Source of the DNA: Fibrobacter sp. UWH4
Lineage (GTDB): Bacteria; Fibrobacterota; Fibrobacteria; Fibrobacterales; Fibrobacteraceae
Assembly: GCF_900142475.1 (NCBI RefSeq)
Contig: NZ_FRAY01000005.1
Location: forward strand, 310,001 to 374,000
Length of the DNA: 64,000 nucleotides
Direction of reading: 5' to 3'
Part shown: in pieces, positions 1-64,000 of the stretch
Layout: the number at the start of each line of letters is the position of its first letter
How positions within the stretch are numbered: the stretch's first letter is position 1
Program-made: the position numbers and the translations under genes
The notes under the pieces: model-generated
Seen by the model: the letters and a program-made list of their open reading frames with translations, nothing else
Databases searched by the model: none
Told to the model about the DNA's origin: nothing

Positions 1-271
1 TGGAACGGATCGCTACATCGGGCTCGTTCTTGATAGTCTCAGCAATAGTTGTAGAGATAGCGCGTTCGAGTTTGTCGCCTTTTAAATCGTCATCTTCGCG
101 GAGGCCTTCTAAAATCGCATGCGCGGGGCTTTCCGCCTGCACTACCGAACTTCCTAAATCCTGTACAAAATCTTGGGCTGAATCCTGTTCTGTAATTTGT
201 GCAAAAGAAGAGTGAAGGAAGCCCCCTAGAAGGAGGCTCCCCATGGCAGCCCTAATGAGGCTAATCTTCAT
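1..271 (-). CDS. TonB-dependent receptor, N-terminal part (runs off window)
   Basis: The ATG at 271 opens a frame that runs off the left edge (90 codons visible). It begins with a signal peptide (MKISLIRAAMGSLLLGG, cleavage near SSFA-Q). Residues ~60-90 (LERAISTTIAETIKNEPDVAIRS) look like the start of a TonB plug domain of the ZnuD type, where the next residues normally read like RPVIRGL. The start overlaps the stop of the upstream His-rich lipoprotein by 11 bp, so the two are probably translated together. Its place at the end of a zinc-uptake gene run suggests an outer-membrane zinc receptor. This is inferred, because the barrel is outside the window. Confidence 0.7.
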   Translation of the reverse strand, partial: MKISLIRAAMGSLLLGGFLHSSFAQITEQDSAQDFVQDLGSSVVQAESPAHAILEGLREDDDLKGDKLERAISTTIAETIKNEPDVAIRS

Positions 272-845
272 GTTCGTGCTCGTGTTCATGATCGTGGTGT
301 TCATGGTCGTGATCATGATCTTCGTCTTCATCCTCGTCGTGGTGATGTTCATGGAACGGGCATTCCTCGGCGTCCAAAGCCTTATCTACGACAACGCGGA
401 TTGCAGGCGTGCGAGCGTCGGCATGGTCGTGATGGTTCACCTTCAGAATCAAAGTCGTTTCGCCTTCCTTGACACCCTTCAGGTGGAAACCCCAGCTGCC
501 GCAGGAGTGTACGTCAAGAATTTTTTCGTCGGCGATTTCCCAGGCGAGGGAATGTTCGTCATCTGTCGGGGGCTCCACTTCTTTCTTGTTGTCGTCAAGA
601 AACTTCACGTGGATATGTTCGCTCATGCAGTTTGCGTTCACGTGCATCACTTCGATGGAAGAATCGGCCTTGCCGCGGTAAACGCTGTAGGCAAGCTGCC
701 AGTCGCCCCAATAAAGGTTCCAGCCTTCGGCTTCAAAATGTTCGTGCTGGTCGGTAGAGGCGCTGTTGCTGTCGCCGCAGGCGGCAAAGAATACGCTGAG
801 GATGATGCCAAAAATGGCAAAGGAAAGGGTTTGGATCAGTTTCAT
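261..845 (-). CDS. His/Asp-rich lipoprotein, probable zinc binder
   Basis: 194-aa lipoprotein. The signal peptide ends in the lipobox FFAAC (Cys21). The middle part contains conserved-looking Cys, His and Trp residues (NANCMSEHIHV, DVHSCGSWGFHL). The last ~35 residues are almost only His, Asp and Glu, as in metal-scavenging tails. The ATG at 845 is chosen because a lipoprotein signal follows directly and a purine-rich stretch precedes it; an upstream in-frame start would add 38 non-signal residues. It overlaps the downstream TonB-dependent receptor start. Binding and handing over Zn2+ in the periplasm is inferred from composition and neighbours. No named family was recognised. Confidence 0.8.
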   Translation of the reverse strand: MKLIQTLSFAIFGIILSVFFAACGDSNSASTDQHEHFEAEGWNLYWGDWQLAYSVYRGKADSSIEVMHVNANCMSEHIHVKFLDDNKKEVEPPTDDEHSLAWEIADEKILDVHSCGSWGFHLKGVKEGETTLILKVNHHDHADARTPAIRVVVDKALDAEECPFHEHHHDEDEDEDHDHDHEHHDHEHEHEHED

Positions 846-901
846 GTTTCTCTCGTTTAATCGGCCGTCATAATGGACGGCTTTTGTGTACAACAATCCT
901 A

Positions 902-952
902 TCCGCGAAAAATTTTGCGGACAATACTCCAAAACACCTGGCGATTTTTCGC
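902..952. promoter_or_regulatory. Inverted repeats upstream of the His-rich lipoprotein, possible Zur sites
   Basis: The interval between the lipoprotein start and the preceding gene holds a near-palindrome at about 902-921 (TCCGCGAAAA / ATTTTGCGGA) and a second one at about 944-955 (GCGA-TTTT-TCGC). Both contain the TTTGCG/CGCAAA-like half-sites seen in the perfect palindrome in front of the Zur-like gene at 5360-5378. They could place the lipoprotein and receptor under the same repressor. A transcription-termination role for the first repeat is the main alternative. Confidence 0.35.
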
Positions 953-993
953 AAGGCAAAAAAGCAGGATATTGCGGTTAAGGTTTTAACGGA

Positions 994-1260
994 TTATGCG
1001 GAGAGGGCGGGAGGGGCGCGTGGCCTCGAAAAATGAAAACGCGGGTTTGTTCTAAAAATGCGAATTTCACTTACCAGTTCGCCGATAACCACCAAAATTA
1101 CAGCGACATCCGCGGTGCCGCTTGCAACGTCAAGACCATTCTGCACCAGCGCACAGACTGGGCAATCGTCATGCTCGTCAAAGTCATCGTGATGGTGCTG
1201 GGCAATAGAGAGTAGGCCCGCTACCACGAAAGCGACGATTATGGTCTTCAAGAACTTCAC
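994..1260 (-). CDS. Small Cys/His membrane protein of the zinc locus
   Basis: About 88 aa. A hydrophobic N-terminal segment (IIVAFVVAGLLSIAQ) is followed by a metal-ligand cluster HHHDDFDEHDDCPVC and a second hydrophobic segment (VAVILVVIGELV). The GTG at 1260 is preferred because GGA lies 7 nt upstream; a TTG at 1272 is the alternative start. A similarly built protein, with different sequence, sits at 4643-4909 next to the Zur-like gene, so this seems to be a recurring class in the locus. A role in metal sensing or delivery at the membrane is inferred. The CPVC spacing recalls DUF2946-type proteins, but the match is weak. Confidence 0.6.
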   Translation of the reverse strand: MKFLKTIIVAFVVAGLLSIAQHHHDDFDEHDDCPVCALVQNGLDVASGTADVAVILVVIGELVSEIRIFRTNPRFHFSRPRAPPALSA

Positions 1261-1289
1261 TAAAAAATCCAATAATTAAAATAACGGAA

Positions 1290-1724
1290 TTACTTTTCGG
1301 TCTGCATTTCAGCGTTGCGGATGATGGGAAAACCTCCGCCCCCTTCATCGCTTTCAAAATCGAAGTCGCCCGTAATCGTGATGATGGCTCCTTCGGCGGG
1401 GTATTCCTTGGGAAATTCTCGCGGTTTTGCAAGTTCAAAGGCGAGCCCCTGCGAACAACAGGCGAGAGCGTCTTGAATCACGCAACCGTAAAAACGCCGT
1501 TCCATTTCCTCGTCGTAATAGCTCGAAAAGATTCCCTTCATCTTGATATGCTTTCCGAGATACTTGCTTGGGTACATGACCATTTGGTAAACTTGCCCAT
1601 AGACCATGGTCCCGCTCATGCGGGAAATGTCAATGTCGTATTTCTCTTTACCGCCGGGTTCCTTTGCAAACAAGGCCGCAAAGGCAAGCAGAACTGCAAG
1701 AACTACTTTGAACAACTTAAGCAC
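1290..1724 (-). CDS. Secreted OB-fold-like protein of the zinc locus
   Basis: 144 aa with a cleavable signal peptide (LKLFKVVLAVLLAFAALFA). The mature part contains YGQVYQMVMYPSKYLGKHIKMKG and CCSQGLAFEL, a layout seen in small periplasmic proteins encoded beside zinc ABC transporters; the compact beta-rich region looks OB-fold-like. The GTG start overlaps the end of znuB by 8 bp, which indicates translational coupling. Two adjacent Cys residues (ACCSQG) could bind metal. Its biochemical function is not known to me; membership in the zinc operon is the firmest statement. Confidence 0.7.
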   Translation of the reverse strand: MLKLFKVVLAVLLAFAALFAKEPGGKEKYDIDISRMSGTMVYGQVYQMVMYPSKYLGKHIKMKGIFSSYYDEEMERRFYGCVIQDALACCSQGLAFELAKPREFPKEYPAEGAIITITGDFDFESDEGGGGFPIIRNAEMQTEK

Positions 1725-2568
1725 CTCTGCCTTGAATCAGGCTGATCGAATAGAAGAGACCAAAAGCCACAATGTCTGCCGCCACAATGGTAGAACCTAC
1801 GGGAGTCCCCGCAAGAATCGCGACGACGATTCCGATAAGCGAGCACACGACCGAGATGATGGCCGATGCAACCGTTACCGCGAAGAAACTCTTGAAAACG
1901 CGCATGGCCGAAAGCGACGGGAGCACCACTAGGGCCGACACCAGGAGGGCGCCCACCAGGTTCATGGCAAGAACGATGATGACGGCCACGATGACAGCGA
2001 TCAGCAAATTGAAAATCGTCGTGTTGACGCCGGTCGCCTGCGCGAAATTTTCGTCGAAGGTGATGGCGAAAATCTTGTGGTAGAAAAGAATGAATACGGC
2101 GAGGACTGCAATCGAGAGTGCGGCGCACAGGTAGACTTCTTCTACCCGGAGTGTCAAAATAGAAGTAGAGCCGAAAAGCGTCGTGCAAACGTCACCTGAA
2201 ATATTCGCCGAAGTCGAGAAAATGTTCATCAATAGATAACCGATGGCAAGGGCTCCGACCGAAACCATGGCAATGGCGGCATCTCCCTTGATGCGGGCAT
2301 TTTTCCCTGTACACAACAAGAGTACTGCCACCGCGACCGTCACCGGCAAGATGAGCAGCATGTTGTTCGTAATCTTGAGTACCGCTGCAATAGAGAGCGC
2401 TCCGAAGGCGACATGCGAAAGGCCGTCACCGATGTAGGAGTAACGCTTGAGCACCAAGGTCACGCCCAGGAGCGACGAACAGAGCGATACGAGAACGCCC
2501 ACGATAATCGCGTAGCGAACGAAAGGGAAATCCAAGTAGAACGAAAGTTTTTCTATAAGTTCCGGCAT
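1717..2568 (-). CDS. znuB: Zinc ABC transporter permease (ZnuB-like)
   Basis: 283-aa integral membrane protein, the usual length for ABC-3 family permeases, with about eight hydrophobic segments. Family features include the N-terminal FPFVRYAIIVGVLVSLCSSLLG, the region SYIGDGLSHVAFGA and the late segment MNLVGALLVSALVVLPSLSA, which matches the conserved VGALLV..LLVLPA region of ZnuB/MntB permeases. It lies between the ATPase gene and the periplasmic OB-fold-like gene, all on the minus strand. No clear Shine-Dalgarno precedes the ATG. Zinc rather than manganese is inferred from the Zur-like gene and the His-rich binding protein. Confidence 0.9.
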   Translation of the reverse strand: MPELIEKLSFYLDFPFVRYAIIVGVLVSLCSSLLGVTLVLKRYSYIGDGLSHVAFGALSIAAVLKITNNMLLILPVTVAVAVLLLCTGKNARIKGDAAIAMVSVGALAIGYLLMNIFSTSANISGDVCTTLFGSTSILTLRVEEVYLCAALSIAVLAVFILFYHKIFAITFDENFAQATGVNTTIFNLLIAVIVAVIIVLAMNLVGALLVSALVVLPSLSAMRVFKSFFAVTVASAIISVVCSLIGIVVAILAGTPVGSTIVAADIVAFGLFYSISLIQGRGA

Positions 2569-2636
2569 AAAGGTTTGGGGTCGCGCTTACAGCGCTTTGA
2601 GGTATGAGGTTTGAGGACGTCGCGACATGAATCTTT

Positions 2637-3377
2637 TCATTTTTCTTTAGTTGAAATTTTGTTGAAGTCCAGCACGCGGGTGGCATCGTCGAGGGCAGTG
2701 TCTACATCGTGAGTGACCATGACGACGGTCATTCCCTTCTGGTGCAGTTCCTCGATGATGCGGTACATCGTTTCAGTAGATTCCGGATCGAGGCCTGTCA
2801 CCGGTTCGTCGAGAAGCAACAGCCGCTCGGCGGCGCACAGGGCCCTCGCTAAAAGCACGCGCTGCTTTTGGCCCCCCGAAAGCTCACGGAAGCAAGATTT
2901 TGCGAGGCTTTCGGTACGGGTTAGCGCCATGCATTCCATGGCGCGATCCCGGTGCGCCTTCCTGTAGAAGGGCAGCAAGCGGTGCTTTCCTTGGAATGCC
3001 GACAGCACGATTTCTTCGACGGAGGCCGGGAAATCTTTCTGCACGATCGTCATTTGCGGCAGATAGCCGATTTGATTTCGGCTTAAGCTGTCGCAAAGTT
3101 CGATGACTCCTGATTTCGGCTTCAACAGCCCCGCGATACCCCTCAAGAAAGTCGTCTTTCCGGAACCGTTGCGCCCCACGATGCACAGGTAGTCACCTGC
3201 GTTTATATCGTAGTCCAGATCGCGTACCAGGTCCTTGCTCCCGTATCCGAGAGTCAGTTGCCGACACTTGAGCAACGAGGTATGGGCAGTGAGCTCGGTC
3301 GCCCTATCGCTTTCGCTCCAGGGCTCCCTTTGAGAATTTTGGCTAAGATTTTTTTTCTGTATATCTTCACTATTCAT
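2637..3377 (-). CDS. znuC: Zinc ABC transporter ATPase (ZnuC-like)
   Basis: 246-aa ABC ATPase with Walker A GRNGSGKTT, Q-loop region YLPQM, signature LSGGQKQR, Walker B RLLLLDEP and switch His in VMVTHDV. It energises the permease encoded just downstream. The first ~35 residues (MNSEDIQKK...TAHTS) are not typical of the family and come from a low-complexity stretch, so translation may really start at the TTG of LLKCRQLTLGYG. The 68-bp gap to znuB contains a TGAGGT-type short repeat like those at 35.4 and 36.3 kb. Confidence 0.9.
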   Translation of the reverse strand: MNSEDIQKKNLSQNSQREPWSESDRATELTAHTSLLKCRQLTLGYGSKDLVRDLDYDINAGDYLCIVGRNGSGKTTFLRGIAGLLKPKSGVIELCDSLSRNQIGYLPQMTIVQKDFPASVEEIVLSAFQGKHRLLPFYRKAHRDRAMECMALTRTESLAKSCFRELSGGQKQRVLLARALCAAERLLLLDEPVTGLDPESTETMYRIIEELHQKGMTVVMVTHDVDTALDDATRVLDFNKISTKEK

Positions 3378-3431
3378 TATTCATTCTCAATTTTTAATTT
3401 TCATCGCTCACTACTCGTCACCCATTCCGCA

Positions 3432-4562
3432 CTATTTAATTGCTTTCTTCAAAACTTCCAAATTTGATTGCATCATGCTCAGATAGTCTGTGCCAGATTG
3501 CATCTGCGCATCCGTCACCGACTGCATCGAATTCAGCGTCAGCACAGGCGTTTCCTTCGATTTTTTGCTGGCGTCGAGAATCGCACGGGCAATTTTTCCG
3601 TTGCTTCCGTCAATCGTGAAAATCGCGGGGAGCGCAAGCGAATCCATCTTGCCGGCCAAGAAGGCTACCGTCTCGAAGCTCGCTTCGCTTTCGGCGGAAC
3701 AGCCAACAAACGCGGCAAAATACTTAATGCCGTAATCATCCACCAGATAGCGAAACGGGAATCGGTCGCCAAACAAAATGGTCTTGAAATGGGCACTGTC
3801 TGTTGCTGCGCGGTACTGGGCGTCCAGGGCGCTAATCTTTGCGATGTAAAGGCCCGCATTCATGTGGTATTCCGTAGCGTGCGCCGTGTCTACTTTCGAG
3901 AGGGCATCGGCAAGGTTCATCACCAGGAGTTCTGCATTTTTCAGCGAGAGCCAAATGTGTTCGTCGTTCTCGGCTTCTTCGTGGTGATGGTGCTCGTCTT
4001 CGTGTGCCTCGGCATGCTCGTGATGCCCGTCTTCATGTTCTTCTGCATGTTCGTGATGGTCATGATTCTCGTGAACTTCAGCGTGTTCATGATGATCCTC
4101 GGTCCCTGAGCTTGCCGAAGGGTCGCCGTGTTCATGGTGGTGTTCCTCTTCGGCCTGCATGCCTTCCACGACTTCTTCTTCCTTGACGCGGTCGCCTAAA
4201 GCTTCCATCAGGTTCACCTGCACGCGGCCTTCCTTCGGCGTTGCTTTCAGTGCCTTCTCGATCCATTCATCCGATTCACCGCCTACGTATACCACCATGT
4301 CGGCGCTTGCGATCGCTGCGATATCCTGTGCCGAGGGCTTGTAGCTGTGCAAGTCGGTGCCTTTCTTGATAAGCAATTTCAGGTTCACTGCGTCCAGACG
4401 GTCTCCGAGGACGTTCTTCAGCCAGTCATACTGCGGATAGATAGTCGCGACAATAGAAACTTTCTTTTGTGCGGGGGCTTTTTCGTTCGATTCCGCGCTG
4501 CAGGCGACAAACATCAGCGCCGTCGCCAAAACAAACATTGCAAATGCTGCAAATTTCTTCAT
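3432..4562 (-). CDS. znuA: Zinc-binding lipoprotein of ABC transporter (ZnuA-like)
   Basis: 376-aa substrate-binding lipoprotein (lipobox FVAC, Cys21) of the cluster A-I family: VSIVATIYPQYDWLKNVLGD at the N-terminus, LHSYKPSAQDI as the first metal-ligand region, DEHIWLSLKNA as the second, and FGDRFPFRYLVDDYGI as the third. The ~80-residue loop around residues 120-200 is extremely rich in His and Glu, as in zinc-specific ZnuA. The ATG at 4562 has AAAGGA upstream and is followed directly by the signal peptide. Within the His loop, ten residues (DPSASSGTED) are encoded by a palindromic repeat-like DNA segment at 4101-4124. Confidence 0.93.
   Translation of the reverse strand: MKKFAAFAMFVLATALMFVACSAESNEKAPAQKKVSIVATIYPQYDWLKNVLGDRLDAVNLKLLIKKGTDLHSYKPSAQDIAAIASADMVVYVGGESDEWIEKALKATPKEGRVQVNLMEALGDRVKEEEVVEGMQAEEEHHHEHGDPSASSGTEDHHEHAEVHENHDHHEHAEEHEDGHHEHAEAHEDEHHHHEEAENDEHIWLSLKNAELLVMNLADALSKVDTAHATEYHMNAGLYIAKISALDAQYRAATDSAHFKTILFGDRFPFRYLVDDYGIKYFAAFVGCSAESEASFETVAFLAGKMDSLALPAIFTIDGSNGKIARAILDASKKSKETPVLTLNSMQSVTDAQMQSGTDYLSMMQSNLEVLKKAIK
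4101..4124. repeat. Palindromic repeat element inside znuA
   Basis: The segment reads GGTCCCTGAGCTTGCCGAAG followed by GGTC, an imperfect inverted repeat with CCCT and AGGG arms. A close relative lies at 29039-29063 inside the NagZ-like gene, where it encodes a similar Ser/Gly/Thr-rich peptide (STSSGTS). Both are in frame and both fall in a low-structure part of a lipoprotein. Confidence 0.55.
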
Positions 4563-4642
4563 AATAAGTCCTTTGCCCAATCGGGCCAAAATTTGAATTG
4601 ATGCTTTATTCTCCGTGGCACTTGTCGTGCCCAGTGCGCCAA

Positions 4643-4909
4643 TCAATTCAGTAGCAGGACTTTTTGCGATACGAGAGTTGTCGACGGCGCGACTGCCGCC
4701 TTGAAGCAAACTAATTTGAAATAGAAGAACCGTAAAGCAAGTTCAAACGGCGCTACCACCAGTTCCATGCAGACTGAAATCAGTTCCAGGCAACGGTGGA
4801 TGTGGTGACACACGTGGCAGTGATCGCCGTGGCAATGGTGTTCCAGATGTTTGGCCACGTAGAGCGATGCTAAAAATACCAGCAACTTGTCGAAGAGTGC
4901 TTTAACCAT
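4643..4909 (-). CDS. Small His/Cys-rich membrane protein
   Basis: 88 aa. A hydrophobic N-terminus (MVKALFDKLLVFLASLYVA) is followed by HLEHHCHGDHCHVCHHIHRC, a dense cluster of His and Cys ligands, and then by hydrophobic stretches. The ATG at 4909 overlaps the 3' end of the Zur-like gene by 8 bp, so the two are probably co-translated. It mirrors the 994-1260 protein in layout. A metal-sensing, chaperone or storage role at the membrane is inferred; no named family is recognised. Confidence 0.65.
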   Translation of the reverse strand: MVKALFDKLLVFLASLYVAKHLEHHCHGDHCHVCHHIHRCLELISVCMELVVAPFELALRFFYFKLVCFKAAVAPSTTLVSQKVLLLN

Positions 4910-5294
4910 GACGCCTCCGCGAACAACCGGAGCAGCGGCCAAGCAACACGGACTGTTGCTGGTCCAGTTCGAATCCGCTGCGTTGCACCGAAAGCTGCAA
5001 CACCTTGAGGGCGGGGCCTTCTAGGTGAAAGAACTTGCCGCATTCCTTACACACGAGGTGCATCTTTTCTTCGCACTGGCCTGGACCCGTGTAGCGGTAG
5101 CGCAACTCGTTGTTGTCATCGGCCCCGACAATCTGCACGATTCCCGCCTTTTCCATGCGGGACAGGTTCCTGTAAATGGTACTCAGTGAAACTTCGGGCA
5201 AACTTTTGGCAATTTCGGACGCCTTGAAAATCCGGTCGGGATTCTCGGCCATGTAGTCCGTGATTTTTTGCCTTGTTTGCGTCTTGTATTCCAT
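4902..5294 (-). CDS. zur: Fur-family regulator, probably zinc-responsive (Zur-like)
   Basis: 130 aa, close to the usual Fur/Zur size. The N-terminal winged helix includes RIFKASEIAKSLPEVSLSTIYRNLSRMEKAGIV; the C-terminal part has HLVCKECGKFFHLE with the CxxC zinc site and a second CSGC near the end. The HHHDH-like sensory motif of iron Fur is not seen, which favours a zinc-type member. The ATG at 5294 has GAGGA upstream; a longer in-frame start at 5417 would add 41 residues that do not look like Fur. It is the first gene of the zinc locus, with a palindromic operator candidate 66-84 bp upstream. Confidence 0.88.
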   Translation of the reverse strand: MEYKTQTRQKITDYMAENPDRIFKASEIAKSLPEVSLSTIYRNLSRMEKAGIVQIVGADDNNELRYRYTGPGQCEEKMHLVCKECGKFFHLEGPALKVLQLSVQRSGFELDQQQSVLLGRCSGCSRRRHG

Positions 5295-5359
5295 TTTTCC
5301 TCGTTTTTCGCAAATTTTCGCCGTTTGGAGGGCGCTCGATGCGTCTTGCACCGGATGAA

Positions 5360-5378
5360 TTTGCGAATCGTTCGCAAA
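5360..5378. promoter_or_regulatory. Perfect palindrome, candidate Zur operator
   Basis: TTTGCGAATCGTTCGCAAA has 8-bp arms around a 3-bp centre with no mismatch. It lies upstream of the Zur-like gene at the head of the zinc locus. AT-rich half-site-like sequences continue to about 5420 (TTTCGCAAG, TTTGCAAAT). Autoregulation by Zur is the natural reading. Confidence 0.6.
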
Positions 5379-5492
5379 ATATAGTAAAATTTCGCAAGAT
5401 TTGCTACTCATTTGCAAATTGTGAGCTTTTTTCTGCGAAATGGGGCTGCGTACAGGCCAAACGGGCTGCTCCCCTCACACCCCACACCTCTC

Positions 5493-5508
5493 TGTGACTT
5501 GCGTCACA
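5493..5508. promoter_or_regulatory. CRP/FNR-type site upstream of the TIGR02147 regulator
   Basis: TGTGACTTGCGTCACA is a perfect TGTGA-N6-TCACA dyad, the consensus of CRP-family sites in other bacteria. It lies about 100 bp before the ATG at 5609. Whether a CRP-family protein binds it here is inferred. Confidence 0.4.
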
Positions 5509-5608
5509 ATCCGCTTGGATAAAACATCCATGCGAAATTCACACTGGGTATATGTTTCTTTACCTGCAAAGTCTATTTTATTTATGTAAATATACGGGTA
5601 AAATAATT

Positions 5609-6472
5609 ATGGTTACGTTTTCTGACATATCGGATTACCGCGACTTCTTGAAGGAGTACTACGACCGCAGGAAGGCTGAGATGCCTTTCTACTCGTACCG
5701 TATGATGGGGGACAAGCTGGGGTTGGATTCCAGCTACCTTTACCGCGTGCTGCAGAAGAAGCAGCACCTCCCGGCTCATGCGCTCCCTGCCGCGAAAGAA
5801 ATCCTGAATCTGTCCGGTCGCGAGGCCGAATACTTTGACCTGCTGTTCTCTGCCGCTGTAACCAAGGACAAGAACAAGCGCGAGGAACTGATGGCGAAGG
5901 CCCTCGATTTGAGGGACGTGGACCGCCACAGTCTGCAGGCAGCCGAACTCAAGCTGCTCGAAAACTGGTGGATTCCCGCCGTGCGCGCCTACCTGGAACT
6001 GAACGGTGGCGTGGTGAATGTCAAGCAGATTTCGCGCGATATCTGTCCCCCGATTACCGAGGAACAGGCAAAAGAAGCGATTGACACCTTGCTCGAAGTG
6101 GGCCTGGTGAAGAAAATGGCGTCGGGTAAACTGGCGCTGACGGATGCTCACTTGACTGTGGGTGGCCCCGAAAAGAAACAGGCCGTGCGTCATTTCCAGA
6201 AAGAAGTGCTTTCTTTGGCTAGTAATGCGCTTGACAATATTCCTGTGGACGAAAGAAATATTTCTACACTTACATTGTCCGTTGATCAGGCTTGCTTCGA
6301 TGACTTGGGAGAAATGCTTAGGGAATTTAGGCGTCTGGTCCAGAAGAGGGTGGATGGTGCCAAGAATTCCGACCGGGTGATGCAGCTTTCGATGGCGTTC
6401 TATCCGATAGCGCGAAAGGGCGGTGTCCGTACCGTTGATTCTGTGGAGGGCGACAAAAGGGAGTCCAAATGA
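5609..6472 (+). CDS. TIGR02147-family protein (Fibrobacter-type regulator)
   Basis: 287 aa. The N-terminus FSDISDYRDFLKEYYDRRK and DKLGLDSSYLYRVLQKKQHLP match the TIGR02147 family typical of Fibrobacter, which carries a helix-turn-helix-like N-terminal part and a helical C-terminal part. The ATG at 5609 fits the family start; an upstream ATG at 5552 would add 19 residues. Its stop overlaps the start of the next lipoprotein as ATGA, indicating translational coupling. Regulation of the adjacent lipoprotein or of nearby polysaccharide genes is inferred from position only. A CRP-type palindrome lies upstream. Confidence 0.85.
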   Translation: MVTFSDISDYRDFLKEYYDRRKAEMPFYSYRMMGDKLGLDSSYLYRVLQKKQHLPAHALPAAKEILNLSGREAEYFDLLFSAAVTKDKNKREELMAKALDLRDVDRHSLQAAELKLLENWWIPAVRAYLELNGGVVNVKQISRDICPPITEEQAKEAIDTLLEVGLVKKMASGKLALTDAHLTVGGPEKKQAVRHFQKEVLSLASNALDNIPVDERNISTLTLSVDQACFDDLGEMLREFRRLVQKRVDGAKNSDRVMQLSMAFYPIARKGGVRTVDSVEGDKRESK

Positions 6473-7800
6473 AGAAGTGGGTGTGGCATATAGGTTTGAC
6501 TGCTGCGATGGGTGCGCTCATTGCGGCGTGTACGGCCGGCAAGGATACGGCTGGTTCTTCGCTTGAAACGGAGAACTCGGTCGCGGTCGTGCTTACGGTG
6601 CAGAAGGGCGATGGGACGCCTGCTGCCCGTACTAGGGTTTTTGTGCGTCCTTCCGATTTCTTGGCGGGCGCGAATAGCCTTACTTTGAGTGATGAATCCG
6701 ATAATCTCGAATCTCCGGTGGTCGAAACTGATTCTGCGGCAGGTATCCTGAACGCCGAAACCGACGACCAGGGCCGGTTGAACCTCCCGAGACTGAAACC
6801 GGGTAGCTATACGATTGAGGCGCGCGAAAATACCCTCAAGGATTTCAAGCGTGTCGAGGTGACCGACAGTTCTCTGGATTCTGTTTCCCTCAAGGTGGCG
6901 GCGACGGGCTCGATGTCCGGTCAGGTGTATCTGCCCGAAGATGTCCGCTCTGTAACCGTGGGTATCCAGGGGCTTGATTACTTTGTTCAAACTGACTCGC
7001 TGGGCAACTTTGTCTTTGAAAACTTGCCGGCGGGTAATTTCAGCGTGGTGGGCTTTGTCTATAGCACCTACGAGGTTGCCGGTCTTGACGGGACCATTTC
7101 GTCTTACGACAGCTTCTTGCCGGTGGGCGCCCGCACGGTTCACGTGTCTTCCGAAAAGTCTTCCGAGAACGTGAAGATTGGCATCGCGGCCGATACGGTT
7201 TCGAAGGATACGGTTCCGAAGGATTCCGTGGTCGAGGATACGGTCGATGTTTATCCGGTGGTGTTGTTCGAAGACTTCGAGGACAGTACCTACGGCTGGT
7301 ACACGACTGTTTCTCGGTACGCTAGCGCCAAGCTTGGCACTGATTCGGCCGGGCTCGATCGCGAAGGGCTGGCGGCGCACTTTGTATATACCAATGACTC
7401 CAACTACAACTGGGTATTGATGGGCAAGCCGCTCCGTGGAGTGACAGACCTTTCGGAACTTGATTCCGTTGTGTTCTGGGCTCGCGGCAGCGGGGCGCGT
7501 GAAGATTCGACGCAGTGGATTAGCTTCTCGTTCGACGTGCAGATGGACAGTGTCGATTTGGAAATGAACGGCTACGAAAACGGCAAGGCGTGGGTGCACA
7601 TGACGCTCGATACCGCCTGGACCCGCTATGTGGTGACCCCGGAAGATGTTGCCGATACGGTGAGAATCGGGGGCAACATCGGTTGGGAAAAAGTCAAGGA
7701 TCACGTGACCAACCTGAACATCTTTGGCGGTGGCGTTGGTGGCCCGTTTGAAATCTGGGTCGATGACATCACCATCTACGGTGTCAAGGACGTCGATTAG
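6469..7800 (+). CDS. Lipoprotein with carboxypeptidase-regulatory-like and carbohydrate-binding-like domains
   Basis: 443 aa. Lipobox IAAC (Cys21). Residues ~38-135 look like a repeated beta-sandwich with ...GRLNLPRLKPGSYTIEA, and ~145-225 contain GNFVFENLPAGNFSVVGF, both typical of carboxypeptidase-regulatory-like folds. The C-terminal ~190 residues (VVLFEDFEDSTYGWY ... FEIWVDDITIYGV) resemble CBM11/CIA30-type jelly rolls. A short repetitive linker (DTVSKDTVPKDSVVEDTV) joins them. The start overlaps the upstream regulator gene by 4 bp. A surface role in polysaccharide binding or sensing is inferred. Confidence 0.75.
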   Translation: MKKWVWHIGLTAAMGALIAACTAGKDTAGSSLETENSVAVVLTVQKGDGTPAARTRVFVRPSDFLAGANSLTLSDESDNLESPVVETDSAAGILNAETDDQGRLNLPRLKPGSYTIEARENTLKDFKRVEVTDSSLDSVSLKVAATGSMSGQVYLPEDVRSVTVGIQGLDYFVQTDSLGNFVFENLPAGNFSVVGFVYSTYEVAGLDGTISSYDSFLPVGARTVHVSSEKSSENVKIGIAADTVSKDTVPKDSVVEDTVDVYPVVLFEDFEDSTYGWYTTVSRYASAKLGTDSAGLDREGLAAHFVYTNDSNYNWVLMGKPLRGVTDLSELDSVVFWARGSGAREDSTQWISFSFDVQMDSVDLEMNGYENGKAWVHMTLDTAWTRYVVTPEDVADTVRIGGNIGWEKVKDHVTNLNIFGGGVGGPFEIWVDDITIYGVKDVD

Positions 7801-7823
7801 TTAAATCCTGAATTTTGAAGGCG

Positions 7824-7849
7824 AGCCCCGTGCAGAACGGGGCTTTTTC
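7824..7849 (+). terminator. Rho-independent terminator
   Basis: A 7-bp stem AGCCCCG / CGGGGCT with loop TGCAGAA is followed by a run of T. It closes the regulator/lipoprotein unit before the GH43 gene. Confidence 0.85.
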
Positions 7850-7854
7850 TGTAT

Positions 7855-7876
7855 CCTATGGACAATATGTCAATGG
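7855..7876. promoter_or_regulatory. Possible shared operator upstream of GH43
   Basis: CCTATGGACAATATGTCAA contains the dyad GACA-ATA-TGTC. Read on the minus strand it closely matches the plus-strand sequence at 12647-12667 in front of the CE6 esterase gene. The two genes act on xylan, so a common regulator is possible. Confidence 0.35.
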
Positions 7877-7965
7877 AAACCTTCTTTGCAGGGTGAAAAA
7901 ATCCCTTTTTTAAGGGTAATTTTAGGATGAGAAGGTTTGGTGTGTTTTGCCTTCAAGGAGTCCTT

Positions 7966-10236
7966 ATGGATTTTAGGAATGTTTGGAAAGATTTTGGCCT
8001 TAAAAAGGCTGCTTGTATGGTTGCGGGTCTCGCTGCTTTTGGTCTCGCAGACAACCCGATTTCTACCTATCACTACCTGGCAGACCCGGGTGCTGCCGCC
8101 GACGACGAATACTTCTACATCATTACGGACTCCGACGACCCGGCGCCCGCAAATTCCGAAGGCTACAAGATTTACGCCCTCTATGCATTCCGCAGCAAGG
8201 ATATGCAGAACTGGACCGATTACGGCATTATTTACGATGCACGCAAGGTGAACGGCATTAACGACATCTGGGCGTCTGGCATCGCGGTGCATGACGGTAC
8301 GTTCTACATTGTGTTCCCCGATGGCGGTGGTGGTGGCATTGGTTACATCAAGGCCCCTGCAATTGACGGCCCGTGGACAAACGCCGTGGGCCAGGGCAAG
8401 GATAAGCTTGTCGGTGGCCGTGGCATTATCGGCTGCGATGGCGTTTCCTGGTGCTTTGACCCGGGCATCTTTATCGATGACGACGGTACGACCTACGTGA
8501 CGTGGGGCGGTGGCGAAAGCACCAGCCGTCCGAATACCGACAACTTTGATATTGTCAAGCTGAACGACGCGAAGGATGCTCCGGTGGGTAACGGCTCTCA
8601 CGTGAAGGTGAACAACCTGCCGACCCGCAAGATGCTCGAAGCGTCCTACATCCACAAGCACAAGGGCACTTACTACTTCTCTTACAGTACCGGTTGGCAG
8701 CAGGGTGCGCCTACTATCGACTATGGCATGTCGAACAATGTAATGGGCCCGTACACCTGGAAGGGTACGATTCTCGGCGACCCGAGCATGAACGGCAGAA
8801 GCATCAACGGCAATAACAACCACCACGGTATTGCCGAGTTTAAGGGCCATTCTTACGTTGTCTATCATGACCGCCGTATTGCAAAGGGGCATAACGGTCT
8901 TGAAATTATCCCGGCCGATGACGGTCAGCCGAAGCCGAACGAGGGTTTCCACCGCAGCGTTTCCGTAGACGAAATGTTCTACAATGCTGACGGCACCATT
9001 CAGACGGTGAAGGTGACGGACGAAGGCCCGAAGCAGATCGAGAACTTCGACCCGTATGATTGGTACCCGGCTCTCACGAGTTCCAAGCAGAAGGGGATCC
9101 GTAGCCGCTCCAACTTTGTCGTGGGCAAGAGGGCTGAACACGTGCTGATTCCGCTTTCCAGCAAGGAATCCTGGATCCGCGTGAGTGGCGTGGACTTCGG
9201 TACTGCGGCGACCGGCTTTACGGTCGAAGCTTCGAGTGCTGCTGACGGCAATAAGATTGAAATCCGCACGGGTTCTGCAACAGGAACTCTCGCGGGAACT
9301 TGCTCGCTCAAGAATACCGGCAGCAAGAACACTTACGCCGAAAACAAGTGCGAAGTTTCTGGCCTCAAGGGCATCGTGAACCAGCTGTTCCTCGTGTTCA
9401 AGGGTAGCCAGGATTCGACCATGTACGTGAAGGCTTGGGGCTTCGAGGGCAGCGGTACGACTCCTCCTGAACCGCAGAAACCGTTCGGTGGCACGGCCTG
9501 GGCTATCCCCGGCAAGATTGAGATGGAAAACTTTGATGAACCGGGGACTGGCCGTGGCGCAGGAGTCGATTCCTACAGTGACAATGATTCCGATGACCAT
9601 GGCGCCGAAAGCAATGGTGGCAAGAGCTACCGCGAAGGCACCGGCGTCGATATCTACAAGAAGGCTACGGGTTATGTCGTGGGTTACAACCAGGCCAGCG
9701 AATGGCTGGAATACACCGTGAATGTGAAGGAATCCGGCGACTACACGATGTTCGCGGCGGTGGCTTCCGCCAATGCGACCTCTGGCTTCAAGCTCTCTAT
9801 CGACGGCGACGACATTACCGAAGAAATTGCGGTTCCGCAGGCGAGTTCCGGCGAAGAGAACTATGACGACTACAACAAGGTCTCTGCCAACGTGAAGCTG
9901 ACTGCTGGCGAACATATCCTCCGCTTTACCGTGACCGGTGACTGGATGGATATCGACTATATCAACTTTGTCGCGGGTAAGGATGCCGACGATACCGATC
10001 CGATCGGTACGGACGCTATCGGTCAGGGCGCAAAGTTCAATGTCGCTGCTTCGGCTAGCTTCGACGTGTTCGACTTGAAGGGCTCAAAGATTGCAAGCTT
10101 TACCGCCCGCAACATGGCAGAAGCGTCCAAGCTTTGGCGTGATGGCTCTATCAAGGGTGCAGAGAAGGCTAGCGGAATTTGCCTGATCCGTAACCGTGCC
10201 AATGGCATGATAGCAAAGGTGCGAGCAGCCCGTTAA
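7966..10236 (+). CDS. GH43 glycoside hydrolase with CBM6 and C-terminal sorting-like tail
   Basis: 756 aa secreted enzyme. Signal peptide ends near GLAADN/FGLAD. The GH43 five-blade propeller (~30-330) shows the three expected acids: D40 in YLADPG, D165 in CFDPGIF and E225 in MLEASYIHKHKG. A beta-sandwich follows (~350-500). CBM6 (~520-680) begins IPGKIEMENFD and contains GYNQASEWLEYTVNV and WMDIDYINF. The last ~65 residues (FDVFDLKGSKIASF ... GICLIRN) form the tail shared with the other enzymes here. The ATG at 7966 has AAGGAG 6 nt upstream. Likely arabinofuranosidase or beta-xylosidase on xylan side chains; the exact substrate cannot be read from sequence. Confidence 0.9.
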   Translation: MDFRNVWKDFGLKKAACMVAGLAAFGLADNPISTYHYLADPGAAADDEYFYIITDSDDPAPANSEGYKIYALYAFRSKDMQNWTDYGIIYDARKVNGINDIWASGIAVHDGTFYIVFPDGGGGGIGYIKAPAIDGPWTNAVGQGKDKLVGGRGIIGCDGVSWCFDPGIFIDDDGTTYVTWGGGESTSRPNTDNFDIVKLNDAKDAPVGNGSHVKVNNLPTRKMLEASYIHKHKGTYYFSYSTGWQQGAPTIDYGMSNNVMGPYTWKGTILGDPSMNGRSINGNNNHHGIAEFKGHSYVVYHDRRIAKGHNGLEIIPADDGQPKPNEGFHRSVSVDEMFYNADGTIQTVKVTDEGPKQIENFDPYDWYPALTSSKQKGIRSRSNFVVGKRAEHVLIPLSSKESWIRVSGVDFGTAATGFTVEASSAADGNKIEIRTGSATGTLAGTCSLKNTGSKNTYAENKCEVSGLKGIVNQLFLVFKGSQDSTMYVKAWGFEGSGTTPPEPQKPFGGTAWAIPGKIEMENFDEPGTGRGAGVDSYSDNDSDDHGAESNGGKSYREGTGVDIYKKATGYVVGYNQASEWLEYTVNVKESGDYTMFAAVASANATSGFKLSIDGDDITEEIAVPQASSGEENYDDYNKVSANVKLTAGEHILRFTVTGDWMDIDYINFVAGKDADDTDPIGTDAIGQGAKFNVAASASFDVFDLKGSKIASFTARNMAEASKLWRDGSIKGAEKASGICLIRNRANGMIAKVRAAR

Positions 10237-10265
10237 GTTTCCCATAAACACATCCAACCAGGAGG

Positions 10266-10289
10266 ACACCCCCGAACGGGGGTGCCTTT
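10266..10289 (+). terminator. Hairpin between GH43 and GH30 genes
   Basis: Stem CACCCCC / GGGGGTG with loop GAAC, followed by CCTTTCC. The T-run is short, so it may be a weak terminator or an mRNA-stabilising hairpin. Confidence 0.6.
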
Positions 10290-10368
10290 CCTTGAAACCG
10301 CGGTGGATGCTTGATTTTTGAATAAGGGATGGTTCAAAAGTGGAGTGCGCGGAAAAAAGGAGTAAAAA

Positions 10369-12465
10369 ATGACAATCCAAAAGATTGCAAAGAGTGTGGG
10401 TTTCGTCTTTGGTGTGGCGGGACTCTGGAGTATGGCTGCCGCTTCGACGGTCAATGTGGATCTTGGTGAAGAACACCAGGTAATCCGTGGCTTTGGCGGC
10501 ATGGTGCATAACCAGTGGCAGGGCGGTGGCGGACTCTCCGAAGCCGATGCGAAGATTGCTTTCGGTACGGGTGAAGGTACAATCGGCCTCAATACGCTCC
10601 GTATTCCGGTGTATGCAAGCTCAAACGATTTTAATAAAGAAGTACAGGCCGCAAAGTATGCCGAAAAGTACGCCGGCGATGACTTTATTTTGTATGCAAC
10701 TCCGTGGACTTCTCCGTATGCGGGGGCAAACCAGCACATGGCTTCTTCGAACTACCAGAAGTACGTGGATCACCTGAACAGCTTTAACGATTACATGAAG
10801 AATCAGGGCGTTCCTCTGTATGCAATTTCCATCAGTAACGAACCGGACTGGTGCCATGAATGGGCTTGCTGGAGCGCCGACGAAATCTACAATTTCACCA
10901 AGGGCTATGCCGACAAAATGCGCAAGAACGGGGTCAAGGTGATTTCGACGGAGTCTTTTGCCTACCAGAAAAGTCTGTATGACAAGGTGCTGAACGATGC
11001 GAGCGCCCTCAAGAACTGGGACATTCTCGGTGCGCACTTCTACGCCAGCGACAGAAGAACTGGGGATAACTTCTTCCAGTATTCTTTGGCTGACCAGAAG
11101 GGCGTAGAACGCTGGATGACGGAACACTACACCGAAAGCCAGGGTAGCGGTAACTACTGGCGCACGATTACGAATACGGGTGACCAGGCGAACGCCAATA
11201 AGCGCGATACCGTGAATGCCATGGATGTGGCTTACGAAATCCACCGCGCTATGGTCGTGGGCAACTTCAATCAGTACACCTGGTGGTATATCCGCCGTTG
11301 CTACGGCCTAATCATGGAAAAGGATTTTGGCAACAAGCTCCAGATTCCGTCTAACGAAATCGGCAAGATTTCTAAGCGCGGCTATGTGCTTTCCCAGTTT
11401 GCTCGCTTTGTGCGTCCGGGAGCTTTTCGCGTGGGCGCTACGGCTAATCCCGAAAAAGAAGTGTTCGCTTCTGCCTACAAGAGCGCAAACGGCGACAGCG
11501 TCATCGTGGTGCTCGTGAACCGCGACTACGGCTCGGCTAAAACCGTGACGGTGAACGTGCCGGGTGTATCGAAACTCGAAAGCTTCCACATGTACACCAC
11601 GAGCGAAGCGAAGAACGCAAAGGACGAAGGCTTTGTGGATGTGAAGAATGGCTCCGTGACCATTACTATGGAATCGGGTGCAACGAACAAGGACTGCATC
11701 GTGACGCTCGTGGGCGAAATCGGCGACGTGGTCAAGACTCCGCGTGAACCGTTCGGCGGCAAGGCCGTAGAACTTCCGGGCAAGATTGAAGCCGAAAACT
11801 TCGACATTCCGGGAACCGGCAAGGAAAATAAGACCTACAACGAAAATGACGCTGACGATCACGGCGAAACCAATTACCGCGAAGGTACGGGCGTTGATAT
11901 CTACAAGAAGGCGACTGGCTATATCGTGGGCTACAACCAGGAAGGTGAATGGCTGGAATACACCGTGAACGTGAAGGAGGCTGGCGACTACACCTTCTTT
12001 GCCGCCGTGGCCTCCGCGAATGCGACGTCGGGCTTTAACATGACACTCGACGGCAAGGAACTCACGGGCGACATTTCTGTCCCGAAGAACGACGGCGAAG
12101 AAAACTACGACGACTATAACAAGGTGCAGAAGAACGTGACTCTCCCGGCGGGCGAGCATATCCTCCGCTTTACGGTGGTGGGTTCCTGGATGGACGTGGA
12201 TTACTTCACCTTCGTGAAGGGCAAGGATGCGACTGATCCTGAACCGATCGGTGATTCTACGACCTTTATGGAAAATCGTCTGCGCCTGCCGACCGAAGCC
12301 GAAAATTACCGTATTTTCGACATGAATGGCGGCTTCCTTGGCTTTGTCCGTGCGGCAGGAGCTCAGGAACTGAAGTCCAATACGGCAAGTCTTGTGAAGC
12401 GTGGCGGTGTCTATTTGGCGAAATCTGCAAATGGCCGCGTTATGCGCCTCCAGGTGACAAAGTAG
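10369..12465 (+). CDS. GH30 glucuronoxylanase-like enzyme with CBM6
   Basis: 698 aa. Signal peptide to about residue 25 (WSMAAAS). GH30 catalytic domain (~26-450): IRGFGGMVHNQW, acid/base E158 in ISISNEPDW, nucleophile E252 in TEHYTES, and WWYIRRCYG, whose arginines resemble the glucuronate-binding region of subfamily 8 xylanases. CBM6 (~465-620) starts LPGKIEAENFD. The final ~70 residues carry the shared C-terminal tail ending VYLAKSANGRVMRLQVTK. AAGGAG precedes the ATG. It follows the GH43 gene by 132 bp and probably works with it on glucuronoxylan. Secretion through a type IX-like route is inferred only from the tail. Confidence 0.92.
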   Translation: MTIQKIAKSVGFVFGVAGLWSMAAASTVNVDLGEEHQVIRGFGGMVHNQWQGGGGLSEADAKIAFGTGEGTIGLNTLRIPVYASSNDFNKEVQAAKYAEKYAGDDFILYATPWTSPYAGANQHMASSNYQKYVDHLNSFNDYMKNQGVPLYAISISNEPDWCHEWACWSADEIYNFTKGYADKMRKNGVKVISTESFAYQKSLYDKVLNDASALKNWDILGAHFYASDRRTGDNFFQYSLADQKGVERWMTEHYTESQGSGNYWRTITNTGDQANANKRDTVNAMDVAYEIHRAMVVGNFNQYTWWYIRRCYGLIMEKDFGNKLQIPSNEIGKISKRGYVLSQFARFVRPGAFRVGATANPEKEVFASAYKSANGDSVIVVLVNRDYGSAKTVTVNVPGVSKLESFHMYTTSEAKNAKDEGFVDVKNGSVTITMESGATNKDCIVTLVGEIGDVVKTPREPFGGKAVELPGKIEAENFDIPGTGKENKTYNENDADDHGETNYREGTGVDIYKKATGYIVGYNQEGEWLEYTVNVKEAGDYTFFAAVASANATSGFNMTLDGKELTGDISVPKNDGEENYDDYNKVQKNVTLPAGEHILRFTVVGSWMDVDYFTFVKGKDATDPEPIGDSTTFMENRLRLPTEAENYRIFDMNGGFLGFVRAAGAQELKSNTASLVKRGGVYLAKSANGRVMRLQVTK

Positions 12466-12466
12466 T

Positions 12467-12510
12467 GTCATCCTGGAAGGAGCGAAGCGACTGACGGGAT
12501 CCAGCTCTGG
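12467..12510. repeat. GTCAT...ATCC interspersed repeat
   Basis: Begins GTCATCCTGGAAGGAGCGAA and ends GGGATCCAG, with internal near-symmetry. It sits directly after the GH30 stop codon and belongs to the family also seen at 16046, 20444, 22565-22846 and 35491. Confidence 0.7.
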
Positions 12511-12603
12511 ATTCTCCCCATTCGAAGACCATGCGCACTAAGGCAACAAGTTGCCAAGTGCTGTCCGGCCTCCCTTCGGTCGAGAATGACTTAAGAGCCA
12601 AGA

Positions 12604-12629
12604 AACCCGCTGAAAAGCGGGTTTTTTGT
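12604..12629 (+). terminator. Rho-independent terminator after GH30
   Basis: AACCCGC / GCGGGTT stem with loop TGAAAA followed by TTTTT. It separates GH30 from the CE6 esterase gene. Confidence 0.85.
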
Positions 12630-12646
12630 TACGTTTTCGTTATCTC

Positions 12647-12667
12647 CCGTTGACTATTTGTCCATAG
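12647..12667. promoter_or_regulatory. Possible shared operator upstream of CE6
   Basis: CCGTTGACTATTTGTCCATA matches the reverse complement of 7855-7876 in front of GH43 at most positions. A TTTTTTAGGATA stretch at about 12697 also has a counterpart before the GH5 gene (about 40064). Confidence 0.35.
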
Positions 12668-12735
12668 TTTTTGGCGAAATTCGCGGAAATTTGCCGTTTT
12701 TTAGGATAATTTTAAGGGAGTAAAAGGAGTGTTTT

Positions 12736-14391
12736 ATGGATTTCAAAAAAGTTTCTGAGTTGCTGACTCCGGCCCTGTGGCTCGTGGGTGGGCTTTTGAT
12801 GCTCGCGACGCTCGCGACTGCGGCCCCGAACCCCAATTTCCATATTTATATTGCCTACGGGCAGTCCAACATGGCCGGTAACGGCGATATCGTTTCGGCG
12901 GAGGACCAGGACAAGTATTCCGAAAAGTTCCTGATGCTTGCCTCGCATAACGCAAACGCGAGCCAGCGTAGCGGCAAGACGAACCAGTCCATCAAGACTG
13001 GCGAATGGTACACCGCGATTCCCCCGATGTTCCACCCGTTCGAGAACCTCTCCCCGGCGGACTATTTTGGCCGTGCGATGGTGGATTCCCTGCCGGGCGT
13101 TACTGTGGGCATTATCCCGGTCGCTATCGGTGCGGTGAGCATCCGCGCCTTCGACAAGGACCAGTACGAAAGCTACTTCAAGGGCGACGGCAAGGACATT
13201 ATGAGCTGGGGCTGGCCCAAGGATTACGACAACAATCCTCCGGGACGCATTCTGGAACTCGCCAAGAAGGCAAAGGAAGTGGGCGTCATCAAGGGCTTCA
13301 TCTTCCACCAGGGTGAAAGTGACGGCACCGACGACAATTGGCGCAAGACCGTCTACAAGACCTACAAGGATATTATCGACGCGCTCGACCTCGACGAAAA
13401 CGAGGTTCCGTTTGTGGCCGGCGAACTCCTCCAGGAAGGCAACAACTGCTGCTCTAGCAAGAATGGCGGCATTGCCCAGCTCAAGAACAACTTCAAGAAG
13501 TTCGGGCTTGCGTCCTCGAAGGGCTTGCAGGGCAACGGCAAGGACCCGTACCACTTCGGGCGCGCGGGCGTGATTGAACTCGGCAGGCGCTACTGCTCCG
13601 AGATGCTCAAGCTTATCGACAAGACGATTGACCCGGATGCCCCGCCGGTAAACTTGGTGGACCCGAGCCAGTCTACGGTTCCTGATGAACCTCCCGAGGA
13701 ATATGGGCCCTATACCGACCCGATCGAAATCCCGGGCAAGGTGCAGGCCGAAAACTACAACAAGGGTGGAGCAAACGTTGCCTACTACGATTTGAACAAG
13801 GGTAACGAGGGCGGTAAGCTCCGCAAGGACGATGTGGACATTTACCAGCCGAACATGGGTATTGTCGTGGGCTACAACCAGAAGGGCGAATGGCTCAAGT
13901 ACACCGTGAACGTGGCCGCCGATGGCGATTACGAGATTTCTGCCAACGTGGCGGGCGAGAACGGAACCGGCAGCCTGATGCTTTACATGGATGACCAGCC
14001 TATCGGTACCGAGATGGCCAATACCGGGAAAGGCTTTGATGCGTTTGAAGTGGTTCGCGGCGGCAAGGCTACGCTGAAGGCGGGTGAGCACGAACTGAAA
14101 CTTGAAATTACCAACGACTGGATTGACATTGACTATGTCGAATTCAAGGCGGTTTCCTCCCAACAGCCTCTTGGATTTAAGGATGTCCGCCTTGACGTGA
14201 CCGAGGCGGAAAGCTGCTTCAACCTTTTCGACTTGCAGGGTAAGCATGTGGCGACTTTCAAGGCTGCCGGTATGGATGATGCGGTCCGTATGGTCAAGGA
14301 TGGTATCAAAGGTGTCCGTCAGGGCGTGTACCTGGTGCGCGCTGCGGGCTCTGCAGGTATCAAGCAAAAGGTGGTGGTCTATGAAAAGTAG
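12736..14391 (+). CDS. CE6 acetyl xylan esterase with CBM6
   Basis: 551 aa. Signal peptide to about residue 30 (ATLATAA-PNP). The SGNH-type esterase domain (~33-310) has the nucleophile in YGQSNMAG (S44), the block HQGESDG (191-197) and the Asp/His pair in KDPYHFGRAG (D270, H273), as in family 6 carbohydrate esterases known from Fibrobacter. CBM6 (~330-470) starts IPGKVQAENYN and contains GYNQKGEWLKYTVNV. The tail (FNLFDLQGKHVATF ... GVYLVRA) is shared with GH43, GH30 and GH5. RBS AAAAGGAG. It removes acetyl groups from xylan so that the neighbouring GH enzymes can act. Confidence 0.92.
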   Translation: MDFKKVSELLTPALWLVGGLLMLATLATAAPNPNFHIYIAYGQSNMAGNGDIVSAEDQDKYSEKFLMLASHNANASQRSGKTNQSIKTGEWYTAIPPMFHPFENLSPADYFGRAMVDSLPGVTVGIIPVAIGAVSIRAFDKDQYESYFKGDGKDIMSWGWPKDYDNNPPGRILELAKKAKEVGVIKGFIFHQGESDGTDDNWRKTVYKTYKDIIDALDLDENEVPFVAGELLQEGNNCCSSKNGGIAQLKNNFKKFGLASSKGLQGNGKDPYHFGRAGVIELGRRYCSEMLKLIDKTIDPDAPPVNLVDPSQSTVPDEPPEEYGPYTDPIEIPGKVQAENYNKGGANVAYYDLNKGNEGGKLRKDDVDIYQPNMGIVVGYNQKGEWLKYTVNVAADGDYEISANVAGENGTGSLMLYMDDQPIGTEMANTGKGFDAFEVVRGGKATLKAGEHELKLEITNDWIDIDYVEFKAVSSQQPLGFKDVRLDVTEAESCFNLFDLQGKHVATFKAAGMDDAVRMVKDGIKGVRQGVYLVRAAGSAGIKQKVVVYEK

Positions 14392-14464
14392 TGAAATAAC
14401 CATTGTCAAGCAGATTGTCGTTATCTCGATACTCGCGGTTGTGCTCGGTCTGCTTTACGGGTAA
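14381..14464 (+). CDS. Possible 27-aa membrane peptide overlapping the CE6 end
   Basis: The ATG at 14381 lies inside the last codons of the esterase gene (+1 frame) and encodes MKSSEITIVKQIVV followed by a hydrophobic stretch ISILAVVLGLLYG. One membrane span is likely. The overlap suggests coupling, but such short frames can be chance. Function unknown. Confidence 0.35.
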   Translation: MKSSEITIVKQIVVISILAVVLGLLYG

Positions 14465-14495
14465 TATAAAAGTCTTTCTCTCTCGTTATCGTTTT

Positions 14496-14522
14496 CACCT
14501 CTGGGAATCCGGAGGTGTTTTT
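14496..14522 (+). terminator. Terminator of the CE6 unit
   Basis: CACCTC / GAGGTG stem with a 10-nt loop followed by TTTTT, just after the short peptide frame. Confidence 0.7.
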
Positions 14523-14540
14523 AGATCGCTCGCCCATACG

Positions 14541-14565
14541 AAAAAAAAAGCCCCGTTGGCGGGGC
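14541..14565 (-). terminator. Terminator of the 72-aa gene (minus strand)
   Basis: GCCCCG-TTGG-CGGGGC stem-loop; on the minus strand it is followed by nine U (the A-run at 14541-14549). It lies 60 bp past the stop of the 14626-14844 gene. Confidence 0.75.
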
Positions 14566-14625
14566 AATTTGCAGAATGGCGGAAAACCGGTCCGGTTTCC
14601 TTAAGTTTTGGTAGAAGCCGATTGC

Positions 14626-14844
14626 CTAGAACAGTTCCTTCAGGCTCGGGACGAGGGAGCAGATGAGAACCCACGGGTAAGAAAGTGAACCCCTGAGCCA
14701 GCCGGTCTTGGCGGAGATGGGCGCGACCGGGGCGACGGTGTTCAGCGAGGTGTGGAGACTGCTGCGGACTCCTTCGATGGAGCTATCGAATGCCTGCTTG
14801 TTGGCGGAGGCCGAATTAATATATTTTTCGAAACGATAGTTCAT
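14626..14844 (-). CDS. 72-aa hypothetical protein
   Basis: The ATG at 14844 has AAGGA 7 nt upstream and the frame ends before a good minus-strand terminator, which supports a real gene. The protein starts MNYRFEKYINSASANKQAFD and has a moderately hydrophobic end (GWLRGSLSYPWVLICSLV). No family recognised. Confidence 0.6.
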   Translation of the reverse strand: MNYRFEKYINSASANKQAFDSSIEGVRSSLHTSLNTVAPVAPISAKTGWLRGSLSYPWVLICSLVPSLKELF

Positions 14845-15140
14845 ATTTTTTCCTTATATTCTCTCTCTTGTGTGTAAATTTAGAAACATTTTGTTTTGGT
14901 TGCAACCCATTTTGTAAACGCGAATTTACCGATTCCGTCGAGGCCGTCTAATGTCATTTTGGATAAAATCTTTGAAATTTGCGTAAAAACGCAATTTTTA
15001 GAGAAAAAAGGTGGTCTGTGGGGGCGTTTTATTTGTATTTTAGACCCGAAAAGGGCGTATAAAAAGTGTTCGCTCTCTGTTCCTGTCTCTAATTTCTATT
15101 ATTGTTTGTGTTTCAAATCACTATTCGCCAAGGAAATAGA
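14845..15140. other. Intergenic region, divergent promoters likely
   Basis: AT-rich 296-bp stretch between the minus-strand 72-aa gene and the plus-strand PPIase gene. It must hold both promoters. No clear repeat, RNA gene or additional reading frame is visible. Confidence 0.5.
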
Positions 15141-16034
15141 ATGAATTTTAGCCGTCTTTCCTGTGCTGTTTTGCCCCTTTGCAGTGTTCTCGTCGCTTGT
15201 GGCGGTGCCCAGAAACCCGCCGTGGAACCCGCTCCCGCGGCCGATACGACTGCAGTGGCCGTGCCCGCGAAGCCCGACCTGGACAACCCTACGAACCGCT
15301 ACAGCTATGCGCTGGGAATGGACCTGGGCAAGGCGATTGCGAATGTGAACGTGCCGCTGAATTTGGATGTGCTCATGGGCGCGATCCAGGACCAGGTGGA
15401 TTCGGCGCGGCCGGTGCTGATGACCGATACGGTCGCGGAATCGGCGCTGCAGGATTTGCTGTTGCAGATGCAGAAGCAGAAGGAAGCCGACGAAAAGGTA
15501 GCGGCCCAGAAGGCCCTTGAAGAACAGACGAAGTTCTTCGCCGAAAACGCGAAGGATACGACGGTCAAGGTGACTCCGAAGGGCGTGCAGTACAAGGTCC
15601 TCAAGGAAGGTACGGGAATAGTTCCCAAGCAGGGTGACCGCGTGCAGGTGCACTACATCGGCTCGCTCCTGAACGGAACCGAATTTGACAATAGCGTGAA
15701 GCGCGGCGAACCGCTGGAATTCCCGGTGAACGCCGTGATCGAAGGCTGGCAGGACCTGCTCCAGGTGATGAAAGAAGGCATGAAGGTAAAGGCTTGGATC
15801 CCGAGCGCCCTGGCTTATGGCGAGGCGGGCGTCCCGCCGATGATTCCTGCGAATGCGATGCTCGTGTTCGAGGTGGAACTCTTGAAGGTGTATGCCGAGG
15901 TCCCTGCGATCGACAGTACGGCGATTGCGCCTGCTGCATCCGTTGCCCCTGCCGCGGAACAGACCGGTGCTGCGCCCGCCGCAACGGAAACGGTTCCCGC
16001 AAAGGCCGAAGCAAAGCCTGCAACCAAGAAGTAG
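15141..16034 (+). CDS. FKBP-type peptidyl-prolyl isomerase lipoprotein
   Basis: 297 aa. Lipobox LVAC at the N-terminus, then an Ala/Pro linker, an FKBP N-terminal dimerisation-like helix region (SYALGMDLGKAIANV ... LQMQKQKEADEKVAAQKALEEQTKFF), and the FKBP catalytic domain (~140-250: VQVHYIGSLLNGTEFDNS, VIEGWQDLLQVMKEG, WIPSALAYGEAGVPPMIPANAMLVFEVELL). A ~45-residue Ala/Pro/Thr-rich tail follows. This is the Mip/FkpA layout: a chaperone and isomerase for envelope protein folding. The ATG at 15141 has AAGGAAA upstream. Outer-membrane anchoring is inferred. Confidence 0.93.
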   Translation: MNFSRLSCAVLPLCSVLVACGGAQKPAVEPAPAADTTAVAVPAKPDLDNPTNRYSYALGMDLGKAIANVNVPLNLDVLMGAIQDQVDSARPVLMTDTVAESALQDLLLQMQKQKEADEKVAAQKALEEQTKFFAENAKDTTVKVTPKGVQYKVLKEGTGIVPKQGDRVQVHYIGSLLNGTEFDNSVKRGEPLEFPVNAVIEGWQDLLQVMKEGMKVKAWIPSALAYGEAGVPPMIPANAMLVFEVELLKVYAEVPAIDSTAIAPAASVAPAAEQTGAAPAATETVPAKAEAKPATKK

Positions 16035-16045
16035 TTTCAACTTAT

Positions 16046-16086
16046 GTCATCCTCGACCGACTCTGAAAGAGGAGGGAGGGGATCCA
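16046..16086. repeat. GTCAT...ATCC interspersed repeat
   Basis: Starts GTCATCCTCGACCGACTCTG and ends GGGGATCCAG. It lies just after the PPIase stop and before a CCCCGC hairpin. Confidence 0.6.
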
Positions 16087-16096
16087 GTGCCAAAAT

Positions 16097-16121
16097 CCCC
16101 GCGAAAGCGGGGTTCTTTTTT
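16097..16121 (+). terminator. Terminator after the PPIase gene
   Basis: CCCCGC-GAAA-GCGGGG stem-loop followed by TTCTTTTTTT. The GAAA tetraloop makes it especially stable. Confidence 0.85.
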
Positions 16122-16131
16122 TCTAATTTTA

Positions 16132-16159
16132 GGTGACACTTTCGACCTCCTCGGGTGTT
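16132..16159 (+). promoter_or_regulatory. Sigma-regulon element in front of the sigma gene
   Basis: GGTGACACTTTC is followed after 10 nt by GGTGTT. The same arrangement with the same spacing occurs at 19903-19929 (TonB receptor) and 31665-31691 (TonB/ExbBD operon). The spacing from GTGACA to GGTGTT (15 nt) is compatible with an ECF -35/-10 pair. The ATG follows only 8 nt after GGTGTT. Confidence 0.55.
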
Positions 16160-16167
16160 TCACTGGT

Positions 16168-16668
16168 ATGAACGGGAAAAATCTCTCTGAGCAATTGGCG
16201 TTTTCGAAACTGTACGAGGCTTATGCCCCGATGGTTTATCGCCGCTGCATGTTTCTGCTCAAGGACGAAGCCGAAGCGAAGGACATGGTACAGAACGTGT
16301 TTCTGCGCGTGTACGAGCGTGTAGAATCCATCGATCTTTCGCAACCGTCCAGCTTGCTGTGGAATACGGCGACCAGGCTTTGCCTGAACCGCATCCGTGA
16401 CAAGCGCCGCCGCGGACTTGACGTGGACTCGAGCGAGCTTCTGCTCAACATCGCCTGCGCCGAAGACGATGGCCGCGAAGCTAGTGGAATTCTCGCGAGG
16501 ATTTTTTCCAAGGAACAGGAATCGACCAGGACAATCGCCGTGCTCCATTATGTGGACGGCATGACCCTGGAAGAAACTGCGGAGACTGTAGGTCTTTCGG
16601 TAAGCGGCGTGCGCAAGCGTTTGCGTACCCTGCAGGCGAAAGTCAAGAATCTGGAGGTCGAAAGATGA
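16168..16668 (+). CDS. ECF-type RNA polymerase sigma factor
   Basis: 166 aa, the usual ECF length. Region 2: FSKLYEAYAPMVYRRCMFLLKDEAEAKDMVQNVFLRVYE. Region 4: STRTIAVLHYVDGMTLEETAETVGLSVSGVRKRLRTL. There is no clear Shine-Dalgarno and the putative -10 ends 8 nt before the ATG, so the message could be almost leaderless. The stop overlaps the next gene as ATGA. It probably controls its own operon and, by the shared upstream element, TonB-dependent uptake genes. Confidence 0.9.
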   Translation: MNGKNLSEQLAFSKLYEAYAPMVYRRCMFLLKDEAEAKDMVQNVFLRVYERVESIDLSQPSSLLWNTATRLCLNRIRDKRRRGLDVDSSELLLNIACAEDDGREASGILARIFSKEQESTRTIAVLHYVDGMTLEETAETVGLSVSGVRKRLRTLQAKVKNLEVER

Positions 16669-17444
16669 CGAATGTCAAACAAATTTCCGATTTCAAGTTG
16701 GAACGCTACCTTCTGGGGGAACTCCCCGAAGTCGAAATGGCTGCCCTGCGCAAGCGCGAGGCAGAAGACGAGCTCTTTGCGGCCCGTGTAAAGATGATGC
16801 GCGAGGAGGGCGAACACTTCCTTGCGGAAAATCCGTTCAGCGGATTGGAAAATAAGCTGGAAAAAGAGGAACGGGAGTTGATTTCGCCGAATCGGTCCTT
16901 CAGCGGGTGGTGGCTCCGGGTCGCTGCCGTGCTGGTTGTTGCGTTCGGCGTTTTCTCGTTGGTGGTGCTGAATCGCCAGACGGAAATCGTGAATGAATCT
17001 TCGGTGACTTCCGGAATGGATGTCGCGATGGCGGATGTCGATAACGGCACGCGCATCAAGGGAATGACCGCGGGTCTCGAAGTCTGGAAGAAAATGGGCG
17101 ATAGCGCCGTGCAGATGGTGAACCTGGGCGAGGCTCGCGAAGGCGACGAAATCCAGCTGCGTTACCGCGTTCCGCAAAAGTGCTTCGGTATGCTTTTCAG
17201 CATGGACGGTAACGGTACCGTCACGATGCACATGGGCGAAGGCAACCGTGCGGTCGAACTGGAACCGGGCAAGATGACCACGCTCCCGTTCGCCTACAAG
17301 TTGGATAATGCACCCAAGTTCGAAAAGTTTTTCTTGCTCACGTCTGGGGAAATGTTTGAGTTTGACGGGAATGATATCGACAAGACCCTGAAAAGCAGTG
17401 GTGTCGAATCGGTTTCGTTTACGTTGCGCAAGGTGGAAAAGTAA
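16665..17444 (+). CDS. Anti-sigma-like membrane protein with DUF4384-like domain
   Basis: 259 aa. The cytoplasmic N-terminus (LERYLLGELPEVEMAALRKREAED) resembles anti-sigma N-terminal domains but lacks the His-Cys-Cys zinc motif. One membrane span follows (~90-105: WWLRVAAVLVVAFGVFSLVVL). The periplasmic part (~135-255) with GDEIQLRYRVPQKCFGMLFSMDGNGTV resembles DUF4384, often found with caspase-like or kinase proteins. It is translationally coupled to the sigma gene and 11 bp before the caspase-like gene. Holding the sigma factor at the membrane is inferred. Confidence 0.8.
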   Translation: MTNVKQISDFKLERYLLGELPEVEMAALRKREAEDELFAARVKMMREEGEHFLAENPFSGLENKLEKEERELISPNRSFSGWWLRVAAVLVVAFGVFSLVVLNRQTEIVNESSVTSGMDVAMADVDNGTRIKGMTAGLEVWKKMGDSAVQMVNLGEAREGDEIQLRYRVPQKCFGMLFSMDGNGTVTMHMGEGNRAVELEPGKMTTLPFAYKLDNAPKFEKFFLLTSGEMFEFDGNDIDKTLKSSGVESVSFTLRKVEK

Positions 17445-17455
17445 GGGGGAGAACG

Positions 17456-19894
17456 ATGAAAAAGTTTATAGGAAAAATTTTGAGTTGCGATTTTGGTGTG
17501 AGCAGCATCGCGTTTTGCACCTTCTTTCTGATGGCGGTCCTTGCTTCGGCGAGTTTTGTGCACGCATCGGGCGAGTCTTCGGGCTCGATTGCGATTGAAC
17601 GCTACGTGTTTGCGGTGAGCGCGAATAACGGCGGTAAGGAACGCCCGCGTCTGCGTTATGCCGAAACGGATGCGCGCGCCTTTGCGGAAGTGCTTTCGCA
17701 GATGGGCGGCGTGCCGAAGCAGAATGTGTACCGTGTCACGGAGCCGAGTGTAGAGAGCCTCCAAAAGCAACTTGATGCGCTCGACAAGAAACTTGTCGCA
17801 GCGAAAACGGCAAAGTCTGCTAAAACCGGTAACGGTGCGGCTGAAGATTTCCGCGAAGAAGTGCTGGTGTATTATAGCGGTCACGCCGACGAAAAGGGGC
17901 TTCGCCTCGGCGAAGAAGTCTATACCTGGAAGGAATTCCGCAAGCGTATCGATGCGTTGAATGCCGACGTGAAAATCGCGGTGATTGATGCGTGCGGCTC
18001 GGGCGCCATCACGCGAGTGAAGGGCGGTGTCGCTGTCCCTGCGTTCATGGTCGACAAGAGTAGCGACATGAAAGGCTACGCCTTTATCACGAGCAGCACG
18101 CAAGATGAATCTAGCCAGGAAAGTGACAAGCTGAAGGGCTCCTTCTTTACACATTCGCTTGTAAGTGGCCTCCGCGGCGCCGGTGACATCAGTGGCGACG
18201 GCAAGGTGACCTTGTCCGAAGCCTATCAGTTCGCTTTCAACGAAACCCTGCAGAAAACCGAAGCGACGATGGGCGGCGCGCAGCATCCGAGTCGTGACAT
18301 GAACCTCGCGGGAACGGGTGATGTGGTGATGACGGATTTGCGCAGCACGAGCGCCGGCCTGGAATTCGACGACGATATCGAAGGGCGCCTCTTTATCCGC
18401 GACGACAAGGGTGAATTGGTCGCCGAAGTGTACAAGAAGCAGGGCCGCGCGATGAGTCTCGGTTTCCCTGCGGGAAAGTACAGTGTACGTCTGGAACGCC
18501 CCGTCGAATACAAAGAAGCCTCGGTGACGCTCCAGGATAATTACCGTGCGCGTCTTTCCCAGAAACAGTTCGCAGCGGTCTCTGCCGAGCGTACGACGCT
18601 TCGCGGCGAAATCAAGAACGACAACCGCCCCGATTCCGTGGAATATTCGATTGACTCGCTGGACCACAACGGAAAATACCGCGTGACGTTCAACCTGGTC
18701 GATAAGGATCGTGAACCCCGCAAGGGTGTGCAGCTGGGCCTGTTCGTGACGCGTACTGACAGCTATATGCTGGGAACCCAGGTGAGCCTTTTTGCAAACA
18801 TTGCCCGTAAGGAAATGCATGGTGTGCAGCTGTCGGCTGTGTACAACGGGTCTAAGGAACATTTTGAGGGCGCCCAGGCTTCAGCGGTTGTCAACTACGC
18901 AAAATCCTTTGACGGTGTACAGGTGGCGGCAACGGCGAACGTGACGAAGGACAAATCTTCGGGCCTCCAGATTTCACCCTCCCTCAACTATGCGGGCGAT
19001 ACTTTGTCTGGAATGCAGCTTGCTGCAGGCATTAATTGTGCCCGCAAGACCAAGGCTCAGGTTTCTGCAGCCATGAATGTTGCGAGCGAATCCAACGTGC
19101 AGGCGACTGCCGCGATGAACATTGCCGGTAAATCCGATGTGCAGGCCTCTGCTGCGATGAATATCGCCAAGAAATCCGACGTGCAGGCGACCGCCGCCAT
19201 GAATATCGCGGATGAGTCCGACGTGCAGGTTTCGACCTTGAACATTGCGGGTAAACTCGACGAGGTTCAAGTGGGTATCCTGAACATTACGGGCAAGGCC
19301 TCGGGCCGCCAGGTTGGTCTCGTGAATATCTGCGGTGACTGCGAAAAGACTCCGGTAGGCCTGATCAATATTGTGGGTAACGGTGTATGGAGCGCAACCG
19401 CCTCGATGAACGAAATGGGTGCGTTCGGCCTGTCTTTCCGCATGGGGACGCCTTATCTATTCACCGCTCTTGAAGGCGCCCGCCTGATTGAAAAGGGATC
19501 GCATTTCAAGAAATTCAGCGATATCTATGAAACGGGTGTGGGCCTAGGGACTCAGTTTGGTAAATATGGAAGCCATTTTGAGCTTGAGTATATGTTCCTG
19601 ACGGCGCAAACCCTCGATGTAGAGTGTGATGAAGACGACGAAGAGGTAAAAGTCGAATTCGAAGATGACGATGGTCCCAACTTTCATCACCGCCTGCGCT
19701 TGGGCTACACGACACAAGTATTCCCCTTCCTCGGACTTTCGGTGGGCGGAACGCTCAACTGGGCAACTATTGGCTATGCCGATAAAGTGTGGTTGAAACC
19801 GCGGGCTGAATACCACGACGACTTCGGCAGCGAAAAGCATGCAGGCCGTTGGTGGGCCGGTTTCTATGCCGGCATCACCGTGGGAAAATTCTAA
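17456..19894 (+). CDS. Caspase-family (C14-like) protein with LA_2272-type surface repeats
   Basis: 812 aa. Signal peptide (~1-38). Residues ~48-300 form a caspase-like domain with the catalytic pair H143 (VYYSGHAD) and C180 (VIDACGSG). Residues ~430-620 carry repeats of the type ..VQATAAMNIAGKSD.. and ..VQVGILNITGK../..VGLVNICGD.., as in LA_2272-family surface repeats. The last ~180 residues look like a small outer-membrane barrel (FELEYMFL, HHRLRLGYTTQ, final F). It is the third gene of the sigma/anti-sigma operon. Surface stress sensing or proteolytic signalling is inferred; its substrate is unknown. Confidence 0.8.
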   Translation: MKKFIGKILSCDFGVSSIAFCTFFLMAVLASASFVHASGESSGSIAIERYVFAVSANNGGKERPRLRYAETDARAFAEVLSQMGGVPKQNVYRVTEPSVESLQKQLDALDKKLVAAKTAKSAKTGNGAAEDFREEVLVYYSGHADEKGLRLGEEVYTWKEFRKRIDALNADVKIAVIDACGSGAITRVKGGVAVPAFMVDKSSDMKGYAFITSSTQDESSQESDKLKGSFFTHSLVSGLRGAGDISGDGKVTLSEAYQFAFNETLQKTEATMGGAQHPSRDMNLAGTGDVVMTDLRSTSAGLEFDDDIEGRLFIRDDKGELVAEVYKKQGRAMSLGFPAGKYSVRLERPVEYKEASVTLQDNYRARLSQKQFAAVSAERTTLRGEIKNDNRPDSVEYSIDSLDHNGKYRVTFNLVDKDREPRKGVQLGLFVTRTDSYMLGTQVSLFANIARKEMHGVQLSAVYNGSKEHFEGAQASAVVNYAKSFDGVQVAATANVTKDKSSGLQISPSLNYAGDTLSGMQLAAGINCARKTKAQVSAAMNVASESNVQATAAMNIAGKSDVQASAAMNIAKKSDVQATAAMNIADESDVQVSTLNIAGKLDEVQVGILNITGKASGRQVGLVNICGDCEKTPVGLINIVGNGVWSATASMNEMGAFGLSFRMGTPYLFTALEGARLIEKGSHFKKFSDIYETGVGLGTQFGKYGSHFELEYMFLTAQTLDVECDEDDEEVKVEFEDDDGPNFHHRLRLGYTTQVFPFLGLSVGGTLNWATIGYADKVWLKPRAEYHDDFGSEKHAGRWWAGFYAGITVGKF

Positions 19895-19902
19895 AAATTA
19901 AA

Positions 19903-19929
19903 GTGACGCTTTCTACTCTTTCAGGTGTT
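19903..19929 (+). promoter_or_regulatory. Sigma-regulon element in front of the TonB receptor
   Basis: GTGACGCTTTC-N10-GGTGTT, same spacing as at 16133 and 31665. It lies 58 nt upstream of the TTG start at 19987. Confidence 0.55.
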
Positions 19930-19931
19930 AC

Positions 19932-19965
19932 AATAGCAAATAAGGTTACCTTATTTGCTATTTTT
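19932..19965 (+). terminator. Long perfect hairpin with T-run between caspase gene and TonB receptor
   Basis: Arms AATAGCAAATAAGG and CCTTATTTGCTATT (14 bp, no mismatch) around TTA, followed by TTT. It can terminate the sigma/caspase operon. It begins 3 nt after the GGTGTT element, so a transcript started there would carry it at its 5' end or start within it. Confidence 0.6.
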
Positions 19966-19986
19966 AATTAGAACGCGAGATTTTGT

Positions 19987-22536
19987 TTGAAGCTTCAAAT
20001 TTGCATTATCGTTTTGTTGGCGGCAATCGCTGCTATGGCGCAAGAGACCGCGTCGGATTCCCTTGCGCTTGATACCCTTGCTCCGAAGGGGATTGTCTTT
20101 AACGGCGTCGTGCTGGATTCCTCTTTTGCGGCAGACGAAAAGCTGAATGTTGAAATCCTGGAATCGGGCGAGGCCTTGCAAACGACTGTCGGTAAGCCCT
20201 TCAGTGTTGTACTCCCCGAAGATACACTCTGGAATATCTGCGTTACCAATTCCGACACGGCCGGTGCCGAGAAGGAAAAGTGCTACGAACTCAAGTACAT
20301 TGGTGCGGAACGCCAGTTCTCGCAGGCGCTTGGCGAAGCTTTTGTAGACGATGCGTCTATGGATTCTGTCGCCCCTGCGGGGCTCCAGAATGACGGTTCT
20401 AATGCCGTTTCGCGCGACTCCGCTAGTGTCATTGCTCAAGATGGTCATCCTGGAGCGCAGCGACGGGATCCAGAGCAGTCCGCTTCGGATTCATCTGACA
20501 GTACCAAAGAGGATGTCAATGTCGATGCACTCCTTGCGGCGGGCGACAATTCCCGTGTGACCGAACTCAAGAAAGTGGTGGTACAGCTGCGTCGCCGTCC
20601 GAAGCGCAAACCCGGCGAATCCGTAGTTTCCGCGAAGTCCATCAAGCGTATGCCGGGGCTTGCCGAAGCGGATGTCATCAAGAGCATCCAGGCGCTTCCG
20701 GGCGTGGTCGCGAGCTCCGATTTCAGCTCCAAGATTTATGTGCGCGGCGGTGCCGCCGACCAGAACCTTTTCCTGTTCGACAATGCGGTGGTCTATTCGC
20801 CGGTGCATTTTTTCGGACTGTTCAGCACCTTCCTGGTCGAAGGCATAGACGATGTGCAGTTCTACAAGAGCGGTTTCCCCGCACAGTACGGTAACCGCCT
20901 GAGTTCCGTCCTCAAGATGGATGGCCGCGCAGGTGGCCAGGATACGGTCGACGAATGGTTCAGCAAGTCGAGCATCAAAATCAGCACTTTCGCTGCACAG
21001 GTCCATACCGAAGGCCATCAGGGACCCGTGCGCTGGATTTTTGCGGGGCGCACCACTTACATCGGCTATGTGCTTGACTTTTGTAACTACATCGGTCTTC
21101 TGGACCTGAGCCTGGATTATGAATTCACGGACTTGCAAGGGACCATGATGTATGATTTCTCCAAGGATACGCGATTCAAGTTCAGCTATTACATCGGCAA
21201 GGACCGCCTGAGTTTCGACCCGCTCTATATGGATTGGGGAAACATCGCCATTCCGTTCGGCATTTACCACCGTTTTAACGGGGACTGGGATTACAACGCG
21301 ACGCTTGCCTTCAGTGAATTCTACCAGACCATGAAAATCGGCGAACTCATGTCGATTGAAATGTATCTGTATACCTTCGCCGGCAAGCAGTGGTTGAATT
21401 ACCGCGGCATTCCGAACCATACGTTGACATTGGGTTACGAACTGGAATACGATTACGAACGTTACCAGGAAGCGATGGCGTCCATCAGTATCGCCGATAT
21501 CCAGAAACCTTTCCACCATGTGGCCTACGTGCAGGATGCCTGGAAACTCGCTCCTGATTACCTGCTGCAATATGGCCTCCGCTTTAACTACCAGACGGCG
21601 GCGGAACATTTCGGCGTGGAACCCCGAGCCTCCTTGACGGTGAACCTCGACGATTCCAAGACGCTTGAGTTCTACGGTGGCTATTACTTGCAGTACCTGA
21701 ATTCGATTGTCTACACCGACCAGGAAACTTTGAACGAATTCTATTACCCGGCAACGACAACTACCAAGGGAACGCATATCGATCCTGCTTCGTCGTGGCT
21801 GTTCGCGGCGGAATACAGCCGGCGTGGCATCCTTGACGATTACGATGCGACCGTGGGTGTCTATTACAAGACGCAGAACAATCTGAACACGTTCGTGATG
21901 CAGCTCGACAGCAACGAGGAAACGACTTCGTCCGATTTCGTGATGGCCGATCATTTTGGCACGGCGGACGGCTATTCGCTCGGCTACGAGCTTTCGCTGC
22001 GCAAGGATAAAGGCTGGTGGTTTGGCGGGATCAACTGGAGCCAGAGTATCAGCGTGATGCGCACCAACGACGGTACCAAACCGTACTATCCGAGTTGGCA
22101 TCAGCCTTACGCGCTCAAGATGGACATGGGAATCAACTGGAGTGGCGGCGAGGATGCCCTCCGCAAGCACAAGAAAAAAGGCCGCTACTTCCGTTCGTCG
22201 GTCATCATGAAATATTCGGCGGGAATGCCTATCAGCGAATACAAGGGTTGCTATATGTCGCAGGAGCTAGGACACCAGCAGTATAGCGACGAGGTGGTGG
22301 TGCTGCCGGGAAGCCGCAATGCAGGCCGTCAGTCGGATTACTTCCGCATCGACGTGAAGGCGATTGATGTCGGCCGCGAAGACAGTTGGAACTTCAGCTG
22401 GACCATCATCAACTTGACGGACCACAAGAACATGTTCTACACGTTCTACGATACGAGCAAGAATCCTCCCGAGAAGACCGAGATTACGCAGTTCCCGTTC
22501 TTGCCTATTATGTTAAGTTTCGAGATGTATTTTTAA
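19987..22536 (+). CDS. TonB-dependent receptor
   Basis: 849 aa. TTG start, chosen because it gives a proper signal peptide (LKLQICIIVLLAAIAAMA-QE). Residues ~25-195 form an unusual N-terminal region. The plug follows (~200-320: KRMPGLAEADVIKSIQALPGVVASSDFSSKIYVRGGAADQNLFLFDN), then a 22-strand-type barrel ending in an aromatic residue (LSFEMYF). A GTCAT...ATCC repeat lies in frame at 20444-20473 and encodes GHPGAQRRDPEQ in a flexible region before the plug. The upstream element links it to the ECF sigma regulon. The ligand is unknown. Confidence 0.88.
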   Translation: MKLQICIIVLLAAIAAMAQETASDSLALDTLAPKGIVFNGVVLDSSFAADEKLNVEILESGEALQTTVGKPFSVVLPEDTLWNICVTNSDTAGAEKEKCYELKYIGAERQFSQALGEAFVDDASMDSVAPAGLQNDGSNAVSRDSASVIAQDGHPGAQRRDPEQSASDSSDSTKEDVNVDALLAAGDNSRVTELKKVVVQLRRRPKRKPGESVVSAKSIKRMPGLAEADVIKSIQALPGVVASSDFSSKIYVRGGAADQNLFLFDNAVVYSPVHFFGLFSTFLVEGIDDVQFYKSGFPAQYGNRLSSVLKMDGRAGGQDTVDEWFSKSSIKISTFAAQVHTEGHQGPVRWIFAGRTTYIGYVLDFCNYIGLLDLSLDYEFTDLQGTMMYDFSKDTRFKFSYYIGKDRLSFDPLYMDWGNIAIPFGIYHRFNGDWDYNATLAFSEFYQTMKIGELMSIEMYLYTFAGKQWLNYRGIPNHTLTLGYELEYDYERYQEAMASISIADIQKPFHHVAYVQDAWKLAPDYLLQYGLRFNYQTAAEHFGVEPRASLTVNLDDSKTLEFYGGYYLQYLNSIVYTDQETLNEFYYPATTTTKGTHIDPASSWLFAAEYSRRGILDDYDATVGVYYKTQNNLNTFVMQLDSNEETTSSDFVMADHFGTADGYSLGYELSLRKDKGWWFGGINWSQSISVMRTNDGTKPYYPSWHQPYALKMDMGINWSGGEDALRKHKKKGRYFRSSVIMKYSAGMPISEYKGCYMSQELGHQQYSDEVVVLPGSRNAGRQSDYFRIDVKAIDVGREDSWNFSWTIINLTDHKNMFYTFYDTSKNPPEKTEITQFPFLPIMLSFEMYF
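20444..20473. repeat. GTCAT...ATCC repeat inside the TonB receptor gene
   Basis: GTCATCCTGGAGCGCAGCGA continues with CGGGATCCAG. It is in frame and keeps the gene open, falling in a non-conserved linker. Confidence 0.65.
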
Positions 22537-22564
22537 ATAGAAGGTTTTTTAGTAGGAATGTTTA

Positions 22565-22846
22565 GTCATCCTGGAAGGAGTAAAGCGACTGACGGGATCC
22601 ATGGTTGAAGTAAAGGTATGAATTCGGTGAATGTATAGAAGCTGTCATCCTGGAAGGCGTGAAACGACTGACGGGAACCATCGTTGAATTAAAGGTTTGG
22701 CTTTGATGAATGTATAGAAGCTGTCATCCTGGAAGGAGTGAAGCGACTGACGGGAACCATGGTTGAATTAAAGGTATGAATTTGGTGAATGTATAGAAGC
22801 AGTCATCCTGGAAGGAGTAAAACGACTGACGGGATCCATAGTTGAT
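22565..22846. repeat. Tandem array of 79-bp GTCAT-type repeats
   Basis: Three full units of exactly 79 bp start at 22565, 22644 and 22723, and a partial unit starts at 22802. Each begins GTCATCCTGGAAGG and carries ACTGACGGGA(A/T)CCAT and, in the full units, GAATGTATAGAAGC near its end. This fills the gap between the TonB receptor and the following lipoprotein. No unique spacers, so it is not a CRISPR array. Confidence 0.9.
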
Positions 22847-22861
22847 GAATAAGGCTGATTT

Positions 22862-24580
22862 ATGAATTATTGGAGATTGATAAATAAAATTGATGGATGG
22901 CGGAAGAGCCTTTGTTCCCTTGCGGTGTTTTTCTTGGTGGCCTGCAGCGATTTTCACGGTCCGTGGGAATACACCCCGGAAGAACGTGAAATCTACACGG
23001 GCATTTACACCTACGGCTATGTGGTCGAAAACCGTAATGCAGAAATCTGCTTTTCGAAGGTCTACGAATTGGACGAAACTGCTGCAGAGGATTTCGCTTT
23101 TTACGATAGCGCCTATGTCACGCTGCAAGGTCGCTTCAATCGTTCGTTCCTTGGTGATGTGGATACGACCATTGAACTTCATGGTGACAACTGCTTTACC
23201 AATAGTCTTTTTGAGGGTGTCGCGGGTGAATCCTATACGATGAACGCCTACTTTGAGTGGGACAGCTCGGGACACCGGGCAAAATCCAGGTACAAGGCAG
23301 TCGCGACAATTCCGAATGGCGTGAAAATCAAGGGAATGAACGTGCCTTTGCGCGACGGGAGCTATGTGTGGAAGGCGAACGAAAATTACGATGTCAATAA
23401 GGGCTTTGGAAGGTCGGCGAATTTTTCCGTCAAGTTCCTGGAATTCCCGATGGATATGGAATTCTTCAAGTGTGCCCTGGAGTTTGACAACACGGTGGGC
23501 GGAGTCCTCTCGGTCTTGAATTACGGGATGGAAAACGGTGAATCGGTGAAGACGACGTTCAACCAGATGTTCAAGGGAATGACCGATGCAGATTCGTCGG
23601 GGTACCGCGGAATTTCGATGCATGACCCGCTGGAAACGCAACAAAATTACGGCTATACGCTCAATCGTTGGATTGCCGGGCTCAATAACCTGGATACGCT
23701 CTACCTGATGAACATGATGCTGCCTATTGGCGAAGTCTCTGTTGACCTGTATGCGACGGACCGCGCCTATGTGGATTACGTGGAAAAGGTGAAGGAATCC
23801 GTATCCGATTCGCGTGTCGTTCCCGAGTCGAATATCGAAAACGGCATGGGAGTCTTTACGGGAATAGCCGTCTCGCATGTTTATTTGAATGTGAAGGGGG
23901 AGGGCGTGAACTTCAGCCATGTGGCCGATTACAACTGCGACAATTTGGAAAAATCCTGGGATTCCCGTGGATGCAGGCTCTTCCAGGATGTCGCGTGTGC
24001 AGGGTGGTCTGACTTGCACGGTTACGAAGACTTGATTTCGGCGAATGCGCATGCCTATGAACAATACCGGGATACGGTCTACAACAAGGATTTGAAAAAG
24101 TGCTACGCTTCCAACGTGAAGGCCGCCATGATGCTCGATACGGCCAGCTGGTCAATTTTCTTGCCCGATTCGATGGATGAAAAGGAAAAGTCCAATGCGT
24201 ATGCCGATGGTCTCAAACGTTATTGCGCCGCTAGCGGCTTTGAAAGTAACCATATCGCGGACTGCTCGGAACTTGAAAAGGAATGCCTTGAAGATCCCGA
24301 GAAGAACAACTGCAAGGAATATCTGTGGAACTGGTGTGCCGACCGCGGCTGGCCGGAATATGACCAATGCAAGAGTGCACTTGTGAGTCGCTACTACCTG
24401 ATGAACCAAAAGTCAAGTATTCTTCATCGCGAAGTTGAAGAAATTTGCAATGAATTTTTGCTGGGTGATAACGAGAAATCGACAGACGGCAAAATCAAGG
24501 TCAAGCTGGAATTCAAGACATCGATATGCAGAAATTGGTGCGAACTTGATTCTGCCAAGGAACACGCCGAATGCAAGTAG
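22862..24580 (+). CDS. Lipoprotein partner of the TonB receptor (DUF4249-like)
   Basis: 572 aa. The signal peptide ends in the lipobox FLVAC (Cys28). The N-terminal half (YVVENRNAEICFSKVYELDE ... YDSAYVTLQGRF ... GESYTMNAYFEW) has the beta-sandwich style of DUF4249 lipoproteins, which are commonly encoded next to TonB receptors in Bacteroidota. The C-terminal half is Cys-rich (about 14 Cys), suggesting disulfides. It lies 325 bp after the receptor, across the tandem repeat. A function in ligand capture at the outer membrane is inferred. Confidence 0.65.
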   Translation: MNYWRLINKIDGWRKSLCSLAVFFLVACSDFHGPWEYTPEEREIYTGIYTYGYVVENRNAEICFSKVYELDETAAEDFAFYDSAYVTLQGRFNRSFLGDVDTTIELHGDNCFTNSLFEGVAGESYTMNAYFEWDSSGHRAKSRYKAVATIPNGVKIKGMNVPLRDGSYVWKANENYDVNKGFGRSANFSVKFLEFPMDMEFFKCALEFDNTVGGVLSVLNYGMENGESVKTTFNQMFKGMTDADSSGYRGISMHDPLETQQNYGYTLNRWIAGLNNLDTLYLMNMMLPIGEVSVDLYATDRAYVDYVEKVKESVSDSRVVPESNIENGMGVFTGIAVSHVYLNVKGEGVNFSHVADYNCDNLEKSWDSRGCRLFQDVACAGWSDLHGYEDLISANAHAYEQYRDTVYNKDLKKCYASNVKAAMMLDTASWSIFLPDSMDEKEKSNAYADGLKRYCAASGFESNHIADCSELEKECLEDPEKNNCKEYLWNWCADRGWPEYDQCKSALVSRYYLMNQKSSILHREVEEICNEFLLGDNEKSTDGKIKVKLEFKTSICRNWCELDSAKEHAECK

Positions 24581-24613
24581 CGGCGGAGCTTGTTGCGGAT
24601 TAAATCCACCTGG

Positions 24614-26242
24614 TTAAATTCGCACGATTTCGTCGCACATGTCGCAGATGGCAGGGCGGTGCGTCACGAAAATCATCGTCTTGTTCGGGTAAGTCTCGAA
24701 TAGGCGACGGTAGAGTTCCGCTTCGGTCGCCTCGTCGAGCGAGGAACTGATTTCGTCGAACAGGAGAATGTTTCCCGGTCGCAAGAGACCGCGTGCAATC
24801 GCGATGCGTGCCGCCTGCCCTTCGCTGAGCCCGTAGCCGCGTTCGCCGAGTTCGAAATCGAGGCCTCCCTTGAGTTCCTGGACGTAATCGGCGCAGGCCG
24901 TATGGAGCGCCTCAAGCATGTCCTTTTCGGTGGCGTTTGGGCAGGCGAGTTGCAGGTTGTAGCGGATGGTCCCGCTCATGAGGGTGTTTCCCTGTGGAAC
25001 GTAGACGAAGTTTACGCGGGTGCTTTCCGAAACGGCCCCGACCTCATTTTCCGAATAAATGAGCATCCTTCCCGCATCGGGTTCAATGAAGCCGAGTAGC
25101 AACCGAAAGAGGGTGGTCTTGCCCTTACCTGTTTCGCCGAGAATGGCGGTTTTGCTTCCCGGTGCAAAGTCGTGAGAGAACTGCTGCATGACTTCGTGGC
25201 CGCTCCCGACGTAGCTGAAACTGATGTTTTCGAGCTTTACACCGAGGCTCCCCTGCATGACTTGTTCCGCTATCGTCAGGGAATCGCTTTCGCGGGCGCT
25301 GCTCTCAAGTTCGTTCAAGCGGTCGATGCTCGCTGTAGAATGTACCAGTTGCGGCATCAGGCCGAGCAGAGTCAAAATCGGGTGCTGGATTTGTCCGACC
25401 AGCTGCAAGAAGGCGGTCATCATGCCGAAGGTGATGGTGCCGTCGCGGAGCCCGAGGCCGCCCCAAATAAACGCGAGCAGGTATCCGAGGCCGAAGGCGG
25501 AGCCGATGGCGAAACGGGAATAGGTGGTGAAGCGCGTGCGGCGCAGGACTTCGCCTTCCAACTGGTCTTGCCTGGAATCGAAACGTTCCGTAACCCATTT
25601 CTCGCTCTTGAGCGAACGCAGCACGGCGTTGTATTCGACGCCTTCCTGTACCTGCATCTGAATCTTGCTTTCGCTGTTGCGGATTTCAAGCGTCATTTTG
25701 CGGAGCTTGCGCGCAATCAGCTTGCCGACAACGATGACTATGGGTGTCAGCAGCAACAGCGCCCACGCCAACCATGCGTCGAACCAGCGCATCAGTAGGA
25801 ACGCCCCCACCAGTTGGAGGGCCGTTACCGCCATCTGCGGAAGTGTATCGATCGTGGAAGTCGCTACGTTCTCGATATCCTTGGAAAGTCTCGACGATAC
25901 ATCGCCGGAATGCAGCTCCTGGCCGTTGTAGAGGTCGCGTGCGAAAAGCGACTTGAAAAGGTTCAGTCGAAGGGCGTTCGACTTTTTCACCATGGCTGAA
26001 GCGGTCATATAGTAGTACACGAGCCTAAGGACGATGGTGCCTACCATGGTCAGCACCAGGAACGCAATCATGCGTGCAATGTCGTCGCGGGTGCCCGTTC
26101 GGATGGTTTCGTCGATAAAACGCTTGCTCAACCATACCATCAGCAATCCGAGCGCAACGCGCCCGGTTCCCGCCAAAATCCGAATGGCGATGCTTGTGCG
26201 GAAACCCCGCATCGCCTGCCACAGGTAACGGGCGTATTTCAT
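24614..26242 (-). CDS. ABC transporter, fused permease and ATPase
   Basis: 542 aa half-transporter of the exporter type. Six membrane spans (~10-290) precede an ATPase domain with Walker A LGETGKGKTT, signature LSEGQAARIAIARG (LSEGQ instead of LSGGQ), Walker B NILLFDEISSSLDE and the switch His in FVTHRP. The ATG at 26242 overlaps the PqqD-like gene as ATGA, fixing the start. Gene order on this strand is HPr-kinase-like, signal-peptidase-like, PqqD-like, ABC. Export of a modified peptide is inferred from the RRE-like neighbour; no precursor peptide was found nearby. Confidence 0.85.
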   Translation of the reverse strand: MKYARYLWQAMRGFRTSIAIRILAGTGRVALGLLMVWLSKRFIDETIRTGTRDDIARMIAFLVLTMVGTIVLRLVYYYMTASAMVKKSNALRLNLFKSLFARDLYNGQELHSGDVSSRLSKDIENVATSTIDTLPQMAVTALQLVGAFLLMRWFDAWLAWALLLLTPIVIVVGKLIARKLRKMTLEIRNSESKIQMQVQEGVEYNAVLRSLKSEKWVTERFDSRQDQLEGEVLRRTRFTTYSRFAIGSAFGLGYLLAFIWGGLGLRDGTITFGMMTAFLQLVGQIQHPILTLLGLMPQLVHSTASIDRLNELESSARESDSLTIAEQVMQGSLGVKLENISFSYVGSGHEVMQQFSHDFAPGSKTAILGETGKGKTTLFRLLLGFIEPDAGRMLIYSENEVGAVSESTRVNFVYVPQGNTLMSGTIRYNLQLACPNATEKDMLEALHTACADYVQELKGGLDFELGERGYGLSEGQAARIAIARGLLRPGNILLFDEISSSLDEATEAELYRRLFETYPNKTMIFVTHRPAICDMCDEIVRI

Positions 26243-26508
26243 TCGACCACGTTGACTTTCTGCCATTCGCCGACAATCGCGATGACGTCGGCCTTGGCCT
26301 GTTCAGGGGAAACTTCGTATTCGTTCAGCAGAACTTCGGCGAGGGAATCTACAGTCCATTCGCCAAGGGTTTCCGCCTGTTTCCAGAGGAATGCCGCCGT
26401 TTCGTTCAGGCAAAGCATTTTTCCGAAATCGAGGGCTCCGATTCCTTCGCCCATAATCACCTGTTCGCCGCACACGTCGCGCAGCACAAAGCCGTTCTTG
26501 ATTTTCAT
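26239..26508 (-). CDS. PqqD-like (RRE) protein
   Basis: 89 aa. The sequence KIKNGFVLRDVCGEQVIMGEG ... LCLNETAAFLWKQAE ... LAEVLLNEYEVSPEQAKADV matches the PqqD fold, the RiPP recognition element that binds leader peptides. It begins 4 bp after the signal-peptidase-like gene and overlaps the ABC transporter start as ATGA, so four genes are tightly coupled. If this is a RiPP pathway, this protein should bind the precursor. Confidence 0.85.
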   Translation of the reverse strand: MKIKNGFVLRDVCGEQVIMGEGIGALDFGKMLCLNETAAFLWKQAETLGEWTVDSLAEVLLNEYEVSPEQAKADVIAIVGEWQKVNVVE

Positions 26509-26512
26509 ACTA

Positions 26513-26941
26513 TTATACTTTCCTATAAATCCAAAGCAGGTAGCGCCTCAAGGGTAAAAGAATATACCATATTTTGGCGGCCAAGCGGAAACGAAACGTC
26601 CCCAGGGAGCGTCGCTTGCCACCGGGAAGTACGACCCAGGTGACTTGCGCGAAAACGTCGCTCTTGCTGCAGTGCTCGCGTCCGGCGAGATTGCCGTCCC
26701 CCATCAGGGTCAGGGAACTTTTGTCCATCGATTCAATCCTATGGATCACGAAATGTCCGGTGTCCGCCTTGGCGAGCACGATGTCCCCGATTTTCAGCTC
26801 GCGAGGCTTCTCGAGAATCACGCTGTCGCGTCCGCCAACGATAAACGGGAGCATGCTCCGCCCGTTTACGGGGAAGGTCACGCTGACTCCGTCTTGAACG
26901 AGTCGGATAGCTTCGGACAGGATGACATCATCGGAAATCAT
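26513..26941 (-). CDS. S24/S26 signal-peptidase-like protein
   Basis: 142 aa. VTFPVNGRSMLPFIVGGRDSVILEKP contains the SM(L/R)P serine motif of S24/S26 peptidases, and GDIVLAKADTGHFVIHRIES continues the fold; the catalytic Lys is not where Lep has it (an R-to-H-type HRI is present). A C-terminal hydrophobic and basic end (IWYILLPLRRYLLWIYRKV) may anchor it. The ATG at 26941 overlaps the upstream gene as ATGA. Leader removal in the peptide cluster is inferred. Confidence 0.7.
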   Translation of the reverse strand: MISDDVILSEAIRLVQDGVSVTFPVNGRSMLPFIVGGRDSVILEKPRELKIGDIVLAKADTGHFVIHRIESMDKSSLTLMGDGNLAGREHCSKSDVFAQVTWVVLPGGKRRSLGTFRFRLAAKIWYILLPLRRYLLWIYRKV

Positions 26942-27939
26942 GCGATGGTTTCCTGGCAAAGTTTTGCTGCGGTTTCGTCTGGCAGGCATTCCAGGTGCCA
27001 TACGGGAACATGGGTGGCCAGGGCGTTTTCGGTTTGGTGGATTCCGTTTGCAATTTCCTTGTTCCAGCGCATTCCCGAAATGCAGGGGACAAGTGCGGCG
27101 TAGGCCGCGACTCCCTTTAAGGAAAAAATCTTGTTGTACGGAGCCTGCGAAAGCAGGACGAATCCACCGATGTCGACGACTTCGTTCTTGTAACACGGGG
27201 TCTTTCCGCTCCAGGGGGAACCGTAGACTTTCGCAGAAATCTTGCCGCCGTCCGCATTAAACAAGCGTACTATGGGGTTGTCGTCGTTGAGCAAGGTGGA
27301 ACCTTTGATGTACTGGAGCCATAGCCTCGCATGGGTGCTTTTGCCCGTGCCGCTTTTCCCGAGGAAAAGGTAGCCGCGGTCCTCGTGGCGGATGACTGCA
27401 GCATGAAAAAGGGCCGTCAGTTTGTCTGCCGTTGCCAACGAGTACAGGACCATCAGCGAGTTGTTCACTGCAAAGATGTCCAGGTGCGTTACCTTCTGCG
27501 CGCCCTCTTCTGTCATCCCTGTGTTCTTTTCTGTCATCCCCGCGAATGCGGGCGGACAGCACTTAGAACTCTGTTCTTTAGTGCGCATGGCCACCAGGGT
27601 GGGGATCTCCCTTTCCCGATGAACAAAAAGATTTGCTTTTTTGAAGTCCTTCTCGCAAACGAGAATCCCCGCGCACTTCCCGAACAGCCAAAAATCAAAT
27701 GTCGGCAGTCCTTCCGCCGTGCGCCCGCATAGAATGGCCTGCCCTTCTTCTTCCTGGCGGGTGTCTTCGGTGTATACAGGGGCGTCTGTGTCTGTGTGTA
27801 CAACAAGTGAAAATGCAGGGACTTTTACGGATTCGGTTTCAAACGGGGCGTAGTTGGTCATCTGCGACAGAAAACCCTCGCTTGCCTCGACAGAAAAAAA
27901 ATGTTCCGCCACCTTGTAGTAAATCGTCTTGTTTTGCAT
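26938..27939 (-). CDS. HPr kinase/PEPCK-like protein of the PqqD cluster
   Basis: 333 aa. The C-terminal half has the HprK-like P-loop FLGKSGTGKSTHARLW (GKSGTGKS at 194-201), DDNPIVRL and YGSPWSGKTPCYKNE, as in HprK-like proteins of lasso-peptide and PqqD-linked clusters. Residues ~121-148, between the N-terminal domain and the kinase, come from an in-frame GTCAT-type repeat (CCPPAFAGMTEKNTGMTEEG). It is the first gene of the four-gene cluster and follows the NagZ-like gene by 42 bp. Its substrate is unknown. Confidence 0.78.
   Translation of the reverse strand: MQNKTIYYKVAEHFFSVEASEGFLSQMTNYAPFETESVKVPAFSLVVHTDTDAPVYTEDTRQEEEGQAILCGRTAEGLPTFDFWLFGKCAGILVCEKDFKKANLFVHREREIPTLVAMRTKEQSSKCCPPAFAGMTEKNTGMTEEGAQKVTHLDIFAVNNSLMVLYSLATADKLTALFHAAVIRHEDRGYLFLGKSGTGKSTHARLWLQYIKGSTLLNDDNPIVRLFNADGGKISAKVYGSPWSGKTPCYKNEVVDIGGFVLLSQAPYNKIFSLKGVAAYAALVPCISGMRWNKEIANGIHQTENALATHVPVWHLECLPDETAAKLCQETIA
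27512..27610. repeat. GTCATCC...GGATC repeats inside the HprK-like gene
   Basis: Two GTCATCCC starts (27512 and 27533) and the palindrome CCCGCGAATGCGGG are followed, after ~50 bp, by GTGGGGATCTCC. The insertion keeps the reading frame and encodes ~28 residues. Confidence 0.7.
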
Positions 27940-27981
27940 TAGGCTTTGTTGCTGTGGTCGTATTGTTGCTGGTAAATGTCC

Positions 27982-29166
27982 CTATTTCGTCGTTTTTAAC
28001 GCAAGAATTCGCTTGACGCTTTCGTCAATGCGGCTTTCTTTTATGTCGCCTTTTTCAACCGCATTCACGACGGCGTCGAATACCTGCGTGAAATCCTTGG
28101 AGCAAAGTACCACGTCGACGCCTGCCTGAATCGACTTGATGGCGGCTTCGGCGTTCCCGAATTGCGTGGTGATGGCGCCCATGTCCATGGCGTCGGTTAC
28201 GATGATTCCCTTGAATCCGAGTTCGCCGCGGAGCTTGTCTTGCAGAATGACCGATGAAAGTGTCGCGGGCAGATCGTCACCGGTGACCTTCGGGGCGGCG
28301 ATGTGCGCGGTCATGATCATCTGCGCGCCCGCCTCGATGCCTGCCTTGAACGGGATCATTTCGCATTCGAGCATTTCTTCCCAGGTCTTGTTCGTTTCGG
28401 CGTAACCGGAATGCGTGTCGGTCTTTACGTCACCGTGACCGGGAAAGTGCTTGAGCGTGCCGATGACACCTGCGGAATCGAGGCCGTTCAGGTAACTTAC
28501 CACGAATTCGGCGGCGGTCTCGGGGTCGTCCGAGAAGGCTCGCGGCCCGATGACGATGTTCTCGGGATTCGTGTTCACGTCGGCGACCGGGGCGTAGTCG
28601 ATGTCGAATCCGTATTCCTTGACATAGCTTCCGATGGTGAAAGCGGCTTTGTAAGCTTCGCTCGGGTCGCCGCTTTCGGCGATGGCGGCCATGCTTTCGT
28701 ACTTGGGTACGTTGAAGTTCTCGTTGTTCGCGATGCGGGCGATGCGACCTCCCTCTTCATCTATCGCAAGGAGCGGAGAACCGTTCAGCGTTCTGATTTC
28801 GGCAATGAATTCACCGAGTTGCGCTTCGTCTACAATGTTGTGTGCGTAAAGAATCATTCCGCCAACGGGGTAGTCCTTGTTGACGGCGAGTATAGTTTTG
28901 TTCACGTGCTGCAGCTTGTAATCTGGGAGTTCCGCATATTCGTTCCAGTGGATGCTCGTGTCGAGTGCCTCGGGACGCACGAAGAACATCTGCCCCACCT
29001 TCTCGCGGATGCTCATTTTGCTTATGTCGAGCGTGGAGGTCCCGGAGCTTGTCGAATGGGCTGGCCCGCTCGAAGAGTCGTCGCCGCAGGCGGCAAGGAG
29101 TGCTATGGATGCAACTGCAATTGTTATTTTGGAGACTCGCAGGGCGCGATACAATCCATTAGCCAT
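27982..29166 (-). CDS. GH3 beta-N-acetylhexosaminidase lipoprotein (NagZ-like)
   Basis: 394 aa. Lipobox LLAAC (Cys27), then a low-complexity Ser/Gly/Thr linker. GH3 domain: REKVGQMFFVRPEA, LLAIDEEGGRIARI, YAPVADVNTNPENIVIGPRAFSDDP, the catalytic loop KHFPGHGDVKTDTHSG and the nucleophile region VTDAMDMGAI. This is the NagZ type, removing GlcNAc from peptidoglycan fragments; here it is a lipoprotein rather than cytoplasmic. RBS AAAGGA. It lies 19 bp downstream of the LD-carboxypeptidase gene; both act on cell-wall fragments, so they form a likely recycling unit. Confidence 0.9.
   Translation of the reverse strand: MANGLYRALRVSKITIAVASIALLAACGDDSSSGPAHSTSSGTSTLDISKMSIREKVGQMFFVRPEALDTSIHWNEYAELPDYKLQHVNKTILAVNKDYPVGGMILYAHNIVDEAQLGEFIAEIRTLNGSPLLAIDEEGGRIARIANNENFNVPKYESMAAIAESGDPSEAYKAAFTIGSYVKEYGFDIDYAPVADVNTNPENIVIGPRAFSDDPETAAEFVVSYLNGLDSAGVIGTLKHFPGHGDVKTDTHSGYAETNKTWEEMLECEMIPFKAGIEAGAQMIMTAHIAAPKVTGDDLPATLSSVILQDKLRGELGFKGIIVTDAMDMGAITTQFGNAEAAIKSIQAGVDVVLCSKDFTQVFDAVVNAVEKGDIKESRIDESVKRILALKTTK
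29039..29063. repeat. Palindromic repeat element inside the NagZ-like gene
   Basis: GGTCCCGGAGCTTGTCGAAT followed by GGGCTGG. Related to 4101-4124 in znuA; it encodes HSTSSGTS in the lipoprotein linker. Confidence 0.5.
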
Positions 29167-29185
29167 TTTATAAATCCTTTAAAAA

Positions 29186-30358
29186 CTACTCTTCAATCTT
29201 GAAAATCTTTCCGGCGAGCATCTTGAGCAGCGACTTCGAAAGGGCTTCCTTCGGGGTGAGCTTTTCCGTATCAACTTCCTTGCGTGTGCCGCCAATGTCA
29301 AAGGCGAGCATTGCGCCATCGTCGGTGACTTTCATCTGAACTTCAGCTCCCATCACGATCGGAAGGTTGATGTCGTCATGACCCGCCGGGAATCCGCACA
29401 TCACGGGAATGTCGTATTTTTTCAGATACTTGGAAAGCATGGCCTCAGTGCTTTCGTAGTCGAGGTCGGTGCCGGAATCCACGAATTCGCCGAGGATAAC
29501 GCCCTTTACATTTTCCATGACGCCGTGCAGTTCGATCGAGTGGAACATGCGGTCAATGTTGCGCAGGTTTTCGCCGATTTCTTCCATAAAGAGGATGATG
29601 CCTTCGTTCTGGAATACGTCGATGTCGGATGCGCCGATGAGAGGAACGAAGGTCGACATGTTGCCGCCCACGAGAATGCCCTTGGCGGTCCCGTTCTGGT
29701 TATACTTGTGCGAAGGAACCTTGTATACGGGAACATCACCCTTGAGAAGATCGCGCAGGAGCTTGCTGTTGTCTTCGTCGCCGCCGGTCTTTGCGATGCT
29801 TGAGCTCATGGTTCCGTGAATGCTAGCGACTCCCGCCTTGGTCTGCATGGCGTGCAGCGTGGTGATGTCGCTGTAACCGATGACCCACTTGGGATTTTCC
29901 TGGATGAGCTTCGGGTCGATGAGGTCTACCAATTGGATGGTGCCGTAGCCGCCACGGTTGCAGAGGATCGCCTTGATGCTGGTATCCTTGAGCGCGGCCC
30001 TAAAGTCGTCGGCGCGTTCTTCGATGGTGCCTGCGAATTTGCCTGCATCGAGCTTGTCGACATTTTTACCGATAACCGGTTCGAAGCCCCATTCCCTAAT
30101 GACATCGGCCGTTTTCTGGATGTTGGAATCGGGGGTGGTGTACGAAGGTGAAAGCAATGCAATCTTGTCGCCTTTTTTTAGGAATGCCGGGGTCGTGTTT
30201 TCGAGTGGCATCGCGAGCTTTTCGTTTTCTGCAGCAGTACTTTCGATGGTGTCGCTGCTACAGGCCGCAAAGGCCATGGCGATAGACAATGCGATTACGG
30301 GGCGTACCTTGCCTTTCCGGAACGAGCATCCGCTCTGCGTATTCTTCATAAAATTCAT
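29186..30358 (-). CDS. LD-carboxypeptidase-like lipoprotein (peptidase S66)
   Basis: 390 aa. The signal ends near AFAAC. S66 family features: LKKGDKIALLSPSY, CNRGGYG, the nucleophile in VIGYSDIT, GKGILVGGNMS, the Glu in VILGEFVDSGTD and the His in GFPAGHDDINLPI. It removes the terminal D-Ala from muropeptide tetrapeptides. The ATG at 30358 has AAAAGGAAG upstream. It is followed directly by the NagZ-like gene. Confidence 0.9.
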   Translation of the reverse strand: MNFMKNTQSGCSFRKGKVRPVIALSIAMAFAACSSDTIESTAAENEKLAMPLENTTPAFLKKGDKIALLSPSYTTPDSNIQKTADVIREWGFEPVIGKNVDKLDAGKFAGTIEERADDFRAALKDTSIKAILCNRGGYGTIQLVDLIDPKLIQENPKWVIGYSDITTLHAMQTKAGVASIHGTMSSSIAKTGGDEDNSKLLRDLLKGDVPVYKVPSHKYNQNGTAKGILVGGNMSTFVPLIGASDIDVFQNEGIILFMEEIGENLRNIDRMFHSIELHGVMENVKGVILGEFVDSGTDLDYESTEAMLSKYLKKYDIPVMCGFPAGHDDINLPIVMGAEVQMKVTDDGAMLAFDIGGTRKEVDTEKLTPKEALSKSLLKMLAGKIFKIEE

Positions 30359-30616
30359 AAACACTTCCTTTTTTGTAATTGCCACGGCACTATGAACGGG
30401 GGAACTGCGCTGATAACTTTGTAAACGCAGGCATTTGAAATCCGTTGAAGCACCTCTTTTTCTATGTAAAATATAATATACTCGCAAATTTCGGGCATTG
30501 TCATATTACGGAAATCTTACGAGAATGATGGTGGAAAATGATGCTGAACATGAAATTTTTTTATTGCATTCCTTGTAAAAATATATTATCTTCAGTGAGG
30601 AATAAGGAAGAAAAAA

Positions 30617-31639
30617 ATGAAAAGAATTATCGTGTCAGCATTAATTACTTGCGCAACCGTTTTTGCTCAGGAAACGGTTGCACCTGCCGATACGGCAGCC
30701 AAGGTCACCGAGTCTGCTGCCCAAGTGGTGGAACCTGCAGCTCCGGTCACTGAGTCCGTCGAAGCGGCTTCTGCAGAACCGGCGACACAGACTGCTGAAG
30801 TGGCGGAGCCTGCCGCCTCTGCCGAAACACCCGCTGGTACTGTAGCACAAGCTGCAGAACCGCCCGAGGCGCCCGCAGAAACTGCCCAGGCTGTAACCTC
30901 TGCCGAAATGGCTGAGCCTATTGCTCAGACCGCCGTTCCCGTTTCCCAGCCTGCCGAAGGGCCGGTTGCCGAATCTTCCGCTACGGTTTTCGCCGCCTCT
31001 GCTCCCGCTCCCGTTAACGCTCCTGCCGCCGAAAAGACCTGGACGCACTTGTGGGGTGTCGGTGCGACGGTTCCTGTGGAACAGTACAAGTCTCGCGGCA
31101 ATAAAATTGACTTGATTAACTACGGCCTCGATCTCTCCTATACGGGAGTTGCCCGTTTTGGTCTTGCGTTGCATCTGTCCATTGCGGCGGGTTCTTCGTT
31201 GACCGACAACATCCGTTTTGAAAAAAACGACGACTGGCTGGTCGGATCTTTCGGTGCGGTTGAAGCGGGTCTCGGTTTCAGCCCCGTGAACACCAATGGC
31301 TTTACGTTGGTCGTGCTTGCCGTGGCTGGCTACGAATATGCCGAGTTCGAATCCGACGAAAATGAGGTTCGCCATTCTGAACTTGGAATCGTCGAACGCC
31401 GTTTCACGGAAACCATGGGCGCACTATCTGTCGGTGGTGACCTCGTGCTGCGTTTCGGACTTTCCGAACATATCGGCATCTTCGCGAGCGTGGGTGGCCG
31501 CTGGCTCCCCATTACGGTGACCGAATCTTCGGTGAGGTACGAGAAGGATGACGATTACGTCCGTACCGAAAGCTACATCGAAGATGATCGAGGCGTCTAT
31601 AGCGTCGTTCCTGTCATTGGTGCGATGTGGAAGTTCTAG
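30617..31639 (+). CDS. Outer-membrane beta-barrel protein with Ala/Pro-rich N-terminus
   Basis: 340 aa. Signal peptide (RIIVSALITCATVFA-QE). Residues ~22-150 are almost only Ala, Pro, Glu, Thr and Val, a periplasmic stalk. Residues ~155-340 show alternating strands (VGATVPVEQYKSR, GLDLSYTGVARFGLALHLS, AVAGYEYAEFES) and the end VPVIGAMWKF with terminal Phe, typical of small barrels. RBS AAGGAAG. It precedes the TonB/ExbBD operon but has its own upstream region. Function unknown. Confidence 0.75.
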   Translation: MKRIIVSALITCATVFAQETVAPADTAAKVTESAAQVVEPAAPVTESVEAASAEPATQTAEVAEPAASAETPAGTVAQAAEPPEAPAETAQAVTSAEMAEPIAQTAVPVSQPAEGPVAESSATVFAASAPAPVNAPAAEKTWTHLWGVGATVPVEQYKSRGNKIDLINYGLDLSYTGVARFGLALHLSIAAGSSLTDNIRFEKNDDWLVGSFGAVEAGLGFSPVNTNGFTLVVLAVAGYEYAEFESDENEVRHSELGIVERRFTETMGALSVGGDLVLRFGLSEHIGIFASVGGRWLPITVTESSVRYEKDDDYVRTESYIEDDRGVYSVVPVIGAMWKF

Positions 31640-31664
31640 CAAAACAAAAAAATATGTTGTCTAG

Positions 31665-31691
31665 GTAACACTTTCCGCTTGGTAGGGTGTT
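31665..31691 (+). promoter_or_regulatory. Sigma-regulon element in front of the TonB/ExbBD operon
   Basis: GTAACACTTTC-N10-GGTGTT, third copy with the same spacing. It lies 42 nt upstream of the DUF3450 gene start. Confidence 0.55.
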
Positions 31692-31732
31692 TTAAATATG
31701 TAATTTTGAAACAAACCCTATTGTGGAAAGTT

Positions 31733-32578
31733 ATGAAACGACTGAAATTAGTGCCCTTGGCACATCTGATGCTTTTTGTGTTGCTGTTTTCGGGGGTAGC
31801 ACTTGCCGACCGTGATGCCGAAATTCGCGACCTCAAGCTCGAAAAAGAAAGGCTCAATTCTGAAATCCAGAAATTGAACCGCCAGATAGCCTCGACCGAC
31901 TCGATGCTCAAGGCGGACGATTCCCGTTACAAGACGCTTTCGCAGCGCTACAAGGCCGATACGGAACGCCGCCGCAGCGAAATCGATACGCTGAACAATA
32001 AAATTAAGGCGGTTGCGGGGGAGCTCCAGACGGAACGCAATAAGCAGGATCGCGCCAAGAACCGTAGCGACAATGTGGCTGCCAAGCGCAAGGCCTTGCG
32101 TGCGGAACTGGCGGGCATCAGCAAGAAACTAGAGGCTCAGGTGGCCGAAACGCTCCCCTGGGAACGTGAAAGTAGGCTTGACCGAGTCAAGTCGCTCACT
32201 CGCGATATCGAAAGTGGCAATGCCAGCGAAGAAGAAGCTTTTTCTCGCCTTAAGTCGCTCATTGCCGAAGAAACCAAGTTCGGCGACGAAGTGGCAATCA
32301 TCAACAGTCCGCTTACCCGCAAGAATGGAGAGCTGATCAACGCCTCTATCCTCCGCATCGGAAACCAGTGGATGGTCTACAGCGACGAGAACGGAACCGT
32401 TTTCGGAACGCTTGTGCGTAAGGTGGAAAACGGAAAGGTAAGCTACGATTGGAACGAGGATCTGAATCTGGAAGAACGCGCCGCGGTTCGGCTTGCTATC
32501 GATGTGAAACAGGCTAAGAAACCGCCCCAGATCGTGAACCTGCCCGTGAGCCTTTCTGTCGTAGGGGGTGAAAGATGA
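31733..32578 (+). CDS. DUF3450-type periplasmic coiled-coil protein of the TonB system
   Basis: 281 aa. Signal peptide to ~residue 26 (FSGVALA-DR), then a long coiled coil (~27-145) and a C-terminal domain with LPWERESRLDRVKSL ... GDEVAIINSPLTRKNGELINASILRIGNQWMVYSDENG, which matches the DUF3450 pattern. In other bacteria DUF3450 opens operons with MotA/TolQ/ExbB, ExbB, ExbD, TonB and TPR genes, exactly the order here. The ATG at 33 bases after GTAATTTTG has GGAAAG upstream. It probably regulates or assembles the energising complex. Confidence 0.88.
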   Translation: MKRLKLVPLAHLMLFVLLFSGVALADRDAEIRDLKLEKERLNSEIQKLNRQIASTDSMLKADDSRYKTLSQRYKADTERRRSEIDTLNNKIKAVAGELQTERNKQDRAKNRSDNVAAKRKALRAELAGISKKLEAQVAETLPWERESRLDRVKSLTRDIESGNASEEEAFSRLKSLIAEETKFGDEVAIINSPLTRKNGELINASILRIGNQWMVYSDENGTVFGTLVRKVENGKVSYDWNEDLNLEERAAVRLAIDVKQAKKPPQIVNLPVSLSVVGGER

Positions 32579-34182
32579 GATTAGACGAAAGACGAAAGAC
32601 GAAAGACGAGAGAATGTATAAACATGTCATTGCGAGCGTAGCGAAGCAATCCAGAACAGCTTTATTTGCAACGGTTCTCTTCCTCTCGGCCTCTTCCGCC
32701 TTTGCGTGGCCGTGGTCGGGTTCCGGTGAAAAGAAGGTTTCTGCCGAAGACCAGGCGCGAATCAAGGATTCGTTGCAGATGGAAGAAGTCCGCAACTTGC
32801 AGCGCGAAGTGGACGCCTTGACCCGCATCCGTTTGCAGAAGGCCGATTCGCTCGAAAAGCTCGAAGCGGAACATTGGCGCAAACGTTATGCCGAATCGCA
32901 GCTGACCGAAGAACATCAGGCGCAGTCGCGTGAACTCGACGGTCGCTATTCCAAGCTTTCAACGGATCTTGGCCGCGTGAGCGAAGAAGTCATGGCGAGC
33001 AAGAATATGACTAGCGAAGTCGAAGAACGCGCTCAATCCGATGAATCCGCTTACGATGCTTTGAATACGCAGGTCAAACTTTCGATTGACAAGACGCTCG
33101 GCGATGTCATGGGTGATTATCCGGTGGGTATGAACGGTCGACTGCTCCGGCTCCGTCAGGCTGCCGGCGAGGCCGACAAGAAGATTCCGAACACCATCGG
33201 TGCCGTACAGGGCTTTATGGACGACCTGCTGCTCCGCCACGAAATGACGTATACGCAGTCCTATGGCCGCGAGGTGTCCCAGGTGGGTTCTCGCCCCGAC
33301 GTGAACGTGAACCGCTTGCGTTTGGGAACGGTATTCCTTGGCGAAGTGGCGCAGGATAACGGCGATGTGCAGGCGTTGCTCCGTTCGGGCGCGCTGCAAG
33401 GAAAAATCTTTGAATGGAATGCGGCGCTTCCGCCCGAAATGGCTGCAAATATCAAGCTGGCCGTGACGCAGGCAAGTAGCGGTTCCGTGGTGAGTGTTCC
33501 GCTCGATGTGTTGCAGAACAAGGCAATCAAGAATACCATTACCGATACGAAGGAACTTACCTGGGACGAGGAACTCAAGGCGTTCTTCAAGAAGGGCGGA
33601 ATCGTGATGTATCCGCTTGCTCTCGTGGCAATCTTTGCGCTGCTCCTTTGCCTGGAACGGTTCCTGGTGTTGACGCACCGTGGACATCTGGGACGCCGCT
33701 TTATGAAGAAACTGAACGCACTCGTAAAGGATGGACACTACGAAGATGCCGCCGCCCTCTGCCTCAAGAAGGAAACGAGTCTTTCAATGGTTCTGTTCGC
33801 CGTGCTGAACCGTGCTCGCGACAAGCGCGAAGATGCGGAACGTTCCTTGCAGGAAGCACTGCTTCGAGAACAGCCGAAATTGGAGCGTCGTATGGGCCTT
33901 TTGGCGGCCATGGGGACGATTGCTCCGTTGCTCGGCCTGCTGGGTACGGTGACGGGTATCATTACGCTTTTTACTGTGATTACCGAGGTGGGTACGAATG
34001 ATGCTCGCGTGTTGGCTGGCGGTATTTCCGAAGCCCTCGTGACGACGGAAACTGGCCTCGTGATTGCTATCCCCGTGATGATTCTGCATGGTCTTTTGAG
34101 CGAAAAAATTGAAAAGGTCACGAGCGAACTCTACGTACAGAGCACCTCGCTCTTGAACAGAATCTTCGGGAAGGTTGAATAA
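32575..34182 (+). CDS. exbB: Long ExbB/TolQ-family proton channel protein
   Basis: 535 aa. A periplasmic coiled-coil region (~45-330) precedes the MotA/TolQ/ExbB channel domain: IVMYPLALVAIFALLLCLERFLV, APLLGLLGTVTGIITLF and EALVTTETGLVIAIPVMILHGLL. The 5' end overlaps the DUF3450 stop as ATGA. The first ~25 residues are unusual: they come from a GACGAAA tandem repeat and a GTCATTGCGAG...AATCC repeat (HVIASVAKQSR), and they directly precede the hydrophobic part of the signal sequence. A second start at 32614 (MYKHVIAS) also works. Confidence 0.88.
   Translation: MRLDERRKTKDERMYKHVIASVAKQSRTALFATVLFLSASSAFAWPWSGSGEKKVSAEDQARIKDSLQMEEVRNLQREVDALTRIRLQKADSLEKLEAEHWRKRYAESQLTEEHQAQSRELDGRYSKLSTDLGRVSEEVMASKNMTSEVEERAQSDESAYDALNTQVKLSIDKTLGDVMGDYPVGMNGRLLRLRQAAGEADKKIPNTIGAVQGFMDDLLLRHEMTYTQSYGREVSQVGSRPDVNVNRLRLGTVFLGEVAQDNGDVQALLRSGALQGKIFEWNAALPPEMAANIKLAVTQASSGSVVSVPLDVLQNKAIKNTITDTKELTWDEELKAFFKKGGIVMYPLALVAIFALLLCLERFLVLTHRGHLGRRFMKKLNALVKDGHYEDAAALCLKKETSLSMVLFAVLNRARDKREDAERSLQEALLREQPKLERRMGLLAAMGTIAPLLGLLGTVTGIITLFTVITEVGTNDARVLAGGISEALVTTETGLVIAIPVMILHGLLSEKIEKVTSELYVQSTSLLNRIFGKVE
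32582..32652. repeat. Short tandem GACGAAA repeat and GTCATTGCGAG repeat at a gene start
   Basis: GACGAAA is repeated about four times (32584-32610) and is followed by GTCATTGCGAGCGTAGCGAA...GCAATCC (32626-32652). Both are translated as part of the ExbB-like signal sequence. Confidence 0.75.
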
Positions 34183-34201
34183 GCGCCATTGCGAATGGAA
34201 T

Positions 34202-34228
34202 GTCATTGCGAGCGAAGCGACGCAATCT
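34202..34228. repeat. GTCATTGCGAG...CAATC repeat
   Basis: GTCATTGCGAGCGAAGCGAC continues GCAATCT. Located between the two ExbB-family genes. Confidence 0.7.
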
Positions 34229-34241
34229 CTAGCTGAATGTT

Positions 34242-34925
34242 ATGAGCAATACGCATTACATATTCCTTGAATCCTTGCAGAACACTTACCAGGCGGGAGG
34301 CGTGGTCATGCTACCGATTCTGCTGGCGGGCGTTATCGGATTCTACTTCCTGTTCTCGAGTTGGCTGCGCATCGGTAAGGATTTTTTTCGTGCAGATGTC
34401 CACAAGGTGGTCAAACGCATGCGTCGCGACTTGAACGGCGGTGAACGCGACCGCTTAAATAGCAAGTCGCCTATGGGTGTAGAGATGGCTATTAAGCGCT
34501 TGCGCAAACGTGGCGGTCTTTTGGGCAGGGAACTTTGCAATGCCGTTGAAATTGCTGCGAAGGATCCTGCGTCGTTTAAGGATTATATGCAGGTCCGTAT
34601 GATGAAGACCGTCCGTTATATGGAGCAGGGAACCCACATTGTATCGGTGATGGCGTCCGCGGCACCGCTTTTGGGCTTGCTCGGCACGGTGACGGGCATG
34701 GTTTCGACATTCGAAGTGATAACACTGTACGGAAACCAAAACCCGGTGCTGATGGCCGACGGCATTTCTGAAGCGTTGATTTCAACGCAGAGTGGTTTGC
34801 TCGTGGCTTTTCCACTGACACTTCTGAAACAGCGCCTTGACGAACGAATCGAAATTTTACGGCAGAACATGGAACTGGGTGCGACTGTAATAGAGAACTG
34901 TTTAGTAGAGAAGGTGAGCTGCTGA
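34242..34925 (+). CDS. exbB: Second ExbB/TolQ-family protein
   Basis: 227 aa, typical ExbB size. First span VVMLPILLAGVIGFYFLFSSW, then the cytoplasmic domain, then SVMASAAPLLGLLGTVTGMVSTFEVI and the third span ISTQSGLLVAFPLTLLKQRL. No strong Shine-Dalgarno. It forms the inner-membrane proton channel with the ExbD protein encoded next. Two different ExbB-like genes in one operon are characteristic of the DUF3450-type TonB systems. Confidence 0.92.
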   Translation: MSNTHYIFLESLQNTYQAGGVVMLPILLAGVIGFYFLFSSWLRIGKDFFRADVHKVVKRMRRDLNGGERDRLNSKSPMGVEMAIKRLRKRGGLLGRELCNAVEIAAKDPASFKDYMQVRMMKTVRYMEQGTHIVSVMASAAPLLGLLGTVTGMVSTFEVITLYGNQNPVLMADGISEALISTQSGLLVAFPLTLLKQRLDERIEILRQNMELGATVIENCLVEKVSC

Positions 34926-34930
34926 CACAT

Positions 34931-34961
34931 CATTGCGAGGCGCGAAGCGACGAAGCAATCC
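34931..34961. repeat. CATTGCGAG...CAATCC repeat
   Basis: CATTGCGAGGCGCGAAGCGA followed by CGAAGCAATCC, between exbB and exbD. Confidence 0.7.
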
Positions 34962-34979
34962 AAGGACGAAGGATTTATT

Positions 34980-35384
34980 ATGGAATTCAATTTGCCGAGA
35001 AGAAAACAGAAGGATATGGGCATCGAGATGGGCCCGCTGATGGACATCGTGTTTATCTTGCTCATCTTCTTTGTGGTGACCTCTTCGTTTACCCGCGAAA
35101 CGGGCGTGGATGTGACCAAGCCGCAGGCGCAAACCGCAAGTCAACTCGAAAAGGAGAACTTGCTGATAGCCATTACACGAGAAGGGACTATTCACATGAA
35201 CGAACGCCAGGTGGATTTAGCGAGCCTGCAGGATATTTTGAAACAGTCATTGGCGAAAACTCCCGATCGCGAAGCCGTTGTAATCGCGGACAAGGAAGCG
35301 GAAACGGGTGTGCTGGTGCAGGTGATCGATATGTGTAACTTGGCTGGAGTGAAAAAGGTTTCTATCGCGGCCCAGGCGGAGTAG
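34980..35384 (+). CDS. exbD: ExbD/TolR-family protein
   Basis: 134 aa. Single N-terminal span with the channel Asp: GPLMDIVFILLIFFVVTSSF (D22). The periplasmic domain includes AITREGTIHMNERQVDL and REAVVIADKEAETGVLVQVIDMCNLAGVKKVSIA, standard ExbD. It couples proton flow to TonB. RBS weak (AAGGACGAAGG 13 nt upstream). Confidence 0.95.
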   Translation: MEFNLPRRKQKDMGIEMGPLMDIVFILLIFFVVTSSFTRETGVDVTKPQAQTASQLEKENLLIAITREGTIHMNERQVDLASLQDILKQSLAKTPDREAVVIADKEAETGVLVQVIDMCNLAGVKKVSIAAQAE

Positions 35385-35629
35385 GAGCTATGAGCAATGA
35401 GGTGTGAGGTCGGCACTTCGTGCCTTTGAGGTATGAGGTAGATAGTGGTTAGTAAACTGTGGTTAGTGGTTAGGAACGTGCCACGAGGCGGTCATCCTGG
35501 AAGGAGTGCAACGACTGACGGGATCCAGAGAAGATTGTTCAAGTAGGATGTGATTAGTGATGAGGGTCAAGAAGAATCGTCATTGCGAGGAATGAAACGA
35601 TGAAGCAATCTATGTTAGAAAGATGATTT
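35385..35629. repeat. Repeat-filled gap between exbD and tonB
   Basis: TGAGGTATGAGG-type short repeats (35398-35445) are followed by GTCATCCTGGAAGGAGTGCA (35491-35528) and GTCATTGCGAGG...AAGCAATCT (35579-35611). No gene is seen. Similar TATGAGG runs occur at 2590 and 36285. Confidence 0.75.
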
Positions 35630-36277
35630 ATGTTTAGATATTTGAAAAAAATAGTGAAGCGTTTTAGCATTTTGCTTGCGGCGATTCTCGCGAGTATGCT
35701 TCTCGTGTTCTCCGTGACGATGGCGAACTTGTTTTTGAGCGGTAAGGTGTTTCACGAAAAGAAGTACGCGAAGACAGAAGTGAGTGTCAAGAAGGTGGAC
35801 GAGGTCGAGAAGAAGGTAGAAAAGAAAAAGCCGACTCGCAAGCCGAACCGTATGAAGTCCAATTCGCGTTCGCCCAAGGCTGGGCCTCGTTTTGCGATGA
35901 ATCTCGGTGCTGCCTCGGGAACGGCAGGTGCCGCTATCAGTGATGAATTGGTTGCCGATTTTCGTGGCGGTGCGCTTTCAACAGAAAAGGGCGATGTCGA
36001 CAAAAAACCGGAAAGCCGCAGTATGGCGAATTTCCAGGTGCCTCCCAAAATCAGGGATAACGAAATTGATGCGACGCTCCGACTCAGTTTTTGCGTGGAC
36101 GCGGGTGGTCATGTGTATGACATCAAGGTGTTGGAAGAATCCCCGGCGGGTTCTGGCCTTGCCGCTGCTGGCCGCGAAGCCCTTTCTCGCATGACATTTA
36201 CTCCGGCTGAAAAGGCGGGAAAAGCGGTGCCCTTCTGTGGCATGGAACAACCATTTGAAGTGAAGTTTAGGGACTAA
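35630..36277 (+). CDS. tonB: TonB-family energy transducer
   Basis: 215 aa. N-terminal membrane anchor (FSILLAAILASMLLVFSVTMANLF), a basic Lys/Pro linker (VEKKKPTRKPNRMK), and the C-terminal TonB domain (IDATLRLSFCVDAGGHVYDIKVLEESPAGSGLAAAGREALSRMTFTPAEKAGKAVPFCG), which keeps the family pattern ...GxV..v.v..SSG...ld.aal.al..w.f.PA.. It contains two Cys that could form a disulfide. It transmits energy from the ExbB/ExbD complex to outer-membrane receptors such as those at 1-271 and 19987-22536. Confidence 0.9.
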   Translation: MFRYLKKIVKRFSILLAAILASMLLVFSVTMANLFLSGKVFHEKKYAKTEVSVKKVDEVEKKVEKKKPTRKPNRMKSNSRSPKAGPRFAMNLGAASGTAGAAISDELVADFRGGALSTEKGDVDKKPESRSMANFQVPPKIRDNEIDATLRLSFCVDAGGHVYDIKVLEESPAGSGLAAAGREALSRMTFTPAEKAGKAVPFCGMEQPFEVKFRD

Positions 36278-36333
36278 TGGCTATGAGGTGTGAGCTCGGG
36301 CCTAGCGGCCCTTTGGGCTATGAGGATTGATGA

Positions 36334-37413
36334 ATGTGTAATTATGGTAAGACAAAAAAATCTTGGTTAAGAGTTTTTTCGCTCATAGCTCATAGCTCAT
36401 GGCTCGTAGCTATTTTCCTCGCTGTTTCTTGTTTCGCGGCGCAGTCTTCTTATGACCTGATGGAACGCGCGAACGCACTTTACCGCGATGGAAAATTCAA
36501 GCAGGCCATTATGCTTTACCGCAAGGCGGAATCTCGTGGCGCCGACCCCGTCGCGACCAGTTTCAACATCGCCAACAGTTATTACCAGCAGAATGACTTG
36601 CCGAATGCCGCCGCCACTTATCGCAAGGCAATCGATTTTTCGAACGGTTCGTTCGCTCCCGCTCTTTTTAACATGGCGAGTGTCTATTTTCGGCTCAAGC
36701 AGTATCCCGAATGCGTGGCGGCGTATCACCGTGCGTTGAAACTGGAACCGGAAAATGTTTCCGGTTGGCTTTACTTAGGCGAAGCCTACAGTAAAACCGG
36801 CGACGCGGTCGGCGCCCTGCGTGCCATTGAAAAAGCCTACCAGCTTGACAAAGAAGACATCAGCATCGTGTACCAGCTTTCCGAAGCGAATATCTCGCTC
36901 AACGATTTTGAACGCGCCGTTGCCGTAATTCGCGAAGGCTATGCCGCTCACCCCGAAGAAATTGACTTCTTGGTTTACCTGGGTGACGTTTACCGTCTGA
37001 ACAAACAGTATGAAGAAAGCGCTGGCGCTTACCGCGAAGCATTGGGCGTTCGCCCTGATGACCCTGCAACCATGTATAAGCTCGCCGATGTTCTCGCCGA
37101 AGACAACAAGCCTTTCGTGGCGATGGACGTGCTCAACAATCTCACGCAAATCAAGCCCGACTTTAGCGACGCCGCCATCTTCCTCGGGAACCTCGCATAC
37201 GACGCCAAGTTCCTCGACCGTGCCGAATCCGCCTACGAACTTGCCGCCAAACAGGGGAACGCCGAAGCCGTATTCGGCTTCAAGAATATGGCCTACGATG
37301 CCCACGCTCAAAAGCGCGATGACGAGGCTCTCCGCCTGCTGCGTATTGCCCAAAACTATTTCCCGGATGACGTTACCTTGCAGGCCGACATTCTCGAGTT
37401 CGAAAAGGAATAA
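36334..37413 (+). CDS. TPR-repeat protein of the TonB system
   Basis: 359 aa. The signal-like N-terminus (SLIAHSSWLVAIFLAVSCFA) is encoded by TCATAGC repeats (36385-36410). About eight tetratricopeptide repeats follow (YDLMERANALYRDGKFKQAIMLYRKAES, then ASVYFRLKQYPECVAAYHRALKLEPEN and so on). DUF3450-type TonB operons usually end with such a TPR protein. It probably tethers or stabilises the complex in the periplasm. Confidence 0.88.
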   Translation: MCNYGKTKKSWLRVFSLIAHSSWLVAIFLAVSCFAAQSSYDLMERANALYRDGKFKQAIMLYRKAESRGADPVATSFNIANSYYQQNDLPNAAATYRKAIDFSNGSFAPALFNMASVYFRLKQYPECVAAYHRALKLEPENVSGWLYLGEAYSKTGDAVGALRAIEKAYQLDKEDISIVYQLSEANISLNDFERAVAVIREGYAAHPEEIDFLVYLGDVYRLNKQYEESAGAYREALGVRPDDPATMYKLADVLAEDNKPFVAMDVLNNLTQIKPDFSDAAIFLGNLAYDAKFLDRAESAYELAAKQGNAEAVFGFKNMAYDAHAQKRDDEALRLLRIAQNYFPDDVTLQADILEFEKE

Positions 37414-37465
37414 ATAATTGAAGACCGGAAATTCTTTTTTATATTCTCTCTAAACAGGAGCCCTT

Positions 37466-38377
37466 ATGAAAAAGCGTTTTCTCCCTCTCTTTGCCTTGAT
37501 GGCGTCATTTGTCGCTTTCGGCTGCAGCGACACCAAAAACCAAGTTGCCGAAAAAAATGCTGAACAGGCAAAGCCTGCTGCGGAATCGGCAGAAAAAGCG
37601 GCCCCCGCAGAAACCGCCAATGTCGTTCATGTGGCTAAAACGATCAAGCTCGCAAATGGCGCAAGCGTGACCTGGATTCAGGACAATCAGGGCGAAAAGC
37701 TGAACCCCCGCAGCCTCTTTAGCGATGCAAGCGATTCCCTGTTTGCAAGTTTGAACTTGCCCGACGGCATTCCCGCCTCGGTGAGCGTATTCCTGCTGCA
37801 GGTCGCTGGCAAGAACATTCTGTTTGATGCCGGCCTTGGCGCGTTCGGCGGCCAAATGTTGAACCGCCTTGAAGCCCTCGGCGTAACACCCGAAAACGTC
37901 AACTTCATTTACTTGACGCACTTTCATGCTGATCATATTGCAGGCATGATTGCAAAAGACTCTACTGGCAAGGACGTAAAACTCTTTAAGAATGCTGCTG
38001 TCTACGCGGGCAAAATGGAATACGATGCCTGGATGAACGACATCGCGAAAAATGATTTGCAGAAGGTGATTATGGGCATCTATAAAGATAGCCTGCATTT
38101 GTTCGCTTTTGGCGACACGTTGCCGCAGGGGGTGATTGCACTTGACGCCGTGGGGCACACGCCCGGCCATACTGCGTTCCAGTATAGTAACCTGCTCGTG
38201 ATTGGCGACCTGATGCATGGTTATGCGTTGCAGAAGGACCACCCCGAAATCAATTCCAACTATGACATGGATAAGGAAAAATCCATCAAGAGTCGCAAGC
38301 GCCTAATGCAATACGCCCGCGACAATAAACTTACCATGGCCGGCATGCACCTGCCGCCGCCGGGATTTGCGGAATAG
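37466..38377 (+). CDS. Metallo-beta-lactamase-fold lipoprotein
   Basis: 303 aa. Lipobox VAFGC (Cys20), Ala/Glu/Lys linker, then the MBL domain with the zinc motif THFHADH (ligands for two metals), DAVGHTPGH and a final His (AGMHLPPPG). This architecture is shared by secreted quorum-quenching-like and other metal hydrolases; the substrate cannot be read. RBS AGGAG. It is 52 bp after the TPR gene and may be a separate unit. Confidence 0.85.
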   Translation: MKKRFLPLFALMASFVAFGCSDTKNQVAEKNAEQAKPAAESAEKAAPAETANVVHVAKTIKLANGASVTWIQDNQGEKLNPRSLFSDASDSLFASLNLPDGIPASVSVFLLQVAGKNILFDAGLGAFGGQMLNRLEALGVTPENVNFIYLTHFHADHIAGMIAKDSTGKDVKLFKNAAVYAGKMEYDAWMNDIAKNDLQKVIMGIYKDSLHLFAFGDTLPQGVIALDAVGHTPGHTAFQYSNLLVIGDLMHGYALQKDHPEINSNYDMDKEKSIKSRKRLMQYARDNKLTMAGMHLPPPGFAE

Positions 38378-38401
38378 TTCTGTGCGGACAAGGATTTGCC
38401 T

Positions 38402-39568
38402 ATGCAATGGAATGCTGAAACAAAAAAACAAATTGAATCTCGCCTGAACGACAAGGAAAATTCGCTTGCGCCTTACGCTTGCAAGTCTGCACAGGCGGTT
38501 CGTTTTCATGAGGCTCCCAAAGATATACGCCCGGATTTCTTTCACGATTCGGACAAGATTATCCATTCCTATTGCTACAGCCGCTACATCGACAAGACCC
38601 AAGTTTTTTACCTGGTCGAAAATGACCACATCACGCATCGCGTGCTCCATGTGCAGCTGGTGGCGAAAATCGCAAGGACCATCGGGCGTTTCTTGAACTT
38701 GAACGAAGATTTGATCGAAGCAATCTCGCTAGGACACGATGTCGGCCACACGCCTTTTGGACACGACGGCGAACGCATTATTTCTGCGTTTTTGCAGGAA
38801 CAGGGCGCTGGCATTTTTGAACATAACGTTCAAAGTTTCCGTTTGTTCCACGACCTCGAAGCCTACGGAAAAGGCCTGAACCTTACCGCACAAGTGCTTG
38901 ACGGAATTATCTGCCACAACGGCGAAATCCTGCAGAACAGCTACGGCTGCGACCGCAGCAAGACTCCGGAAAAGTTGCTGACGGAATACCGCGAAAGCCT
39001 CAACGGGAATTTCAAGTCGAAAGATATGGTCCCGATGACGCTCGAAGGCTGCGTCATGCGCATCTCGGACGTAATCGCATACATTGGCCGAGACATCGAA
39101 GATGCCATCATCTTGAAACTGGTGGAACGCGAAAGCCTGCCCCGCGAAGTCACGGAAGTGCTTGGCAACAAGAACGGCGAAATTGTCGACACGCTTATCA
39201 AGGACCTCGTGAACAACAGCATCGACAAGGAAACGCTCAGTTTCTCGCAGGAAGTTTTTGATGCGCTGAATCGCCTGAAAGATTGGAACTACAGGAACAT
39301 TTACCTGAACCCGAAAAAGTCTACGCAAGACACAAAAATCAAGACGATGTTCCGCACCGTTTTGGAAGAATGTCTCGATGAACTCGGTTCTGACAAAAAA
39401 GTCACCGGAATCAATCACTGGTTCAATTCCATGAGTGCTGAATATAAAGAGGCAACATCCAAGTTGCGCGTCGTTGCCGACTATGTTGCAGGTATGACCG
39501 ATGATTACTTGATGAACGCCTACAAGGAAATCGTAGTTCCCAAGTCGTTCGGGATTAACTTTAAGTAA
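38402..39568 (+). CDS. HD-domain dNTP triphosphohydrolase-like protein
   Basis: 388 aa. The HD motif appears as THRVLHVQLV and SLGHDVGHTPFGHDGE, followed by FEHNVQSFRLF, as in dGTPase-like enzymes (metal-dependent removal of triphosphate from dNTPs). The ATG at 38402 has AAGGA upstream; a TTG 6 nt earlier is the other choice. It follows the MBL lipoprotein by 24 bp. A role in nucleotide-pool control is known for the family, the exact substrate is not. Confidence 0.85.
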   Translation: MQWNAETKKQIESRLNDKENSLAPYACKSAQAVRFHEAPKDIRPDFFHDSDKIIHSYCYSRYIDKTQVFYLVENDHITHRVLHVQLVAKIARTIGRFLNLNEDLIEAISLGHDVGHTPFGHDGERIISAFLQEQGAGIFEHNVQSFRLFHDLEAYGKGLNLTAQVLDGIICHNGEILQNSYGCDRSKTPEKLLTEYRESLNGNFKSKDMVPMTLEGCVMRISDVIAYIGRDIEDAIILKLVERESLPREVTEVLGNKNGEIVDTLIKDLVNNSIDKETLSFSQEVFDALNRLKDWNYRNIYLNPKKSTQDTKIKTMFRTVLEECLDELGSDKKVTGINHWFNSMSAEYKEATSKLRVVADYVAGMTDDYLMNAYKEIVVPKSFGINFK

Positions 39569-39578
39569 AAGTTTTGCT

Positions 39579-39612
39579 TGCGACATTATTTGTCGCATAC
39601 ATCTCCTATATT
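39579..39612 (+). promoter_or_regulatory. Shared island element, copy E (perfect palindrome version)
   Basis: TGCGACA-TTATT-TGTCGCA is a perfect 7-5-7 palindrome. TTGTCGC (39590-39596) is followed after 10 nt by TATATT (39607-39612). Same spacing as at 41776, 42451, 45619 and 56986. It lies 58 nt before the AAA+ remnant. Confidence 0.6.
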
Positions 39613-39669
39613 TTTATCGAACTTTTTGACAATTTGGATTAAAAAGGCGATATATAATGGCGGCTCCAT

Positions 39670-40010
39670 GTGAAAAGTTATGTGGGCGACACCGAAAAGA
39701 ACATCCGCAAAATGTTCAAGGAGGCCGAAGAGTCAAAGGCTATCTTGTTCCTTGACGAAGCCGATAGCTTGATTCGTGACCGCAATGGCGCAAATCACAG
39801 CTGGGAAGTGACTCAGGTGAACGAGATGCTCACGCAAATGGAAAACTTCAAGGGGATCTTTATCGCCGCTACGAATTTTGACGGCACGCTTGATATGGCC
39901 TCCCGCCGTTGCTTTGCGCTCAAGGTGAAGTTCGGCTATCCATCTTGAACGCCCTCAAGTCCGAAATGGCCTACAAGGATGGTCGCGAAGGAAGGACCAT
40001 GGGGCTGTAG
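39670..40010 (+). pseudogene. AAA+ ATPase remnant
   Basis: A 92-codon frame (GTG at 39670) encodes SYVGDTEKNIRKMFKEAEESKAILFLDEADSLIRDRNG ... GIFIAATNFDGTLDMASRRCFALKVKFG, i.e. Walker B and sensor regions of a CDC48-like AAA+ domain. Walker A is absent, and the frame stops at 39948; a further 20-codon piece continues in another frame to 40010. It is a truncated, broken gene. Confidence 0.75.
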
Positions 40011-40146
40011 GGGAGGCGAATGCCCTTTTTAGCATAAAATAGCCGTTGTAAATCATTCAATATTTTTTTAGGATATGACGCTTAATTTGCTCTGTTTGCT
40101 TTTTCTCAGTATAAATTTAAGGTGAAACAAGAAAAAAGGATCGAAA

Positions 40147-41642
40147 ATGAAGCGTATTCTTGCTAAAACCGCCCTCATCGCCCTCGCAGGAACCCTTTCG
40201 CGACCGCAGCGACACTCCCCACCGCCAAGGAAGTCCAGGCCAACATGGGTTTGGGTTTCAACATCGGCAACTCGATGGAAGTGCCTAATGATCCGACCGG
40301 CTGGGGCAACCCCTACCCGACGCAGGACCTGATGGATTCCATCAAGGCAGTCGGCTTCAATACGGTCCGAATTCCCTGCGCCTGGGACAGCCACACTAGT
40401 GGAGGCAAAGTTACCGAAACTTGGCTTGACTCCGTAAAAACGGTGGTCGACTACGCCATGCGCGCAGGCCTCTATACGATTTTGAACATCCACCACGAAG
40501 GTGAAGGTGGCTGGTTCCAGAGCAACATTGGCACGAGTGTCGATAACACCATCGACAACAAGATGAAGACTTACTGGACGCAGATTGCAAATAAGTTCAA
40601 GGACTACAACGAACGTTTGATTTTTGCTGGCGCCAACGAACCCGGTCCGAATGTGAATACGTGGACCTCGCAGCATGTGTCTACGCTTATGCACTACTAC
40701 CAGACTTTTATCGATGCCGTTCGCGCTACGGGAGGCAACAACGAGACCCGCACCCTGGTTATTCAGGGCCTTAACACTGATATCGACAAGTCTGTTGCAA
40801 ATGCTCCGGTGACCACCTTCCCGACGGACAAGGTCGAAGGTCGCCTGATGTTCGAAGTGCACTACTACGATCCGTACCAGTACACACTCATGACTGGGGA
40901 ACAGGATTGGGGTGCAAAGGAACCCATTCAGCCGCAGTACTATTACGGCGACTACACCAAGGCGAGCGAACCTAAACGCAACGCGGGCTACAACGCCTGG
41001 GCGGGTTCCGTTGATTCTAAGATCGGAAGCATCATCCATCCGCAGGAACAGTTCGCCAAGATGAAGACGAACTATGTTGACAAGGGTTACCCGGTCATCG
41101 TGGGCGAATTTGGCGCAAATGTCCGCTCTCCGGAATTGAGTGGCTCCGACCTGAATCTCCACAAACAGGGCCGCGTGCAGTGGCATAAGGATGTCGTTTC
41201 GGCAGCCAAGCAGTATGGGCTCACGCCAATCCTCTGGGATATGGGTAACGAAAGCGATACTGGCTATGACAATATGGCTTACATCCGTCGTCAAAGTGCG
41301 CCGGTGGGCAAGGTCCTCGAAACGGATGTCATCAACGCCATGCGTAGCGTCTATGGGCTTGGCGACTACGTAAATACGGGTGTCACCCATGTGGAAGACT
41401 TCATTTCGGGAGAAAGTTCGACCGCGCTTAAGAGCTTTGCTAAAACGAGTGTCAAGTTCACCCGTAACGGAAACACCCTTTACGGTATAGGAAACATTTC
41501 GCTTTATGACCTGAAGGGCAACCTGGTCCGCACCGCCGGCAACAACGCCTCCGAAGCGACCACCATGCAACTGCAGGGAATCCATCAGGGAGTCTACATT
41601 GCAAAGTGCCAGGGCCAAACGATGCGTATCCAGGTGAAGTAA
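40147..41642 (+). CDS. GH5 cellulase, frameshifted after the signal peptide
   Basis: The catalytic frame (from MGLGFNIGNSM at 40245) encodes a GH5 endoglucanase: TVRIPCAWDSHTSGG, LNIHHEGEGGW, the acid/base in IFAGANEPGPN, the active-site HYYDPYQYTL and the nucleophile in VIVGEFGAN. The end carries the shared tail (ISLYDLKGNLVRTA ... GVYIAKCQGQTMRIQVK). A signal peptide starts at 40147 (MKRILAKTALIALAGTL) one frame away. Adding one T to the TTT at 40196-40198 joins them as ...GTLFATAATLPTAKEV. Either a real inactivating deletion or a homopolymer error in the assembly. Confidence 0.88.
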
Positions 41643-41699
41643 AAAATAGCTGCTTTGACCGCTGCTGCATAATCACGGCAGGGTCGCAACATACGGTTT

Positions 41700-41740
41700 G
41701 GCTTGACAGAACCATATAAGGCACTGTCAAGCCTTTTTTT
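41700..41740 (+). terminator. Terminator after the GH5 gene
   Basis: Perfect 10-bp stem GGCTTGACAG / CTGTCAAGCC, 14-nt loop, then TTTTTTT. Confidence 0.9.
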
Positions 41741-41775
41741 CAAAAAAATGCTAAAACCGCTCTGTATGTCAATAA

Positions 41776-41798
41776 TTGTCGCGTGGAGAATGTATATT
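41776..41798 (+). promoter_or_regulatory. Shared island element, copy A
   Basis: TTGTCGC-N10-TATATT (TATATT at 41793-41798), 34 nt before the ATG at 41833. Confidence 0.55.
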
Positions 41799-41832
41799 AA
41801 TGGGCGAAATCAAATAACGCAAAGGAGCTTTT

Positions 41833-42387
41833 ATGGAAATTGACAAGAACTGGCCCGTAAGCTGGATGGAAGACGTGGGTGTCACATGTACTGAATGTGG
41901 CGAGTCTTGCGACATGGATGGACATTTTACTGAAGTTGCCGGCGATGAGCGCTTGAATTTCTATAAGGTCAGATCAACGACTCTTCGCGGGAAAGAGAGT
42001 CCGCATTGCGGAAACGAGATGGAACTGGATGTACGGTTCTGGAAACGCGAGTTTATGGGCGTTCGCCCTGATGGCAGGGAAGTATGCCGCGTCTTTACTC
42101 TGTGGGAACGCGATGAATGCCCTGGCTGTTCGCCGGATTCCCTTTTTGGATATTACGAGACGGACTGCCCCGAAATGCATTCCGCGGACCTCACTCTCGA
42201 TGATTCCAGTGCGCAGGAACTCGTTGACCTTCTCTACAAAACGACCCATGACGAGGCTCTGCTTGCTGTTGGTGAGTCGTTGGAGAAAGGGAACTCCGTG
42301 GAATCCGTAATCCCCGAACTCAAGCGGATCATCGATGCTCACGATGACGTGCTGAAGGATAAATACCTGGGCGATTTTTTGCCGTAA
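41833..42387 (+). CDS. Cys-rich hypothetical protein
   Basis: 184 aa. Several Cys pairs in the first 110 residues (CTECGESC, HCGNEMEL, ECPGCSPD) suggest a zinc-bound N-terminal part; the C-terminal ~60 residues are helical. RBS AAAGGAG. Family not recognised. It is the first gene of the accessory island and has the shared TTGTCGC/TATATT element in front. Confidence 0.65.
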   Translation: MEIDKNWPVSWMEDVGVTCTECGESCDMDGHFTEVAGDERLNFYKVRSTTLRGKESPHCGNEMELDVRFWKREFMGVRPDGREVCRVFTLWERDECPGCSPDSLFGYYETDCPEMHSADLTLDDSSAQELVDLLYKTTHDEALLAVGESLEKGNSVESVIPELKRIIDAHDDVLKDKYLGDFLP

Positions 42388-42450
42388 ATGGCCATATAAA
42401 AGCCAAAATTCCCTAAAAATTACCTGAAAACGACAAAATCGAGACAGTAT

Positions 42451-42473
42451 TTGTCGCATGGGGTTTGTATATT
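42451..42473 (+). promoter_or_regulatory. Shared island element, copy B
   Basis: GACAGTATTTGTCGC (42443-42457), then 10 nt, then TATATT (42468-42473), upstream of the 42587 gene. Confidence 0.55.
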
Positions 42474-42586
42474 ACGTTTTAGATTTATGCGTATATTTGC
42501 ATTTATGCATAAATAAGCGATAATATAATGCAGCCGGCAATGTGGCGTTGATGCGCAAACTCAATGCCTTTGACAGGAGGTCATTT

Positions 42587-43333
42587 ATGGCGACAATACA
42601 TCTGGACAATAATCACGAAGGCTTTGCCGATTTTTGCAAGCGGGAGGCGGCCGGTCTCAAGCTCACGAGCGACGAGATGCATCAGGAAAACAGGGAACAG
42701 GAGGAACTGAACGCACTTCAGAAAAAATGTTTTGAACGCAAGTGCGCGTTGCTTTACAATAATCTGGACCTGATTCTGCGGCACCGGGACGAAATTATCG
42801 CAACCCCGCGGTATGCGAATATCGATGTACAATACGCAATCAAGGGTGGCGGGCTTTATGTGGGACACCTGTCCGCTGTAAGGCATTTTAACTTCGCCGG
42901 CACCCTCGTCAGCATCGGCCTCAAGCTATCCTCGCTCCTCAAAATCTGGGACAATGAACAGTTCAAGGTGGAATGCAAGTGCGGCGGCACGGCGCTCATC
43001 CGCTCGTTTTCGGGTTCGCCCCTTTCGGGTGGTTCGCAGGCGACTGCGGTTTGTCCCAAGTGCAAAAGGGAAATCCGCGTCAATAACCGTAGCTTTGGCG
43101 GTTATTGTGGCCTGATGAGCATAGGGCACGATAGGGATATCGAAAAGGTCGTAAAAAGCATTATCGCCAAGTGGATCCTTGCCGAGGTTGCATACGGAAA
43201 GAATGCTGCCGAAGGGAAAGATGCGAAATGGAAAAAAGCGGGGCGCGAATTGCATGACGACGGCGAGCCCTGTAACCTTGAAACTATGATCAACGAACTG
43301 AAGCTGAAGGAATTCCGGCTTGCTTCACGATGA
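42587..43333 (+). CDS. Hypothetical protein with zinc ribbon
   Basis: 248 aa. The middle part has CKCGGTALIRSFSG ... TAVCPKCKREI, a four-Cys ribbon. The N-terminus (~20-60) is a charged helix. The ATG at 42587 is preferred over 42542 because AGGAGGT stands 6-12 nt in front of it. It is followed 21 bp later by the 43355 gene. No family recognised. Confidence 0.65.
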   Translation: MATIHLDNNHEGFADFCKREAAGLKLTSDEMHQENREQEELNALQKKCFERKCALLYNNLDLILRHRDEIIATPRYANIDVQYAIKGGGLYVGHLSAVRHFNFAGTLVSIGLKLSSLLKIWDNEQFKVECKCGGTALIRSFSGSPLSGGSQATAVCPKCKREIRVNNRSFGGYCGLMSIGHDRDIEKVVKSIIAKWILAEVAYGKNAAEGKDAKWKKAGRELHDDGEPCNLETMINELKLKEFRLASR

Positions 43334-43354
43334 TGAAATATAAGGACGGTAAAA

Positions 43355-44464
43355 ATGGAACAATGCAAAATCAAACCATGGAATATCCGCAAGCTGCACT
43401 TCGCAATCGACCAGCTGCAGGGTGCGGGGAAACGCAGGGACCGGAAGGAAATGCACCGTGAGCTGGATGTCATGACGCGCCTGCTCTGCGAATCGCGCAA
43501 GATGACCTTGCCCGACTATGGCCAGGCGGGCGGAGCGCCAGTTTCGGGCAACGGGATGAATATGGCGGTGTTTACCGTCAAGAAGGGAAAGTTCCCGCAA
43601 GAGATTGAAATGCAGGAGAATTACTTCCCTTGCAGGCTTGTCGAGGGCGAACATGGCGATTGCCTGGTTTGCGTTGTCGCCTCGGCAGAAATTGCCAAGG
43701 CGTTGGCTGCGAAATTGGAGGTGGACAGCTACATCTTCATGGAGCGCGTGGGCGCCCGTGCACCTGAATTCTCGCAGTATTCCAAGACGACGGATGACAC
43801 CGGCTATTACTATCTGGTCCAGGTGAATTCGAGCCTTCCGCTTCAGGAACCGTCGGCAGTATTCGACGCCATCGCGCAGATCGATGCGCTTGTGGATGGG
43901 CTGGACGAAAAAACGCGGATGATGCTTTCCGAAGAGAACGTGGATGAATTTTTGGAATTCCGGAAGCGTGCGTACTATATGCATAATGGCCTCGGAAAAA
44001 ACGAAACTTACGAGGCGGCTCTTGATTGGCTCAGGGTACAGCAGTTCGCGTTGGTGGAGTTGCCTGAATCGGAAAAGAAGCTTACCCCCATGTTCAACCT
44101 TACCCGTTTTGAACTCTGCATGAACCATCTGGGGTACGCCGTAAAGAAGATTGCAGGGGACTGCCGTTACGTTGTATTCAATACGCATGAATCGGCGACC
44201 TTCGAGCATAACATGCAAACGGTCGCGGAGCGCATGCACGCCGTAACAATCCAGATGTCGCCGGAAGAGAGTCTCTCCTTGATTGCGGAAAGCCTCCGCG
44301 ACGAGGTTCTCTGCTACGACAAGGAAAAATACTACAGCGTAGAAGCCCTGAACGAGAAGGAGTATTTCCCCATAAACGCGAGTGTTCCGAAGCGGCTAGG
44401 GAGCTTTATGCGGGCCGTGTACTATTGGGGCGCCGCGCTCCGCCCAGTCTTGGACTTGAAATGA
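43355..44464 (+). CDS. Hypothetical protein, 369 aa
   Basis: RBS AAGGACGG. The protein is mostly mixed alpha/beta with no signal peptide or membrane span and no motif I can assign. Starts MEQCKIKPWNIRKLHFAID; the middle contains VARGARAPEFS-like text (FMERVGARAPEFSQYSK). It is likely co-transcribed with the zinc-ribbon gene (21-bp gap). Function unknown. Confidence 0.6.
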   Translation: MEQCKIKPWNIRKLHFAIDQLQGAGKRRDRKEMHRELDVMTRLLCESRKMTLPDYGQAGGAPVSGNGMNMAVFTVKKGKFPQEIEMQENYFPCRLVEGEHGDCLVCVVASAEIAKALAAKLEVDSYIFMERVGARAPEFSQYSKTTDDTGYYYLVQVNSSLPLQEPSAVFDAIAQIDALVDGLDEKTRMMLSEENVDEFLEFRKRAYYMHNGLGKNETYEAALDWLRVQQFALVELPESEKKLTPMFNLTRFELCMNHLGYAVKKIAGDCRYVVFNTHESATFEHNMQTVAERMHAVTIQMSPEESLSLIAESLRDEVLCYDKEKYYSVEALNEKEYFPINASVPKRLGSFMRAVYYWGAALRPVLDLK

Positions 44465-44540
44465 TGGGTGAAAATGCGATAAAAGAGCGATTTTAGAAAA
44501 AAAATATGATACGCTGTCCTCTTTTTTATAAATTGTTGGT

Positions 44541-44759
44541 ATGCCGGAACAGCAGCAGATACTCTTTATGCAGATTCGGATTCTGAGGATGGCCTCGGAA
44601 CGGTTTTGCCTGACATTGAAGGCTACTGCGGAGCTTTTCAAGAAGTTCGATGTCCTCAGGTATATCCGCGAATGTTTTGGTATTTTCCATGTAGAAGGCG
44701 ACGAGGCTGTTTTTGAAGATGTCAAGGCCTACCTCAAGGCGAAGGGGGCTGATTTATGA
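44541..44759 (+). CDS. DUF3791 protein
   Basis: 72 aa; LFMQIRILRMASERFCLTLKATAELFKKFDVLRYIRECFGIFHVEGDEAVFEDVKAYL fits DUF3791. This family is found next to DUF3990 proteins. The stop overlaps the next start as ATGA, so expression is tightly linked, as in toxin-antitoxin pairs. Confidence 0.85.
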   Translation: MPEQQQILFMQIRILRMASERFCLTLKATAELFKKFDVLRYIRECFGIFHVEGDEAVFEDVKAYLKAKGADL

Positions 44760-45322
44760 AGCAGCTGGAAACAGGACTGATTCTCTATCACGGAAGCTAT
44801 TGCGCCGTGGAAGAACCGGATTTGGACAAGTGTGCGAAATTCAAGGATTTTGGAAGAGGGTTCTACCTCACATCTTCAAAAGCTCAGGCGGAAAACTTCG
44901 CGAAGATTTCTGCGGCAAAGGCCAAAAACCGCGGGCTGATTTCTGAGAATGAGCGATTTGGTTTTGTTTCGTCTTTTTCGGTGACGGATGCGGCCGGACT
45001 GAATTGCTTTTATTTCGATACCGCTGATGTCGCCTGGCTTCACTGCATCGTAGCTCACCGCAGGAGTGGCGCATTCGTTGACCTTCGTAACGAGATGGCT
45101 GACTACGATGTTGTGTCGGGCAAGATTGCGAATGACGATACCAACGCAACGATTCTTGCTTACATGGGAAATGTTTTTGGCCCCATGGGGAGCGAACAGG
45201 CCGACAACATGTGCATAAGCCTTTTGTTGCCTGAACGCCTGCAGGACCAGTTCTGTTTCAGGAGTATGGCAGCCCTTTCTAAACTCCGGTTTGTGAAATC
45301 CGAGCGGGTGATTTTGAGGTAG
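44756..45322 (+). CDS. DUF3990 protein (ADP-ribosyltransferase-like)
   Basis: 188 aa. Begins with LILYHGSYCAVEEPDLDKCAKFKDFGRGFYLTSSKAQAENFA, the pattern of DUF3990, whose fold is related to ADP-ribosyltransferases (His in YHGS, Tyr in GRGFYLT). It is in the middle of a three-gene unit with DUF3791 before and a 69-aa gene 3 bp after. A toxin role with the flanking genes as antitoxin or partner is inferred, not shown. Confidence 0.8.
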   Translation: MKQLETGLILYHGSYCAVEEPDLDKCAKFKDFGRGFYLTSSKAQAENFAKISAAKAKNRGLISENERFGFVSSFSVTDAAGLNCFYFDTADVAWLHCIVAHRRSGAFVDLRNEMADYDVVSGKIANDDTNATILAYMGNVFGPMGSEQADNMCISLLLPERLQDQFCFRSMAALSKLRFVKSERVILR

Positions 45323-45325
45323 TCT

Positions 45326-45535
45326 ATGGCAAACGACAAAATTTTGTTTTCCATGGACTTGACGGCGCTTATGGCGGTTGAGAAAATCGCAAAGGAAACC
45401 CAGAGGTCTCCCGAAGATGTCCTTGTAGATTTTATGGAATCGAATACGGCGAAAATGCTTTACGACGATTCGAATAAACTTTGGTGGGATGGACCAGACG
45501 CCACCGCCGAAGAATTCAAGCGGGAAACGCTTTAG
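45326..45535 (+). CDS. 69-aa partner of DUF3990
   Basis: Small acidic protein with a ribbon-helix-helix-like centre (MDLTALMAVEKIAKETQRSPEDVLVDFMES) and an acidic tail with WWDGPDATAEEFKRE. It starts 3 bp after DUF3990 with GAGG upstream. Such a third gene often travels with DUF3791/DUF3990. Antitoxin or DNA-binding role inferred. Confidence 0.7.
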   Translation: MANDKILFSMDLTALMAVEKIAKETQRSPEDVLVDFMESNTAKMLYDDSNKLWWDGPDATAEEFKRETL

Positions 45536-45618
45536 GCTTTCTCATTCAAAATAATCACCTCCGCTCATAATATGACGGCGGATTGTTGGATTGTTTATTG
45601 TTGAAAATGCGGCAGTAT

Positions 45619-45641
45619 TTGTCGCATGCGCGATTTATATT
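45619..45641 (+). promoter_or_regulatory. Shared island element, copy C
   Basis: GGCAGTATTTGTCGC, then 10 nt, then TATATT (45636-45641), 40 nt before the 45681 gene. Confidence 0.55.
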
Positions 45642-45680
45642 TATAAAAAAAGGATATTGACATAATGAAAAGGTAAATCC

Positions 45681-46316
45681 ATGAAATACGAAGATCGCAG
45701 AAGCCCTGAATACGTGAATGGCATAATCGACCATCTGATTGAGGATTCTCGCTGGATAAAGGCTCAAAAGGAAACCGAAATGGAATGCAGACTCCACCAG
45801 GAGATGCAGCTTCTGGCGCGAAAAGTCAAGGCCAACGCCCGCTTCGAACACAGCAAGGAAAATATCGCTAAGCTGTTGCGGCTGAACCGGCGACTTCACG
45901 AACTCCAGGACGAATGCGCCAAAACCGCATTTAATATGTACAAGGATTTGACTGCGCTTATGGAGCAGGGCAAGGCCTACTACAAGACTTTTTGCATAGA
46001 AAGTAAAATCATTTACGAATCCGAAGAAGATTGGGAAAGCGAGGTTGGCGGTCTGTACGATTCCTACGACCGGGGGAACCGTTTTGAAGTCCATATTAGG
46101 GATGCTCCTGAAAAGGTCCCTGCCGACTACAAGGAGTTGAACGCCTGGCACGAGGAACTGAGCTGGAACATCGAGTGCCTGGAACTTCCTGAATTCAAGA
46201 ATGAATATATCTGTTTCGCTATGCACAAGTTCTTCGCCGATGGTTGCTATTCCCTAGAAGATGCCATGCGCATGAAATTGGAAGATTTTTATGTGCACAC
46301 GGAGATATACATATAA
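45681..46316 (+). CDS. Hypothetical protein, 211 aa
   Basis: The N-terminal ~110 residues form a long charged helix region (ECRLHQEMQLLARKVKANARFEHSKENIAKLLRLNRRLHELQDE); the C-terminal part is acidic and aromatic. No signal peptide. RBS AAAAGG. No family recognised. It has the shared element in front and the SF0329-like remnant behind. Confidence 0.6.
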   Translation: MKYEDRRSPEYVNGIIDHLIEDSRWIKAQKETEMECRLHQEMQLLARKVKANARFEHSKENIAKLLRLNRRLHELQDECAKTAFNMYKDLTALMEQGKAYYKTFCIESKIIYESEEDWESEVGGLYDSYDRGNRFEVHIRDAPEKVPADYKELNAWHEELSWNIECLELPEFKNEYICFAMHKFFADGCYSLEDAMRMKLEDFYVHTEIYI

Positions 46317-46336
46317 AAAATGTATTGAGGTAAATT

Positions 46337-46824
46337 ATGTGGAGTAAAACAAGACAAATTCTGGAAAGCCGGCTTGCGGAAAACTTAAAGGGGCGTGTGA
46401 GCTATCATTATGACGTCTATCGCACCAAGGGCTGCAAGGAGAAACACGATTGGTGGACTGAGATGCACGTGCTGTCAATCATTGTAGATGGCGAAGCTTG
46501 GTTTTGCACGAACCCACAATTTTATCGTCAGTATTATCGTGACGGGTTTTATCGATTTGATAAAAAAACGATAATGATATCATCCGCGAAACGGGGCTGG
46601 TTGCAGGTGGTTTCTGGGAAACAGGGGCGATAGGGTATATCCGCGAATACCTGAATGAACTTTCTATTGGCCAGGCGATAACGCACGACAACTATTTTAT
46701 CCGCCTGCTAGCAGTCCTCGATGTTCGTCTAGGGAAACGAAAAATCAAGGCCCTCGTGGACAATGTCGAAAATGAACCGGAAAGGTTCCGCAAGTGGATT
46801 CTGTTGAGGGGCGTACAAAAGTGA
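46337..46824 (+). pseudogene. SF0329-like protein gene, -1 frameshift
   Basis: The first frame (to 46633) encodes MWSKTRQILESRLAENLKGRVSYHYDVYRTKGC ... FYRFDKKT. In the next frame the match continues: NDNDIIRETGLVAGGFWETGAIGYIREYLNE ... FIRLLAVLDVRLGKRKIKALVDN ... WILLRGVQK, stop at 46824. Joining requires one extra A (or two fewer) in the A7 run at 46562-46568. The pieces together look like one ~162-aa protein of the SF0329 type (family name from memory). RBS GAGG. Confidence 0.65.
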
Positions 46825-47311
46825 GGTTTTATGCGAATATCTGAAAACGCCGCTGGAAAGCTCATGCAAGGGAGTCCATAATGTTTGGCAGACTGCCATC
46901 TGGGCGTTCAACAACGAAGTCTCAAAAACACGCAATGCAATACTCCAAAAATACGCGACACAATCCGGCGTGGCACAGAAGGATGCACTTTTTCGGTGGA
47001 AAAAGTGCAGTCAAGTGTCAATAATTCGGTAGGAAAAGTGCGTTCACGTCGAAAATCACACTTTTTTAATGTTTTTCGTGGAAAAAATCACACATTTATA
47101 AAAAAAATTGTGCGTTTGGATTGAATTCTAGAAATTTCGTTAAAATTGGCGGTTTTGCGCTTTTTCGGTGGGAAATGCTTCCGTGAATTAAAGAAAAGCT
47201 GCAAAATATGCGAAAATAATCTCTAACATCGTCCGTTTAGGTCGTAATTTTTATATATTAGGAATGAAAAACTACAAAATATGCAAAAATAATTCCTAAA
47301 AAGGGGCGGAA
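46825..47311. other. Gap with gene remnant and short repeats
   Basis: One open frame (46814-47032) without start codon encodes protein-like text (CKGVHNVWQTAIWAFNNEVS, RNAILQKYATQSG), probably a decayed gene. From 46990 to 47110 the sequence is AT-rich with repeated AAAAGTGCG and AATCACAC(A/T)TTT words on both strands, which may be binding sites. No RNA gene seen. Confidence 0.5.
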
Positions 47312-48610
47312 ATGTACAAAAGGCAGGCCTATCTGGACAAATTGGTCCATTCCATCGGGAATGGCTTTATCAAGGTGGTTACCGGAATTCGGCGTTCCGG
47401 TAAGTCCTTTTTGTTGAACACCCTCTTTTACGACTATCTGAAATACAATGTAACGGATGACGAGCATATAATCCGGTTTGCATTCGATTCCGCCGAGGAC
47501 CTTGAACGAATCGGCGAAAATCCGATTGAACTGCAGTTGAAGAAAAGGCAGGTAGATCCGACAAAGTTTATGGACTATTTGAAAACGTGCATCAAAGAAG
47601 GCGAACGGTATTTTTTGTTGCTGGACGAAATCCAGGAGCTGGGTGCGTTTGAGTCTGTCTTGAATTCATATCTTCGGAAACCAGAATTTGAAATTTTTGT
47701 AACGGGAAGTAACGCGAAGTTCCTGTCGAAGGATTTGATTACGGAGTTTGCAGGCCGGAGTGACCAGATTCATTTGTTGCCGCTTTCTTTCAGCGAGTTC
47801 ATGGAAATTTTTTCTGGGGACAAGTACCAGGGCTTTGCGGAGTATCTGCTTTACGGAGGCTTGCCGCTAGTGGCGCAGGAACGCGATGCCGAAAAGAAGC
47901 GCCGCATTTTGTCGAGTCTTTTTGACGAAGTCTATATTCGCGATGTCGTCAAGCGGAATAAAATCAGGAACGAAAACGATTTAAGGGACTTGATTGATGT
48001 CTTGTCTTCGTCGGTGGGTTCGCTGTCGAGCGCAGAAAAGATAACGAACACGTTCCATAGCGAAAAAAAATCCAAGATAACCCGCAACACCGTAGCGAAA
48101 TTTATCGATTATCTGGAAGATGCTTTCCTGATAAGTTCGGCCTCGCGTTATGACATCAAGGGCAAACGATATATCGGAGCTCCGAAGAAGTTCTACTTTG
48201 CGGATTTGGGTCTGCGAAATGCGCGACTCAATTTTAGGCAGTTCGAAGAAACGCACCTGATGGAGAACGCCATATACAATGAATTGCTATATCGCGGTTT
48301 CAACGTAGATGTTGGCGTGGTGGAACTTGCGCAAAAGAACGAGAGCGGTTCTGTTTCCCGCAAGAATCTTGAAATAGATTTTGTCTGTAATCTAGGGTCG
48401 GAGCGTTACTACATTCAGTCGGCATTTTCGATGCCCGACAACGAAAAAAGGGCCAAGGAAATTAGGCCGTTCAAGACGGTTCGGGATTCGTTCAAGAAAA
48501 TTGTCGTCACAAAGGATTTTGTGCCGGCCTTCTATGACGAAAATGGAATTTTAACCATGAACGTCATTGATTTCTTGATGGAACCGAATAGTTTGATTTC
48601 TTTGGGGTGA
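47312..48610 (+). CDS. AAA+ ATPase, DUF4143 family
   Basis: 432 aa. Walker A VVTGIRRSGKSF, Walker B YFLLLDEIQEL, sensor FVTGSNAKFL and the SFSEFME and YGGLPL motifs, then a C-terminal DUF4143 region with a nuclease-like DFVCNLGSERYYIQSAFSM. This is a common accessory-gene family of unknown role, often in mobile regions. RBS GGGGCGG. Surroundings are AT-rich. Confidence 0.9.
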   Translation: MYKRQAYLDKLVHSIGNGFIKVVTGIRRSGKSFLLNTLFYDYLKYNVTDDEHIIRFAFDSAEDLERIGENPIELQLKKRQVDPTKFMDYLKTCIKEGERYFLLLDEIQELGAFESVLNSYLRKPEFEIFVTGSNAKFLSKDLITEFAGRSDQIHLLPLSFSEFMEIFSGDKYQGFAEYLLYGGLPLVAQERDAEKKRRILSSLFDEVYIRDVVKRNKIRNENDLRDLIDVLSSSVGSLSSAEKITNTFHSEKKSKITRNTVAKFIDYLEDAFLISSASRYDIKGKRYIGAPKKFYFADLGLRNARLNFRQFEETHLMENAIYNELLYRGFNVDVGVVELAQKNESGSVSRKNLEIDFVCNLGSERYYIQSAFSMPDNEKRAKEIRPFKTVRDSFKKIVVTKDFVPAFYDENGILTMNVIDFLMEPNSLISLG

Positions 48611-48628
48611 CATAAGCTTAACGATTTT

Positions 48629-48704
48629 GAGGGGAAAGCCTTCCCCTCGCTCGCACTACATTGCTCGCTACCCCTTCTAGCGGGCGCTCAGTCGCCGCGC
48701 CCGC
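48629..48704. terminator. Two hairpins between convergent genes
   Basis: GAGGGGAA-AGCC-TTCCCCTC (48629-48648) and GCGGGCG ... CGCCCGC (48680-48704). They lie after the DUF4143 gene; neither has a T-run, so they may be repeat-type rather than strict terminators. Confidence 0.5.
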
Positions 48705-48755
48705 AACACCCAGGGCTTATTGAAAGAAACAGCAACTAGTTGTGCTGAAGATGTG

Positions 48756-48780
48756 AAAAACGGGGCTGTTTAGCAGCCCC
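48756..48780 (-). terminator. Terminator of the mod-res operon
   Basis: GGGGCTG-TTTAG-CAGCCCC hairpin; on the minus strand it is followed by U's (A-run 48756-48760). It lies 24 bp past the res stop. Confidence 0.85.
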
Positions 48781-48803
48781 AGCAAAAAAGAACCAATTGA
48801 TAA

Positions 48804-51611
48804 TCAACAAGAAATTTTTAAGGTTTGCTTAAATTCCGCATCAAAGCGTTCTTTTATTTCTTTATCCGTATCGTTAAAGAACGGAAGGCCGATGAGGATA
48901 TATTCGTTAGATTTTTCAACAATGACATGTTTCAGCCCATAACGTTTTGAAATTTCCAACAGGAATTTTTCTTTCCAACCGTCATTATCTTCGCCTGCGA
49001 GATGTTTGCCCTTGGGTTCAACAAACACTTGATAATACGCATTGTTATTGCCATTCCTTCCTTGTAACAACAACAGAAAATCAGGTTGAAAGCCTTGCCC
49101 TGTTTCAAAGTCAAAAATCTTATAGACTTCTTCGTTTCGCAAAAGTTGAAAAGACTTGTATTTGTCTTCTATATTAGATTTGCGTGACTTGATATATTCA
49201 ATTAGCTTTCGCTCCTCTTCTGAGCCCCAGAAGGAATCAAGCATATACCAGTCTTCATTTTTCAGTTCCTTTTCAAGCCGTTTGTTTTCTTTAGCATCAT
49301 CATTCTCATCATCTATAAGAATCATCTTCTCTTTTTTGAAACCAATTTTTCCTTTCTCGTCATCAAAAGAGAATACGTCGGAAAATTTTACCAACTTAAA
49401 ATCAGAGCCAATATAGGGTTTATCATAAGATTCTAATTCACGCTGCAAATACAACATAAATCCTTCACACATCTTCAGAAGCTCTGCATTTGGAATGTCT
49501 TCAAATTTCATCGGTGCCGAAATACAGATTTTCGCATCCTTTACAAAATTCAAAAAATCATCCATACTATCAACATTGAATCTTTTGCAAACATTCTCAT
49601 AGTTGAAATAAGATGATGAATTTGCATTCAATCGGTGAATGACTTTGTACTTGATATGTCGCGGAATTTCTGCAAAAGAGATAGCCTTTGTTTTTGTTGG
49701 CGCAGAGTCACTAATGTACAATGTATCTTCTTTTTGAGATAGATTTACTGCTTGCACCTCAGAATATAATCCCTTTATACTCCATTCAAATGCGGGGAGA
49801 TTTTTGAAATCCTTTGGTAAAGTCTTTAAGCGCCTATTGGGATTTTCTTTTTTTTCGTTGACAAAGAAATACATTCCATTCAAGAAACTCTGATATTTTT
49901 CTTTGACATTGAAGGTCTTTTGCGTTCGCTTATCTTGCATAAGGCCGCGATTTTTCAATTCATTAGAAAGGTCGGAAATGTACTTTTCCTCGTCTTCGGA
50001 ATGGAAGTAAAATTCTTCCAAAATCCGCAATTCATTTTGTAGATCGTCATCAAATTTTCGACGACCTTTTTCTTTGTCCTTGTACGCGAATGGGTAATAA
50101 CGAACGCCACGACCTATCAACTGGACTTCACTCGTTGTATGCGAACCAACTTTTTTATTTTTGTAATCAGTATCGCGACCGGTGTAAAGACGAACAATAT
50201 CGTATAAATTTAGAACGTCCCACCCTTCGGTCAAACGTTGAACGGTAAAAATTGCACGAATATGATTTGAACGATCTTCTAGACTATTCAGCAAATAATC
50301 TATTTCACCATCTGTTTTTTCTTTTTGCGTTTTATTCGTTTTTGAGTTCGTTATAACTATATTTCGTTCCTGGAAACTCTCACGAATATAAGCAGCTACG
50401 TTTTCAAAAGAGATTTTCCGCTCTTCCATATAGAGACGAATTCTCTCAAAAATTCGACCATCAAATGAATATGTTTTATCGGCTTGATCGTCACTATCAT
50501 TTTTTATTTTTGAAAGTTTTTTCACAAACCCAAAATCGGCCCCCTTTACATTTTTGCACAGGGTAAGAAACCACTGATAATCCGCCTTTGAATTTTCAAT
50601 TTCCTTGCTACGAAAAAGTATGACAGGCTTGAAATTCGGAATACCATAATCTACGCCAATTCGATATCTGTACCAATTCAGAAGAAGAGCTTGAAGAACG
50701 CGTTCTTTTTGTTCAAGATTTGAGCGAACTAACCGAATATGCTTTGTGCATTTAGCTTCCACAAAATCTTTCAGCTCGAACTTTGTAATTATCTTGTCTT
50801 CATATTTTTCTTGAATTAGATCATTTCTTGGTATCGTTGCGGTAAATTCTAGAAGAGCGTTCCTATTCTGTTCGGCAGCGTAAGAAACTCCATCTTTGCC
50901 TTTCTTTCCCAATATATAGTTGCAGATGGTTGTTTCCCATGATTTCTCGATATCGTCGTCCTTGGCACTGTCTTTTAGTTCACCTATAAAGGATGGCGTC
51001 TCAATTTCTGTTTGTTCCTTCTTTTTCTTTGCTGTGCTGGCGTTAAGATGATGGGCTTCATCCCCAATAAGAATCAGGTCTCTTTTTTGAAGGTCCGAAA
51101 GAAGTAAAGCATTTTCGCTTTCCTTGTAAATATCGTTGTGTAATTTTTGAATGGTGGTAAATTTAATCTGAATGTCGTCGCTTGAATTTGAGAATACGTC
51201 GACTTCGCGAATGCAGATTCTTTTGCCATCAATTACAATGTTTTCTTTAAACAAGTATTTGTTGTGGCTACCGTTGATGAAATTTGCCTGGGTTTTTCCG
51301 AGAATTGCGTTTTGGTTCACGAAAAAGATGAAATTACGAAATCCCTGTTTGTAATAATACAGGATTAAAGCGGCCATAACAAGAGTCTTGCCACTGCCGG
51401 TTGCCATGTTGAACATTAGGTGATTCGGATTCTGTTTTTCGCCCTTGCTCTTTTTCTTTTCGCGAGTAATTTCGTTTACTAGGAAATTTTCAAGCGCCCT
51501 GCGTTGCCATTCATAGAGCGGATATCGAAGATTGTCCGTTATATACGAAGGAATGTTGTATTGTTCCTCGTCAAGAATTTCTTTTTTACTTTCAATGTCT
51601 TCAAGTAGCAT
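48804..51611 (-). CDS. res: Type III restriction endonuclease subunit (Res)
   Basis: 935 aa. Helicase part: Walker A MATGSGKTLV (69-79), DEAH box in LILIGDEAHHLNAS, motif III-like LEFTATIPR and motif VI-like VQLIGRGVRYYPF. The C-terminal nuclease-like region has FQPDFLLLL ... YYQVFVEPKGKH, a PD-(D/E)xK pattern. It cuts DNA after ATP-driven movement, together with Mod. The start overlaps the mod stop by 1 bp. The whole operon is AT-rich and Lys/Asn-rich compared with its neighbours, suggesting transfer. Confidence 0.9.
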   Translation of the reverse strand: MLLEDIESKKEILDEEQYNIPSYITDNLRYPLYEWQRRALENFLVNEITREKKKSKGEKQNPNHLMFNMATGSGKTLVMAALILYYYKQGFRNFIFFVNQNAILGKTQANFINGSHNKYLFKENIVIDGKRICIREVDVFSNSSDDIQIKFTTIQKLHNDIYKESENALLLSDLQKRDLILIGDEAHHLNASTAKKKKEQTEIETPSFIGELKDSAKDDDIEKSWETTICNYILGKKGKDGVSYAAEQNRNALLEFTATIPRNDLIQEKYEDKIITKFELKDFVEAKCTKHIRLVRSNLEQKERVLQALLLNWYRYRIGVDYGIPNFKPVILFRSKEIENSKADYQWFLTLCKNVKGADFGFVKKLSKIKNDSDDQADKTYSFDGRIFERIRLYMEERKISFENVAAYIRESFQERNIVITNSKTNKTQKEKTDGEIDYLLNSLEDRSNHIRAIFTVQRLTEGWDVLNLYDIVRLYTGRDTDYKNKKVGSHTTSEVQLIGRGVRYYPFAYKDKEKGRRKFDDDLQNELRILEEFYFHSEDEEKYISDLSNELKNRGLMQDKRTQKTFNVKEKYQSFLNGMYFFVNEKKENPNRRLKTLPKDFKNLPAFEWSIKGLYSEVQAVNLSQKEDTLYISDSAPTKTKAISFAEIPRHIKYKVIHRLNANSSSYFNYENVCKRFNVDSMDDFLNFVKDAKICISAPMKFEDIPNAELLKMCEGFMLYLQRELESYDKPYIGSDFKLVKFSDVFSFDDEKGKIGFKKEKMILIDDENDDAKENKRLEKELKNEDWYMLDSFWGSEEERKLIEYIKSRKSNIEDKYKSFQLLRNEEVYKIFDFETGQGFQPDFLLLLQGRNGNNNAYYQVFVEPKGKHLAGEDNDGWKEKFLLEISKRYGLKHVIVEKSNEYILIGLPFFNDTDKEIKERFDAEFKQTLKISC

Positions 51612-53674
51612 TATTTACCACCTTTTTTCAGTTGGTAAAAATCTTCTGTAACAGCAATGTCGTTCTCGGAAAGTCCGTTGCTTTTGTCTTTGCGATCATC
51701 AACATTCACATAGAGTTGGTTTAAATCTAACATCCGTGCAAACATCTCTTTTTGTTTCTTGAGCGATTGCTTTTGAAATTGGATACTTTCGATTTCTTTA
51801 CTGAATTCTTTTACGCGAACATTATAATGCAAGAAATACTTGGAGCAGAGTGTTTTAAATAGTTTTACCAATTCTTCATAAGATTTGCAAGCAGAAATTT
51901 GTTCCATCGCCATTTCATTTTTCTTGGCAAGTTCCAGATAGACGAAAGAGCCTCCACCTTGCCAATTGACTGATTTTGAAATGCCGCCGTTTTCTCCTTC
52001 AAGTACTTTTTTCATCCTCCTTAACGTTTCTGTTTCTATATAATCCATCTGATCAACGCCAATATATTGCCTATTCATCTTTTGTGCAACAGCTGCCGTA
52101 GTTCCGCTTCCAAGAAAGAAGTCCATAATTAAATCATTTTCTTGTGTCATGGCACGAACGAAAAAAGCAACAACGCTTTCTGGTTTTGAATTGGTAAAGT
52201 TTATTCCCATGTTTTTCAGATGGGTGCTAGCATCTTCATTTGAACCAACTCCTATTGCTTTTGATAAATATTGTTCGTCAATAAATTTCTCTGGAGCCAT
52301 CGCTTTTTCTTGAGGCATTTGAACACGAACGGAAAATTTTTTTGATTTAACAAGGAAATAACATCCTGCATTCCAATTTTCTTCAAGAGTTTCTTGAGCC
52401 CATGTAAACTCCCCTCTCAAAACCACTTCATTTGTGTTTATCCCGTTTTTAACTATAACAGGAGTAATCAATTCGACCCTGTCTGGTTTGCCAGGCTGAT
52501 ATGTACCATCGCCGATGTTAAATTTGATTGACCCTTTAGGAAAAGCCAAATTATGAATGCTGTTTCCCGTATGTAGTATGGGAGCATCTCCGTTTTCCGT
52601 ATTTTTGCCAATATATTTTTGCGATGTATTTTTATTCTTTTCAAAACAAATTATGTATTCAACGGCGGAACGGCTTTTGTTTGAGAGCGAATCAGGATTA
52701 TCGGTATTTTTCCAAATGAAAGTTTCTACAAAATTTTTTGCACCAAATAGCTCTTCCATTAAAACTTTCAGCCAGTGAATAGCGTCTTCTTTTATATGGC
52801 AAAGAAGAATGCCTTCATTTTCGAGCAGATCCCATGCAAGTTTCAATCGGTCTCTCATAAAAACAAGCCAGGTACTCAATCTGAAATTTGAGTTATAACA
52901 AAAAGTATCATTTGGCTTTGGTTTAGTGAAATAATACGGGGAATCAGTGTAAACCAACTTCACTTTCTCTGCAAATTCTTCTTTGAGTGATTGCAGGGCA
53001 AGCAAGTTGTTTCCTTTGATAATCAAATTATCCGTAATCGTATCCTCGGCAAGACCTCGTTTCTTATTTATTTCTGCGTCACGATTAAATGAATTAAATA
53101 CGGATTCTTTTACCTTTTTATTTTTCCCTAGTTCAAAACGCTTTGCATTACAAAATGCTTTGGGTGAAAAAAGATTATCAATTTCGTCGCGAGCAAGAAC
53201 TTCATTGAAAAAGACTTCACGGCGTTTGCCCTGTCTCTCAATGTATTTATCATTTTTTTTATCAAACTCGTAATAAGTATCGTCTCCATCTTCTTTGCGC
53301 TGTCCGCCTTCTAACACACAATCTTTAAATGGAAAATTGAGCACCACTTCGTCCCGATCAATAAGGGATATATCCCCAGAGTACAAACCAATTTGACCGA
53401 GATACTTTGAGTAAGAATTACATCCTGAGTTGTATTCCAAAAATTCCTTAAATTGAGCGGTATTAAAGACAAAACTATCCAAGATGGGTGTGAAGAAAGT
53501 TTTTTTAGTCTGTTTGTTTTTGAGGAGCAGCTCAATAAGCTTCACATCGCCGCGTTCGGCATAATCCTTTATCACATTGACTTTGAGGTGTTTTTCACTG
53601 TCAACGAATTCAGGAACAGAAGAGAGGAGTTCTTCTACCTTAGACTTGAGTGCATTAGTTTCTAGTTCCACCAT
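51611..53674 (-). CDS. mod: Type III DNA adenine methyltransferase (Mod)
   Basis: 687 aa. Motif I: LIMDFFLGSGTTAAVAQKMNRQYIGVDQMD. The catalytic motif IV reads VYTDSPYYFTKPKP, i.e. DSPY where DPPY is usual. The stretch between (about 200 residues) should hold the target-recognition part. RBS AAGGA. Methylates and recognises the site also cut by Res. An RNA element ending in a U-tract lies ~80 nt upstream. Confidence 0.9.
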   Translation of the reverse strand: MVELETNALKSKVEELLSSVPEFVDSEKHLKVNVIKDYAERGDVKLIELLLKNKQTKKTFFTPILDSFVFNTAQFKEFLEYNSGCNSYSKYLGQIGLYSGDISLIDRDEVVLNFPFKDCVLEGGQRKEDGDDTYYEFDKKNDKYIERQGKRREVFFNEVLARDEIDNLFSPKAFCNAKRFELGKNKKVKESVFNSFNRDAEINKKRGLAEDTITDNLIIKGNNLLALQSLKEEFAEKVKLVYTDSPYYFTKPKPNDTFCYNSNFRLSTWLVFMRDRLKLAWDLLENEGILLCHIKEDAIHWLKVLMEELFGAKNFVETFIWKNTDNPDSLSNKSRSAVEYIICFEKNKNTSQKYIGKNTENGDAPILHTGNSIHNLAFPKGSIKFNIGDGTYQPGKPDRVELITPVIVKNGINTNEVVLRGEFTWAQETLEENWNAGCYFLVKSKKFSVRVQMPQEKAMAPEKFIDEQYLSKAIGVGSNEDASTHLKNMGINFTNSKPESVVAFFVRAMTQENDLIMDFFLGSGTTAAVAQKMNRQYIGVDQMDYIETETLRRMKKVLEGENGGISKSVNWQGGGSFVYLELAKKNEMAMEQISACKSYEELVKLFKTLCSKYFLHYNVRVKEFSKEIESIQFQKQSLKKQKEMFARMLDLNQLYVNVDDRKDKSNGLSENDIAVTEDFYQLKKGGK

Positions 53675-53756
53675 ATTTTGTTCCTTATCAAGAGTTGTTT
53701 GAATCCGCTCTTGTTCAAGTGCTCAAAGGGAACTCTGGCCAAAATCGTTGGAAAAA

Positions 53757-53970
53757 CAAAAAAGGCGTGGAGTCGTCATAGTGCTTACCGCTACTGAGGG
53801 CTACCACACCCTGTTGATTGATAAGCACAAACGACCCACGCCCCAGATGGGACGTGAGCGTTCGTCTTATTCTCAATCAACGTAAAAGTGGTAGTTTCAG
53901 TAGCGAGAATAAGAGTCGAAACTCAAAAAAACCGGCCGCTCCGAACCATTCGGTACGGGGCTATGTCATG
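53757..53970 (-). ncRNA. Structured RNA element, copy A (upstream of mod)
   Basis: Paralogous to 55566-55772. Conserved ~205-nt sequence read on the minus strand from TGACATAGCCCCG to CCACGCC followed by U7 at 53757-53763. Helices (plus coordinates): 53789-53797 with 53897-53905 (9 bp), 53801-53807 with 53888-53894 (7 bp), 53813-53821 with 53873-53881 (9 bp), a bulged helix 53764-53775 with 53832-53842 that crosses these (pseudoknot), 53866-53874 with 53905-53913, a hairpin 53938-53961 and an alternative hairpin 53837-53856. A TATCAT at the expected -10 position precedes it. No protein frame fits; no known RNA family recognised. Confidence 0.75.
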
Positions 53971-54005
53971 GAAAATGATAGTAAAAAAAACAAAGAATAA
54001 GGCGA

Positions 54006-54365
54006 TTAGAACCAGAAATAGACTGGTTTGCCCATTTCCTTCGCCTTGTGTAACGCCTGCATCAGTTTTTCAAACGCGGCCTTCTCCAGTTCACCGGTTT
54101 TCTTGTTTCGGAAACTTTCGGCGATGGCGATAGCCGCGTCGACCTTGCCTGCAGGAAGCTCTTCGTTTTCGTAACGGTCGATAAGCGTTTCCAGTTTCTC
54201 GTTGAATGCGCTATAGATGTCCCATAAGGTCTCGTTTTCCCTTTCGAACATTTTGAACTGCACAAAATGGTGCAACTGGCGGTGTTCCGGATCAGTATTT
54301 ACATATATGGTCCAGTCATCATTCAAATCGTGAATTGGGATAAAGATTTCGTCGTAGCGTTCCAT
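54006..54365 (-). CDS. Hypothetical protein, third gene of DUF4417 operon
   Basis: 119 aa, acidic, starts MERYDEIFIPIHDLNDDWTIY, with a helical second half (LPAGKVDAAIAIAESFRN ... LMQALHKAKEMG). The start overlaps the stop of the preceding gene as TAATG. Size, acidity and position suggest an antitoxin- or immunity-like protein; this is inferred. No family recognised. Confidence 0.65.
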   Translation of the reverse strand: MERYDEIFIPIHDLNDDWTIYVNTDPEHRQLHHFVQFKMFERENETLWDIYSAFNEKLETLIDRYENEELPAGKVDAAIAIAESFRNKKTGELEKAAFEKLMQALHKAKEMGKPVYFWF

Positions 54366-54784
54366 TACATTTCACTCCTGTATTTAATCCTGAAATGAGT
54401 TAATGCTTCTCGCTTGGCTTTTGGCCGACCATGCTGTTTGCCATTTGCGTCAATATAATTTCGCACATCTTTACCATGTATGTCAAGATACAAATTATAT
54501 GGAACGCTTTTATCCTGTAGTCGCAGATAACCTCCACCGATATCGGCTACTACGGAAATTTTCGTTTTTTCGTTATGCCACTCGACCTTGTTGCCATGAA
54601 CTTCTGCATGGGCATCGGGTGCAAATTGACTGATAATCTCGTTGATGTTCACCGATGTCCATTCCTCGGAATGGGCAATGTTCCTTTTCTTGCCTTGCAT
54701 GATTTTTTCCATTAATTCAGAATCATGCTTTGCAAATTCCCTCTGGGCATCAACCGACGACGAGTACACATCTTTTGAGTCCAT
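54365..54784 (-). CDS. Hypothetical protein, second gene of DUF4417 operon
   Basis: 139 aa. The second half (KTKISVVADIGGGYLRLQDKSVPYNLYLDIHGKDVRNYID ... GRPKAKREALTHFRI) resembles C-terminal domains of MuF-type or polymorphic toxins by its pattern ending in THF(R/K)I; this resemblance is from memory. Starts at the TAATG overlap with the DUF4417 gene and ends in one with the third gene. Confidence 0.65.
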   Translation of the reverse strand: MDSKDVYSSSVDAQREFAKHDSELMEKIMQGKKRNIAHSEEWTSVNINEIISQFAPDAHAEVHGNKVEWHNEKTKISVVADIGGGYLRLQDKSVPYNLYLDIHGKDVRNYIDANGKQHGRPKAKREALTHFRIKYRSEM

Positions 54785-55458
54785 TACTTCTTCCTCCTTT
54801 GTGCAGACAGGGCGTAACTTCGGGTTCGAAAATCTGTAACGACATTGTATTCTACTCCTTGTTCAAGCATCAGTCGTTCATATTCCTTTCTAAGCGGGCC
54901 GTAGATTGTTAAATGTGAAGGTCTTGCTATCAAAAGTTTCGTCTTGAAGATGAATTCGTGAAGAGGTCGCATTTTTTTAGAGCATCCCAACGTCCCTACG
55001 ACATAGGGAATATTTTTCGGATATGATTCCAGTGCAAATAGAGTTTGCAAGTTTCCTATCCTAAAGTTGGGAATGATCTTTTGTCCCGACAAGGCGACAA
55101 ATGCGGTAGCCAACTGAGAAAGCCATATGTTGAACTTTTGCTGTTGGAAAGGCCATCTTATTCTAGGGCTTAAGTCAAACCCTCCGAATCCCTTGAAAAG
55201 CCCATACAAGTTAATTTCTTCAAAAATACGCTGAAGTCTTCTTTTTATGAACAAGTCATCGGAAAATGAACTCAGCAAGTTCTCATTTGGCTTTTTGCAA
55301 CAACGGATCCTTTGGATTGGTTCTATGAGTGTAGGCGGTTCTTCAAGAATCACCTCCCTGGGAAATACGGGAAAACCGTATCGGTTAAATGGCCATTTCG
55401 CCATTTTTAACTTTGTTCTCAACAAAAGAGCGAGTTCGTATAGATTCATGATTTTCAT
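54784..55458 (-). CDS. DUF4417 protein
   Basis: 224 aa. GLFKGFGGFDLSPRIRWPFQQQKFNIWLSQLATAFVALSGQKIIPNFRIGNLQTLFALESYPKNIPYVVGTLGCSKK ... LLIARPSHLTIYGPLRKEYERL fits the DUF4417 pattern (GTxGC, YG). The ATG at 55458 has AAGGACG upstream; a start at 55497 would add 13 residues. It begins a three-gene operon joined by TAATG overlaps. A structured RNA with its own promoter and U-tract ends ~110 nt before it. Function of DUF4417 is unknown to me. Confidence 0.75.
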   Translation of the reverse strand: MKIMNLYELALLLRTKLKMAKWPFNRYGFPVFPREVILEEPPTLIEPIQRIRCCKKPNENLLSSFSDDLFIKRRLQRIFEEINLYGLFKGFGGFDLSPRIRWPFQQQKFNIWLSQLATAFVALSGQKIIPNFRIGNLQTLFALESYPKNIPYVVGTLGCSKKMRPLHEFIFKTKLLIARPSHLTIYGPLRKEYERLMLEQGVEYNVVTDFRTRSYALSAQRRKK

Positions 55459-55565
55459 AAATCGTCCTTTCTTAGACCATACTTTCCATATTCGCAACTG
55501 GCCTATAGTTGTGAATCGGGGATTCGGTCCTTATTCGACATTTTGTCGCACACATTTTTCAGGAA

Positions 55566-55772
55566 TAAAAAAGGCGTGGTGTCGTATGCACTTACCATTG
55601 CTGCGGGCTACCACACCCTTGACTCAATAAGCACAAACGACCCACGCACCATTAGGCGTGAGCGTCGGTCCTATTCTCGAGTCAATTGAAAGTGGTAGTT
55701 TCAGCAATGAGAATAAGAGACGAATCTCAAAAATTCCGATCGCTCCGCACCATTCGGTGCGGGGCTATGTCA
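55566..55772 (-). ncRNA. Structured RNA element, copy B (upstream of DUF4417 operon)
   Basis: Read on the minus strand it begins TGACATAGCCCCG at ~55772 and ends CCACGCC with a U6 tract at 55567-55572. Helices (plus coordinates): 55596-55603 with 55702-55709 (8 bp), 55608-55614 with 55692-55698 (7 bp), 55619-55625 with 55679-55685 (7 bp), 55638-55647 with 55574-55584 (crossing, pseudoknot), and a hairpin 55745-55762. Compared with copy A, pairs change in both strands: G-C to A-T, C-G to T-A, A-T to G-C in the first helix and T-A to C-G, G-C to C-G in the third. A promoter (55779-55807) fits this start. Confidence 0.78.
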
Positions 55773-55778
55773 ATCTTT

Positions 55779-55807
55779 ATTTTAGTAAAAGGGAGATTCC
55801 CGGTCAA
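55779..55807 (-). promoter_or_regulatory. Near-consensus promoter of RNA copy B
   Basis: On the minus strand TTGACC (55807-55802), a 17-nt spacer and TAAAAT (55784-55779). The expected start is 7 nt downstream, at ~55772, exactly where similarity between the two RNA copies begins. The TTGACC lies inside a GTCATTCCC-type repeat (55791-55819). Confidence 0.75.
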
Positions 55808-55819
55808 GCTGGGAATGAC
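55791..55819. repeat. GTCATTCCC...GGGAATCTCCC repeat
   Basis: GGGAGATTCCCGGTCAAGCT followed by GGGAATGAC; its reverse complement has the GTCAT start of the interspersed repeat family. It supplies the -35 region of the RNA copy B promoter. Confidence 0.7.
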
Positions 55820-55847
55820 AAAATGGGGTGTAAATGGCTAGTTGATT

Positions 55848-55982
55848 CCGTTTGTGTGAAACATTATGTCCGAAAACGGTATTTTTTTTGTTTCACATAA
55901 TTGAAAAGATTGTGCAAATTCTGCGTTTTACGCCGTTTGTGTGAAACATCTATGCTAAAAATTATTCAATACGTTTCACATA
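55848..55982. promoter_or_regulatory. Two pairs of TGTGAAAC/GTTTCACA sites upstream of Fic
   Basis: CCGTTTGTGTGAAACAT occurs identically at 55848-55864 and 55933-55949 (17 nt, 85 bp apart). Each is followed by the inverted partner GTTTCACATA at 55890-55899 and 55973-55982. This two-fold symmetric layout upstream of the Fic gene at 56011 suggests operators. Confidence 0.6.
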
Positions 55983-56010
55983 TTTGTAAAAATAAGCTAT
56001 TTTTATTACT

Positions 56011-56943
56011 ATGGAACACCAAGCCCTGATAGCAGACCTGCTCAACAAAAAGAACATCCTCGTCAAAGACCTGAACAGTCTCGTTTGGGGCAGCATCGAG
56101 GTTCGGGAACGTGATGGAAAGTCCTACATCTACATCCATAAGCGTGACGGCGGCATTTCCAGGACGCGGTTTGTCGGCAACTACTCGGAAGCGCTGTTCA
56201 ACCAGATAACGAAGAACAACATCGAGGCCCGCAGCCTAAAACGGAAAATCCGCGAACTTGCCAAGGAGCTAAAAAAACTAGGATACGAGGAGGGCGAACT
56301 TTCTGAAGCCGTCAAAAAGAACATCGACCTCGCCAAGCGTAACATGGTGGATTCCATCTACAAGCAGGCAAGGCTCGAGGGTATGGCGGTCACGTTCCTG
56401 GACACCGAGACCGTTGTCGAGGGCGGGCAGATAAGTAACCTCTCTGTAGGCGACGTGCAAAAGATCAATAACCTGAAACATGCATGGCAGTTCATCCTTG
56501 ACGAGGGTGTGGTAACCGCCCCCTCGGACTACAACATCCTTTGCTACATCAATAAGCTTGTAGAAGAAGGTTTCTATTACACGGCGGGTGCCCTGAGGGA
56601 CGTGCCCGTGAGTATAGGCGGAACCGCGTGGAAGCCTGAGATTCCTATCGAGGGCGTGGTAAAGAACGATTTGCAAGGAATTCTCGCCATTGAGGACGTG
56701 TACGAGAGGGCTATAAAGGCGCAGCTGTACATTTCAAGGGGTCAGCTTTTTATTGACGGGAACAAGAGGACTGCAACACTCTTCGCGAACCACATCCTGA
56801 TTTCCAACGGTTGCGGTATCATCGTTGTGCCCGAGGAGCTGGTGCCTGAGTACAAGAAATTGCTGATTGCCTTTTACGAGACAAACGACAACACGGCCGT
56901 GTTCAAATTCCTTTTCGACAACTGCCTGTTGAAACTCAAATAA
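56011..56943 (+). CDS. Fic-family protein with altered catalytic His
   Basis: 310 aa. N-terminal charged helical region, an inhibitory-helix-like motif (TVVEGGQ, ~135-140) and the Fic loop at 245-253 reading QLFIDGNKR, where active Fic proteins have HPFxDGNKR/HxFx(D/E)GNGR. The His is replaced by Gln, so AMP transfer should be weak or lost. RTATLFANHILISNG continues the fold. No clear Shine-Dalgarno. It is preceded by a symmetric TGTGAAAC array and followed by an intact Fic/DOC gene. Confidence 0.85.
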   Translation: MEHQALIADLLNKKNILVKDLNSLVWGSIEVRERDGKSYIYIHKRDGGISRTRFVGNYSEALFNQITKNNIEARSLKRKIRELAKELKKLGYEEGELSEAVKKNIDLAKRNMVDSIYKQARLEGMAVTFLDTETVVEGGQISNLSVGDVQKINNLKHAWQFILDEGVVTAPSDYNILCYINKLVEEGFYYTAGALRDVPVSIGGTAWKPEIPIEGVVKNDLQGILAIEDVYERAIKAQLYISRGQLFIDGNKRTATLFANHILISNGCGIIVVPEELVPEYKKLLIAFYETNDNTAVFKFLFDNCLLKLK

Positions 56944-56985
56944 ATTTTTTCGGATATTTTAGGTTTTTGACTTATGTGACAGTAT

Positions 56986-57008
56986 TTGTCGCGTAGGGAA
57001 TGTATATT
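56986..57008 (+). promoter_or_regulatory. Shared island element, copy D
   Basis: GACAGTATTTGTCGC, then 10 nt, then TATATT (57003-57008), 18 nt before the ATG at 57026. Confidence 0.6.
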
Positions 57009-57025
57009 CCCTATTTGGAGGCTTT

Positions 57026-57559
57026 ATGCAGAACGAAAAAGATATGGATACCCTTTCACTAGTTGACGTGGTGACGGATTACGCTTTTGCGCTGGATACG
57101 CTGGACGATTACGACCACCAGCGGCTTGTGCTGCGCAAGTCGGCCAATGCGGAAAAGTTCCATGCGACATACGAGAACGCAATGGCGGCGATTCAGGGGC
57201 TCAAGGAGAAGTTCGGCGGCAGCGAGTTGTTTGCCCATGAGAAGGACGACTCGTTCAAGAGCAGCATTGGGCAGATTTACCAGACCTTCGGAGGAGTGGA
57301 ACTCTACCCGAGCGTGGAACAGAAGGCGGCGATGCTCCTCTATCTCGTCACGAAGAACCATTCGTTCAGCGACGGCAACAAACGCATTGCGGCAACGCTC
57401 TTTCTGTGGTTCCTGCTGAATAACGGCATTTTGTACAGGGCCGACGGTTCCAAGCGAATCGCCGATGCCACACTCGTTACCATGACGCTGATGATTGCCG
57501 AGAGCCGCCCCGAGGACATGGAAATGATGGTGAAGATCGTGGTGAACTTGATGGGGTAA
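57026..57559 (+). CDS. Fic/DOC-type protein
   Basis: 177 aa. Intact Fic loop NHSFSDGNKRIAATLF with the catalytic His, preceded by helical regions (VVTDYAFALDTLDDYDHQRL) as in the C-terminal domain of RhuM/DOC-like proteins. RBS TTGGAGG. It follows the altered Fic gene by 82 bp and has the shared element as its probable promoter. Confidence 0.85.
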   Translation: MQNEKDMDTLSLVDVVTDYAFALDTLDDYDHQRLVLRKSANAEKFHATYENAMAAIQGLKEKFGGSELFAHEKDDSFKSSIGQIYQTFGGVELYPSVEQKAAMLLYLVTKNHSFSDGNKRIAATLFLWFLLNNGILYRADGSKRIADATLVTMTLMIAESRPEDMEMMVKIVVNLMG

Positions 57560-57560
57560 G

Positions 57561-57743
57561 ATTGTCGAATCCCGCAAGAACCTAAATTGCGTTTTGCACG
57601 CAATCAAACCTGCCTTGTGGTTTTACGGCCATTATCACAAGCATTTCGAAGGCGTGGTGCAACACGATGACGCTTCACACGATGCCACGCGGCAAACGCG
57701 CTACATCTGTCTTGATATCGCAGAAATGATGCGGGTGTTTTAA
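57561..57743 (+). pseudogene. Metallophosphoesterase C-terminal remnant
   Basis: An open frame without start codon encodes HAIKPALWFYGHYHKHFEG and ends QTRYICLDIAEMMRVF, the GH(V/Y)H metal motif and end of a calcineurin-like phosphoesterase. The N-terminal metal motifs are missing. A gene fragment left by deletion. Confidence 0.65.
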
Positions 57744-57840
57744 AACCCTTGGCATACGTTAGTATTCCGAATTCAAGGATAATATTGTCATTTGTTGCAA
57801 ATGGAAACTATGTTGTAGGATAGAAAAAAGGAAGGATAGT

Positions 57841-58548
57841 GTGTTTTTTAAAAAGCAAACGTTTGAGCAGGAGGCCCGCAAGTACTGGGAAAAACTTCTT
57901 TGCGGAATACTGGTTCCCGGAGAACGAGGGTGCTCGCCTTCCGAAGGCGAAGTCCTTTGTATGTATAATGACATGAAAACGCGGCATCCTAACTGCGTGT
58001 GCAATATATTGCGGTCGGGGAAAGGCCGAGGCGACGTTTTTCAGCCGGGTGACAAAATAAGCGGAATCAGGATTTCCTTTACGCTTGATGCAGCGTCGTC
58101 TGTTGAGTTTATTTTGGCGTCTTCGCTGTGTTATGTGCATTTTAAAACCGGCGGAATCGCCCCTTTTTCGCGGCGGGTGGATACCTGTGACTTGTCGCCG
58201 ACTATGCGGAATATTGAGGACTTCGTCAACAATTTTCCAGCACACCTTGCGGCGTTTGAAAAGAAGAAAATTGAATTTGAAAAGAAAGCCAAGCTTAAGG
58301 AAATGGCGAAGTTAAGCCTGAAAACATGCGTTTCCCAGATGATGGAGGAATTGGGGTACGGATGGGACTTGGCGGATAAGGGAAAGTTTTTCCTGCTTCG
58401 GGTTACATTGGGCGAAAAACGGATGGTTGAAGTATCGCTAAACGAAAAAAATTTCGCAAAGAGAATTTCTGTCTTACCTGGGATGCTCAAAAAAATTGAA
58501 GGCCTGCTAGAAACGATGCCGTTCCCGGTGAACATCTCGAATTTTTGA
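57841..58548 (+). CDS. Hypothetical protein, 235 aa
   Basis: GTG start with GGAAGGA upstream. Contains a 25-residue Lys-rich helix (FEKKKIEFEKKAKLKEMAKLS). The second part (GWDLADKGKFFLLRVTLGEKRMVEVSLN) is a small alpha/beta domain. No signal peptide. No family recognised. It is the last gene before the recombination/repair genes. Confidence 0.6.
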   Translation: MFFKKQTFEQEARKYWEKLLCGILVPGERGCSPSEGEVLCMYNDMKTRHPNCVCNILRSGKGRGDVFQPGDKISGIRISFTLDAASSVEFILASSLCYVHFKTGGIAPFSRRVDTCDLSPTMRNIEDFVNNFPAHLAAFEKKKIEFEKKAKLKEMAKLSLKTCVSQMMEELGYGWDLADKGKFFLLRVTLGEKRMVEVSLNEKNFAKRISVLPGMLKKIEGLLETMPFPVNISNF

Positions 58549-58611
58549 CAAAAAACCGTTCTTGTGCGATAATAAATGTAAAAACGATAAACGAGTAACT
58601 ATATTCTCACT

Positions 58612-61600
58612 ATGCTACACTTGAAATTTGCCCTGAATCTGGAACATCTCGCCGACGAGATGATCGAAGCCCTCACTGCCGCTTGGACCGACCCGTTCAA
58701 CGCCCCGGTCGTGATATTCCCGGACCCGAAACTCGAGCAGTGGTTTCGCCTGCGCTGGATGAAGAAGAAGGGCGTACTCGCCAACCTGAACAAGAGCACC
58801 ATTGACAGGTTCCTGTTCGACATCTTGGTGGGAGAAGGTGTCGTCACGGACAAGGAAGGTAAAACAACTCGTCTCTGCAAGCTCTCGGCGGATATCCTGA
58901 TGAACGTGATTCTCGCCTACCTGACGAGCGAAACGGACGGTATCCCGAACTACAAGCGCATCGACGACGAAGTGACCCGCTACCTCACGAACGCGAACGA
59001 CCCGGAGGGAGGACTTGACGAAAACCACCTGTTCGATTTTGCCCTGAAGATGGCATCACTCTTCCTGGAATACGAGACGAGTCGCCCGAGCGGTTTCGCA
59101 AAAAATGCGAATGGCGATGTAGATGGCATTCTCGACCACTGGAAAGCGGGAAAACTGCAGCCGTTCTTTGCGAATTTCAACGGCAAGCTCGCGGGGCGCG
59201 AGGCATGGCAGCAAAAGCTGTATTCGGCCATTTTCCACAAGCAGGGCGACAATGAATCGCTATTGACCCGTGCTTTCAAGGAAATGTCCCAAAAATTGCA
59301 CGAAAATCGGAATTACCTCACCATCCCGTACCTCTTCGAGGCTCTTGAAAACGGTAAATTCAACGAAGAAAAACTTCCGCACGGCAGCAACGGCAAGGTT
59401 CTCCCCGTCTTTATCTTCGGGCTTTCGGGTATGGGGCAGTTTTACCGTGTCATCTTGCAGAAATATGCCAGCGAGCACGACGTGTACGCATTCATCCAGA
59501 ATCCGTGTATGGAATTCTGGGAAGACGCGTTTACCGCCCCCGAGAAAATTTGCAGGAATTGGGAAGTTTCCAAGACTGGTGAATGGAAATCGGGTACCGG
59601 CGATGCCGCGCACATCAAGGACAAGATGAAAATCATGGAAACGGGAAATCCCGAATCCGGCGACCCGACGACGGACATCGAGGATATTTCCGAGTGCGCA
59701 GGCAACGGTACGCAACCTGCAATGCAACCGGCAGAAAACGACCTGCTCGTAAACTGGGGCCGTTCCGGACGCGACAACATAAAACTCTGGTGTCAGGCGA
59801 CCAACTACGATTTCGACTTCAACGGCATTTTTGACAGGGAGGGGCGCGAAATCGAATTGCCGCAAGACACCCTCCTGCACAAGGTACAATACGCCGTCGC
59901 GCATCGCGAAAACAACATGGACGGTCTTGAATCCTGCGTAGGCGACGGTTCCCTCGACGTGACCGCGGCACCGACCCGAATCCGCGAGATCGAGGACCTG
60001 CACACCCAAGTCTGCAAGTTGCTCAGAAAGGGCGCACGCGTTGAGGATATCCTGGTGGTATCGCCCTGCCTCGACGATTACCGCACGGCAATCAACATGG
60101 TGTTCGACCAGAGCGAAAAGATGCGCATCCCGTTCTCGATAGTCGATTCGCCCGCAAGGAGTTCCTTGACCGAAAATGCACTCGCGAGCCTGTTCACCGT
60201 CCTTGACCAGAAGGGGATTTCTAGGCCCGACTTCTTTGCGCTGGTCCGCAATCCCGTTGTGCAGGCGGTCCGCAAGATTACCAACGAGGAGGTGGACGCC
60301 TGGCAGAACTGGGTATCCGAAACGAATACGTTCCGCCCCCGCGACAAGCAGGATGACTGGGACAAGGTCAAGAACCGCCTGCTGATGGCCCAGATGACAA
60401 CATACGAGGTCAACTTCGACGGCGATACGCTCCGGCCCTTCTCCGATATGGCCTGTTCCGACAAGGCGTCGCTCTGCAAGTTTATCGACTGCATCGAAAC
60501 ACTTGAGGATTGGGTGGAATTCGGCAAGAACAAGTGCAACGACCTGGACCTGCTCGCGGAACATCTCGACAAGTGGATTGCCATGCCGCACGTTCCCGAT
60601 GCGCTCAAGAGTGAAACCATCGTCTACAGGCGCGTCGCCGATGCGATTGCACTTCTCGGCTGGCAGAATGCGGCCGGCCAGAAGGATATCTCGATGAAAA
60701 TCGTGGAACAGGCCCTCCTTACCGCCGCACAGGGAACCGAATACAGTTGCGGGAACATTTTCGTGAACGGGATTACCTTCATGAAGTTCGCCCCGAACCG
60801 CACGCTCCCCGTAAAACATCTGTTCTTTATCGGCGCCGACGCGATGTCGTTCCCTGGGGCAAAACAGCACAATACGCTCGACCTGCGCAAATCCTGCAGG
60901 CCCTGGCCCGGTGACGATTCGCCCGTACTCAAGAACCGCTATGCGTTCCTGTGCCAGCTCATGAGCACGGGGGAAGGTTTCCACCTGAGCTACGTGAACA
61001 AGGATATCAAGAAGGATGCGGAACTGTACCCGTCGTCGGTGGTAAACGACCTGCGGAAATTCATCGCCGTGGAATGGAAGGAAAACGAGATTAAGCTCGA
61101 CGAGACGCGCGATGTAACCGAATTGTTCACGCCCAAGAGCCTGCGCAACAAGGAAGCGTTCGAATGGATGCGCCTCTCCGAAGAGGAACACCAGGAAAAA
61201 ATCAGGAAGCGCCGCAGGGAAAGGCTTGGAAAGTTGGACAGAAGCAAGCAGAAGGAATACCTGGTGCGCATTCCGGAACGTGTGGGTTTCTACACGCTCG
61301 CAAGCTTCCTCAAAGACCCGTTCCAGTTCCGCATCTCGCTCATGCTGATTGACGAAGATGACGAGGATGTCGAGAAGGAACTTTTCGAACCCGTCTATTT
61401 CGACCATCTGGATACAAGTATCGTGCTGAAGAAGGCGCTGGCCGCCGAACTTTCGGGAGAATCGGAAGAACTCGAAAACTTCAAGAAAGACCTCGAACTG
61501 AAGGGAAAGACGCCTAACGGCGAATTCGGGGCAATCCAGTGGCAAACCATCGACGCCAAGAAAAAACTGATTCTCTCCCAGATGGGTGGCACTCCCGAGG

Positions 61601-62367
61601 CACCCGGCCTCGTGCAGGACATTCAGGCAAACTGGTCGTACGGCCAAAAAATCCAGGATTTGCAATTCACACGTACCGACGGTTCCCAGTGGCTCCTTTC
61701 CGGCAAGCTGGACTGGAGCAACGCAAAGAAAATCGAAGACGTGACGGAAATAATCGAGGTCAGCTCCACAAGCAGCAAGAACGAAAAAATTTCCTTCGAC
61801 AAGTACATGTCCCCCTATATCAAGGCGCTTGCCGTCATTGCGTACAAGGGCTCCGCCAAGCCCGAACTTGAAAATACGCCGCAGACAATCGGCGTCTCCA
61901 TCTATTCTTGCGACAAGGAAATGAGCGGCCCCGCAAAGACGAGCGTAATCATGACTCCCGCAGACGCCCGCAAGAAAATCGAGACCATATACACCACCGC
62001 ATTCGGTGACGAGACGACAAAATCCATGCCGTTCAGTAAGGCAGTCCCTGCCGACCTCATCGGCGAACTCAAGGAAAAGAATATCTTCAGCTACGCCGAA
62101 AAGCTTCTGAGCGATTCATGGGCATTTTTCGACAAGAAGAGCCTTTTCAACCCCTTGACCGATGTCGGTTTCTCTCCCGATAAATTTGCAAGCGAATGGG
62201 ACGAAGCGACCGATAAAATGAACAGGCTCATCGCCATCAAGAAGTATGTAAAGCCAAAAGAGCAGGACGGCGCGGAGACAACAAAGAAGGCTGAAACAGG
62301 CAAGGCGGCTACGGCTAAAACCGCCACCAAAAAGACTACGGCAAAGAAAGGCAAGGCAAAGGAGTAG
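58612..62367 (+). CDS. recC: RecC-like exonuclease V subunit
   Basis: 1251 aa. The start (MLHLKFALNLEHLADEMIEALTAAWTDPFNAPVVIFPDPKLEQWFRLRWMKKKGVLANLNKSTIDRFLFDIL) is the RecC-type N-terminus, and HVFIFGLSGMGQFY, HLFFIGADAMSFPGAKQHN and RVGFYTLASFLKDPFQFRI are inactivated-helicase landmarks. A PD-(D/E)xK-like end is followed by a ~30-residue Lys/Ala/Thr tail. Together with the RecB-like subunit encoded 8 bp later it processes double-strand breaks. No RecD is visible in the window. Confidence 0.9.
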   Translation: MLHLKFALNLEHLADEMIEALTAAWTDPFNAPVVIFPDPKLEQWFRLRWMKKKGVLANLNKSTIDRFLFDILVGEGVVTDKEGKTTRLCKLSADILMNVILAYLTSETDGIPNYKRIDDEVTRYLTNANDPEGGLDENHLFDFALKMASLFLEYETSRPSGFAKNANGDVDGILDHWKAGKLQPFFANFNGKLAGREAWQQKLYSAIFHKQGDNESLLTRAFKEMSQKLHENRNYLTIPYLFEALENGKFNEEKLPHGSNGKVLPVFIFGLSGMGQFYRVILQKYASEHDVYAFIQNPCMEFWEDAFTAPEKICRNWEVSKTGEWKSGTGDAAHIKDKMKIMETGNPESGDPTTDIEDISECAGNGTQPAMQPAENDLLVNWGRSGRDNIKLWCQATNYDFDFNGIFDREGREIELPQDTLLHKVQYAVAHRENNMDGLESCVGDGSLDVTAAPTRIREIEDLHTQVCKLLRKGARVEDILVVSPCLDDYRTAINMVFDQSEKMRIPFSIVDSPARSSLTENALASLFTVLDQKGISRPDFFALVRNPVVQAVRKITNEEVDAWQNWVSETNTFRPRDKQDDWDKVKNRLLMAQMTTYEVNFDGDTLRPFSDMACSDKASLCKFIDCIETLEDWVEFGKNKCNDLDLLAEHLDKWIAMPHVPDALKSETIVYRRVADAIALLGWQNAAGQKDISMKIVEQALLTAAQGTEYSCGNIFVNGITFMKFAPNRTLPVKHLFFIGADAMSFPGAKQHNTLDLRKSCRPWPGDDSPVLKNRYAFLCQLMSTGEGFHLSYVNKDIKKDAELYPSSVVNDLRKFIAVEWKENEIKLDETRDVTELFTPKSLRNKEAFEWMRLSEEEHQEKIRKRRRERLGKLDRSKQKEYLVRIPERVGFYTLASFLKDPFQFRISLMLIDEDDEDVEKELFEPVYFDHLDTSIVLKKALAAELSGESEELENFKKDLELKGKTPNGEFGAIQWQTIDAKKKLILSQMGGTPEAPGLVQDIQANWSYGQKIQDLQFTRTDGSQWLLSGKLDWSNAKKIEDVTEIIEVSSTSSKNEKISFDKYMSPYIKALAVIAYKGSAKPELENTPQTIGVSIYSCDKEMSGPAKTSVIMTPADARKKIETIYTTAFGDETTKSMPFSKAVPADLIGELKEKNIFSYAEKLLSDSWAFFDKKSLFNPLTDVGFSPDKFASEWDEATDKMNRLIAIKKYVKPKEQDGAETTKKAETGKAATAKTATKKTTAKKGKAKE

Positions 62368-62375
62368 AGGTGAGT

Positions 62376-64000
62376 ATGTCCGAAGAAATCAATGAATTCA
62401 AGATAAACAAGTTCACTCCTTCCAAGAGCATCTACATCGAGGCTTCCGCAGGCACTGGCAAGACCTATACTATCCAGCTGATAGTCGCGCGTATGCTTGC
62501 CGAGGGCACTCCGCTCAAGAAAATCCTGATCGTGACCTACACCGAAAAGGCGGCAGGCGAACTGAAGGACCGTATCCGCAAGAAAATCGACGAGGTCCTG
62601 CAAAAGGGCAGAATCGACAAGAGCGAACCCGAACTTTCGCCCGAACAGATGGCGAATTTCCGCAAGGCCTACCAGGATGTGGACAACGCGGCGATATTTA
62701 CCATCCATTCCTTCTGCCAGAAGGCGCTCAAGGAGTATGCCTACGATGCGGGCAGACCGTTCGACATGGCGATGGTCGACGATTCCGCCGTCGAGGACAT
62801 GGTAGACCAGTACATTCGCGACAAGTGGAGCAAGGATGACGAATTCATCGCCCTGCTGAGAGAAGCCGAAAGCACTTCCAGCCTTATCGAGAACCTGAAA
62901 AGCTATTTCATCAAGGCTGTCGACATGTACAAGGGAGTCGACGCAAGCGGCAAGGAAATCGTCACGATTGACGAAGTCGAAATGCCCAAGCTAGGCGAAA
63001 AAGCGCTGTCGCTGGAAGAACTGGAGAAAATCGCGCAGGCGAATAATTTCGAAGAACTCGTGTCTACCCTTCATCTGGAAGGCCAACTTGAAATTTTTGA
63101 AGCGAACACGGACAAATTCTTCACAAAGAAAAACACGGGGCCTATTCCCGAATTTCTCAACAGTCTAAAGAAATGGAAAAAGGGCTCTCCGTTATACGAC
63201 GGTTCGTTCAAAGATGGAAAATGCCCGCAAGAAGACTGGCCCAAGGATATGTATGCGTCTTTTTGCTACCTAAAGGAACTCAAGGGATTCCTTTCCGACA
63301 TCGACAAGAAGGTTGAAAAGGTCAAGCTCCACAAGTTCCTTATCGCCCACACGCCGCAACTTTTCGACGCATGGCAGGCATACAAGGCCGAAAACAAGTT
63401 GCAGTCGTTCAACGACATGATTCTTTCGGTCCACAAGGCCGTCATGGAGCCCGGCAGTGCGCTCAAGGAACGCCTCAGCGCGCAGTACACCTACGCCATC
63501 ATTGACGAATTCCAGGACACGAACCAGCTGCAGTGGGATATCTTCAGCAATGTGTTCCAGAACTTCGTGGTAGGCGACCCCAAGCAGTCCATCTACAGTT
63601 TCCAGGGCGCCGACGTGAACGTGTACAAGAAGGCGACAGGCGAAATCGGCAAGAAAATTGACCTCGTGCACAACTTCCGCTCCACGGACGGAATTATCAA
63701 CGGCTGCAACGCGCTATTTTCCGGCAATTATTTCGCACCCGCAGAAGGGATGCCCGAACTCGTGAAGTTTACGGATTCATACCCTCCCGAAGGCGAGAAC
63801 GCAGGCCAGAAGAAGAAGGCGCCCGAAATCGACGGCAACGAAGTCCGCTCCATCTGGCTCAGCGAGAAGGACATCTCGGCAGACAGCTTCGCTGCAACGG
63901 CAGTCGCGCATATTATCGACTGGTGTTCCTTCCGCGAAGACGGCGAGACGACGCGACTTCAGGTGTTCGACAAGGATTACGGCAAGCCCGGTCACGATTC
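62376..64000 (+). CDS. recB: RecB-like helicase/nuclease, N-terminal part (runs off window)
   Basis: 541 codons visible. UvrD-type helicase: IEASAGTGKTYTIQL (Walker A, ~22-36), ILIVTYTEKAAGELKDRI (Ia), IFTIHSFCQKAL, FNDMILSV, AIIDEFQDTNQLQWDIF (Walker B) and VVGDPKQSIYSFQGAD, then HNFRST. This is the RecB order of motifs. RBS GAGGTGAGT. The nuclease domain should lie beyond the window. Confidence 0.93.
   Translation, partial: MSEEINEFKINKFTPSKSIYIEASAGTGKTYTIQLIVARMLAEGTPLKKILIVTYTEKAAGELKDRIRKKIDEVLQKGRIDKSEPELSPEQMANFRKAYQDVDNAAIFTIHSFCQKALKEYAYDAGRPFDMAMVDDSAVEDMVDQYIRDKWSKDDEFIALLREAESTSSLIENLKSYFIKAVDMYKGVDASGKEIVTIDEVEMPKLGEKALSLEELEKIAQANNFEELVSTLHLEGQLEIFEANTDKFFTKKNTGPIPEFLNSLKKWKKGSPLYDGSFKDGKCPQEDWPKDMYASFCYLKELKGFLSDIDKKVEKVKLHKFLIAHTPQLFDAWQAYKAENKLQSFNDMILSVHKAVMEPGSALKERLSAQYTYAIIDEFQDTNQLQWDIFSNVFQNFVVGDPKQSIYSFQGADVNVYKKATGEIGKKIDLVHNFRSTDGIINGCNALFSGNYFAPAEGMPELVKFTDSYPPEGENAGQKKKAPEIDGNEVRSIWLSEKDISADSFAATAVAHIIDWCSFREDGETTRLQVFDKDYGKPGHD

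Follow-up and report, generated by a model that had tools for sequence, protein, structure and literature searches.

The locus examined here, a 64,000-nucleotide stretch of the Fibrobacter sp. UWH4 genome (referred to here as the window), raises two linked questions: whether a single ECF sigma factor governs both a TonB-dependent receptor and the machinery that energizes it, and what the caspase-like protease encoded beside the sigma factor and its anti-sigma factor contributes to such a circuit.

A putative promoter element and its targets

An earlier note on this DNA reported that GTRACRCTTTC-N10-GGTGTT occurs three times with equal spacing, and this was confirmed: three exact, identically spaced matches are present on the forward strand (16133-16159, 19903-19929, and 31665-31691), where none is expected (100 shuffles of the window). 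The downstream genes are also as the note described them, and all lie on the + strand. The first predicted promoter (GTGACACTTTCGACCTCCTCGGGTGTT) ends 8 nt 5' of the start codon of a 166-aa ECF sigma factor (16168..16668; sigma70-ECF, 2.3e-21), which comprises sigma-70 regions 2 and 4 only (Sigma70_r2 [PF04542], 2.7e-13, beside PF08281, 1.7e-06) and is followed by genes for a 259-aa anti-sigma factor (16665..17444) and an 812-aa caspase-like protease (17456..19894). The second precedes an 849-aa TonB-dependent receptor (19987..22536) with a Plug domain and a weak barrel match, in which Pfam detected no STN domain at the thresholds used. The third precedes an operon that holds a complete TonB2/TtpC-type set in one cluster: a DUF3450 coiled-coil protein (31733..32578; PF11932, 2.5e-20), an ExbB with a long, TtpC-like N-terminal extension (32575..34182; MotA_ExbB, 4.7e-31), a second ExbB (34242..34925; MotA_ExbB, 1.6e-26), ExbD (34980..35384; PF02472, 1.6e-30), TonB (35630..36277; TonB_C, 8.1e-07), and a TPR protein (36334..37413). 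A weakly DUF4249-like lipoprotein (22862..24580) has no site of its own here, as it does in some relatives.

A hairpin, GCAAATAAGG/CCTTATTTGC, starts where the receptor mRNA is predicted to begin and is followed by TATTTTT, a U-tract in the transcript (19932..19965, + strand). It is found at 19 of 45 distinct receptor sites, including receptors unlinked from the caspase, and three of its base pairs have two-sided changes (covariation). The hairpin looks like a terminator within the receptor's own leader.

The genome-wide search for the exact motif that the earlier note had called for retrieved the same three window sites and no others from the whole genome (3,696,015 bases, 100% complete), and a control pattern gave no match. 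The note's statement that there is no fourth copy thus holds for the exact motif in both window and genome, and the window contains no further site even with up to three mismatches. It does not hold for a one-mismatch site (GTAACATTTTC-N10-GGTGTT) on another contig (C3) of the same genome, 5' of a gene for an NADPH-dependent FMN reductase; 1.75 kb from it is a decayed, near-identical duplicate of promoter and gene remnant (both at about 2990-4800 of locus L161). The exact motif describes the signal too narrowly. GTRACRCTTT-N11-RGTGTT fits the genus, with GTRACA-N15-RGTGTT as its most constant core, and the geometry is that of a promoter: two boxes at constant spacing, always oriented toward the gene.

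The two-box motif lies 5' of the sigma factor's own operon in all 51 Fibrobacter sigma loci, where inspection placed GGTRACACTTTT-N10-RGTGTT or a close variant 8 nt 5' of the sigma start, as well as in several other phyla. Across 80 Fibrobacter genomes, GTRACRCTTT-N11-RGTGTT gave 192 sites, compared to 1 for the reversed pattern, with at least one site in 73 genomes. Sigma gene and site tend to occur together (71 genomes with both, 5 with neither, 2 with the sigma gene only, and 2 with the site only; Fisher p = 1.8e-5). The five genomes with neither are all ≤84% complete, and the two with the sigma gene only have near-matches at the right place. In the two genomes with the site only (G029, 99% complete, and G027, 71%), neither sigma factor nor caspase was detected, and one site precedes a single combined cluster encoding receptor, lipoprotein, DUF3450, ExbB, ExbB, ExbD, TonB, and TPR proteins (L219 and L220). 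These two genomes are the main counter-observation to a sigma regulon, and could be explained by gene loss or binning. A TAnnTTTG box is present upstream at 28 of 50 sigma sites. Its general enrichment is small, and the signal was too weak for us to claim a housekeeping box near the sites.

The earlier note held that common occurrence of the motif 5' of unrelated genes would refute its proposal. Such cases were looked for throughout the genus, and nearly all examined sites precede the same few genes. Besides the sigma operon, these are the genes for the TonB receptor and, in some species, its lipoprotein, the DUF3450 operon, and genes for NADPH-dependent FMN reductases (PF03358) and for a flavodoxin-like protein of 398 aa. 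Rare additional targets are a small HXXEE-like membrane protein (L138 and L159) and a YbjQ-like protein (L126), both named from sequence reading rather than from a database match, and one site (L108) has no gene downstream. In several loci (L006, L007, L033, L044, and L089), an FMN reductase gene with its own site lies directly 5' of the sigma operon, a pattern seen in many species. The recurrence of FMN reductases among the targets hints at a redox-linked substrate.

Orthologues of the window genes were scanned using a matrix built from the sigma sites alone and a threshold of 1% of the null. Sites above this threshold precede 22 of 26 linked receptor orthologues and 18 of 20 DUF3450 orthologues, in support of the second and third window promoters. 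The exceptions fall mostly in one divergent group (L048, L060, and L072-L074), in which the receptor gene lies closely 3' of the caspase gene. Only 1 of 23 lipoprotein genes has a site of its own; most directly follow the receptor. Of the five Plug-domain receptors and the five or six ExbD loci in the window genome, a single one of each kind has a site, which points to a private receptor-energizer pair rather than a general TonB switch. A second Plug-domain receptor without a site reaches into the window at its edge (window 1-82; contig C5:309798-310082, minus strand).

The restricted set of targets, the excess of sites over the reversed pattern, the co-occurrence of sigma gene and site, and the unlinked copies described below all support the note's proposal that the sigma factor controls both receptor and energizer. 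No RNA-level data bear on it. We hold the regulon as described, with flavin reductases beyond the note's list, to be highly likely on the evidence of sequence, transcription from the sites being inferred.

Unlinked copies and occurrence in other phyla

Separation of the genes does not remove the element. Receptor or DUF3450 genes on contigs other than that of the sigma factor still carry it (L105, L103, and L095), and elsewhere in the family it is also found at receptor genes (L247, L263, and L264) and a DUF3450 gene (L240). Two sister genera lack a caspase gene beside the sigma/anti-sigma pair and instead encode the caspase elsewhere, with a site of its own. Seven such unlinked caspase loci were found (L242, L243, L244, L255, L260, L261, and L262), most of them with the start codon 8 nt downstream of the site. 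The spacing seen for the window sigma factor (16133-16170) recurs at the L242, L244, L255, L260, and L262 caspases. Given a start codon 8 nt after the motif, the mRNAs of the sigma factor and of most unlinked caspases are probably leaderless, unlike those of most other targets. The putative promoters of these unlinked genes are the best evidence that the caspase is a member of the circuit and not a mere neighbor of the sigma factor.

Beyond the family, genes for sigma factor, anti-sigma factor, and caspase-like protein occur together in Spirochaetes, Acidobacteria, Gemmatimonadetes, and a Vicinamibacteria assembly, and GTGACAC-N14-GGTGTT or something close to it lies 5' of the sigma gene. On a Latescibacterota contig, the sigma pair and the site are seen up to the contig end. 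Apart from the sigma site, matches to GTGACAC-N14-GGTGTT at one mismatch in distant genomes were near background. No receptor adjoins the module in the other phyla, so the wiring to TonB looks specific to the Fibrobacter family. At one locus (L083), the reverse strand 5' of the sigma gene has a perfect GTGACAC-N14-GGTGTT, which suggests divergent sites with one common box. A search for relatives of the caspase and the anti-sigma factor on plasmids found none.

The caspase-like protease and the anti-sigma factor

The anti-sigma factor was assigned by gene order, which is kept in 51 of 51 loci, and by a weak NCBIfam antisigma match. Its predicted parts are N-terminal helices, a membrane helix (residues ∼81-102), a disordered stalk, and an Ig-like periplasmic domain (residues 133-259; model pLDDT 84). 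No FecR domain was found: Pfam at E values up to 1 returned only a weak DUF4384 match and a chance Wzy_C match, and a link to DUF4384 was rejected as below the cutoff. No family was assigned to the Ig-like domain, as many sandwich folds matched at similar Z scores (best 9.4, tied). A sequence search of solved structures gave no informative match for the anti-sigma factor or the caspase.

For the caspase-like protein, the sole Pfam match is Peptidase_C14 (1.5e-10). In this protein, an export signal precedes the caspase domain (residues 44-297), which is followed by beta-rich LA_2272-type repeats and a strand-rich C-terminus, predicted to form a barrel, that ends in Phe. Its predicted model aligns with procaspase-7 (Z score, 18.2; 212 residues aligned; rmsd, 3.1), and H143, D178, and C180 are invariant in 33 caspase sequences, the His-Cys dyad being present. 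The D-x-C active site fits the orthocaspase class. The model as a whole is of moderate quality (pLDDT 71.7, pTM 0.44). The small outer-membrane barrels NspA and OprF stand at the top of the Foldseek list for this protein; the list gives no model range, and placement of the barrel at residues about 687-812 rests on the strands in the model. In barrels of the NspA/OprF type both ends are periplasmic, from which we infer that the protease domain is in the periplasm. The earlier note had suggested a caspase-like surface protein as part of the circuit. Membership in the circuit is borne out insofar as the caspase gene is a target, with its own site when unlinked, but the inferred topology favors a protease anchored in the outer membrane and facing the periplasm over a surface protein.

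A short signature, R-x-K-G, links the two proteins. In the caspase, R-V-K-G-G (residues 187-191; 18014..18028, + strand) begins 7 residues after the catalytic Cys180 in a low-confidence linker (pLDDT <50 for residues 181-221). In the anti-sigma factor, R-I-K-G (residues 130-133; 17052..17063, + strand) is the proposed cut site. The signature is found beside the catalytic Cys in 33 of 33 aligned caspases and at the border of stalk and domain in 32 of 33 aligned anti-sigma factors, with I, L, V, T, A, S, M, P, G, or F at the variable position. Among systems with an adjacent caspase, 82 of 84 anti-sigma factors have it; the stricter figure is 82 of 85, counting L304, whose caspase was missed by the automatic count and whose anti-sigma factor reads QIKG. 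Other departures are L085 (TIKG in the anti-sigma factor) and L287 and L319, where a caspase is present and the anti-sigma factor lacks the signature; in L319, the Arg is lost in both proteins. Across 19 reference proteins from the regulon and its neighborhood, R-x-K-G turned up at no other position. Paralogous sigma pairs whose downstream DNA was read and is caspase-free (L288 and L295) lack R-x-K-G, as do L291 and L293, whose contigs are short.

The probability of R-x-K-G in a shuffled version of the anti-sigma factor itself is 0.078, so a single occurrence is unremarkable, and the weight lies in conservation at one place. Orthocaspases cleave after basic residues (PMC6426788). From these sequence data, it is plausible, though not shown, that the R-x-K-G just beyond the membrane helix of the anti-sigma factor is where the caspase cuts. 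R-x-K-G also borders the folded domain, however, and its conservation in the anti-sigma factor could be structural; the copy in the caspase might shape the substrate pocket. In addition, the co-occurrence of signature and caspase is not independent, owing to common ancestry.

A proposed circuit, its rivals, and known systems

We propose a circuit in which the ECF sigma factor would recognize GTRACA-N15-RGTGTT and drive its own sigma/anti-sigma/caspase operon, one TonB receptor with its lipoprotein, the energizer operon, and a distant FMN reductase. At rest, the sigma factor would be held by the one-helix inner-membrane anti-sigma factor, with the Ig-like domain of the latter in the periplasm, and the exported caspase would sit in the outer membrane by way of its C-terminal barrel, facing the periplasm. 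Upon a signal, the caspase may mature by cutting itself at the R-x-K-G-G linker and then make the first cut of a cascade, at R-x-K-G of the anti-sigma factor just outside the membrane helix. Later proteases, which are inferred, would complete the cascade, and the freed sigma factor would raise the receptor, the energizer, the reductase, and its own module. Taken in full, cleavage included, this mechanism is our leading explanation, and we consider it somewhat probable without transcript or biochemical data: sites, targets, conservation, predicted folds, and R-x-K-G are read from sequence, and transcription, topology, cleavage, and later proteases are inferred. The wider reading remains tentative, a little short of an even chance, namely, that an outer-membrane-anchored caspase acting as first cutter of a transmembrane anti-sigma factor at R-x-K-G is a module common to several phyla, wired in Fibrobacter to TonB uptake and flavin reductases.

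The same regulon is compatible with a caspase that is an output: an envelope protease induced by the sigma factor, with other proteins as its substrates. The anti-sigma factor would then sense the signal directly or be cleaved by a different protease. In favor of this reading, the caspase gene remains a sigma target where it is unlinked, and envelope proteases are often members of ECF regulons. Against it stand the signature common to protease linker and anti-sigma stalk and the absence of that signature from paralogous pairs without a downstream caspase, and we regard it as unlikely while keeping it in view. Signaling of the FecI/FecR kind, in which a substrate-bound TonB receptor passes the signal to the anti-sigma factor, would suit a regulon that includes receptor and energizer. 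It appears improbable given that the anti-sigma factor has no FecR domain and the receptor no STN domain at the thresholds used, and that in other phyla the module is found with no receptor next to it.

Two further explanations concern the repeated element itself. It could be a transcription factor operator, as GTRACAC/GTGTTAC forms an imperfect inverted repeat whose arms are separated by roughly two helical turns and the sites at L269 and L084 are near-palindromic. The right arm past GTGTT is variable, however (A 0.64, C 0.64), neither the asymmetric CTTT nor the orientation changes, the 8-nt distance to the start is kept for the sigma factor and most unlinked caspases, and the element lies 5' of the sigma gene in several phyla and co-occurs with it. 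A palindromic operator is disfavored by the unconserved right arm and fixed orientation, and we give the operator reading very little credence. That the motif is a chance or housekeeping sequence can practically be dismissed given zero expected matches in shuffles, the ratio of 192 sites to 1, and targets that are orthologous across the genus.

In the proposed circuit, a prokaryotic caspase would gain a specific predicted substrate, namely, its operon partner, with a cut site at R-x-K-G in the stalk, and a transcriptional readout, so that its role becomes directly testable. Prokaryotic caspase homologues have mostly been discussed as death proteases, and their substrates are mostly unknown. 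The analysis also defines a putative regulon for Fibrobacter, gut bacteria that are key fiber degraders of herbivores. Sigma-70/metacaspase operons of the same kind were reported in 2012 from Myxococcus, Anaeromyxobacter, Haliangium, Sorangium, Ralstonia, and Fibrobacter (PMC3501461); the passages of that report consulted here raise cell death as a possible role and describe neither a promoter or regulon nor an anti-sigma role or a cleavage site. The operon was therefore already known, and the regulon and cleavage signature are apparently unreported, as we found no published account of either in the literature.

Relief of ECF sigma inhibition by a caspase-family protease, proposed here, has a counterpart in the type III-E CRISPR Craspase/CASP-sigma system, where Csx29 cuts Csx30, an inhibitor of an ECF sigma factor (PMC10028731); that sigma factor also autoregulates, as the present one is inferred to do. 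Craspase is an RNA-triggered TPR-CHAT protease with Cas7-11, whereas the present system has an exported Peptidase_C14 protein, a transmembrane anti-sigma factor, and an uptake regulon. Neither TPR-CHAT nor Cas7-11 was found: Peptidase_C14 is the only Pfam match, and no cas gene was recognized among the neighbors read. Protease neighbors proposed to control the sigma factor are likewise known for ECF54 (CHAT, subtilase, or carboxypeptidase), which is described without an anti-sigma factor (PMC8999054), unlike this module, and have been noted for EACC2 systems (PMC8195603). The gene set of the 31.7- to 37.4-kb operon resembles the Vibrio TonB2/TtpC energizers (PMC6957404), from which it differs in its inferred control by a caspase-type ECF sigma factor; a role in iron uptake is not shown here.

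With FecI-FecR-FecA, the circuit has in common an ECF sigma factor, a transmembrane anti-sigma factor, and a TonB receptor. It differs in that no FecR or STN domain was found, for which reason FecIR membership was rejected, and in that the sigma factor would also control its own TonB energizer and a protease. The E. coli RpoE-RseA-DegS-RseP pathway (PMC8103513) similarly has an autoregulated sigma factor and a one-helix anti-sigma factor cut in the periplasm, as proposed here. DegS, a serine protease with a PDZ domain, sits in the inner membrane, whereas the present protease combines a caspase fold with a predicted outer-membrane barrel; within the operon, which alone was examined in this respect, the protease is caspase type and not of the HtrA type with PDZ. 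By analogy, the system would work like RseA/DegS signaling with a caspase in place of DegS, without being assigned to that family. If the proposed mechanism is true, it would constitute a signaling route from outer membrane to cytoplasm that is distinct from both FecIR and RpoE/RseA.
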